Assembly (NCBI GenBank): GCA_945883285.1
Contig: CAMCXH010000009.1
Coordinates: 1-38,404 of the forward strand
Direction of reading: 5' to 3'
Length of the DNA: 38,404 nt
Origin: Bordetella parapertussis
GTDB lineage: Bacteria > Pseudomonadota > Gammaproteobacteria > Burkholderiales > Burkholderiaceae_E
Of the stretch, positions 1-38,404 are shown in pieces. The notes beneath the pieces were generated by a model, which saw only the letters and a program-made list of their open reading frames with translations, made no database searches and was not told where the DNA came from. How positions within the stretch are numbered: position 1 is the first letter of the stretch; each line of letters opens with the position of its first letter. The position numbers were made by a program, and so were the translations under genes.

Positions 1-328
1 GCGCCTGCCAGATCAGCAGCTTGCACGCGCCGCCGCTGCGCTCGGTCAGTTCGATGGAGGGTCGGGCGGCGACCTGGCGGAAGTCGGCGAGCGCAAACTT
101 GCAGCTGCCACGCTTGCCGACCCACAGTTGCCACGACAGCGCCTCGACCCGGTTGGCGCGCACCGTGAGCTGGGCATTTTCGCGAAAGCCGTCTTCTTCG
201 GTCTGAGCGCAACTGGCCGACAGGTCGATCGGACGATCGGGAATCGGTGTGGAAGGGCCAACACCAGCACAGGCGGTCAGCAGCACGATCATGCATGCCA
301 CCGCCCACGACTGCATACCGCGGAGCAT
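1..328 (-). CDS. Putative lipoprotein, 3' end cut off by the window edge
   Basis: An open frame on the minus strand runs off the left edge. It begins ATG 3 bases after the gatA stop codon. The N-terminus has one Arg, a short hydrophobic stretch and a lipobox (LLTAC, Cys about residue 20), so the product is probably exported and lipid-anchored. The next part of the protein is short, polar and has further Cys residues (around SCAQ, GSC and GAC), giving no family I recognise. An internal in-frame ATG at 316 is possible, but starting there removes the only positive charge before the hydrophobic core, so I prefer 328. Tight spacing suggests cotranscription with gatCA. Only about 109 residues are visible and the function is unknown. 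Confidence 0.7.
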   Translation of the reverse strand, partial: MLRGMQSWAVACMIVLLTACAGVGPSTPIPDRPIDLSASCAQTEEDGFRENAQLTVRANRVEALSWQLWVGKRGSCKFALADFRQVAARPSIELTERSGGACKLLIWQA

Positions 329-331
329 GGC

Positions 332-1846
332 TCAGGCGGGCGGCCGGCGCAGGTGCCAGTCGCTTGAGAGCTGGAATCGATGGGCCACACCCAGCAGTTG
401 CGACTCGGCAAGACGCGGGCCGATGAGTTGAAGCCCAACCGGACGGCCGCCCGCACCGAAGCCGACCGGCATCGACAGCCCGGGCAGACCGGCAAGCGAA
501 GCGCCCAGGGTGTAGATGTCGGCGAGATAACTGGCAACCGGGTCGTCGCCTTTTTCGCCGAGATTCCAGGCTACCGTGGGCGAGACAGGCCCGGCGATCA
601 GGTCGACCTGAGCAAAGGCTGCCTCGAAATCCTCGGCGATCAGGCGGCGAAGTTTCTGAGCCTGCAGGTAATAGGCATCGTAATAGCCATGCGAGAGCAC
701 ATAAGTGCCGACCATGATCCGGCGACGGACCTCGGGACCGAAGCCCTCGGCACGGCTTTTACGGTAGAGATCGCGCAGATCGGTGTAGTGCTCGGCGCGA
801 TGGCCGTATCGCACACCGTCGAATCGGGACAGATTGCTTGAGGCCTCGGCCGGGGCGATCACGTAATAGGCCGGGATAGTAAGCTGGGTGCGCGGCAGGG
901 AGATGTCGTGCAGCTCGGCGCCCAGCGAAACCAGCCCGTCGAGCGCAATGCGAACCGCCTGCTCGACATCGGCCGACAGCCCCTGCGCGAAATACTCGCG
1001 CGGCAGGCCGATGCGAAGGCCCGCCAGCGGCCGGGACTCGGTGAGGCTGGCAGCACGCGACGCGGGCAACACCGGCGCCAGCATTCCGGCAACAAAATCG
1101 TCGGCCTCCCGCTCGAGGCTGGTGGCATCACGCGGATCGAAGCCGGACATGGCACTCAGCAGCGCCGCACAGTCGGCGGCCGAGGCGGCCATCGCGCCAC
1201 CCTGATCAAGGCTTGAGGCAAAGGCAATCATGCCGAAGCGCGAGACCCGCCCATACGTGGGCTTGATGCCGGTGATGCCGCACATCGCTGCCGGCTGACG
1301 AACCGACCCGCCGGTATCGGTGCCAGTGGCCAGTGGCGCCAGCCCTGCCGCGACCGCAGCCGCCGAGCCACCGGACGAGCCACCCGGCACCGCAGCGGTA
1401 TCCCAGGGATTGCGCACCGCGCCGAAAAACGAGTTTTCGTTGGCCGAGCCCATGGCGAACTCGTCGCAGTTGGTCTTGCCCAGACAGACTGCGCCAGCTG
1501 CGGCCAGCTTTTCGACTACGGTGGCATCAAAGGGGCTGACATAGTCGGCCAGCATTTTTGAGCCGGCGGTCGATCGCCACTGGCGCGTCACGAAGATGTC
1601 CTTGTGGGCGATCGGCATACCCAGCAGCGGCGCGCGTTCGCCGGCGACCAGGCGCCGATCGGCCAGGTGAGCCTGCGCAAGCGTTGCCTCGGGCCGGACA
1701 TCGATGAAGGCGTTGAGGGAGCTGGCCTCGATGCGCTGCAGAAAATGCGCGGCGAGAGCTTCGGCGCTGACCTCGCCTGCGTCAAGCGCCTTGCGCAGCG
1801 CCGAAGCGGGAAGGGCGTGCCAGGCAGGTGTCAGGCCCGACGTCAT
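332..1846 (-). CDS. gatA: Aspartyl/glutamyl-tRNA(Asn/Gln) amidotransferase subunit A
   Basis: This is the glutaminase/amidase subunit of GatCAB. It releases ammonia from glutamine so that misacylated Glu-tRNA(Gln) or Asp-tRNA(Asn) can be amidated in the cytoplasm. The 504-residue protein has the amidase-signature fold throughout. The Ser-cisSer-Lys triad can be placed at Lys82 (in PIAHKDIF), Ser157 (in [11 protein letters not shown]) and Ser181 (in [10 protein letters not shown]), with the same 75- and 99-residue spacing as known GatA proteins. The ATG overlaps the gatC stop codon by 4 bases (ATGA), which implies translational coupling. Length is slightly above the usual 485-495 residues. gatB is not in the visible part; a small lipoprotein gene follows instead. 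Confidence 0.97.
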
Positions 1847-2130
1847 TCGATCACCCGCGGCACGAGATAAAGGCCGTGATCGGTCGCCGGCGCGCCCTGC
1901 TGATAGTCGGCACGGCGGTCGGGTTCGGTGACCTGATCGGGGCGCAGGCGCAGCGAAGGCTCGCCCGCATGCGTCATCGGCTCGACACCGGTGGTGTCGA
2001 CCGCCTGCAGCGTTTCGATCAGCCCCATCACGCTGTTGAGTTGCGCCAGCATCAGCGAGGCCTCATCAGGAGACAGTTCGAGGCGGGCAAGCTCGGCGAT
2101 TCGGGCGACTTCGGTAGCGGTGAGGGACAG
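1843..2130 (-). CDS. gatC: Aspartyl/glutamyl-tRNA amidotransferase subunit C, CTG start
   Basis: GatC is the small belt subunit that holds GatA and GatB together. The first ATG in frame would give only 69 residues, beginning inside the conserved [20 protein letters not shown] segment. Reading upstream in the same frame restores the family N-terminus ([19 protein letters not shown]). The family's usual MSLT start coincides with a CTG codon at 2130-2128, preceded by AGGAG about 7 bases upstream. No ATG, GTG or TTG in that frame lies nearby; a TTG close by is out of frame. The resulting 95 residues is the normal GatC length. The stop overlaps the gatA start by 4 bases. Confidence 0.9.
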
Positions 2131-2164
2131 CGCAAGACTCCTGTTTATCTCGTGATCTGAAGGG

Positions 2165-2170
2165 ATTATA
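2165..2170 (-). promoter_or_regulatory. gatC: Candidate -10 hexamer (TATAAT) for gatCA
   Basis: A perfect TATAAT on the minus strand lies about 35 bases upstream of the gatC start. The -35 region at 17-bp spacing matches the consensus at only 3 of 6 positions, so this is a suggestion from the hexamer and position alone. Confidence 0.4.
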
Positions 2171-2173
2171 AGG

Positions 2174-3333
<1,160 letters not shown>

Positions 3334-3348
3334 CCTGAGGGCCGGGCA

Positions 3349-4260
3349 ATGGATCGAAGCCCGCCGCCGTTCTTCAAGCAGGGCCCGTCTGCTAACGCAC
3401 GGCTCGTGTTTTTCACGCTTCTGGGTCTGGCGCTGCTGATGATCGACGCACGCACCGGTGTGCTCAGCGCCATGCGCCAGGGCGTGGGCACGGTGCTCTA
3501 TCCGTTGCAGCGGGGCCTGCTCGTGCCGCGCGACACGCTCTCGATGACCTTCGACTATGTCGGCGAAATTGCCCGGCTGCGCACCGAAAACAGCGAACTG
3601 CGACGCATCGAGGCGGCCAACGCCCGGCAACTGCTGCAGGTCGAGCAACTCGCACAGGAAAATCACCAGTTGCGGGAAGTTCTGCAGGCGCGGGATCGCA
3701 GCGCGGTCAAGAGCGTCGTGGCCGAGGTGCTCTACGACACCCGCGATCCCTTCAGCCGAAAACTGGTGCTCGACAAGGGTCTGCAGCAGGGCATCACGGC
3801 CGGACAACCCGTGGTCGATGCCACAGGGGTGGTCGGCCAGATCACCCGGGTGTTTCCACTGACCGCCGAACTCACCATGGTGACCGATCGCAACCTGAGC
3901 ATCCCGGTTCAGGTTCAGCGCAGCGGCCAGCGAGCGATCGCCACCGGCAGTACGACCGCGGGTCGTCTCGAATTGCGCTATATGCTGGTCAATGCCGATA
4001 TCCGGGAAGGCGACACCATCGTGACATCAGGGCTCGACAGCCTCTATCCGCCAGGCTTGCCGGTCGGTCGCGTGGTCACGATCGATCGCAGCGGCAGCGG
4101 CAACTTTGCCCGTGTGGTGGTCGAGCCGATTGCCAGCATCGAGAGCAGCCGCCTGCTGCTGGTGCTGCTGGTCGACCGTTCCGGATTGCCGCCACCGCCG
4201 CCGGTCGAGGCGGTCGAGACGCCGCGCAGCAAGCGCGCCGCCGCCGCACGGCGCAACTGA
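3349..4260 (+). CDS. mreC: Rod-shape-determining protein MreC
   Basis: Bitopic inner-membrane protein linking the MreB filament to PBP2 in the periplasm. The 303 residues show the family layout: a short cytoplasmic N-terminus, one membrane segment near residues 18-36, a coiled coil (about 62-112, rich in Leu, Glu and Gln heptads), then the beta-barrel domain to about residue 275. The tail is rich in Pro, Arg and Ala (from about 280) and is probably disordered. It starts 15 bases after mreB, consistent with one transcript. Confidence 0.96.
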   Translation: MDRSPPPFFKQGPSANARLVFFTLLGLALLMIDARTGVLSAMRQGVGTVLYPLQRGLLVPRDTLSMTFDYVGEIARLRTENSELRRIEAANARQLLQVEQLAQENHQLREVLQARDRSAVKSVVAEVLYDTRDPFSRKLVLDKGLQQGITAGQPVVDATGVVGQITRVFPLTAELTMVTDRNLSIPVQVQRSGQRAIATGSTTAGRLELRYMLVNADIREGDTIVTSGLDSLYPPGLPVGRVVTIDRSGSGNFARVVVEPIASIESSRLLLVLLVDRSGLPPPPPVEAVETPRSKRAAAARRN

Positions 4261-4280
4261 CGCGAACCGAGGCCGATCCG

Positions 4281-4796
4281 ATGCCAATGCCCGCCGAATA
4301 CCTGCTGCTGCCCGCCAATCGCGCCTTCATCGCCCTGTCGATCCTGGTCGCGCTGCTGCTCGACATCATGCCCTGGGGTCGCAGCTTTGGTGTCCCCGAC
4401 TTTCTCGCGGTGGTGCTGGTGTTCTGGAATATCCACCAGCCACGCATGGTGGGCTTTGGCGTGTCCTTTCTGGTGGGACTGATGATGGATGTGCATGCCT
4501 CGGCGCTGCTGGGCGAGCGGGCGCTGGCCTATACCCTGCTGTCCTACGGCGCCAGCACGATGCACCGGCGGGTGCCCTGGTTCAAGCTCGGCGGGCAGAT
4601 GCTGCATGTGCTGCCACTGTTCCTGGCCGCCCAGCTCGTGGTGGTGGCGGTGCGCATGGCAGTCGGTGGGCCCTTCCCGGGGCTTGGCTATTTTCTGCAG
4701 AGCGTGTCGTCGACCCTGTTGTGGCCGCTGGCAGACATGCTGCTGTTGCTGCCGCAGCGTCGCGCGGTCAATCGCGACGAAAACCGCCCGATCTGA
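4281..4796 (+). CDS. mreD: Rod-shape-determining protein MreD
   Basis: Small polytopic inner-membrane protein of the elongasome. The 171 residues contain about five hydrophobic segments, and the family is recognised from the pattern around LDIMPWG, FWNIHQPRMVGFGVSFLVGLMMD-type residues (roughly 31-75) and the position between mreC and mrdA. The biochemical role in the family is poorly defined; it is needed for rod shape and interacts with MreC. It starts 20 bases after mreC. Confidence 0.94.
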   Translation: MPMPAEYLLLPANRAFIALSILVALLLDIMPWGRSFGVPDFLAVVLVFWNIHQPRMVGFGVSFLVGLMMDVHASALLGERALAYTLLSYGASTMHRRVPWFKLGGQMLHVLPLFLAAQLVVVAVRMAVGGPFPGLGYFLQSVSSTLLWPLADMLLLLPQRRAVNRDENRPI

Positions 4797-4805
4797 GCCC
4801 CGACC

Positions 4806-6881
4806 GTGATCGACGTCAGCAAGAGCGAAACCGACCTGAGAAGACTGCGCTGGCGACTGGTGTTCGCCGGGGTGATGGTCGTCCTGATGTTCTGTGTCGT
4901 GCTCTCGCGCTTCGTCTGGCTCCAGATCGTCCGGCATGATGCCTTTCACGCGCAGGCCGAGGACAATCGCATCACGGTCGTACCGGTGGCACCGGCACGC
5001 GGCCTGATCTACGACCGCAACGGCGTCATGCTGGCCGAGAACGTCTCGGCCTTCACACTCGAGCTGTCACCGCGGCAGATCGCTGATCTCGACAAGACGA
5101 TTGATGAGCTGGCACAGATCATCGAAATCGGTCAGCGCGAACGCCGCCGCTTCAAGCGCCTCTACGACGACTCGCGCAATGCCGAGTGGCTGCCGCTGAA
5201 GACCCGTCTCACTGATGAAGAAGTCGCCCGGATCGCCGCGAATCGGTTTCGCTTCGAAGGCGTCGAAGTGCGGGCCAGGCTGTTTCGCAACTATCCGCTG
5301 GGCGACACCGGTGCCCATGTGGTCGGCTATATCGGTCGCATATCCCCCGATGAAAAGCGCCGCCTCGATGACGATGGCGAGAACTCCGACTACGCCGGCC
5401 TGAGCCATATGGGCAAGGTCGGGGTGGAGCTGAGCTACGAAAGCACGCTGCGCGGCGAGACCGGTTTTGAGGAGGTTGAAGTCTCGGCCGGTGGCAGGGC
5501 GGTGCGTTCGCTGTCGCGCGACCCCGCGCAGACCGGCAAGAACCTCACCTTATCGATCGATATCCGGCTGCAGCGCCTGGTGCAGGAGTGGTACGGCAAG
5601 CGCAAGGGTGCGATGGTCGCGATCGATCCGGCCACCGGCGAAGTGCTGGCCTTCGTCTCGATGCCCACCTTCGACCCGAACAACTTCATCGACGGGATCG
5701 ACCCGCAGACCTGGCAGTCGCTCAACGAGGATCCCGACAAGCCGATGCTCAACCGGGCGCTTCGGGGCACCTATCCGCCCGGCTCGACCTACAAGCCCTT
5801 CATGGCACTGGCCATATTGGAGAACGGCGTACGCAGCCCGACTGCCACCATCAACGATCCGGGCTATTTCATGCTCGGCGGCCACAGGTTTCGCGACTCG
5901 AATCCCAACGGCCATGGCGCGGTCGATCTGCGAAAATCCATTGCGGTCTCGTCTGACACCTACTACTACGGCGCGGCCTACGAGCTCGGTGTCGACCGCA
6001 TTCACGACTTCATGAAACCCTGGGGATTCGGGCAACTCACCGGCATCGATATGCCCAGCGAAACCACCGGCATCCTGCCGTCGTCGGCCTGGAAGATGAA
6101 GCGCTACAAGACCCGATGGCTGCCGGGCGAGACGCCATCGATCGGCATCGGGCAGGGCTACAACGCTTTCACCATTCTGCAGCTTGCCAATGCCACCGCG
6201 ATCCTGGCCAATGGCGGCAGGGTTCTGAGGCCGCATGTCGTCAAGTCGATTGTCGATCCGATCGACGGCAGTCGTATCCCAGCAGTCAATCAGCCTGATG
6301 TCACCCTCCCTCTGCGGCCCGACTATGTTGCGCTGGTCAAGCAGGGCATGGTCGATGTCAACCGCACGGGTACCGGTCGGGGCGCCTTTGCGGGCGCTGA
6401 ATATGTGGCCGCGGGCAAGACCGGGACGGCACAGGTGATCGGTATCAAGCAGAACGAAAAATATGACGCCAGACGGATTGCCGAGCGCTTTCGTGATCAC
6501 TCGCTCTTCATGGCCTTTGCACCATTGGACAAACCCCGGATCGCGCTCGCGCTGATCGTCGAGAACGGCGGCTTCGGCGCACAGGCCGCAGCGCCGATTG
6601 CCCGCAAGGTGTTCGATTATGCGTTGCTTGGCAAGCTGCCCAAGGACACGGCCGAGCCCTTCCCCGCCAGACCGGAGCTTGACGAAAGCGAGATGCGCGA
6701 CGTCCCCGAACCCGAGCCCGAGCCGGCCGCCGGCCCTGCACCGGGGGCCGCTGCGGCGTCCTCCACACCACCAGCCTCACCACCAGCCTCACCACCAGCC
6801 TCACAGAAAGTCGCCCCGAAACCTGCGCCGACCACCGTCAAACCCGGCACCGCGCCAACCGCCATTGGCGCTGGCAACTGA
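4806..6881 (+). CDS. mrdA: Penicillin-binding protein 2 (elongasome transpeptidase)
   Basis: Class B PBP that cross-links lateral-wall peptidoglycan together with RodA. The start is GTG, 9 bases after mreD. A short cytoplasmic N-terminus and one membrane anchor (about 16-40) are followed by the pedestal domain (from about 55) and the transpeptidase domain (about 260-610). The catalytic motifs are Ser327-Thr-Tyr-Lys330, Ser382-Ser-Asp384 and Lys538-Thr-Gly540. At 691 residues it is longer than the E. coli protein (633). The extra length is a Pro/Ala-rich periplasmic tail after about residue 635 that contains three perfect 12-bp repeats. The stop overlaps the rodA start by one base. Confidence 0.97.
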   Translation: MIDVSKSETDLRRLRWRLVFAGVMVVLMFCVVLSRFVWLQIVRHDAFHAQAEDNRITVVPVAPARGLIYDRNGVMLAENVSAFTLELSPRQIADLDKTIDELAQIIEIGQRERRRFKRLYDDSRNAEWLPLKTRLTDEEVARIAANRFRFEGVEVRARLFRNYPLGDTGAHVVGYIGRISPDEKRRLDDDGENSDYAGLSHMGKVGVELSYESTLRGETGFEEVEVSAGGRAVRSLSRDPAQTGKNLTLSIDIRLQRLVQEWYGKRKGAMVAIDPATGEVLAFVSMPTFDPNNFIDGIDPQTWQSLNEDPDKPMLNRALRGTYPPGSTYKPFMALAILENGVRSPTATINDPGYFMLGGHRFRDSNPNGHGAVDLRKSIAVSSDTYYYGAAYELGVDRIHDFMKPWGFGQLTGIDMPSETTGILPSSAWKMKRYKTRWLPGETPSIGIGQGYNAFTILQLANATAILANGGRVLRPHVVKSIVDPIDGSRIPAVNQPDVTLPLRPDYVALVKQGMVDVNRTGTGRGAFAGAEYVAAGKTGTAQVIGIKQNEKYDARRIAERFRDHSLFMAFAPLDKPRIALALIVENGGFGAQAAAPIARKVFDYALLGKLPKDTAEPFPARPELDESEMRDVPEPEPEPAAGPAPGAAAASSTPPASPPASPPASQKVAPKPAPTTVKPGTAPTAIGAGN
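6768..6803 (+). repeat. 12-bp tandem repeat in the mrdA 3' end
   Basis: Three perfect head-to-tail copies of CCACCAGCCTCA encode Pro-Pro-Ala-Ser repeats in the disordered C-terminal tail of PBP2. The unit is a multiple of three, so gain or loss of copies would keep the frame. Confidence 0.9.
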
Positions 6882-8011
6882 TGGGTTCGACCGCCCTGTC
6901 GCTCAATCGACGCTCCCCGTGGGAGCAGGTGAGTCGATTCATTTTCGTCTTCGACCGACCGCTGCTGATTGCGCTTGGCGTGGTCCTGATCATCAGTATC
7001 GCCACGATGTACTCGGCCGGGCTCGACTTTCCGGGCCGCTTCAACGGGCACCTTCGCAATATCGGCATTGCCCTGGCAGTACTGTGGGTGGCCGCGCTGC
7101 TGCCGCCCAGCATGCTGATGCGAGCCGCCCTGCCGCTCTATGTGCTCAGCATTGCCCTGCTGGTGGCGGTGGCGCTCTTTGGCTCGACCAGCAAGGGAGC
7201 GACCCGCTGGCTCGATCTTGGCTTTACCCGCATCCAGCCCTCCGAAATGCTGAAGATCACCACGCCGCTGATGCTGGCCTGGTACTTCGACAAGCGTGAA
7301 GGCGCCTTGCGCTGGTTCGACTTCCTGATCGCGGTCGCCCTGCTCATCGTGCCCTTCGGACTGATCGCCAAGCAGCCCGACCTCGGCACCGGCATCCTGG
7401 TGCTGGCGGCCGGTGCCTATGTGATCTTTTTTGCCGGACTGAGCTGGCGGCTGATCATCGGCATCACGGTCGCCGGACTCGCCGCCATGCCGCTGATCTG
7501 GATCAAGCTGCATGATTACCAGCGCCAGCGCGTACTGACACTGCTCGATCCGACCTCTGATCCGCTTGGCAAGGGATTTCACATCATCCAGTCGACGATT
7601 GCCGTCGGCTCGGGCGGCCTCTCGGGCAAGGGCTGGACCCTCGGCACGCAAACCCATCTCGAGTTCATCCCCGAGCGCACCACCGACTTCATCATGGCGG
7701 TGTATGCAGAAGAATTCGGTCTGTACGGGGTAATGATCCTGATGCTGCTTTATCTGGCGATCATCTTTCGCGGACTGATGATCTCCGGCGGCGCCGGCAC
7801 CACCTTCGGGCGGCTGCTGGCCGGATCGATCACCCTGAGTTTTTTCACCTATTGCTTCGTGAACATGGGCATGGTGATCGGCATCCTGCCGGTGGTGGGC
7901 GTGCCCCTGCCCTGGATGTCATACGGCGGGACCGCGTTGCTGACGCTCGGACTGAGCATGGGCATGCTGATGAGCATTCACCGGCATCGCAGCCCGATGA
8001 TGCCGCGCTGA
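6881..8011 (+). CDS. rodA: Peptidoglycan glycosyltransferase RodA (SEDS family)
   Basis: SEDS-family enzyme that polymerises lipid II into glycan strands, paired with PBP2. The 376 residues have about ten membrane segments. The signature region GTQTHLEFIPERTTDFIMAV contains Asp269, which corresponds to the essential Asp of characterised RodA proteins. The PWMSYGGTALLTLGLSMGML segment near the C-terminus is also typical. The start ATG shares one base with the mrdA stop (TGATG), indicating coupled translation of the two partners. It is the last gene of the elongasome operon. Confidence 0.97.
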   Translation: MGSTALSLNRRSPWEQVSRFIFVFDRPLLIALGVVLIISIATMYSAGLDFPGRFNGHLRNIGIALAVLWVAALLPPSMLMRAALPLYVLSIALLVAVALFGSTSKGATRWLDLGFTRIQPSEMLKITTPLMLAWYFDKREGALRWFDFLIAVALLIVPFGLIAKQPDLGTGILVLAAGAYVIFFAGLSWRLIIGITVAGLAAMPLIWIKLHDYQRQRVLTLLDPTSDPLGKGFHIIQSTIAVGSGGLSGKGWTLGTQTHLEFIPERTTDFIMAVYAEEFGLYGVMILMLLYLAIIFRGLMISGGAGTTFGRLLAGSITLSFFTYCFVNMGMVIGILPVVGVPLPWMSYGGTALLTLGLSMGMLMSIHRHRSPMMPR

Positions 8012-8012
8012 A

Positions 8013-8035
8013 CGGCCCGACCCTCAGTCGGGCCG
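8013..8035. terminator. Hairpin between convergent rodA and quinone oxidoreductase genes
   Basis: Arms CGGCCCGAC and GTCGGGCCG form a perfect 9-bp GC-rich stem around a 5-base loop, starting 2 bases after the rodA stop. The stop codon of the opposite gene lies within the loop. There is no T-run, so it may act as a transcript-end stabiliser or a Rho-assisted site for both strands rather than a classic intrinsic terminator. Confidence 0.6.
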
Positions 8036-9028
8036 CACCGAGAACATGATCTTGCCGATGTGCTCGGAGCTTTCCATCAGGGCGTGCGCTTCGGCTGCCT
8101 GCTCGAGCGCAAAGACCTTGTAGATCGACGGCAGCAGCCGCCCCTGCTCGAGCATTGGCCAGATGTGGGTGCGCAAGGCAGCCGCCAGATCGGCCTTGTT
8201 GGCGGCCGAGCGAGGACGCATGGTCGAGCCGGTCACGGTCAGCCGCTTGGTCATGATCGGCATCAGGTCGATCTCGACTTTTGACGGCTGCAGGAAGGCG
8301 ATCTGCACCAGCCGTCCATCGACCGCCAGCAGCTTGAGGTTCTTCTCGACATAGGTGCCACCCACCATGTCGAGAATGAGATTGACGCCGCGACTGCCGG
8401 TGATCTTGAGCGTCTGGGCAACGAAATCCTGCTGCCGGTAGTCGATCGCGGCATCGGCCCCCAGTGCCAGGCAGGCGGCGGCTTTCTGGGCATTGCCCAC
8501 GGTGCAGATCACGGTCGCGCCCCAGGCCTTGGCGATCTGGATGGCGGTGATGCCGATGCCCGACGAGCCGCCATGGATCAGGACGGTGTCGCCGGCGGCC
8601 AGTCGCCCGCGCTCGACCAGATTGGCCCAGACGGTGAAATAGGTTTCGGGCAGGGCGGCTGCCTGCATCATGGTCAGACCCGCCGGCACCGGCAGGACCT
8701 GACCGGCCGGGGCGGCGGCATAGTCGGCATAGCCCCCGCCATTGGCCAGCGCGCACACCGCTTCGCCGATCTTCCATTCGGTGACGCCCTGGCCAAGCGC
8801 GACGATGCGCCCGGCCACCTCAAGGCCCAGGTGCGGGGATGCATCGGCAGGCGGCGGATAACGGCCGCTGCGCTGGATGCAGTCGGGGCGATTGACGCCG
8901 GCGGCAACTACCTCGATCAGCACCTCGCCGGCACCGAGCTCCGGCACCTCGCGGGTGGCAACTTTCAGCACTTCCGGGCCGCCCCCGTTTCCGTGGTCGA
9001 CATAGCGCATGGTGGCAGGAATCGGCAT
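8024..9028 (-). CDS. NAD(P)H quinone oxidoreductase, PIG3 type
   Basis: Zinc-independent medium-chain dehydrogenase/reductase related to TP53I3/PIG3. It is expected to reduce quinones or enones with NADPH. The 334 residues contain the GroES-like half (GVNRPDCIQRSGRYPPPADA near the N-terminus), the LPETYFTVWANL segment, a nucleotide-binding loop (HGGSSGIGITAIQIAKAWG) and the C-terminal ALMESSEHIGKIMFSV typical of the PIG3 subfamily. The frame stays open far upstream across the next gene, but that extension is not real. An AAAGAG 6 bases upstream supports the ATG at 9028; an ATG at 9034 has no spacing for it. It is the last gene of a three-gene minus operon, 25 bases after its neighbour. Confidence 0.93.
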   Translation of the reverse strand: MPIPATMRYVDHGNGGGPEVLKVATREVPELGAGEVLIEVVAAGVNRPDCIQRSGRYPPPADASPHLGLEVAGRIVALGQGVTEWKIGEAVCALANGGGYADYAAAPAGQVLPVPAGLTMMQAAALPETYFTVWANLVERGRLAAGDTVLIHGGSSGIGITAIQIAKAWGATVICTVGNAQKAAACLALGADAAIDYRQQDFVAQTLKITGSRGVNLILDMVGGTYVEKNLKLLAVDGRLVQIAFLQPSKVEIDLMPIMTKRLTVTGSTMRPRSAANKADLAAALRTHIWPMLEQGRLLPSIYKVFALEQAAEAHALMESSEHIGKIMFSVRPD

Positions 9029-9053
9029 GGTCATCTCTTTGGGGTGTCGGCTG

Positions 9054-10028
9054 TCAGTGGTCGGGCTGAAGCATCGCCTCGATGATGCGCTGGACCGCCA
9101 GCGCGTCACTGAAATCGGGCAGGGAGTGCGATTCGCCGGCCAGCATCGCGCAAAGCTGCTTGAGCTGGCGCTGGTAGGTGGCGGTTCGTGGGTCGGCGGG
9201 CAAACCCGGCACCGGACGCCCCTGCGGCGACGCGGCATCGATGAGTTCGAGGCGATACCAGTCGGACAGCCGCAATTCGCTGTGCGCGCCAATGAATCGG
9301 GCCTCGACCAGATCGGGGTCGGCACCACCGGTGCTTGCCGACAGCGACACCGGAACACCAGCGCAGCGCAGTGCTGCGGTGATCGACTGCTCGCAGGCAC
9401 CGGAAGGCGTGTCCGGCCAACGCACCTGTGCGCCCTTGAGCACCACATCACCCAGCAGGCGGTGCAGCAGATAGACAAAGTGCGAGGCGACCTCACGGGT
9501 GAAGCCGCCCTGATCGGCGCGCTGCAGCCAGGTCGCATCGGCCTGCCAGGCTCGCGGCCACTGGTGAAAGCGCAGACGGATCTCGATGCTGCGCAATCCG
9601 AAGGACGGCTCAGCGATGGTCTGCGCCATCAGGCTGACCGCATCCGACGAGGCGAAGACGAAGTTGACCGCCTGTGCCAGTCCGCTGCGATCCATGGCCT
9701 CGGTGAGTGCCTGGCTGGCGGCAACATCGACGCCCAGCGGCTTCTCGCAAAAAACCGCCTTGCCGGCAGCGATCGCCGCGCGAACATAGGCTTCGTGCGC
9801 CAGCGGCGGCACACCGATATAGACCACATCCACATCAAGCCGCTCGATCGCCTCGGCTGCGCTGGCGCACAGGGGCAGCCCGGGATAAGCCGCCGCGGCG
9901 GCCGACCTGGCCTGCGCCGAATTGTCGTAGGCCGCCACCACCTGCAGCCCCGGGATCGCCGGTGCGTGCTCGAGCATGCGCCGCCCGATCACGCCCAGAC
10001 CAATCACCGCCATGCCAAAAGGCTTCAT
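9054..10028 (-). CDS. Gfo/Idh/MocA family oxidoreductase
   Basis: NAD(P)-dependent dehydrogenase of the glucose-fructose oxidoreductase/inositol dehydrogenase family. The 324 residues start with a Rossmann fold (MAVIGLGVIGRRMLEHAPAI). Further on, VDVVYIGVPPLAHEAYVRAA and the catalytic EKP motif (VFCEKPLGVD, about residue 95) are present, followed by the C-terminal alpha/beta domain. The substrate cannot be inferred; family members act on sugars, inositols, biliverdin, dihydrodiols and others. The gene begins 11 bases after the upstream cupin dioxygenase gene and ends 25 bases before the quinone oxidoreductase gene, so the three are probably cotranscribed. Confidence 0.92.
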   Translation of the reverse strand: MKPFGMAVIGLGVIGRRMLEHAPAIPGLQVVAAYDNSAQARSAAAAAYPGLPLCASAAEAIERLDVDVVYIGVPPLAHEAYVRAAIAAGKAVFCEKPLGVDVAASQALTEAMDRSGLAQAVNFVFASSDAVSLMAQTIAEPSFGLRSIEIRLRFHQWPRAWQADATWLQRADQGGFTREVASHFVYLLHRLLGDVVLKGAQVRWPDTPSGACEQSITAALRCAGVPVSLSASTGGADPDLVEARFIGAHSELRLSDWYRLELIDAASPQGRPVPGLPADPRTATYQRQLKQLCAMLAGESHSLPDFSDALAVQRIIEAMLQPDH

Positions 10029-10039
10029 CGGCAGCCCGC

Positions 10040-10576
10040 TCAGCGCATGAACCGTTTGACATAGTCGGCGCCCAGGCCGACGGACTCGAAATGGGCGCGA
10101 TAGCGCTCGATGCGCGCGAAGACATCGTCGTAACCGGTGGCGTTGCCCTGCGGATCGACATAGATCAATGCACCGTTCACGGTGAAGAGCGTGATCATGT
10201 CAGTGCAGTCATCGGGCACGACCAGCGTGTGGGTCTCGCCCGGTGGCTCGAAGATATAGCTGCCCTCCTCGGCCACCCAGTCGTGCTCGAGATAGTGCCA
10301 GCGGCCGCGGATCACATAGGCATGGACCGCGCCCGAGTGACGATGGCGCTGCAGCAGGCCGGAGCGCTTGACCTTGAGCAGATGAACGTAGAAACCGCCG
10401 CTGACATTGAGTTGCAGCGGACGCGACCACATGCCGGGGCCCAGCGGCGCCCACAGGCGTTCGTCGTCGCTCACCGCGTCGGGCACGACCATGTCGGGCA
10501 CCATGCCCCAGGGCTGCGGCTTCTGATAGGGGATGCGGTCGTCGTGACCGGCAGGAAGCTCGAGTGGCTTGTTCAT
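10040..10576 (-). CDS. 2,4'-Dihydroxyacetophenone dioxygenase-like cupin
   Basis: Small cupin of the DAD family, whose characterised member cleaves the C-C bond between the two carbonyl-side carbons of 2,4'-dihydroxyacetophenone with a non-haem metal and O2. The 178 residues match the family length (about 177). Visible features are the PLGPGMWSRPLQLNVSGGFY lead-in, the first metal-ligand stretch RHRHSGAVHAYVIRGRWHY and the second EPPGETHTLVVPDD. The frame is open upstream, but MNKPLELPAGHDDRIPY is the family-like start and the preceding residues look non-coding. It is the first gene of the minus operon. The actual substrate in this organism is not shown by context. Confidence 0.9.
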   Translation of the reverse strand: MNKPLELPAGHDDRIPYQKPQPWGMVPDMVVPDAVSDDERLWAPLGPGMWSRPLQLNVSGGFYVHLLKVKRSGLLQRHRHSGAVHAYVIRGRWHYLEHDWVAEEGSYIFEPPGETHTLVVPDDCTDMITLFTVNGALIYVDPQGNATGYDDVFARIERYRAHFESVGLGADYVKRFMR

Positions 10577-10674
10577 GCAGGTATCTCGGTGATCAGTCGA
10601 AGCGTCCGAGCGTACCCCAAGCCGCGCGGCCAACCAAACCCGAAGCGCCCGCCTGTACAGCGCCCAGGCAAGGG

Positions 10675-10714
10675 ATTGCGGGGCAGGCATCCTCCTGCAT
10701 TGCGGGGCGGCAGG
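10675..10714. repeat. Direct repeat pair in the divergent cupin/glycosylase promoter region
   Basis: ATTGCGGGGCAGG (10675-10687) is repeated as ATTGCGGGGCGGCAGG (10699-10714), one 24-bp step apart, in the 156-base gap between two divergent genes. Two near-helical turns of spacing could suit a dimeric regulator, but no regulator gene is adjacent. The rest of this gap has no convincing promoter hexamers. Confidence 0.4.
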
Positions 10715-10732
10715 GTCCGGTAGCATCGGGTG

Positions 10733-11551
10733 ATGCCCAAGACGCCTGAACCGCAGGAATCAGCCGATGCAAGCGGCTCACCGGCCCGCAGCACGGCGGA
10801 CCAGTTGCTCGCCGCCTCCCGAACACTGGCCGACGAGCTGGCGCCGCTGCGGTTTTCGGCGCCGGTCACGCATGTCTGCAACCCGCTCGACTATGCCTGG
10901 GCGCCCTACGAGACTTATGTGCGGCGCTTTGCACAAGGGCCGCGACGCATCGTGCTGCTCGGCATGAACCCCGGCCCCTTCGGCATGATGCAGACCGGTG
11001 TGCCCTTCGGCGAAGTGGCTGCGGTGCGCGACTGGATGGGCATCTCGGCACCGGTGACCATGCCGCCCGACATGCATCCGCGCCGACCGATCGAGGGTTT
11101 CGCCTGCCGACGCTCCGAGGTCAGCGGTCGACGCATGTGGGCGTGGGCTGACCGCCGCTGGGGCAGTGCAGAGCGTTTTTTCAGCGACGCTTTCGTGCTC
11201 AACTACTGCCCGCTGGTCTGGCTCGAAGCCTCGGGGCGCAACCGTACGCCGGTGCAGCTGCCGGCTTCAGAGCTCGCGCCGGTCTATCAGGCCTGCGACC
11301 GCCACCTCGCGCAGGCGCTCTCGGCGCTCAAACCCGACTGGGCGATCGGCATCGGCGGCTTTGCCGAAAAGCGGCTGCGCCATGTGCTTGAGGGCGGCGA
11401 CATCGATGCAGCCGTGGCACGCGGCATCCGGATCGGTCAGATCCTGCATCCCAGCCCAGCCAGCCCGGCTGCCAACCGCGGCTGGGCCGAAGCAGTCGAT
11501 GCCCAGTTGCAGGCGCTCGGCATCGAGCCTGCGAGCGGTGCGCCACGCTAA
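10733..11551 (+). CDS. SMUG1-like uracil-DNA glycosylase
   Basis: Family 3 uracil-DNA glycosylase, removing uracil (and probably 5-hydroxymethyluracil) from DNA for base-excision repair. The diagnostic motif 1, [18 protein letters not shown], is at residues 78-94 and motif 2, [13 protein letters not shown], at 239-251; both are almost identical to those of vertebrate SMUG1. The 272 residues are the normal size. A GTG directly before the ATG is an alternative start that would add one residue. The ribosome binding site is weak. It stands divergent from the cupin operon and 47 bases before purT, with which it may share a transcript. Confidence 0.93.
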
Positions 11552-11598
11552 GCTCTCGATCCCGGCACCGGCTCATCCCCATTTCAGGACGACTTTTC

Positions 11599-12804
11599 AT
11601 GCACACCATCGGCACGCCCCTTTCACCCTCGGCCACCCGGATCATGCTGCTGGGCGCCGGCGAACTCGGCAAGGAAGTGATCATCGCCCTGCAGCGGCTG
11701 GGCGTCGAGGTGATCGCGGTCGACCGTTATGCCGATGCGCCGGGCCATCAGGTGGCGCACCGTGCCCATGTCATCGACATGACCGACCCGGCCCAGCTGC
11801 GCGCACTGATCGACAAAGAGCGGCCGCAGATGGTGGTGCCCGAAATCGAGGCGATCGCGACACCGACCCTGATCGAGCTCGAGCGCGAGGGCGTGGTCCG
11901 GGTGATCCCTACCGCGCGCGCGGCCTGGCTCACCATGAACCGCGAGGGCATCCGGCGACTTGCTGCCGAAGAACTCGGGCTGCCGACCTCGCCCTATCGC
12001 TTTGCCAGCAGCCTTGCCGAGCTCAAGGCCGCGATCGACGACGGCATCGGCTATCCGTGTCTGGTCAAGCCGGTGATGTCCTCATCGGGCAAGGGGCAGT
12101 CGAAGATCGATGGCCCCGAGGAGGTCGAGGCCGCCTGGGCTTATGCCGCAAGCGGCGGGCGGGTCGATGCCGGCCGCGTGATCGTCGAGGGCTTCATCGA
12201 TTTCGACTATGAGATCACCCTGCTGACCGTGCGGGTGGGTCCGGTAGAGGGCACCGCCGTCACGACGCACTTTTGCGATCCGATCGGCCATGTGCAAGTG
12301 GCCGGCGATTATGTCGAGAGCTGGCAGCCGCAGGCGATGAGCCCGGTGGCACTCGAGCGCTCGCAGGACATCGCGCGCAAGGTCACCGAGGCGCTCGGCG
12401 GCAGCGGGCTGTTTGGCGTGGAGCTCTTCGTCAAGGGCGATAGGGTGTGGTTCTCGGAGGTCAGCCCCCGCCCTCACGACACCGGCATGGTTACCATGAC
12501 CACGCAGCATCAGTCGGAGTTCGAACTGCATGCCCGTGCCATCCTCGGTCTGCCGGTCGATACCCGGCTGCGCTCGCCGGGCGCCAGCGCAGTCATCTAC
12601 GGCGGTGTGGCCGCTCGCGGTGTGGTCTTCGACGGCCTGGCCGATGCGCTGTCGGTGCCTGGGAGCGACGTGCGGCTCTTCGGCAAGCCCGAGTCATTCC
12701 TCAAACGCCGCATGGGCGTTGCCCTGGCGCATGCCGAAGATGTCGAGTCCGCGCGGCGTCATGCCAAGGATGCCGCGTCGCGGGTCAAACCGCGCGAAGT
12801 CTGA
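11599..12804 (+). CDS. purT: Formate-dependent phosphoribosylglycinamide formyltransferase (GAR transformylase 2)
   Basis: ATP-grasp enzyme of purine synthesis that makes formyl-GAR from GAR, formate and ATP, independent of formyl-tetrahydrofolate. The 401-residue protein shows the N-terminal GAGELGKE loop (19-26), [10 protein letters not shown] near residue 75, the ATP-grasp segment [16 protein letters not shown] (about 153-168) and [15 protein letters not shown] (about 287-301), all typical of PurT. AGGA lies about 10 bases before the ATG. It ends 1 base before the stop of the convergent hydrolase gene, leaving no room for a separate terminator. Confidence 0.97.
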
Positions 12805-12805
12805 C

Positions 12806-13864
12806 TCAGGCTGCAGCGAAGCGAAAGACCCCGTCCTCGCCTTTTTCCCGACTCAGCTCGCCGCGATACCACAGGGCATGCAGGTGGGCGAGCGACTCGC
12901 CAAGCGCGAACATCATCTGATGGGCATCGAACTCCCGGCCGAACATGATCGACACGGTCTCGGCCGCATGACGCGGACGCTCGCTGCAGGCTGCGGCCAC
13001 CGCGCCGAGCCGCTCGGCATGATGCTCATGAAGCTGGGCGAGACGACGGTGCAGGCCGCGAAACGGGCGGCCATGCGAGGGCAGCACCAGCGTGTCCTCG
13101 GGACAATCCTCGAAGCGGCGCAGTGAATCGAGATACCAGGTGAGCGGATTGGCCTCGGGCTCGAGATCGAAGACCGAGACATTGGTCGAGATGCGCGGCA
13201 GGACCATGTCGCCCGAGATAAGCAGATGGTCGGCGTCGCACATCAGTGCCGCATGCTCGGGCGAGTGACCGGTGCCGATGATGACCCGCCACTGGCGATC
13301 GCCGATCGTGATGCGCTCGTGATCGGCAATGCGACGAAAGTTGTGCGGCATATTCGGCACCAGCCCCGGAAAGTGCGAGCGGCTGCGCTGGCGCAGGGTG
13401 TCGAGCTGGGGGCCGTCGACCAGGCCATGGCGAAGGTAATGCCGGTAGGCGGCATCAGGGTCCTGGCCCGGCATGGTGGCCGACAGAATGCGACCGACGG
13501 CATATTCGCCGACCGTCATCCAGAGCGGTGCACTGAAGCGCTCGGTCAGCATGCCGGCCATCCCGATATGGTCGGGGTGATTGTGCGTGCACAGCACCCG
13601 CACCACCGGCAGGCCGTCAAGCTCGTTGGCGATCAGCGTGTCCCAGTGCTCACGGGTGGCGTCGGTCGAGACGCCGCAGTCGATGATCGTCCAGCCGTCC
13701 TGGCCGCGAAAGCGGTCGCGCAGCAGCCACAGATTGATGTGATCGAGTGCAAACGGCAGCGGCATGCGCAGCCACCAGACGCCGGGTGCCACTTCGAACC
13801 GCTGGGCAGGCTTGGGCAGCGTGTCGCCAAACGGGTAGGTCAGCTCGTGTTCAAGCGCATTCAT
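12806..13864 (-). CDS. Metallo-beta-lactamase-fold hydrolase with C-terminal winged-helix region
   Basis: Probable zinc hydrolase of the LACTB2-like branch. The metal ligands are His94, His96, Asp98 and His99 (in THNHPDHIG), His200 (TGHSPEH), Asp219 (SGDM) and His264 (PSHG). After the lactamase fold (to about 270) comes a helical C-terminal section (about 275-352) with the spacing of the winged-helix domain found in this branch. The start is set at MNALEHELTYPFGDT, with GAGGAG about 10 bases upstream; an upstream open extension lacks family-like sequence. The physiological substrate is unknown; related proteins hydrolyse nucleic acids, thioesters or glutathione conjugates. It is divergent from the isovaleryl-CoA dehydrogenase gene. 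Confidence 0.9.
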   Translation of the reverse strand: MNALEHELTYPFGDTLPKPAQRFEVAPGVWWLRMPLPFALDHINLWLLRDRFRGQDGWTIIDCGVSTDATREHWDTLIANELDGLPVVRVLCTHNHPDHIGMAGMLTERFSAPLWMTVGEYAVGRILSATMPGQDPDAAYRHYLRHGLVDGPQLDTLRQRSRSHFPGLVPNMPHNFRRIADHERITIGDRQWRVIIGTGHSPEHAALMCDADHLLISGDMVLPRISTNVSVFDLEPEANPLTWYLDSLRRFEDCPEDTLVLPSHGRPFRGLHRRLAQLHEHHAERLGAVAAACSERPRHAAETVSIMFGREFDAHQMMFALGESLAHLHALWYRGELSREKGEDGVFRFAAA

Positions 13865-13965
13865 CGCAAGCGGTCTCCTCGATTTTCTGGGGCCGAGTCT
13901 ACCCGAGGGCCCTGCGCGGCCCGCACTGGCTCGGCGGTCGGCGCAATGACCGGCGCCGCGCCAGA

Positions 13966-13994
13966 TTGACGATCGACCGACAGAAACATACCCT
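13966..13994 (+). promoter_or_regulatory. ivd: Candidate promoter of the isovaleryl-CoA dehydrogenase gene
   Basis: TTGACG (13966-13971) and TACCCT (13989-13994) are separated by 17 bp, about 57 bases before the ATG. The -35 matches 5 of 6 consensus bases and the -10 only 3 of 6, which would suit an activated promoter. I found no convincing LiuR-type palindrome in the 186-base gap. Confidence 0.4.
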
Positions 13995-14050
13995 CGACAG
14001 TTAACCTCAGGCCGGCCTGCGCGCCGGACCCAACTCCCCGGGATGCCGAC

Positions 14051-15262
14051 ATGCTCAACCTGCCAGGCCTTCAGTTCGACCTCGGCGACGACATCGCCAT
14101 GCTGCGCGAATCGCTGCAGCAATTCACCGCCGCCGAGATCACCCCGCGCGCGGCCGAAATCGACCGCAACGACCAGTTCCCGATGGACCTCTGGCGCAAG
14201 TTCGGTGAGCTCGGCGTGCTCGGCATGACCGTGCCGGAAGCGTATGGCGGCACCGACATGGGCTATCTCGCCCATGTGATCGCGATGGAAGAGATTTCAC
14301 GCGGCTCGGCCTCGGTCGGCCTGTCGTATGGCGCGCATTCGAACCTGTGCGTGAATCAGATCAACCGCAACGGCACCGCCTGGCAGAAAGAAAAATTTCT
14401 GCCCAAGCTGATTTCGGGCGAATGGATTGGCGCCCTTGCCATGAGCGAGCCCGGCGCAGGCTCCGACGTGGTCTCGATGCGCCTTCGCGCCGACTTCAAG
14501 GGCGATCACTGGGTACTCAACGGCTCGAAGTTCTGGATTACCAACGGCCCGGATGCCGACCTGATGGTGATCTATGCCAAAAACGACCTCGAAGCCGGCG
14601 CACGTGGCATCACCGCCTTTCTGGTCGAAAAAACCTTCAAGGGTTTTTCGGTGGCGCAAAAGCTCGACAAACTCGGCATGCGCGGCAGTCATACCGGCGA
14701 GCTGGTTTTCCAGGACTGCGAAGTGCCGGCCGAGAACGTGCTGGGTGGCATCCAGGGCCGCGAACTCGACGGCGTGGGCCGCGGCGTCAATGTCCTGATG
14801 AGCGGCCTTGATTTTGAGCGCGCGGTGCTCTCGGGCGGGCCGCTGGGCATCATGAGCGCCTGCATGGATGTGGTCGTGCCCTATCTTCACGAGCGCAAGC
14901 AGTTCGGCCAGCCGATCGGCGAATTCCAGCTCATGCAGGGCAAGCTCGCCGACATGTACAGCACCATGATGGCCTGCCGCGCCTATGTGTATGAGGTCGG
15001 TCGCCAGTGCGATCGTGCCCAGAGGGGCGAGATCGATGTGCGCAGCCTGCGCAAGGATGCGGCCGCCGCCATCCTCTATTCAGCCGAGAAGGCCACCTGG
15101 ATGGCCGGCGAAGCGCTGCAGTGCCTGGGCGGCAATGGCTATATCAACGACTATCCGACCGGCCGACTGTGGCGCGATGCCAAGCTCTATGAAATCGGTG
15201 CCGGCACCTCCGAGATCCGCCGCATGCTGATCGGACGTGAACTTTTCGATGAGACCCGCTGA
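14051..15262 (+). CDS. ivd: Isovaleryl-CoA dehydrogenase
   Basis: FAD-dependent enzyme that oxidises isovaleryl-CoA to 3-methylcrotonyl-CoA in leucine breakdown. The catalytic base at Glu256, in [16 protein letters not shown], occupies the internal position specific to isovaleryl-CoA dehydrogenases, not the C-terminal position used by short- and medium-chain enzymes. Other signatures are [12 protein letters not shown] (about 93-104), [16 protein letters not shown] (128-143), [11 protein letters not shown] (161-171) and the C-terminal [18 protein letters not shown]. At 403 residues it is about 10 longer than typical; an apparent short insertion (GRELDGVG, near 236-243) lies just before the catalytic segment. 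It heads the plus-strand run and ends 4 bases before aceK. Confidence 0.95.
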
Positions 15263-15266
15263 GACA

Positions 15267-17060
15267 ATGACGAAAGCAGCCACCCCCGCCAGGCGCGCCG
15301 CCGACCGCCTGGTCGACGAACCCAACAGTGCCGAGGGCCGCGAAGCGGCGGCGGTCGCGCAGTCGATCCTGGTCGGCTTCGATCGGCACTACGCGCTGTT
15401 TCGCTACAACGCCCAGCAGGCCAAGGCCCGCTACGAGGCAGCCGACTGGCATGCGATCCGCACGCTCGCCAGCGAGCGCATCGAATTTTATGACGCGAGG
15501 GTAAAGGAAGCGGTCGAACGCATCGGCCGGGAGTTCGGTGCTGCGCGACTCGAAACCGGCAACTGGCAGCAGGTCAAGCGCCAGTATGTGAGCCTGCTGG
15601 CCGAACACCGCCAGCCCGAACTGGCCGAGACCTTCTTCAACTCGGTCTGCGCCAAGGTGCTGCATCGCACCTATTTCCACAACGATTTCATCTTCGTTCG
15701 CCCGGGCGTGGCCACCGACTACCTCGACGGCAAGCCGCCGAGCTACCGGGCCTACTATCCCGCGCAGGCGGGCTTCGAGCGGTCGCTGCGCAATATGTTC
15801 ATCGACCTCGGCATGGCCTGCCCCTTCGTCGATATCGAACGGGATCTCGCGCGGGTGCTGGCGGCGCTGCGGGCGCATATGCCCGAGGCGCTCGATGCTG
15901 CCATCGATTGTCAGGTCCATGTCCTGCGTACGCTCTTTTTTCGCAACAAGGGCGCCTATCTGATCGGCCGGTATCTCAACGACGGCGAGCTTCTGCCGTT
16001 TGCAATCCCGATCCTGCAGGATGAGCGCCGGCGCCTGTATCTCGATACCGTCCTCTTCGGTACCGAGCGCCTGGAGACGCTCTTCAATTTTTCGCGTGCC
16101 TATTTCATGGTCGACATGGAGGTGCCCTCGGCCTATGTGAGGTTCCTCAAAAGCCTGTTGCCGACCAAGCCGGAGTCCGAGATCTACACCATGCTCGGGC
16201 TGCACAAGCAGGGCAAGACCGCGTTTTATCGCGACATGCTCGCGCACCTGAACCACTCAGACGATCGCTTCGTGATCGCACCCGGCATCAAGGGTCTGGT
16301 GATGGGCGTGTTCACGCTGCCCTCGTTTCCCTATGTCTTCAAGATCATCAAGGACACCCGGCGCAAGGATGTCAGCCGGGAGTTCGTCAAGAAGCAGTAT
16401 CAGCTGGTGAAGGTGCACGACCGGGTCGGACGCATGGCCGACACCTGGGAATATTCCGACGTGCCGTTTCCCAAGGCCAGGCTCGATCCGGCGCTGCTCA
16501 AGGAGCTGCGCGAGACCGCGCCGTCGCTGATCGAGGAAGACGGCACCAACATCGTGATCCGGCACCTCTACATCGAACGCCGGATGATCCCGCTCAACAT
16601 TTTTCTCGAGCAGGCCGACGATGCGCAGCGCGAGCACGCGATCATTGAATATGGCGATGCCATCCGGCAGATGGTCGCCGCCAACATCTTTCCGGGCGAC
16701 ATGCTCTACAAGAATTTCGGCATGACCCGCCAGGGCCGTGTGGTCTTTTACGACTACGACGAGGTGGCCTACATGACCGACTGCAACTTCCGCCGGATTC
16801 CGCCGCCCCGCACGCCCGAAGACGAAATGGCGTCGGAGCCGTGGTACACCGTGGGCCCGACCGATGTCTTTCCGGAAGAGTTCGGCACCTTCCTTCTCGG
16901 CGACCCGCGCATCCGGGCGCTTTTCATGAAGCATCATGCCGAACTGCTCGATGCCGCCTTCTGGCAGAAAAAGCAGACTGGCATTCGCGCCGGCCTGCTC
17001 GAGGATGTCTTTCCCTATCCTGAATCGATGCGCTTTCATCACCAGTCAACGTCAGCCTGA
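15267..17060 (+). CDS. aceK: Isocitrate dehydrogenase kinase/phosphatase
   Basis: Bifunctional kinase/phosphatase that switches isocitrate dehydrogenase off or on, and so sends isocitrate into the glyoxylate shunt or the TCA cycle. The 597 residues have the regulatory N-terminal half and the kinase-like half. The ATP loop APGIKGLVMGVF (338-349) is followed by PYVFKIIKD with Lys359, then Asp478, Asn483 and Asp496 in the GDMLYKNFG and FYDYDEV segments, with the same spacing as E. coli D457/N462/D475. The start is set at the ATG 4 bases after the ivd stop; the frame opens earlier, within ivd. No aceA or aceB is in the window. The placement between leucine-catabolism genes suggests coordinate expression. 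Confidence 0.97.
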   Translation: MTKAATPARRAADRLVDEPNSAEGREAAAVAQSILVGFDRHYALFRYNAQQAKARYEAADWHAIRTLASERIEFYDARVKEAVERIGREFGAARLETGNWQQVKRQYVSLLAEHRQPELAETFFNSVCAKVLHRTYFHNDFIFVRPGVATDYLDGKPPSYRAYYPAQAGFERSLRNMFIDLGMACPFVDIERDLARVLAALRAHMPEALDAAIDCQVHVLRTLFFRNKGAYLIGRYLNDGELLPFAIPILQDERRRLYLDTVLFGTERLETLFNFSRAYFMVDMEVPSAYVRFLKSLLPTKPESEIYTMLGLHKQGKTAFYRDMLAHLNHSDDRFVIAPGIKGLVMGVFTLPSFPYVFKIIKDTRRKDVSREFVKKQYQLVKVHDRVGRMADTWEYSDVPFPKARLDPALLKELRETAPSLIEEDGTNIVIRHLYIERRMIPLNIFLEQADDAQREHAIIEYGDAIRQMVAANIFPGDMLYKNFGMTRQGRVVFYDYDEVAYMTDCNFRRIPPPRTPEDEMASEPWYTVGPTDVFPEEFGTFLLGDPRIRALFMKHHAELLDAAFWQKKQTGIRAGLLEDVFPYPESMRFHHQSTSA

Positions 17061-17078
17061 ACCGTCAAGGAGTCCACC

Positions 17079-18275
17079 ATGTCCGATCCCATCGTTATCG
17101 TCTCGGTCGCCCGCACCCCGATCGGAAGCATGAACGGCGAGATGTCGTCGTTTGCCGGGCAACAGCTCGGTGCGTTTGCGATCAAGGCAGCGCTCGAGCG
17201 CGCCGGCCTCAAGCCGGAGCAGATCCAGGAAGTCATCATGGGCTGCGTGCTGCCTGCCGGTCAGGGCCAGGCGCCGGCGCGCCAGGCTGCGCTTGGCGCC
17301 GGTCTGCCGGTATCGGCAGGCGCCACCACCATCAACAAGGTCTGCGGTTCGGGCATGAAAGCGGCCATGCTGGCCCATGACCTGCTCGCAGTCGGCAGCC
17401 AGGACATCATCGTAGCCGGCGGCATGGAGAGCATGTCGAACGCGCCCTACATGATGCTCAAGGGCCGCAACGGTTATCGCTACGGCCACGGCACGCTCTT
17501 CGACCACATGGCCCTCGACGGCCTGGAAGACGCCTACGACAAGACGCCCAATGGCGGCGGCAAATCGATGGGCCAGTTTGCCGAAGACTGCGCCGGCAAA
17601 TACAGCTTCACCCGCGACGAGCAGGATGCCTATGCGATCGCCTCGACCGAGCGCGCCCGCCAGGCCAATGAAGACGGCTCGTTTGCCTTCGAGGTCGCCC
17701 CGGTAACGGTTGCCGGTCGCAAGGGCGATGTCGTGATCAGCAAGGACGAAAGCCCCTTCAAGAGCGACACTTCCAAGATCCCCGGCCTGAAGCCCGCGTT
17801 TCGCAAGGACGGCACCGTGACCGCCGCCACCTCGTCATCGATCTCCGACGGCGCCGCGGCCATGGTGATGATGCGGGCATCGACCGCCGCAAAGCTCGGC
17901 GTCACACCGATTGCCAGGCTGGTGGCTCATACCACTCACTCGCAGGAACCACAGTGGTTCACCACCGCACCGGTGGGCGCCATCAAGAAGCTCTACGACA
18001 AGACCGGCTGGTCCAGCGCAAATGTCGATCTGTATGAAATCAACGAAGCTTTTGCGGTGGTCGCGATGGCGGCGATGAAAGAACACGACCTGCCGCAGGC
18101 CAGGGTCAACATCCACGGCGGCGCCTGTGCGCTGGGCCATCCGATCGGCGCATCGGGCGCGCGTCTGATCGTGACCCTGATCGGCGCGCTCAAGAAAACC
18201 GGCGGCAAGCGCGGCATTGCCTCGCTGTGCATCGGCGGCGGCGAAGCGACCGCGGTCGGCATCGAACTGGTCTGA
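17079..18275 (+). CDS. Acetyl-CoA C-acetyltransferase (thiolase)
   Basis: Thiolase II type enzyme that interconverts two acetyl-CoA and acetoacetyl-CoA. Active-site residues are visible: Cys89 in NKVCGSGMKA, the NEAFA motif (near 322), His354 in GHPIGASGAR and Cys384 in CIGGGEA. The 398 residues are the standard length and the sequence resembles the biosynthetic/degradative acetoacetyl-CoA thiolases rather than FadA. A strong AGGAG sits 7 bases before the ATG. In this context it can split acetoacetyl-CoA from leucine breakdown (after CoA transfer to acetoacetate) to acetyl-CoA, feeding the pathway governed by AceK. It could equally serve polyhydroxybutyrate synthesis. Confidence 0.95.
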   Translation: MSDPIVIVSVARTPIGSMNGEMSSFAGQQLGAFAIKAALERAGLKPEQIQEVIMGCVLPAGQGQAPARQAALGAGLPVSAGATTINKVCGSGMKAAMLAHDLLAVGSQDIIVAGGMESMSNAPYMMLKGRNGYRYGHGTLFDHMALDGLEDAYDKTPNGGGKSMGQFAEDCAGKYSFTRDEQDAYAIASTERARQANEDGSFAFEVAPVTVAGRKGDVVISKDESPFKSDTSKIPGLKPAFRKDGTVTAATSSSISDGAAAMVMMRASTAAKLGVTPIARLVAHTTHSQEPQWFTTAPVGAIKKLYDKTGWSSANVDLYEINEAFAVVAMAAMKEHDLPQARVNIHGGACALGHPIGASGARLIVTLIGALKKTGGKRGIASLCIGGGEATAVGIELV

Positions 18276-18280
18276 CCGGC

Positions 18281-18712
18281 ATGGCGACGCTGAAAACAGA
18301 AGGCGGGCTGCGGCGCATTTCGTCGGGATCCAGCTTCGAAGCGGCTGCCGGCTATTCGCGGGCAATCGTCGACGGCGACAGTGTGCTGGTCGCGGGCACC
18401 ACCGGCTTCAACTATGCCGACATGAGCATCGATGCCGATCCGGTCGCCCAGACCCATCAGTGCTTTGCCAACATCAGCGCTGCGCTCGCCCAGGCGAACT
18501 GCTCGCTCGACGATGTGGTGCGCGTGCGTTACCTGTTGACCGAGCCGGCGCTCTTCACCCTTCTCGCGCCGATCTTCGGGCAGTACTTCGCACGCGCCCG
18601 GCCGGTCGCCACCGCAATGGTCGTCGGGCTGATCGATCCGCGCCTGAAGATCGAGATTGAAGTCGATGCCCGGATTGCGCCGCCCGCGATGCCGAGTCCC
18701 TACATCGCCTGA
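18281..18712 (+). CDS. Rid (YjgF/UK114) family protein lacking the RidA-type arginine
   Basis: A 143-residue member of the Rid family, with the characteristic core FANISAALAQANCSLDDVVRVRYLL and the C-terminal LKIEIEVDARI. RidA proper is an imine/enamine deaminase that protects PLP enzymes. Its catalytic Arg lies in a Pro-Ala-Arg motif just before the last strands; here the aligned stretch reads ARPVATAM, so the position seems to be Ala110. That places it among the Rid subfamilies of unknown or different activity. It starts 5 bases after the thiolase stop, so it is very probably cotranscribed with it. The start is the first ATG after that stop; the frame is open slightly upstream. Confidence 0.88.
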   Translation: MATLKTEGGLRRISSGSSFEAAAGYSRAIVDGDSVLVAGTTGFNYADMSIDADPVAQTHQCFANISAALAQANCSLDDVVRVRYLLTEPALFTLLAPIFGQYFARARPVATAMVVGLIDPRLKIEIEVDARIAPPAMPSPYIA

Positions 18713-18750
18713 TCACCCTGCTCTGACACCGAACTGATGCCGAGTTTTCG

Positions 18751-19911
18751 ATGATCCTGTCTGCCGAACATGCCCAGGTGCGCGATGCGGTGCGCGCCTT
18801 CGTCACTGCCGAGATCACACCCCACGCGGCTCGCTGGGACCGGGAGTCGAGCTTTCCGGCGCAGGCCCTGCGCGGGCTGGCAGCGCTCGGCTGTTATGGC
18901 GTGGCCGTGCCCGAGCGCTGGGGCGGCGCGGGTCTCGACTACACCGCGCTCGCGGTGATCATCGAAGAAATCGCGGCCGGCTGCGGCGCCACCTCGACCA
19001 TCATCTCGGTCAACAACTGTCCGGTCGCCTCGATCCTGATGGCGTACGCCAACGAGGCGCAAAAGGCGCGGTGGCTGGCGCCTGTGGCCAGTGGCGAGAT
19101 GCTCGGTGCGTTTTGCCTCACCGAGCCGCATGTCGGGTCGGATGCCTCGGCGCTGCGCACCACCGCCCGGCGCGAAACCGCGGCAGACGGACGCGTGTCG
19201 TATGTGATTGACGGGGTCAAGCAGTTCATCACCTCGGGCAAGCATGCCGATGTCGCGATCGTCATGGCGGTCACCGACAAGGCCGCCGGCAAGCGCGGCA
19301 TCTCGGCCTTCATGGTGCCCACCGCCACGCCGGGCTACCGGGTGGCAAGGCTCGAAGACAAAGTCGGCCAGCATGCCTCGGACACCGCGCAGATCGCCTT
19401 CGAGGGCTGCCGGGTACCGGCCGAGAACCTGCTTGGCGAAGAAGGCCAGGGCTACAAGATCGCGCTGTCGGGGCTCGAGGGCGGGCGCATCGGCATTGCG
19501 TCGCAGTCGCTTGGCATGGCACGCGCCGCCTTCGAAGCCGCACTGCGCTATGCCAAAGAGCGCGAGGCCTTCGGGGTGCCGATCTTCGAGCATCAGGCGG
19601 TGCAGTTTCGCCTGGCCGACATGGCCACCAGTCTTGAGGCGGCGCGCCAGCTCATCCTGCATGCGGCCGCGCTCAAGGATGCCGGCCAGCCCTGCCTGAA
19701 AGAAGCCGCCATGGCCAAGCTCTTTGCCTCCGAGATGGCCGAGCGGGTCTGCTCGGACGCCATCCAGATTCATGGCGGATATGGTTATGTGTCCGACTTC
19801 CCGGTCGAGCGGATCTGGCGCGACGTGCGGGTCTGCCAGATCTATGAGGGCACCAGCGATATTCAGAAGATCCTGATCGGGCGGGCGCTGGCCAATGCCG
19901 ACAGCGCCTGA
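18751..19911 (+). CDS. Acyl-CoA dehydrogenase, short-chain/branched type
   Basis: FAD-dependent acyl-CoA dehydrogenase of 386 residues. The catalytic base is Glu366 in QIYEGTSDIQKILIGR, the C-terminal location of the short- and medium-chain group. Other signatures are FCLTEPHVGSDASALRT (about 126-142) and IQIHGGYGYVSDFPVERIWRD near the C-terminus. It therefore differs from the isovaleryl-CoA dehydrogenase encoded upstream. Likely substrates are butyryl-CoA or short branched acyl-CoAs, such as 2-methylbutyryl- or isobutyryl-CoA from isoleucine and valine; the sequence alone does not decide between them. It starts 38 bases after the Rid gene. Confidence 0.93.
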   Translation: MILSAEHAQVRDAVRAFVTAEITPHAARWDRESSFPAQALRGLAALGCYGVAVPERWGGAGLDYTALAVIIEEIAAGCGATSTIISVNNCPVASILMAYANEAQKARWLAPVASGEMLGAFCLTEPHVGSDASALRTTARRETAADGRVSYVIDGVKQFITSGKHADVAIVMAVTDKAAGKRGISAFMVPTATPGYRVARLEDKVGQHASDTAQIAFEGCRVPAENLLGEEGQGYKIALSGLEGGRIGIASQSLGMARAAFEAALRYAKEREAFGVPIFEHQAVQFRLADMATSLEAARQLILHAAALKDAGQPCLKEAAMAKLFASEMAERVCSDAIQIHGGYGYVSDFPVERIWRDVRVCQIYEGTSDIQKILIGRALANADSA

Positions 19912-19949
19912 GGCCGGCGATTCAACAAACATGCAAAACGGAGATGCGG

Positions 19950-20618
19950 ATGGAGACAGTTCAGATCGACGCCATCGACGGCAAGTCAGTACGGGCCTTC
20001 GTGGCACGCCCGCAGGGTGAGCCCAAAGGCTGCATCGTGGTCGTGCAGGAAATCTTCGGCGTCAACGACCACATCCGCTGGGTCGCGGCGCAGCAATATG
20101 CCGCTGCAGGCTATCTCGCGGTGGCCCCGGCATTTTTCGATCGCATCGAATCTTTCGTCGAACTCGGCTACACGCCCGAGGGCACGGCACGCGGGCGCAC
20201 GCTGGTCGATGCGCTGGGTCTGGATGCGCCGCTGCGCGATATTCGCGCGGCCCAGCAGCAGATCGGCCGCGGGCTGCCAACCGGCGTGGTCGGCTACTGC
20301 TGGGGCGGCACCGTGGCCTATCTGTCGGCCACCCGTCTGGGCCTGCCCTCGGTGGGCTATTACGGCGGTCGCACCGTGCCGTATCTGCACGAGCGGCTGC
20401 AGGCGCCGATGATGTTTCACTTCGGCGAGAAAGATGCCCTGATCACGATGGACGCGGTCAAGCGCATCAGCCAGACCCATCCGCAGGCTGCCTGCCATGT
20501 CTATCCGGCGGGTCACGGCTTCAATCGCCACGGCCATCCCGACTGGCACGACGACAGCGCAAAGACCGCGCTCGAGCGCACGCTCGCCTTCTTCGAGCAG
20601 AACCTGAGCCATGACTGA
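19950..20618 (+). CDS. Dienelactone hydrolase family protein
   Basis: Alpha/beta hydrolase of the dienelactone hydrolase type, 222 residues. The triad is Cys117 (GYCWGG), Asp162 (GEKDALI) and His189 (AGHGFNRH), with Glu34 in the VVQEIFGVNDHIR segment, the residue that holds the cysteine in check in known enzymes. Dienelactone hydrolase opens dienelactones in chloroaromatic breakdown, but many homologues act on other lactones or esters, so the substrate is open. An ATG at 19944 directly touches the CGGAG ribosome binding site; the ATG at 19950 leaves 6 bases, so I use it. It sits between acyl-CoA genes on the same strand. Confidence 0.9.
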   Translation: METVQIDAIDGKSVRAFVARPQGEPKGCIVVVQEIFGVNDHIRWVAAQQYAAAGYLAVAPAFFDRIESFVELGYTPEGTARGRTLVDALGLDAPLRDIRAAQQQIGRGLPTGVVGYCWGGTVAYLSATRLGLPSVGYYGGRTVPYLHERLQAPMMFHFGEKDALITMDAVKRISQTHPQAACHVYPAGHGFNRHGHPDWHDDSAKTALERTLAFFEQNLSHD

Positions 20619-20669
20619 CGCCGGGTCGGCATCATGACGCGTGGTTTGCGACTGCCGGGCTGATCGGGG

Positions 20670-21338
20670 ATGCGAGTCGACGCGGTGATCTTCGATTGCG
20701 ACGGCGTGCTGGTCGACAGCGAGCCGATCACCATGGCAGTGCTGACCGCCATGGCCAACGACGCCGGACTATCGCTCACCGAGCACGATGCGGCCGAGCT
20801 CTTCATGGGCAAGTCGCTGAGCGAGGACATCCGGATCATCGAATCGCAGCTCGGCAAACCCCTGCCGGCAGGCTGGACCAACGCCTATCTGGCCCGCCGC
20901 GATGCCGCGCTGTCGGCGCAGGTGGTGGCCGTGACAGGCATCGTCCATGTGCTTGATGTCCTGGCCGCCCGCGGCATTGCCGTCGCGGTGGCCTCGGGTG
21001 GCGATCGCGCCAAAATGCGCCTGACGCTTGGCACGACCGGTCTGCTGCATCGTTTTGAGGCGCCCGACCGGCAATCGTCCTGGCTCTTCGGTGCCGACAT
21101 GGTCGAGCAGGCCAAGCCCGCGCCCGATGTCTATCTGATGGCCGCCCGCGCGCTGGGCGCCGATCCGGCGCGATGCCTTGTCATCGAAGACACGCCGGTC
21201 GGCGTGCAGGCCGGCACGGCCGCCGGCGCGATCGTCTTCGGATACTGCGAGCGCAACGATCCGCGCAAGTTGCTGGCCCATGGCGCAAGCGCGGTGTTTG
21301 CCGACATGCACCGCCTGCCCGATTTTCTTTCGCACTGA
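20670..21338 (+). CDS. HAD-superfamily phosphatase, beta-phosphoglucomutase-like
   Basis: Cytoplasmic HAD hydrolase of 222 residues with a C1 cap. All motifs are present: nucleophile Asp9 and acid/base Asp11 (FDCDGVLVDSEP), Ser109 (VASGG), Lys149 (QAKPAPDVYL) and acidic Glu173-Asp174 (VIEDTPVGVQAG). The subfamily includes phosphoglycolate phosphatases, sugar phosphatases and beta-phosphoglucomutase; no clear specificity residue picks one. The gene lies 51 bases after the dienelactone hydrolase gene and 15 before the carboxylase gene, and is likely in the same transcript, though with no evident role in acyl-CoA metabolism. Confidence 0.9.
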   Translation: MRVDAVIFDCDGVLVDSEPITMAVLTAMANDAGLSLTEHDAAELFMGKSLSEDIRIIESQLGKPLPAGWTNAYLARRDAALSAQVVAVTGIVHVLDVLAARGIAVAVASGGDRAKMRLTLGTTGLLHRFEAPDRQSSWLFGADMVEQAKPAPDVYLMAARALGADPARCLVIEDTPVGVQAGTAAGAIVFGYCERNDPRKLLAHGASAVFADMHRLPDFLSH

Positions 21339-21353
21339 TACCTTCTGATCACC

Positions 21354-22961
21354 ATGCCCGCCATCGAATCCCGCCTTGACACCCGATCTGCCGACTTCAA
21401 GACCAACTCGCAGGCTATGGCCGCGCTGGTCGATGAGCTGCGCGTGCATTGCGCCAAAGCGGCCGACGGCGGCGGCAAGACCGCCCGCGACCGGCACACC
21501 TCACGCGGCAAGCTGCTGCCGCGCGATCGTATCGATCAGCTGCTCGACCCCGGCACCGCCTTTCTCGAGCTCTCGCCGATGGCCGCGCACGAGATGTACG
21601 ACAACGAGGCGCCCTGCGCCGGCATCATTACCGGCATCGGCCGGGTGTCGGGTGTCGAATGCCTGATCGTGTGCAATGACGCGACCGTCAAGGGCGGCAC
21701 CTATTACCCGGTGACCGTGAAAAAGCATCTGCGCGCACAAGAGATCGCCGCCGAAAACCGCCTGCCCTGCCTCTATCTGGTCGACTCGGGCGGCGCCAAC
21801 CTGCCCAACCAGGACGAGGTGTTCCCCGATCGCGAGCACTTCGGACGCATCTTCTTCAACCAGGCCAATCTGTCGGCCCGCGGCATTCCGCAGATCGCGG
21901 TGGTGATGGGCTCATGCACCGCAGGCGGCGCCTATGTGCCGGCGATGAGCGACGAGTCGATCATCGTTCGCAACCAGGGCACGATCTTTCTGGGCGGGCC
22001 ACCACTGGTGAAAGCCGCCACCGGCGAAGTGGTCACACCCGAAGACCTCGGCGGCGGCGATGTGCACGCACGCCAGTCCGGCGTGGTCGACTGGCTCGCC
22101 AACGACGATGCGCATGCACTCTCGATTGCGAGGAGCATCGTGGCCAATCTCAACTGGCAAAAGCCCGAGCAGCTGGTGCGCACCGCCCCGGTCGAGCCGC
22201 GCTACGACCCGCGCGAGCTCTATGGCGTGCTGCCGACCGACACCCGCAAGCCCTATGACGTGCGCGAGGTCATTGCCCGCATCGTTGACGACTCGGCCTT
22301 CGACGAATGGAAGGCCCGCTACGGCACGACGCTTGTCACCGGCTTTGCGCGCATCCACGGCATGCCGATCGGCATCATCGCCAACAACGGCATCCTCTTT
22401 TCGGAGTCGGCACTCAAGGCCGCGCACTTCATCGAACTGTGCTGCCAGCGCAAAATTCCGCTGCTCTTTTTGCAGAACATCAGCGGCTTCATGGTCGGTC
22501 GCAAATACGAGAACGAAGGCATTGCACGCAATGGCGCGAAGATGGTCACCGCGGTGGCCTGTGCGCAGGTGCCCAAGTTCACGGTGATCATCGGCGGCAG
22601 CTTCGGCGCCGGCAACTACGGCATGTGCGGGCGGGCCTACTCGCCGCGATTCCTGTGGATGTGGCCGAATGCGCGCATCAGCGTGATGGGCGGCGAGCAG
22701 GCCGCCTCGGTGCTGGCCACCGTCAAACGCGACGGCATCGAGGGGCGCGGCGGCGCCTGGAGCGCCGAAGAAGAGGCCGCGTTCAAGGCGCCACTGCGCG
22801 CGCAATACGAGCGCGAAGGCCATCCCTATTACGCCACCGCGCGCCTGTGGGACGACGGCATCATCGACCCGGCCGACACCCGCCGGGTGCTGGCGCTTGC
22901 CATGTCGGCCAGCCTGAATGCGCCGATCGCCGAGACGCGCTTTGGCGTGTTCCGGATGTGA
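21354..22961 (+). CDS. mccB: Methylcrotonoyl-CoA carboxylase, carboxyltransferase (beta) subunit
   Basis: Carboxyltransferase subunit that moves CO2 from biotin to 3-methylcrotonyl-CoA, giving 3-methylglutaconyl-CoA in leucine degradation. The 535 residues are exactly the usual length. Signatures of the true methylcrotonyl enzyme are [20 protein letters not shown] (acyl-CoA side, about 141-160), [20 protein letters not shown] and the biotin-side [20 protein letters not shown] (about 413-432). No biotin-carboxylase alpha subunit, methylglutaconyl-CoA hydratase or HMG-CoA lyase gene follows it, as would be normal in liu operons; the only alpha gene in the window is about 10 kb away on the other strand, next to a different beta gene. 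Confidence 0.95.
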
Positions 22962-22986
22962 CCAACAGCCACGAGGAGCACGAGTG

Positions 22987-23856
22987 ATGAGCCGATATGT
23001 CAGTTGCCTCGCGGCGATCGCCTGGCTGGCAGCGGCGCCGCTGGCACCGGATGCACTGGCTCAGACGACACCGCTGGATGCAAAGCTGCGAGAGCAGATC
23101 ATCAGCGTCACCAAACCGGGTTTCATGGGCCCGACGCTTGAAGTCACGCTCTTTTCGCCGCCAGGCGACGGCCCTTTCCCGGTCGCGGTCATCAACCACG
23201 GCAAGGCTTCCGGCGACCCGCGCTGGCAAGCACGTGCCCGCTATAGTCTGCCGTCGCGCTCGCTGGTCGAGCGCGGATTTCTGGTTGTGCTGCCGATGCG
23301 CAGCGGCTTCTCGAAATCAACTGGCCTCTACAACTCGGTCGGCTGCAATACCGAGAGCAATGGTCTGCAGCAGGCCGATGACGTCGCTGCGGTGCTCGAT
23401 CACATCTCCACGCTGCCGCAGGCAGATGCCACCCGAATCATCGTGATGGGCGCGTCCCACGGCGGCATGACCACGCTGGCGCTGGGTACCCTGGGTCGAC
23501 CTGGGGTCAGGGGTCTGGTGAACTTTGCCGGTGGCCTGCGAAACAAGAATTGCGTTGCGTGGGAGTCGGGCCTCGCACGTGCCTTCGGTGCCTATGGTGG
23601 CCAAACCCGCGTCCCCTCACTGTGGTTCTATGGCGATAACGACAGCTATTGGCGCCGTGACACCTGGGAAGCCATGCATGCCGCGTACACCGAGGCGGGT
23701 GGCAGTGCTCGCATGGTTGCCTTCGGCACCTTCGCCGCGGGTGATGCCCACAGCATGTTCGGAAGTCGTAGCGGACAGGACATCTGGCTGCCTGAATTCG
23801 ATCGATTCGCGCGCGAGATCGGCGTCCTGCCGGTCAAGACGCTCACCTCGCAATGA
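22987..23856 (+). CDS. Secreted alpha/beta hydrolase
   Basis: Exported serine hydrolase, 289 residues. A signal peptide (hydrophobic 8-20, Ala-Leu-Ala cut before Gln26) precedes the fold. The nucleophile is Ser157 in MGASHGGMTT, the acid is Asp217 or Asp219 (FYGDNDSYW) and His255 (GDAHSMF) completes the triad. Cys120 and Cys189 could form a disulfide in the periplasm. It resembles dienelactone-hydrolase-like or peptidase-like esterases; the substrate is unknown. The start at 22987 has GAGGAG 8 bases upstream; the frame is open further up, across the end of the carboxylase gene. The last codons overlap the following gene by 4 bases (ATGA), suggesting coupling. Confidence 0.88.
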   Translation: MSRYVSCLAAIAWLAAAPLAPDALAQTTPLDAKLREQIISVTKPGFMGPTLEVTLFSPPGDGPFPVAVINHGKASGDPRWQARARYSLPSRSLVERGFLVVLPMRSGFSKSTGLYNSVGCNTESNGLQQADDVAAVLDHISTLPQADATRIIVMGASHGGMTTLALGTLGRPGVRGLVNFAGGLRNKNCVAWESGLARAFGAYGGQTRVPSLWFYGDNDSYWRRDTWEAMHAAYTEAGGSARMVAFGTFAAGDAHSMFGSRSGQDIWLPEFDRFAREIGVLPVKTLTSQ

Positions 23857-24440
23857 ATGAGTCCGCTGATCGAAACAATGGCCCAGACACCGCCGATCAG
23901 TACGAAATCGTCGCCGCGACCCGGCACTGGCTTGAGGTGGCGGTCATCGGCCTGAACCTGTGCCCGTTCGCCAAGGCGGTTCATGTGAAGCAGCAGATCC
24001 GCTATGCGGTCACGCAGGCGAGCAGCGACAGCGACTTACTGGTGGTGCTGCGCGACGAGTTGTCGCTGCTGGCAAAGGCCGACGCGAACGAGATCGACAC
24101 GACTCTGCTGATCCATCCGCAGGCGCTGACCGACTTCATCGACTACACCGCCTTTTTGCGAAAGGCCGACCGCCTGCTGCGCAGCCAGGGCCATGAAGGC
24201 ACGCTCCAGATCGCGAGTTTTCATCCGGCCTATGAATTTGCCGGCAGCGCGTCCGACGACATCGAAAACTGCAGCAACCGATCGCCCTATCCGATGCTGC
24301 ACCTGCTGCGCGAAGACAGCATCGCGCGTGCGGTCGCCGTCTTTCCGGATGCCGGCGAGATCTACCAGCGCAACATCGAGACGCTGCGGCGCCTCGGGCA
24401 CACAGGCTGGCGCCGGCTGTTCATGCAGGATCCCGTCTGA
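23853..24440 (+). CDS. DUF1415 family protein
   Basis: Cytoplasmic protein of 195 residues belonging to the uncharacterised DUF1415 family. Recognisable conserved parts are WLEVAVIGLNLCPFAKAV (about 26-43, with the family's Cys-Pro-Phe), LQIASFHPAYEFAG (about 118-131), SNRSPYPMLHLLRED (about 141-155) and the C-terminal IYQRNIETLRRLGHTGW. No signal peptide or membrane segment is seen. The start overlaps the secreted hydrolase gene by 4 bases. No function has been assigned to the family to my knowledge, and I do not infer one here. It is the last plus-strand gene before a convergent tandem-repeat gap. Confidence 0.9.
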   Translation: MNESADRNNGPDTADQYEIVAATRHWLEVAVIGLNLCPFAKAVHVKQQIRYAVTQASSDSDLLVVLRDELSLLAKADANEIDTTLLIHPQALTDFIDYTAFLRKADRLLRSQGHEGTLQIASFHPAYEFAGSASDDIENCSNRSPYPMLHLLREDSIARAVAVFPDAGEIYQRNIETLRRLGHTGWRRLFMQDPV

Positions 24441-24463
24441 CGCGCGCGCAGGCCGCTCAGTTG

Positions 24464-24555
24464 GCCATGAGTCAGTCAGCCATGAGTCAGTCAGCCATGA
24501 GTCAGTCGGCTTTGACTCAGTCGGCCATTGACTCAATCAGCCATTGATTCAATCG
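24464..24555. repeat. Tandem array of 15/16-bp units between convergent genes
   Basis: Six head-to-tail units: GCCATGAGTCAGTCA twice, then GCCATGAGTCAGTCG, GCTTTGACTCAGTCG, GCCATTGACTCAATCA and GCCATTGATTCAATCG. The first four are 15 bp and the last two 16 bp. Every unit carries a TGA-G/C/T-TCA core; TGAGTCA in units 1-3 is the reverse complement of TGACTCA in units 4-5, so arms from the two halves can pair. The array fills most of the 108-base gap between the DUF1415 and Bug stop codons, and its last unit overlaps the Bug stop codon. It could act as a transcript end for both genes. Confidence 0.9.
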
Positions 24556-25601
24556 ACCTTGATATTCGCCGCCTTGGTGACCGCGCCCCATTTGTCGATC
24601 TCTGCACGCACGAAGCCATTGAACTCGGCCGGGCTCATCGGGATGGTCGCTCCGCCCATTTCGGCCACTTTCTGCTTGATCTGCGGCTGGGCGAGGATCT
24701 TGCCGACTTCGCGGTTCAGGGTGTCGATGATCGCGGGCGGCGTCTTGCCCGGGGCCATCAGGCCGACCCATACCGTCACATCAAAGCCCGGATAACCGGA
24801 CTCGGCAATCGTCGGAATATCCGGGAAACCCGGCACGCGCTGCAAACCGGTCACCGCCAGCGCGCGCACCCGCCCGGCCTTGATCTGCGGTGCCGCGGTC
24901 ACCAGGTTGTCGACCATGACCTGCACCTGCCCGCCGATAAGGTCGGTGAGCGCGGGCGTTGAGCCCTTGTAGGGAACATGGGTCAGCGTGATGCCGGCAC
25001 GCGACATCAGCAGTTCAGCGCCGAGATGACCCGAAGTGGCGGTGCCTGACGAACCCAACACCAGCGCACCCGGTTTGGCTTTTGCAAGGTTGACCAGTTC
25101 GGCCACGGTGCGCGCAGGCACTTCGGGGTTGACCAGCAGCACGTTCGGCATCGAGATCACATGAACGACTGCCGCAAAATCAGCCGGTGTGTAAGGCAGC
25201 TTAGGGTACAGACCGTAGTGGGCGGCATTAGGTCCGATGCTGCCCATCAGCAGCGTGTAGCCATCGGGTTCAGACCGAGCGACCGCCTGCGCACCAATGA
25301 TCTGGCTGGCACCGGCCTTGTTCTCGACCACCACCGGCTGACTGACGACCTTTGTCAGTTCGAGCGCCACCAGTCGTGCCGCCTGATCGAGGATGCCACC
25401 AGGCGCAGCCGGAACAATGATCGTGATCGGACGACTCGGATAAGTCTGAGCCGCAGCAGGCATCGACAGCGCGCCCAGCATCACGCCGGCGCTCAATACC
25501 TGCAGAAGCACTCGGCGTGGGCCATGCAAGCGTCGCTGCGCAGGGATATCGATCTCATCATTCACGGCGTTTTCGACCTCAAGGTTGTGCTGGTTCATCA
25601 T
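24549..25601 (-). CDS. Bug/TctC family tripartite tricarboxylate-type binding protein
   Basis: Periplasmic solute-binding protein of the Bug family, greatly expanded in Burkholderiales. The 350-residue precursor has an unusually long polar N-terminus (about 30 residues with Arg pairs at 23-24 and 29-30), a hydrophobic core and an Ala-Ala-Ala cleavage site before Gln52. The mature start QTYPSRPITIIVPAAPGG is the family signature. HVPYKGSTPALTDLIGGQV in the middle and GLMAPGKTPPAIIDTLNREV later are also typical. GGAGGAG about 7 bases upstream fixes the start at MMNQHN. No TctA/TctB membrane genes are beside it, so it is an orphan; ligands of the family are usually small carboxylates. Confidence 0.94.
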   Translation of the reverse strand: MMNQHNLEVENAVNDEIDIPAQRRLHGPRRVLLQVLSAGVMLGALSMPAAAQTYPSRPITIIVPAAPGGILDQAARLVALELTKVVSQPVVVENKAGASQIIGAQAVARSEPDGYTLLMGSIGPNAAHYGLYPKLPYTPADFAAVVHVISMPNVLLVNPEVPARTVAELVNLAKAKPGALVLGSSGTATSGHLGAELLMSRAGITLTHVPYKGSTPALTDLIGGQVQVMVDNLVTAAPQIKAGRVRALAVTGLQRVPGFPDIPTIAESGYPGFDVTVWVGLMAPGKTPPAIIDTLNREVGKILAQPQIKQKVAEMGGATIPMSPAEFNGFVRAEIDKWGAVTKAANIKVD

Positions 25602-25744
25602 GCTGATCTCCTCCGAAAGACCGGGACACCGCACCGAGGCGCTGCACCGGCCAATTGCGACTCATCCGGCCATGTTCATGCCGGGGCATTCTTACGTCAG
25701 CTTGATCAGCGCAACGAATAAACGCGACCAATAATCGCGACGAA

Positions 25745-26341
25745 TCAGGCAGCCGGCATGGTCTGGGCCATGGCCGGCAAGGTCACCACTGACTCGTACC
25801 AGGCGGTGAGTTTGGGATGGCCAGGGCGCCAGGGCTCATTGTCGAACCTGAAATCGAGGTATCCCAGTGCACACGCCACGGCCACTTCGCCAATCGTGCT
25901 CAGCTGCCTGAGGCCATCGGCGTCTTTCTCAAGTTCATCCAGGGCCCGGCTGACTTTGCCTCGCTGCAGGGCGATGTAGCCGATTCGGCCTTCGTCTTGT
26001 GGCAAGGCAATTTCGCGGCGACGGGGCTGACTGGCATCGAGGATGCCATCACCGATGGCATGCAGGCGCAGCGCCTTCCATCGCGCCGGACCCATCGCAG
26101 GGAAGAGCGGTGCCGCGCTGCCGAGACTGTCGAGATACTCACAAATCACCGGGCTATCAAACAAAGCCAGGCCATCGTCGGTCAAGAGGGTCGGGACTTT
26201 CGAAAGCGGATTTGACTGAGCCAGCACCGGATCGGTCGTCGTGATCACCCATTTTTCGAGCTGGGCATCAAGCCCTCTCAGGATTGCGCAAACCATTGCC
26301 TTGCGCACATAAGGGCTGGCACCAGAAGCGGTCAGTTTCAT
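25745..26341 (-). CDS. Glutathione S-transferase family protein
   Basis: Cytoplasmic GST-fold protein of 198 residues. The N-terminal thioredoxin-like domain is visible from MKLTASGASPYVRKAMVCAI, with Ser9 near the expected glutathione-activating position. NPLSKVPTLLTDDGLALFDSPVICEYLD (about 43-70) carries the cis-Pro and the Asp/Glu-Ser glutathione-binding turn. The C-terminal helical domain follows. The start at MKLTASG fits the family; the frame is open 16 codons further up. The substrate is unknown. It points away from the MFS transporter gene and has a clear palindrome 28 bases upstream. Confidence 0.9.
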   Translation of the reverse strand: MKLTASGASPYVRKAMVCAILRGLDAQLEKWVITTTDPVLAQSNPLSKVPTLLTDDGLALFDSPVICEYLDSLGSAAPLFPAMGPARWKALRLHAIGDGILDASQPRRREIALPQDEGRIGYIALQRGKVSRALDELEKDADGLRQLSTIGEVAVACALGYLDFRFDNEPWRPGHPKLTAWYESVVTLPAMAQTMPAA

Positions 26342-26368
26342 TGTTATCCCAGTGAATTCGTGATTTGG

Positions 26369-26389
26369 TTGGTCGATTCTATCGAACAA
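26369..26389. promoter_or_regulatory. Inverted repeat, candidate operator between GST and MFS genes
   Basis: Arms TTGGTCGAT (26369-26377) and ATCGAACAA (26381-26389) are inverted repeats matching at 8 of 9 positions around a 3-bp centre. It lies 28 bp upstream of the GST start codon in a 213-base divergent gap (26342-26554), the right place for a repressor of the GST gene or of both genes. No regulator gene is nearby. The rest of the gap has no clear -35/-10 pair. Confidence 0.5.
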
Positions 26390-26554
26390 CGCTCACCGTC
26401 CGATCATCAGCGCAGAGCGTGCAATGGCGCGAAGCCCGGGTCTTGCGGCGACCGGCTGAGCCACCGTCACAATCACTGTGTCTCAGGCCTGCGGGTTGTC
26501 GAGGGGATTAAGATTGGCGTCTGACACCCGATCCGACCTTGACGAGACTCGCCC

Positions 26555-28619
<2,065 letters not shown>

Positions 28620-29486
28620 TTACCAGGCGTGTTGCGCGTCAACCGGGAAGCTGCCGTCCTTGACCGCCTTCACATAGGCTTCGATGGCCTCACGCACGCC
28701 GCCTGCGCCCTCCATGAAGTTGCGCACGAATTTCGGGTTCTTGCCCAGATTCACGCCCAGCATGTCGTGCATGACCAGCACCTGACCGGCAGTGCCCAAG
28801 CCCGAGCCGATGCCGATGGTGGGGCAGCGGGGCAATTGCTTCGTCAGACTCGCCGACAGTGCCGCCGGGACCATCTCCAGAACCAGCATCGCTGCGCCGG
28901 CATCCTGCAACTCCAGCGCGTGACGGGTCAGCTCAGCAGCGGCTTGCTCGGTTTTGCCCTGCACCCGATAGCCGCCCAGGGCATGGACGGTTTGCGGTGT
29001 CAGGCCGAGGTGAGCACACACCGGAATGCCGCGCTCGACCAGGAAGCGCACGATGTCAGCGGTCCAGCCGCCGCCTTCCAGCTTGACCATATGCGCACCG
29101 GCCTGCATCAGTGCTGCCGCGCTGCGCAACGCCTGCTCGCGCGACTCCTGGTAGCTGCCAAACGGCAGATCGCCCACCAGCCACACCGTGCCCTGCACGC
29201 GACGCACGCCGCGGGCCACGCTTTGCACGTGATAGCACATGGTCTCAAGGCTCACGCCGACCGTGCTCGACAAGCCCTGACAGACCATGCCGAGAGAGTC
29301 GCCCACCAGGATCACTTCGATGCCTGCGGCATCGGCCACGGCCGCGAAGGTGGCGTCATAGGCGGTGAGCATGGCGATCTTCTCGCCGCGCGAGTGCATC
29401 TCGAGCAATCGGGGCAGGCTCATCGGACGGCGCATGGGGGGCGCTGCATGCACCGGCAAAGAACCGTAGGGCGTGGAAGTGGTCAA
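28620..29486 (-). CDS. panB: 3-Methyl-2-oxobutanoate hydroxymethyltransferase, TTG start
   Basis: First enzyme of pantothenate synthesis, transferring a hydroxymethyl group from methylene-tetrahydrofolate to 2-oxoisovalerate (ketopantoate formation). The 288 residues contain [13 protein letters not shown] (about 36-48), [11 protein letters not shown] with the metal Asp (about 58-68), [16 protein letters not shown] and the [20 protein letters not shown] segment. The start is TTG at 29486-29484 with AGGAG 6 bases upstream; an ATG 5 bases before it is out of frame and followed at once by a stop. It is followed by panC. Confidence 0.96.
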
Positions 29487-29540
29487 GGCATTCTCCTGAT
29501 CGAGGGCCGTCAGGCTAACTCATCTCGGCCTTTCAGGCAC

Positions 29541-30632
29541 TCAAACCAGTCCTTGCAAGCGCGCCGCCTCACCCCGCAAAAACTCAGGCGAGCCGAGCAT
29601 CTGCCGATTGAACCCGATCCGCTTGAACCAGTAGTGCAGCCCGACCAGATCGGTGAAACCCATGCCGCCATGCACTTCGGTTGCGGTCTTGGCAACCGAG
29701 GTGGCCACCTCGCTCAGATGCGCCTTGAGCTGACCGGCCACCAGACTGGCCTCATGCGGAATCTCGTCAAGCGCGTGCCCGGCATACCAGACGAAGGCGC
29801 GCGTGGGCTCAAGGTCGGCCGCCATCTGCGCGCACATATGCTTGACCGCCTGGAAGGAACCGATCAGGCGCCCGAACTGCACTCGCTGACCGGCATAGGC
29901 GACCGCCTGATCGATCATGTTCTGCGCGGCACCCAATGAATCGGCGGCAAGCATCGTGCGGCCGATGTCGAGCACCCGCTGCATCACCACGGCATCGGCG
30001 CCGGCAAGCGGTTCGGCTGCAACCCGATCGAACACCAGCTCGCCGATCGGTCTGGTGCGATCGACGGTCTCGAGCCGCTGACGGCCCAGCCCTGCGGCAT
30101 CAGCAGCGACCAGATGCAGGCCACCGGCCAGATCGCCCACCAGATAGGCATCGGCCTCGAAATCGAGCACATAGAGCGCACGACCGCTCAGCCGACCGTC
30201 GACAGCGGTCACGCCCGCTTGCGCCCCGGCCACCGCCCGCGCTCCACTGCGCTCGGCCAGCGCCGCGCCCACCACCGTCTTGCCGGCCGCAATCCGGGGC
30301 AGCCAGTGCGCCTGCTGCGCGGGGCTTGCAGCGAGCATCAGCGCGGTCGGCACCATGATCGCGTTGGCCACGAAAGGCACCGGGGCGATGCGGTAGCCAA
30401 GCGTTTCAGCGGCCACACAGGCATCGAGCGCGCCAAGACCCACGCCTCCGTGTTCGGTGGTGATGATCAGACCCGACAGGCCGATCTCGTTGAGCCCAGC
30501 CATCACCTCAGCAGCACGGCCTTCGTCTTTCTCGGCAAAGCGGCGAACCCGATCAAGGGCTGCCCGCTCGCGCAGATAGGCATCGAGGCTGTCCTTGAGC
30601 AGGACCTGTTCCGACGACAGTCCGAATTCCAT
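29541..30632 (-). CDS. Acyl-CoA dehydrogenase-like subunit without a catalytic glutamate
   Basis: A 363-residue protein with the acyl-CoA dehydrogenase fold (N-terminal helices, a shortened beta domain, and a C-terminal bundle with QRVQFGRLIGSFQAVKHMCA and TATEVHGGMGFTDLVGLHYW). Both known places for the catalytic base are empty: where isovaleryl-CoA dehydrogenase has LDFER this reads LDIGR (Gly224), and the C-terminal Glu-Gly-Thr motif is absent. The larger dehydrogenase gene just upstream shares one base (TGATG) with this start. That arrangement matches heteromeric acyl-CoA dehydrogenases such as the mycobacterial FadE28/FadE29 pair, in which only one subunit is catalytic. I infer a structural or FAD-binding partner role. 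Confidence 0.88.
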   Translation of the reverse strand: MEFGLSSEQVLLKDSLDAYLRERAALDRVRRFAEKDEGRAAEVMAGLNEIGLSGLIITTEHGGVGLGALDACVAAETLGYRIAPVPFVANAIMVPTALMLAASPAQQAHWLPRIAAGKTVVGAALAERSGARAVAGAQAGVTAVDGRLSGRALYVLDFEADAYLVGDLAGGLHLVAADAAGLGRQRLETVDRTRPIGELVFDRVAAEPLAGADAVVMQRVLDIGRTMLAADSLGAAQNMIDQAVAYAGQRVQFGRLIGSFQAVKHMCAQMAADLEPTRAFVWYAGHALDEIPHEASLVAGQLKAHLSEVATSVAKTATEVHGGMGFTDLVGLHYWFKRIGFNRQMLGSPEFLRGEAARLQGLV

Positions 30633-31825
30633 CAGGCAGCCCCTGCGGTTCTGGGTTCGCGCGGCAGGCCCAGACCCCGCTCGGCGATGATGTTCTTCTG
30701 GATCTGGCTGGTGCCACCGCCGATGATCAGGCCGAGGTAATACATGTAGTGCACCTGCCAGGCGCCGTTGTCCTGCAGATGAGGGTTGGCGCCATACGCC
30801 AGACCGCGCTCGCCCATGACGTCGATGCCCAGGCCCTCGAGTTCGTGGCGCAGTTCGGTGCCCTGGAGCTTGACGATCATGCGGGCAAGCGCTGTGTCCT
30901 GGCCGCGATTGAGTTTGCTCGAGAGCACCCGCAGCTCGTTGTATTTCATGGCCATCACACGGCCCTGGAGGCGCATCAGCCGATCACGATAGATTGGCTG
31001 ATCGATCAGGCGGCGGCCATCGAGGGTTTCGGTCTTCATCAGCTCGACCAGCGCATTCAGGCGCGCCTGCGCGATATTCGGGTCGGCAAGGCTGTCGCGT
31101 TCGTTGCCGAGAATGACATTCGCCACCTTCCAGCCGTCGCCGCGACGCCCGACGATCTGGTGTGCCGGCACCCGCACATCGGTGAAGAAGACCTCGTTGA
31201 AATTCGCGTTCATGGTCATGTCGACCAGCGGCCTGATCTCGATGCCCGGCGTGTCCATGCGAAAGAGCAGAAAGCTGATGCCCAGATGCTTGGGTGCCTC
31301 CGGCTCGGTGCGCACCAGGCAGAAGATCCAGTCGGCAAGATGCGCGGTGCTGGTCCAGATCTTCTGGCCGTTGATGATCCACTCGTCGCCCTTCAAAACC
31401 GCCGAAGTGCGCAGCGCGGCCAGATCGCTGCCGGCGCCCGGCTCGGAATAGCCCTGGCACCAGACGGTTTCACCGCTGAGCGTCGACGCAATGTGATCGC
31501 GCTTCTGTTGCTCGGTGCCCATCTCGAGCAGTGTGGGCACCAGCATCGAGATGCCCTGGCCGCCCAGGCCGGGGCTGATGCGGGCCGATGCGAATTCTTC
31601 GGCAATGATGCGCGACTTCAGCAGGTCGGGGGCCTGGCCGGCCCCGCCATACTCGGTCGGAATCGTGCGCGCGGTATAGCCGTGGGCGATCAGCAGACGC
31701 TGCCAGGCGCGCGCCTTTTCGTCGCGCGGGCCGCCGGCCACCGGCGCCAGATGGCGGTTGGCCGCGATGAAGGCGCGAAGCGCGTCGCGAAAGACCTCGT
31801 ACTCGGGGCCGTAACTCAGATCCAT
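30632..31825 (-). CDS. Acyl-CoA dehydrogenase, probable catalytic subunit of a heteromer
   Basis: A 397-residue acyl-CoA dehydrogenase. The flavin/substrate segment [21 protein letters not shown] (about 122-142) and INGQKIWTSTAHLADW (151-166) are well preserved. The C-terminal segment reads IIGGGTSQIQKNIIAE, so the short-chain-type Glu is missing. Glu242, in VILGNERDS, lies at the internal position used by isovaleryl-CoA dehydrogenase-like enzymes and is the likely base. Homologues of this layout act on bulky acyl-CoAs, such as steroid side chains, as heterotetramers. It starts 24 bases after the hydratase gene and is translationally coupled to the smaller subunit gene. Confidence 0.9.
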   Translation of the reverse strand: MDLSYGPEYEVFRDALRAFIAANRHLAPVAGGPRDEKARAWQRLLIAHGYTARTIPTEYGGAGQAPDLLKSRIIAEEFASARISPGLGGQGISMLVPTLLEMGTEQQKRDHIASTLSGETVWCQGYSEPGAGSDLAALRTSAVLKGDEWIINGQKIWTSTAHLADWIFCLVRTEPEAPKHLGISFLLFRMDTPGIEIRPLVDMTMNANFNEVFFTDVRVPAHQIVGRRGDGWKVANVILGNERDSLADPNIAQARLNALVELMKTETLDGRRLIDQPIYRDRLMRLQGRVMAMKYNELRVLSSKLNRGQDTALARMIVKLQGTELRHELEGLGIDVMGERGLAYGANPHLQDNGAWQVHYMYYLGLIIGGGTSQIQKNIIAERGLGLPREPRTAGAA

Positions 31826-31849
31826 GGTGCGTGTCTCCGGCTGGACATG

Positions 31850-32722
31850 TCAGTCCTCCCTGATCCAGGACGGTTTGCGCTTTTCGCGGAAAGCCGCCAT
31901 GCCTTCGGCCGCCTCGGGGCTGGTGAACATGCGCCGGCTCCAGGTCGCCATTTCGGTAAAGCCCTCGTCCATCGAAAGCTGCTGCACGCGGCGCACCAGC
32001 TTCTTGCACTCGGTCACCGCGATCGGGCCACCGAGTCGGATGGTATCGACCTCCTCCTGCACTGCGGCCCGAAGATCGGCCAGCGGCACGGCCCGATGCG
32101 CAAAGCCGATCTCGACCGCGCGGGCACCCGAAAAGCGCTCGCCGCTGATGAAGAGTTTCATGGCGTGATGGGTGCCGAGCTTGGGCACGCAAACCACCGC
32201 GATGATCGCCGGGATCACGCCGATCCGAACTTCCGAAAAACTGTAGGGCGCGTCGTCAGCGGTTATCACGATGTCGGCTGCGCCCACCAGACCCAGACCG
32301 CCGGCAAAGGCTGCGCCATTGACCGCCACGATCACCGGCTTGGGGCTGTCGATCATGCGTTTCAGCACCTCGGGCAACGCGACCGCCCGCCCGCCGTCCA
32401 CCGCATGACCCGGCGGGTTCTTGAGGTCTGCGCCGGCGCAAAAGGCCGGACCGTTGCCGGTCAGCACAATGGCGCGTACCGAGGGGTCGTCGATGGCGGT
32501 GGCCAGATGATCGTAAAGCTCGTTGACCAGCGAGGTCGACAGCGCATTGCGGTTGGCCGGGCGATTGAGGGTGATCCAGGCAGCGCCCTTTTCAACCGAG
32601 TAGAGCGTGGCCTGTGGGGTGGCCTGTGGGGTGGCCTGTGGGGTGGCCTGTGGGGTAGCCTGGGGGGTGGCATGAGGCGTGGCCTCGGACGCTGCGCCAC
32701 TCGAATTGTCGGTGCCTGTCAT
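31850..32722 (-). CDS. Enoyl-CoA hydratase, methylglutaconyl-CoA hydratase-like, with N-terminal repeat
   Basis: Crotonase-fold protein of 290 residues. The core begins near residue 40 (LYSVEKGAAWITLNRPANRN). The oxyanion-hole segment AFCAGADL is near 93-100. In NGAAFAGGLGLVGAADIVI the first catalytic Glu of classical hydratases is Gly, and in YSFSEVRIGVIPAI the second Glu is kept. Both traits match bacterial LiuC/AtuE hydratases as I remember them, which act on 3-methylglutaconyl-type substrates. Before the core is an extra tail with about six Ala-Thr-Pro-Gln units. AGGA about 8 bases upstream supports the ATG at 32722. It lies between the carboxylase alpha and dehydrogenase genes. Confidence 0.9.
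   Translation of the reverse strand: MTGTDNSSGAASEATPHATPQATPQATPQATPQATPQATLYSVEKGAAWITLNRPANRNALSTSLVNELYDHLATAIDDPSVRAIVLTGNGPAFCAGADLKNPPGHAVDGGRAVALPEVLKRMIDSPKPVIVAVNGAAFAGGLGLVGAADIVITADDAPYSFSEVRIGVIPAIIAVVCVPKLGTHHAMKLFISGERFSGARAVEIGFAHRAVPLADLRAAVQEEVDTIRLGGPIAVTECKKLVRRVQQLSMDEGFTEMATWSRRMFTSPEAAEGMAAFREKRKPSWIRED
32607..32678 (-). repeat. 12-bp tandem repeat in the hydratase N-terminus
   Basis: Four perfect plus-strand copies of GTGGCCTGTGGG (32607-32654) are followed by two diverged copies (GTAGCCTGGGGG, GTGGCATGAGGC). On the coding strand they encode a run of Ala-Thr-Pro-Gln units, residues about 14-38. Copy-number change would keep the frame. Confidence 0.92.
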
Positions 32723-32726
32723 GCGA

Positions 32727-34751
32727 TCAGTCCTTGCTGTCTTCGAGCATCACGAGCACCGCGCCATTGGCGACCTGCTCTCCCTCGCTCACCTTCACCG
32801 CCTTGACCACGCCGGCGGCCGGTGCGGTGATGCGGTGCTCCATCTTCATCGCCTCTAACACCAGCAGCAGCTGGCCGCGCTCGACCGCCTGATCGGGCGC
32901 CACCGCAATCGAGAGCACGCGCCCGGGCATCGGCGCCTTCAGGCCACCGCGGAAATCGGCGCGACCGGTGGGCGCAAAGCGCGGCAGCTCGAGCAGCTCG
33001 ACATCGCCGAAGGCGCCATGCGCCAGGCATCGATCGCCGATACGGGTGATTGCGATTGCGCTGCGCTGGCCGTCGATTGCCAGATCGATGTCGTGCTCGC
33101 CGGCACGAAACACCACTGCCTGATGCGCCTGGCCATTGACCTTCACCGCAAAGCTGCCATCGCGCTGTCGGTCGTATTCGACCTTCAGATCGGTGGCGGC
33201 ATCGGCTGCACCGTGTGGGCGAAAACTCACGCGTTGCCAGGGCATGCGCGAGGTGCGAAAGCCCGAGGGCATCGTGCCCAGCACCCGGGCCGATGCCCGG
33301 CGGCGGTGGCTGGCATGCAGGGCGGCACCGATGGCTGCGGCTTCGCGTTCACGGGTATCCGGCTCGCGCACCGGCGCAGGCGCGACCCGCTCGATGAAGT
33401 CGGTGGTGGTGTCGCCGCGCAAAAACTCGGGTGTGCGCAGCGTGGCCACCAGAAAGTCGCGGTTGTGGGTAATGCCCTGGATGCGGGTGGTCTCGAGCAC
33501 GCGTGCGAGGCGTGCTGCCGCCTCGCGGCGGGTCGGTGCCTTGACGATGACTTTGGCGATCATCGGATCGAACTCGATCGCAATCTCGCTGCCCGACTCG
33601 ATGCCTGAATCAAAGCGTGCACCGTCATCGGATGACGGCTGCCAGACATCGATGGTGCCGGGCGTGGGCAAAAAACCGTTGGCCGGATTCTCGGCGCACA
33701 GGCGCGCTTCGATGGCGTGGCCGTCTATCTTCAGATCGGCCTGGGTGTAGCCCAGCGGCTCGCCTTCGGCCACGCGGATCTGCTCGCGCACCAGATCGAT
33801 GCCGGTGATCATCTCGGTGACCGGATGCTCGACCTGCAGGCGGGTATTGACCTCGAGGAAAAAGAATTCTTTTCCGCTCAGCAGAAATTCGACCGTGCCC
33901 ACCGAGTGATAGTCGATCGCCCTGACCGCTGCGAGCGCCGCCTGCCCCATGCGCTCACGCAGCGCCGCATCGACTGCGGACGAGGGCGCCTCCTCGATAA
34001 TCTTCTGGTGACGGCGCTGAATCGAGCATTCGCGCTCGAACAGATGCACCAGATTGCCGTGGCGATCGCCGAGCACCTGGATCTCGATATGGCGCGAGCC
34101 GGTGAGCCAGCGCTCGAGAAAGACCGTGCCGTTGCCAAAGGACGCGGCGGCCTCACGCCGTGCGCCGGCAATCGCCTGCTCAAGGCCCGCCGGTGACTCG
34201 ACGATACGCATGCCGCGCCCGCCGCCGCCGGCTGCCGCCTTGATCAGCACCGGATAGCCGATGCGCTGCGCCGCGGCTGCCGCATCGGCACCTTCGGTGA
34301 GTTCGTGAGCATCGAGCGTGGGCACGCCCACCGTCTGCATCAGGCGCTTGGCGGCCAGCTTGTCACCGATGCCCCGGATCGCGGCGGGAGACGGGCCGAC
34401 CCAGATCAGGCCGGCATCGATGACTGCCTGCGCAAAGCCGGCGTTCTCGGACAGAAAACCGTAGCCGGGATGCACCGCGTCGGCGCCGCTGCGCCGGCAG
34501 GCATCGATCACCTTGCCGATATCGAGATAGGTCTGCGCCGAGGTGCGGCCATTGAGCGCGATCGCGGTATCGGCTTCGCGCACGAAGGGGCTGGCAGCAT
34601 CGCCATCGGCATAGATCGCGACCGTGCCGATGCCCATGCGGTGTGCGGTGCGCATCACGCGCCGGGCGATCTCGCCACGGTTGGCGACCAGCAGGCGACG
34701 GATTGGCTGGATGGCAGGTGGGGTGCCGGGTTTCATCATTACATCCGCCAT
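32727..34751 (-). CDS. Acyl-CoA carboxylase alpha subunit (biotin carboxylase + biotin carrier)
   Basis: Biotin-dependent carboxylase alpha subunit of 674 residues. The biotin carboxylase domain runs from LLVANRGEIARRVMRTAHRM to about 465, with the ATP loop KAAAGGGGRGMRIV and EVNTRLQVEHPVTEM. A linking domain (about 490-600) is followed by the biotinyl domain, with the biotin-accepting Lys636 in EAMKMEH. The layout and length match alpha subunits of methylcrotonyl-, geranyl- and related acyl-CoA carboxylases, not the separate acetyl-CoA carboxylase subunits. The start overlaps the beta gene by 13 bases. It is the only alpha subunit in the window, so it might also serve the beta subunit encoded at 21354-22961. 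Confidence 0.93.
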   Translation of the reverse strand: MADVMMKPGTPPAIQPIRRLLVANRGEIARRVMRTAHRMGIGTVAIYADGDAASPFVREADTAIALNGRTSAQTYLDIGKVIDACRRSGADAVHPGYGFLSENAGFAQAVIDAGLIWVGPSPAAIRGIGDKLAAKRLMQTVGVPTLDAHELTEGADAAAAAQRIGYPVLIKAAAGGGGRGMRIVESPAGLEQAIAGARREAAASFGNGTVFLERWLTGSRHIEIQVLGDRHGNLVHLFERECSIQRRHQKIIEEAPSSAVDAALRERMGQAALAAVRAIDYHSVGTVEFLLSGKEFFFLEVNTRLQVEHPVTEMITGIDLVREQIRVAEGEPLGYTQADLKIDGHAIEARLCAENPANGFLPTPGTIDVWQPSSDDGARFDSGIESGSEIAIEFDPMIAKVIVKAPTRREAAARLARVLETTRIQGITHNRDFLVATLRTPEFLRGDTTTDFIERVAPAPVREPDTREREAAAIGAALHASHRRRASARVLGTMPSGFRTSRMPWQRVSFRPHGAADAATDLKVEYDRQRDGSFAVKVNGQAHQAVVFRAGEHDIDLAIDGQRSAIAITRIGDRCLAHGAFGDVELLELPRFAPTGRADFRGGLKAPMPGRVLSIAVAPDQAVERGQLLLVLEAMKMEHRITAPAAGVVKAVKVSEGEQVANGAVLVMLEDSKD

Positions 34752-36370
34752 GTGCCGTACTCCTTGGTGCCTGCGACCGCCCGGTTGTGACAGGCAGACA
34801 ATGCAATGCCGATGACCGTGCGCGTGTCGCGCGGATCGATCATGCCGTCGTCGGAAATGCGTGACGTGGCATAAAGCCCTTTGGATCGTTCCTCGGCCCA
34901 GTGCTCGACGGCCTCCACGCGCTTGTCGTTGGCCGCCTCATCGAAGGTCTCGCCGCGCCGCTCGGTGGCCGCGCGCTGCACGATGGTCATGACACCGGCC
35001 ATCTGCTTGGGGCCCATCACCGCGATCTTGGCGGTCGGCCAGATGAAGGTGAAGCGCGGCCCGAAGGCGCGCCCGCTCATGCCGTAATTGCCCGCGCCAT
35101 AAGAGGCACCGACGATGACCGAGATGTGCGGCACGGTGGAATTGGAAACCGCGTTGATCATCTTCGAGCCGTTCTTGGTGATGCCGTTCTGCTCGAAGTC
35201 GGTGCCCACCAGAAAGCCGGTGATGTTGTGCAAAAAGATCAGCGGCACATCGATCTGGTTGCACAGCTGGATGAACTGCGCAGCTTTTTCAGCCGACTCC
35301 GGAAAGAGCGCGCCATTGTTGCCAAGGATGCCAACCGGAAAGCCATGCACCGACGCCCAGCCGGTGATAAGGGTCGGGCCATAGAGCGGCTTGAATTCTT
35401 CAAAACGCGAGCCGTCGACAATGCGTGCAATCACCTCGCGCATGTCGAAGGGCTGGCGCAGGTCACGCGAGACGATGCCCAGCAGGTCTTGCGCGTCGTG
35501 GACCGGCTCATCGGCCGGCAGGGACGGGCCGGGCCCTTCCTTGCGCCAGTTGAGATGGGTGACCACCTCGCGGCACATGCGGATCGCATCCATTTCGTCT
35601 TCAGCGAGATAGTCGCCCAGGCCCGAGATCGTGCAATGCATCTGCGCGCCGCCCAGGCTCTCTTCGTCGGCGTCTTCGCCGGTGGCCATCTTGACCAGTG
35701 GCGGGCCGCCCAGAAAGACCTTCGACTGACCACGGATGAAGATGTTGTAGTCGCTCATGCCCGGCTGATAGGCGCCACCGGCGGTCGACGCACCGAAGAC
35801 CACCGAGATGGTCGGGATGCGCAGCTTGGACAGTTCGGTGATCTCGTAAAAGAGGCGCCCCGACTCGGCGAAATGATTGGTCTCGCGCCGGATCGCCGCC
35901 TCGGGGTCGCCGCCGGCATCACCGCGCAGGTCGGCGCCGGCCGACTCCACGAACTGCACATAGGGCATGCGGTTGATGCGTGAGATCTCGAGGCCGCGCA
36001 TCAGCTTCTTGGCATTGAAGGCATTGAAGGCACCGGCCCGCACCGAGGGGTCGTGGCCGAGGATCACGCATTCGACGCCTTCGATCACGCCGATGCCGAC
36101 CACAAAGCCCGAGCCGACATTGAACTCGGAGCGCCAGGCCGCCAGCGGGCTGATCTCAAGAAAGGGTGAATCGGGGTCGAGGACCATCGCAATGCGCTCG
36201 CGCAGCGGCAGCTTGCCGCGGGCCCGCAGGCGCTTCATCGCGTCTTCGCCGCCGCCGGCGGCGACTTCATCGTGCAGGGCATCGAGTTGCGCCAGGGTTT
36301 CGAGCATTTCGGCGCGGTTTTGCGCAAAACGCTCGCTCTTGCGATCGAGTGTGGACTCGAGGACAGACAT
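34739..36370 (-). CDS. Acyl-CoA carboxylase beta subunit (carboxyltransferase), divergent from MccB
   Basis: Carboxyltransferase subunit of 543 residues, partner of the alpha subunit it overlaps. The biotin-side motif GASYGAGNYGMSGRAFGPRF and acyl-side FVESAGADLRGDAGG are present. It differs from the methylcrotonyl enzyme at 21354-22961 throughout: there the acyl-side segment reads [12 protein letters not shown] and [11 protein letters not shown], here VESAGADLRGDAG and FYEITELSKLR. The acyl pocket is thus probably shaped for another substrate. The gene order carboxylase beta, alpha, hydratase, dehydrogenases resembles mycobacterial accD2/accA2 neighbourhoods with fadE and echA genes. Substrate unknown; geranyl-CoA-like or other branched enoyl-CoA is possible. 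Confidence 0.92.
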   Translation of the reverse strand: MSVLESTLDRKSERFAQNRAEMLETLAQLDALHDEVAAGGGEDAMKRLRARGKLPLRERIAMVLDPDSPFLEISPLAAWRSEFNVGSGFVVGIGVIEGVECVILGHDPSVRAGAFNAFNAKKLMRGLEISRINRMPYVQFVESAGADLRGDAGGDPEAAIRRETNHFAESGRLFYEITELSKLRIPTISVVFGASTAGGAYQPGMSDYNIFIRGQSKVFLGGPPLVKMATGEDADEESLGGAQMHCTISGLGDYLAEDEMDAIRMCREVVTHLNWRKEGPGPSLPADEPVHDAQDLLGIVSRDLRQPFDMREVIARIVDGSRFEEFKPLYGPTLITGWASVHGFPVGILGNNGALFPESAEKAAQFIQLCNQIDVPLIFLHNITGFLVGTDFEQNGITKNGSKMINAVSNSTVPHISVIVGASYGAGNYGMSGRAFGPRFTFIWPTAKIAVMGPKQMAGVMTIVQRAATERRGETFDEAANDKRVEAVEHWAEERSKGLYATSRISDDGMIDPRDTRTVIGIALSACHNRAVAGTKEYGTWRM

Positions 36371-36403
36371 GAAAGGGACTCCGCAGGGCGGTTAGGGGTG
36401 AAA

Positions 36404-36428
36404 GGCGGGGGTGACGGGCGGGGGTGAC
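36404..36428. repeat. 13-bp duplication in the leader of the carboxylase/GST junction
   Basis: GGCGGGGGTGAC occurs at 36404-36415 and again at 36417-36428, a 13-bp period, in the 63-base gap between the GST stop and the carboxylase start codon. It is a short, recent-looking duplication with no assigned role. Confidence 0.6.
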
Positions 36429-36433
36429 AGGCC

Positions 36434-37045
36434 TCAGAGGTCGTAGGCTTTCTTGAACGCGGGCCGCTCGTTGATGCGCTCCCAGTAGCGCTTGATGTTC
36501 GGGGTGAAGACCTCGTCGATGTTGAGCGAGGTGGCCAGCACCAGCGCATAGCCAACGCAGATGTCGGCGATGGTGAACCGGTCGGAGCACAGCCAGGTGC
36601 GCGTGGCAGTGGCTTCTTCTACGGCACGCATGCGCGCGAGGAACCACTTGCGATAGTCGGCCACCACTTGCGGATTGCGCCGCTCCTCCGGCTCGAGACG
36701 GGTATAGCGCAGCATCAGCGTCTGCGGAAAGGTGAAGGTGGCATCGCTGCGGTGCAGCCAGTTGAGGTAGGCACCGTAGTCGGGCTCATCGGTGCGCACC
36801 GCCAGCGGCGTGGGGCCATAGTGATCGACCAGGTACTGGCAGATGCCGGCCGATTCGGTCATGACCACATCGCCATCGACCATGCACGGCACCGTGCCCA
36901 GCGGATTGATCTTGAGGTATTCCTTGTGCAGGACGCGCGGCGGAAAGGGCAGCGTGACCAGCGTGTGGTCGAGGCCCATTTCGAGCAGGGTCCAGAGTGG
37001 GCGCATCGAGCGGGCGCGCGTGCAGTGGTAGAGGGTGATGCTCAT
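36434..37045 (-). CDS. Glutathione S-transferase family protein within the carboxylase cluster
   Basis: GST-fold protein of 203 residues. The N-terminal domain includes LYHCTRARSMRPLWTLLEM with Ser13 and Arg15 near the glutathione site, NPLGTVPCMVDGDVVMTESAGICQYL (about 47-72) with cis-Pro and the Glu-Ser turn, then the helical domain with FTIADICVGYALVLA (about 157-171), the usual N-capping box. It lies between the HMG-CoA-lyase-like and carboxylase genes on the same strand, so a role in the same pathway is possible, for example glutathione-dependent isomerisation or thioester handling. That role is inference only. Confidence 0.9.
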   Translation of the reverse strand: MSITLYHCTRARSMRPLWTLLEMGLDHTLVTLPFPPRVLHKEYLKINPLGTVPCMVDGDVVMTESAGICQYLVDHYGPTPLAVRTDEPDYGAYLNWLHRSDATFTFPQTLMLRYTRLEPEERRNPQVVADYRKWFLARMRAVEEATATRTWLCSDRFTIADICVGYALVLATSLNIDEVFTPNIKRYWERINERPAFKKAYDL

Positions 37046-37055
37046 TGTGGATATC

Positions 37056-37076
37056 CGGTCAGATCAGGCGGTCAGA
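37056..37076. repeat. Short direct repeat upstream of the cluster GST gene
   Basis: CGGTCAGA occurs at 37056-37063 and 37069-37076 (13-bp period), followed by related GGATCAGG and GGAGGATCA words, in the 50-base gap between the lyase stop and the GST start. The GST gene has no clear ribosome binding site here. Confidence 0.45.
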
Positions 37077-37095
37077 GGATCAGGTGCTCGGAGGA

Positions 37096-38187
37096 TCACG
37101 CGCGGTTCAGTGCCGAATCGCTGCGCCAGGGCGAGATCTGATTCGCATAAACCTCGGGGCCGTTGCGAAAATGCGCGGCCTCTTCGAGGGTCTCGATGAA
37201 GGGCATGTCGACCGGATAGAGCTGGTCGCCGCGCGGGCGCGGGCCGGACTTCGAGACATGGCCCCACAGCCGATGGCCGACCACGTCTTCGGCAACCGCC
37301 ACCGCCTCGATCAGCTTGCCGAGGTCATAGCCGGTCTGGATGCCCATTTCATGGCACAGATCGACAAAGTCTTCGGTGGGCACATGACCGGCCGAGCGCC
37401 CGTTGCCCGAGTAAGGGCAGCCACCCATGCCGCCCAGGCAGGTATCAAACTCGCGGGCGCCAAGCTGCAGCGCTTCGTAGTAGCTGGCAATGGTGGCGCC
37501 ACGCTGGTTATGCAGATGCATGTGAAAGTTGGTGATCTGCGGCCAGCGCTCGCGGATGGCGAGCAGGGTCTCGCGCACCTGATGCGGCAGGTTCCAGCCC
37601 ATCGCTTCAAGAAAGGCGACGCGCGTGACAGTGATGCCGGCGTTTTGCCACTTGTCGATCATCATCGCGAGCATGTCCATGCGCTGCGCCAGCGTATAGG
37701 GCCCGCTGAAGTTGGAGCCGAAGGGATTGCCGATGCCAACCGACGCCTGGGTGGCACCGGCGGTTTTCGCAGCCGCGACCGTGGCATCGAGGGCTTCAAT
37801 TTGCTGCGCCTGCGTGCGGTTGTAGTTGCGCCGGGCAAAGGCATCGCACATCTCGACCGCGGTGCCGGGCAAGTTGGTGCGCTTGCGCACATCGAGCTTG
37901 GGGAAGTATTTGTCGGCGCGGTCGTAGCCGGCCTTGTTGAAGACCGCCGCGGTATAGCGGATACCGGCCTTGGGCACGAAGCGCTCGGCGATTTCGTCGA
38001 TGCAGGCCATCTGCGGCGTCCATTTGGGATGCGCAAACGAGCCGATCGAAATCACCTTTGCGCCGGTCTCGCCGAGCGCATCGAGCAGACGCAGCTTGGC
38101 CTCGACCGGGATCGAGGCGCTTTCGATCTGCAGACCCTCGCGCATGGTGTCGTCGGTAATGGTGACGGATTCGGGCAGTTGGCTCAT
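37096..38187 (-). CDS. HMG-CoA lyase-like (DRE-TIM) enzyme, divergent
   Basis: TIM-barrel metal-dependent lyase of 363 residues. The N-terminal metal/base motif reads DDTMREGLQIE, with Arg16-Glu17 where HMG-CoA lyase has Arg-Asp. The metal His pair is His224 and His226 in HMHLHNQRG, with Asn227 where HMG-CoA lyase has Asp. The catalytic-loop Cys257 is in GGMGGCPYSGNG. It is about 60 residues longer than ordinary HMG-CoA lyase (about 300), with the extra part at the C-terminus. In this cluster it would cleave the 3-hydroxy-3-alkylglutaryl-CoA product of the hydratase to acetoacetate-type and acyl-CoA products. Precise substrate unknown. It opens the carboxylase cluster. Confidence 0.88.
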   Translation of the reverse strand: MSQLPESVTITDDTMREGLQIESASIPVEAKLRLLDALGETGAKVISIGSFAHPKWTPQMACIDEIAERFVPKAGIRYTAAVFNKAGYDRADKYFPKLDVRKRTNLPGTAVEMCDAFARRNYNRTQAQQIEALDATVAAAKTAGATQASVGIGNPFGSNFSGPYTLAQRMDMLAMMIDKWQNAGITVTRVAFLEAMGWNLPHQVRETLLAIRERWPQITNFHMHLHNQRGATIASYYEALQLGAREFDTCLGGMGGCPYSGNGRSAGHVPTEDFVDLCHEMGIQTGYDLGKLIEAVAVAEDVVGHRLWGHVSKSGPRPRGDQLYPVDMPFIETLEEAAHFRNGPEVYANQISPWRSDSALNRA

Positions 38188-38258
38188 GGTGGACTCACTC
38201 GATCAGAGCAAAGCTCAGGGGTTATTTGTTGGTGAAGCGGGCGGCAGTCGCGAGGCAA

Positions 38259-38404
38259 TCAGCCGACATGCTGCACCGCCTTGCTGTGTTGATTGTCACG
38301 CTGCTTGTGGCGCAGCACTTCGCCGGCGCGCGCGCCGGTCAGTTCGCCATCAAGCAGATTGACCTGGCCATTGACCAGCGTGGCCTTGTAGCCGCGAGCA
38401 CGCT
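38259..38404 (-). CDS. Amidohydrolase, probable N-acyl-D-amino-acid deacylase type, C-terminal end only
   Basis: The last 47 codons of a minus-strand gene enter from the right edge. The visible YKATLVNGQVNLLDGELTGA followed by RAGEVLRHK is the usual C-terminus of amidohydrolase superfamily proteins such as N-acyl-D-amino-acid deacylases and related imidazolonepropionase-like enzymes. The stop is 71 bases upstream of the HMG-CoA-lyase-like gene, so it may belong to the same operon. Its substrate cannot be judged from this fragment. Confidence 0.65.
   Translation of the reverse strand, partial: RARGYKATLVNGQVNLLDGELTGARAGEVLRHKQRDNQHSKAVQHVG

Follow-up and report, generated by a model that had tools for sequence, protein, structure and literature searches.

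Two adjacent genes on the minus strand of the window (the whole stretch of DNA analysed, 38,404 nucleotides) probably encode the two subunits, α and β, of a single α2β2 heteromeric acyl-CoA dehydrogenase (ACAD), a reading to which we give a probability of about 0.85. When this enzyme is stated together with an inferred pathway role the whole is still likely, if somewhat less so. We infer the assembly, stoichiometry and activity of the pair from its relatives. Subunit α would bind the acyl-CoA and the flavin ring, with Glu242 removing the α-proton, while β, in which the base and the flavin-ring side are lost, would use Arg/Gln and Gly-Gly elements to bind the ADP half of the FAD on the other side of the interface; there would be two working sites per four chains. 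The α2β2 heteromeric ACADs have so far come mainly from steroid and dicarboxylate breakdown. The pair forms the end of its operon in the window as well as in close relatives (Table 1).

Table 1. Genes of the window and loci in other contigs and genomes that are discussed in the text.
Feature	Position	Strand	Basis or remark
α, predicted catalytic subunit of heteromeric ACAD	30632..31825	-	397 aa; ORF, match to 4x28_A
β, predicted non-catalytic, ADP-holding subunit	29541..30632	-	363 aa; ORF, match to 6wy8_A
Enoyl-CoA hydratase (crotonase), upstream of α	31850..32722	-	PF00378, 169.8 bits
Biotin carboxylase/biotin carrier subunit of acyl-CoA carboxylase	32727..34751	-	Biotin_carb_N, CPSase_L_D2, Biotin_carb_C, Biotin_lipoyl; BT_MCC_alpha 27.8 bits, just below cut-off of 31
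Carboxyltransferase subunit, MCC/GCC lineage	34739..36370	-	MCC β 502.9 bits, GCC β 451.4 bits
Glutathione S-transferase (GST) family protein	36434..37045	-	Domain matches; orthologue adjoins carboxylase in relatives
HMG-CoA-lyase-like protein, first operon gene in view	37096..38187	-	363 aa; domain matches; 108.2 bits to HMG-CoA lyase 1ydo; NCBIfam 167 bits, cut-off 246
panB and panC	27780-29486	-	
Leucine-type gene set	14051-22961	+	
IVD-type ACAD of this set	14051-15262		Yardstick
MCAD-type ACAD of this set	18751-19911		Yardstick
MCC β of this set	21354-22961		865 bits to 3u9r
Second α/β pair in a relative	L032:10539-13237		Same place in L031, L033, L035, L036, L037
GST, second pair and first pair	L109:6279-12271		Gammaproteobacterial MAG
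Nitronate-monooxygenase-like genes	L039:4639-5814, L133:17531-18685, L135:1661-2845, L130-L132		
Further α/β pairs, same genome as the window	C86 (two), C67, C105, C15, C4, C103		One cut by contig end

The α and β genes meet at CTGATGGAA, where they overlap by one base in TGATG. Inspection of the codons placed Glu242 of α, its predicted catalytic base, at GAA (31100-31102) and Gly224 of β, which lies at the internal base position, at GGC (29961-29963). Two canonical ACADs of the window were aligned with both proteins as yardsticks, one with the MCAD-type C-terminal base (IYEGTSD) and the other with the IVD-type internal base (DFER, then AGT). Compared with both, α has the internal base only, with Gly at the C-terminal position, and β has neither base. 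The original prediction had read the same residues (Gly224 and no C-terminal Glu-Gly-Thr in the smaller protein, Glu242 and a C-terminal Gly in the larger one) and the same gene overlap, and is borne out on these points. An acidic residue is nevertheless retained by β near the site, since Glu350 (LGSPE), which follows the canonical C-terminal site by three residues, is invariant in an alignment of 25 β sequences. The other β proteins of the same genome have mostly GD-type tails at this place.

A joint alignment of 81 α and 76 β sequences shows how the catalytic and flavin-binding residues are divided (the position names Arg281, Gln292 and Trp166 follow what we take to be MCAD numbering). The internal base position holds Glu in all 81 α sequences and mostly Gly (67/76) or Ala (6/76) in β, with Glu absent from the β residue counts listed; the pattern is not a matter of chance. 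No Glu was found at the C-terminal base position of either subunit. The α proteins retain EPGAGSD (Ser in 80/81 and Asp in 81/81 for its last two residues), the Trp166-like residue (81/81) and, in the C-terminal loop, GT. They have lost the Arg, Phe and Gln with which a chain contacts the ADP of its neighbour's FAD: Glu replaces Arg at the Arg281-like position in 75/81 and Pro replaces Gln at the Gln292-like position in 78/81. The β pattern is the reverse. Its neighbour-type ADP site is kept (Arg and Gln each in 75/76) and its flavin-ring side is lost, with Ala (43/76) and Arg (73/76) at the SD positions of EPGAGSD. The same division of labour is described for ChsE4-ChsE5 in the accessible text of PMC11153573 and PMC8399759.

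The coupling of the two genes is almost strict. The β start lies no more than 200 bases past the α end in 79 of 80 relatives (named genome records), and in the single exception α is followed by only five bases of contig. Purifying selection acts on both genes: in comparisons with four relatives, dN/dS is 0.10-0.20 for α and 0.08-0.24 for β (dS is near saturation in most of these comparisons). The possibility that β is a pseudogene was ruled out by its intact frame, this constraint and its conservation at the 79 loci. These data, together with the residue counts, also bear on the proposal that α by itself forms a working homotetramer of the internal-base (IVD/LCAD) type, β being a decaying or moonlighting paralogue. 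The base, the flavin-ring motifs and all three domains are indeed present in α, but the neighbour-type ADP site that a homotetramer needs is precisely what α has lost, and its partner is intact, constrained and coupled; we consider this proposal highly improbable. The ACAD C-terminal domain has 39 matches in the genome of the window, and the ten stretches examined there contain at least seven more neighbouring α/β pairs showing this residue pattern, so that the architecture by itself is ordinary in this genome, a point that the original prediction had overlooked. Less usual is its company in the operon, with a carboxylase that seems suited to bulky, terpene-like molecules.

The best solved match of α is ChsE4 (4x28_A, 3.5e-47; profile 205.7 bits), followed by Tcur3483 of 6wy8, and the best chain outside these two heteromers scores 142.5 bits with the α profile. 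For β it is Tcur3481 (6wy8_A, 1e-27; profile 141.2 bits), with the homomeric 4l1f close to it (135.1 bits). The β monomer model (pLDDT 86.7) has a complete ACAD fold whose nearest structures by TM-score are Tcur3481 and some homotetramers; the fold search did not single out heteromers, 6wy8 being third and ninth amid homotetramers. The α monomer model is poor (pLDDT 70.1, weakest from residue 339 to the end), which we do not take as a sign of obligate pairing, and the four ChsE4/Tcur3483 chains that Foldseek places on top with this model add little. At the level of sequence, the best solved relatives, the split flavin site and the strict coupling give good support to the match to heteromeric enzymes that had been proposed originally. 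The pair shares several traits of the α2β2 class (ChsE1-2, ChsE4-5, IpdE1-2 and the Scd type): adjacent co-directional genes kept together, a catalytic Glu in one subunit only, and the FAD ring side in α with the ADP side in β. Membership in the IpdE2 family (NF050027) was rejected (105.5 bits against a cut-off of 450).

The nearest solved relatives being steroid enzymes, the pair might be a steroid or polycyclic side-chain dehydrogenase like ChsE4-ChsE5, with the operon carboxylase acting on a branched sterol side chain. In agreement with this, relatives of 62-66% identity on sphingomonad plasmids are found near genes for thiolase-like and ChsH2-like OB-fold proteins. However, there is no steroid-ring gene among the annotated genes of the window, identity between α and ChsE4 is ~32%, and the loop with Pro89 and Pro91 of ChsE4 is not conserved in this α group, whose consensus is ARVxxGLGGQG. 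A steroid role is thus quite unlikely.

An indication of the substrate comes from the carboxylase of the operon. In the accessible text of PMC4673880 the position of Phe191 in MCC and Gly162 in GCC is the one governing entry of large substrates. The operon carboxyltransferase has Ser at this position (human Phe191 was located by counting along the printed alignment), as have its close relatives, and three distant relatives have Ser or Thr; Phe is found in the window's own MCC β. Under the guideline of PMC4673880, by which an MCC carries Phe at Phe191, the operon protein does not classify as MCC. Where GCC has Gly162 it has Ser, likewise a small residue; the loop ahead of this site is longer than in either MCC or GCC, and the AYQPGxSDY segment is common to it and GCC. 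Identity of the operon carboxylase with the MCC of the leucine pathway was rejected, the latter being encoded elsewhere in the window within a separate set (an IVD-type dehydrogenase, MCC β, a thiolase and an MCAD-type dehydrogenase, with aceK between). The absence of the Phe that excludes large substrates suggests a bulky substrate for the pair. A large acyl chain had also been predicted originally, from the architecture, and this ground did not hold: with straight-chain dicarboxylic acids of C8-C12, PimCD-like pairs of β-proteobacteria show strong phenotypes (PMC12543098, accessible text), and the two prolines of ChsE4, credited with enlarging its cavity (PMC11153573), lack conservation among these α proteins. 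The bulky substrate stands on the operon carboxylase instead.

For the hydratase, a γ-carboxygeranoyl-CoA hydratase model is among the best matches, under its cut-off. The HMG-CoA-lyase-like protein retains the Arg and the Cys of GGCPY and differs from HMG-CoA lyase at two positions (RDGLQ to REGLQ and GNAATED to GHVPTED), which are presumably metal ligands in that enzyme. On the other side of the pair, panB and panC lie closely downstream of β on the same strand. They are also annotated past β in two of the compared relatives (G002, G005), a long overlapping frame having been chosen instead in G001.

From these genes a pathway can be proposed. The pair would dehydrogenate a bulky β-methyl-branched, isoprenoid-type acyl-CoA to the 2-enoyl-CoA, the methyl group of which would be carboxylated by the operon biotin carboxylase (γ-carboxylation); the hydratase would then add water and the HMG-CoA-lyase-like enzyme would cleave the product. 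Such a route would parallel the acyclic terpene (Atu) pathway, the heteromer doing the work of AtuD. We give this terpene-type role of the pair nearly even odds.

The neighbourhoods of relatives speak on both sides. Among 61 genomes searched, ten have α at 57% identity or more, and the nine other than that of the window were compared. The carboxylase is upstream of the pair in seven (G001, G002, G005, G007, G009, G013, G028), whereas in G017 the contig begins 912 bases before α and the region further upstream is out of view. In G016 the pair directly follows AtuA; the cluster there includes another carboxyltransferase (42% identity) along with biotin carboxylase, nitronate-monooxygenase-like and hydratase genes. 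A small-genome, marine-type member of the same taxonomic class (G343) has, in a row, the carboxyltransferase (62%), the biotin carboxylase, AtuA, the hydratase, α (60%) and β (37%), with one 203-aa frame separating AtuA from the biotin carboxylase, the GST (53%) being divergent. Carboxylase, AtuA and hydratase genes are together also in G236, where α is elsewhere, and in G091, where α is missing at the threshold used. In a survey of 369 genomes α was found in nine and the carboxyltransferase in four. They co-occur in three (P 4e-5, with genomes treated as independent and self-chosen thresholds), and in two of 368 when the window's own genome is removed (hypergeometric P 0.0012, genomes again treated as independent). 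The linkage of the pair to a γ-carboxylase-type cluster in three unlike contexts supports the terpene-type pathway.

This pathway is weakened by the fact that most orthologues of the pair are away from the carboxylase and by the absence of an AtuA (PF07287) match in the window's own genome (~94% complete). A carboxyltransferase of at least 40% identity adjoins the pair at only 7 of 80 loci, and the GST, the HMG-CoA-lyase-like gene and the hydratase at 6 each. The sphingomonad plasmid relatives have acyl-CoA synthetase, flavin monooxygenase and P450 genes as neighbours. Biotin carboxylases are near the pair at 18 loci; they were not counted as that of the operon because their cluster has a median of 1114 aa and many are 40-45% identical. 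Most gammaproteobacterial relatives have mixed, housekeeping-looking neighbours (one with a Lon-like start, by eye) that give no functional clue. This distribution would also fit the same heteromeric architecture acting, like PimCD, on straight-chain dicarboxylic or other ordinary acyl-CoAs, with the carboxylase operon incidental. The best NCBIfam models are pimC_large and pimD_small, and such pairs serve C8-C12 dicarboxylates in β-proteobacteria, as noted above. Nevertheless, the scores are far under the equivalog cut-offs (238.9 against 623.85 bits and 112.1 against 652.7 bits), for which PimC/PimD membership was rejected, and the recurrent γ-carboxylase-type linkage would be left aside; a PimCD-like role is unlikely.

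Further genomic features were observed. In six of the seven carboxylase-linked relatives the hydratase and α are separated by a second α/β pair with ~35% and ~29% identity to the first. Neither the window nor G009 has this second pair, and the best copy elsewhere in the window's genome is only 37% identical. A gammaproteobacterial MAG carries the GST (66%) and the second pair (51% and 70%) in divergent orientation to α/β, so that these three elements keep together there, the carboxylase being out of view. Close to the carboxylase or to α/β, a nitronate-monooxygenase-like gene is found repeatedly in unrelated lineages.

In its most specific form the terpene-type reading is tentative: the heteromer may be the equivalent of citronellyl-CoA dehydrogenase in an uncharacterised γ-carboxylation pathway with a distinct carboxylase (Ser for the Phe of MCC or Gly of GCC) and its own HMG-CoA-lyase-like enzyme, present in freshwater Burkholderiales and in AtuA-bearing, small-genome, marine-type gammaproteobacteria. 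Among the openly licensed papers that a literature search listed, none joined geranyl-CoA with a heteromeric ACAD, an absence that proves little. The pair itself is one more member of an established enzyme architecture, and the operon is moderately interesting. If its reading is true, the split-dehydrogenase architecture extends to terpene-type carboxylation pathways, and a split dehydrogenase beside a Phe-less MCC/GCC-type carboxyltransferase could serve to find so far overlooked isoprenoid degradation in uncultured bacteria of fresh and marine waters.

Among known systems, ChsE4-ChsE5 (FadE26-FadE27 of Mycobacterium tuberculosis, 4x28) is likewise encoded by two genes and has the internal-type Glu in α only, its substrate being the cholesterol side chain. 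Tcur3481-Tcur3483 of Thermomonospora curvata (6wy8/6wy9), the closest solved relative of β (27-29% identity), is a steroid ACAD for bile-acid side chains, unlike the role proposed here, and we know of no carboxylase linked to it. The pimeloyl-CoA dehydrogenase PimC-PimD (TIGR03204/TIGR03203), also encoded by adjacent genes, provides the best-named models for both subunits and acts on a dicarboxylate. The Atu pathway comprises AtuD, the geranyl-CoA carboxylase AtuC/AtuF, the hydratase AtuE and the lyase LiuE (PMC4097962, accessible text), the same order of chemistry that the operon implies (dehydrogenase, MCC/GCC-lineage carboxylase, hydratase, HMG-CoA-lyase-like enzyme). The window's genome differs from the Atu cluster in being without AtuA, which does adjoin the cluster of the pair in G343 and G016, and the operon differs in that its dehydrogenase is a predicted two-gene heteromer and its carboxyltransferase has Ser instead of the Gly of GCC, with a longer loop at this place.
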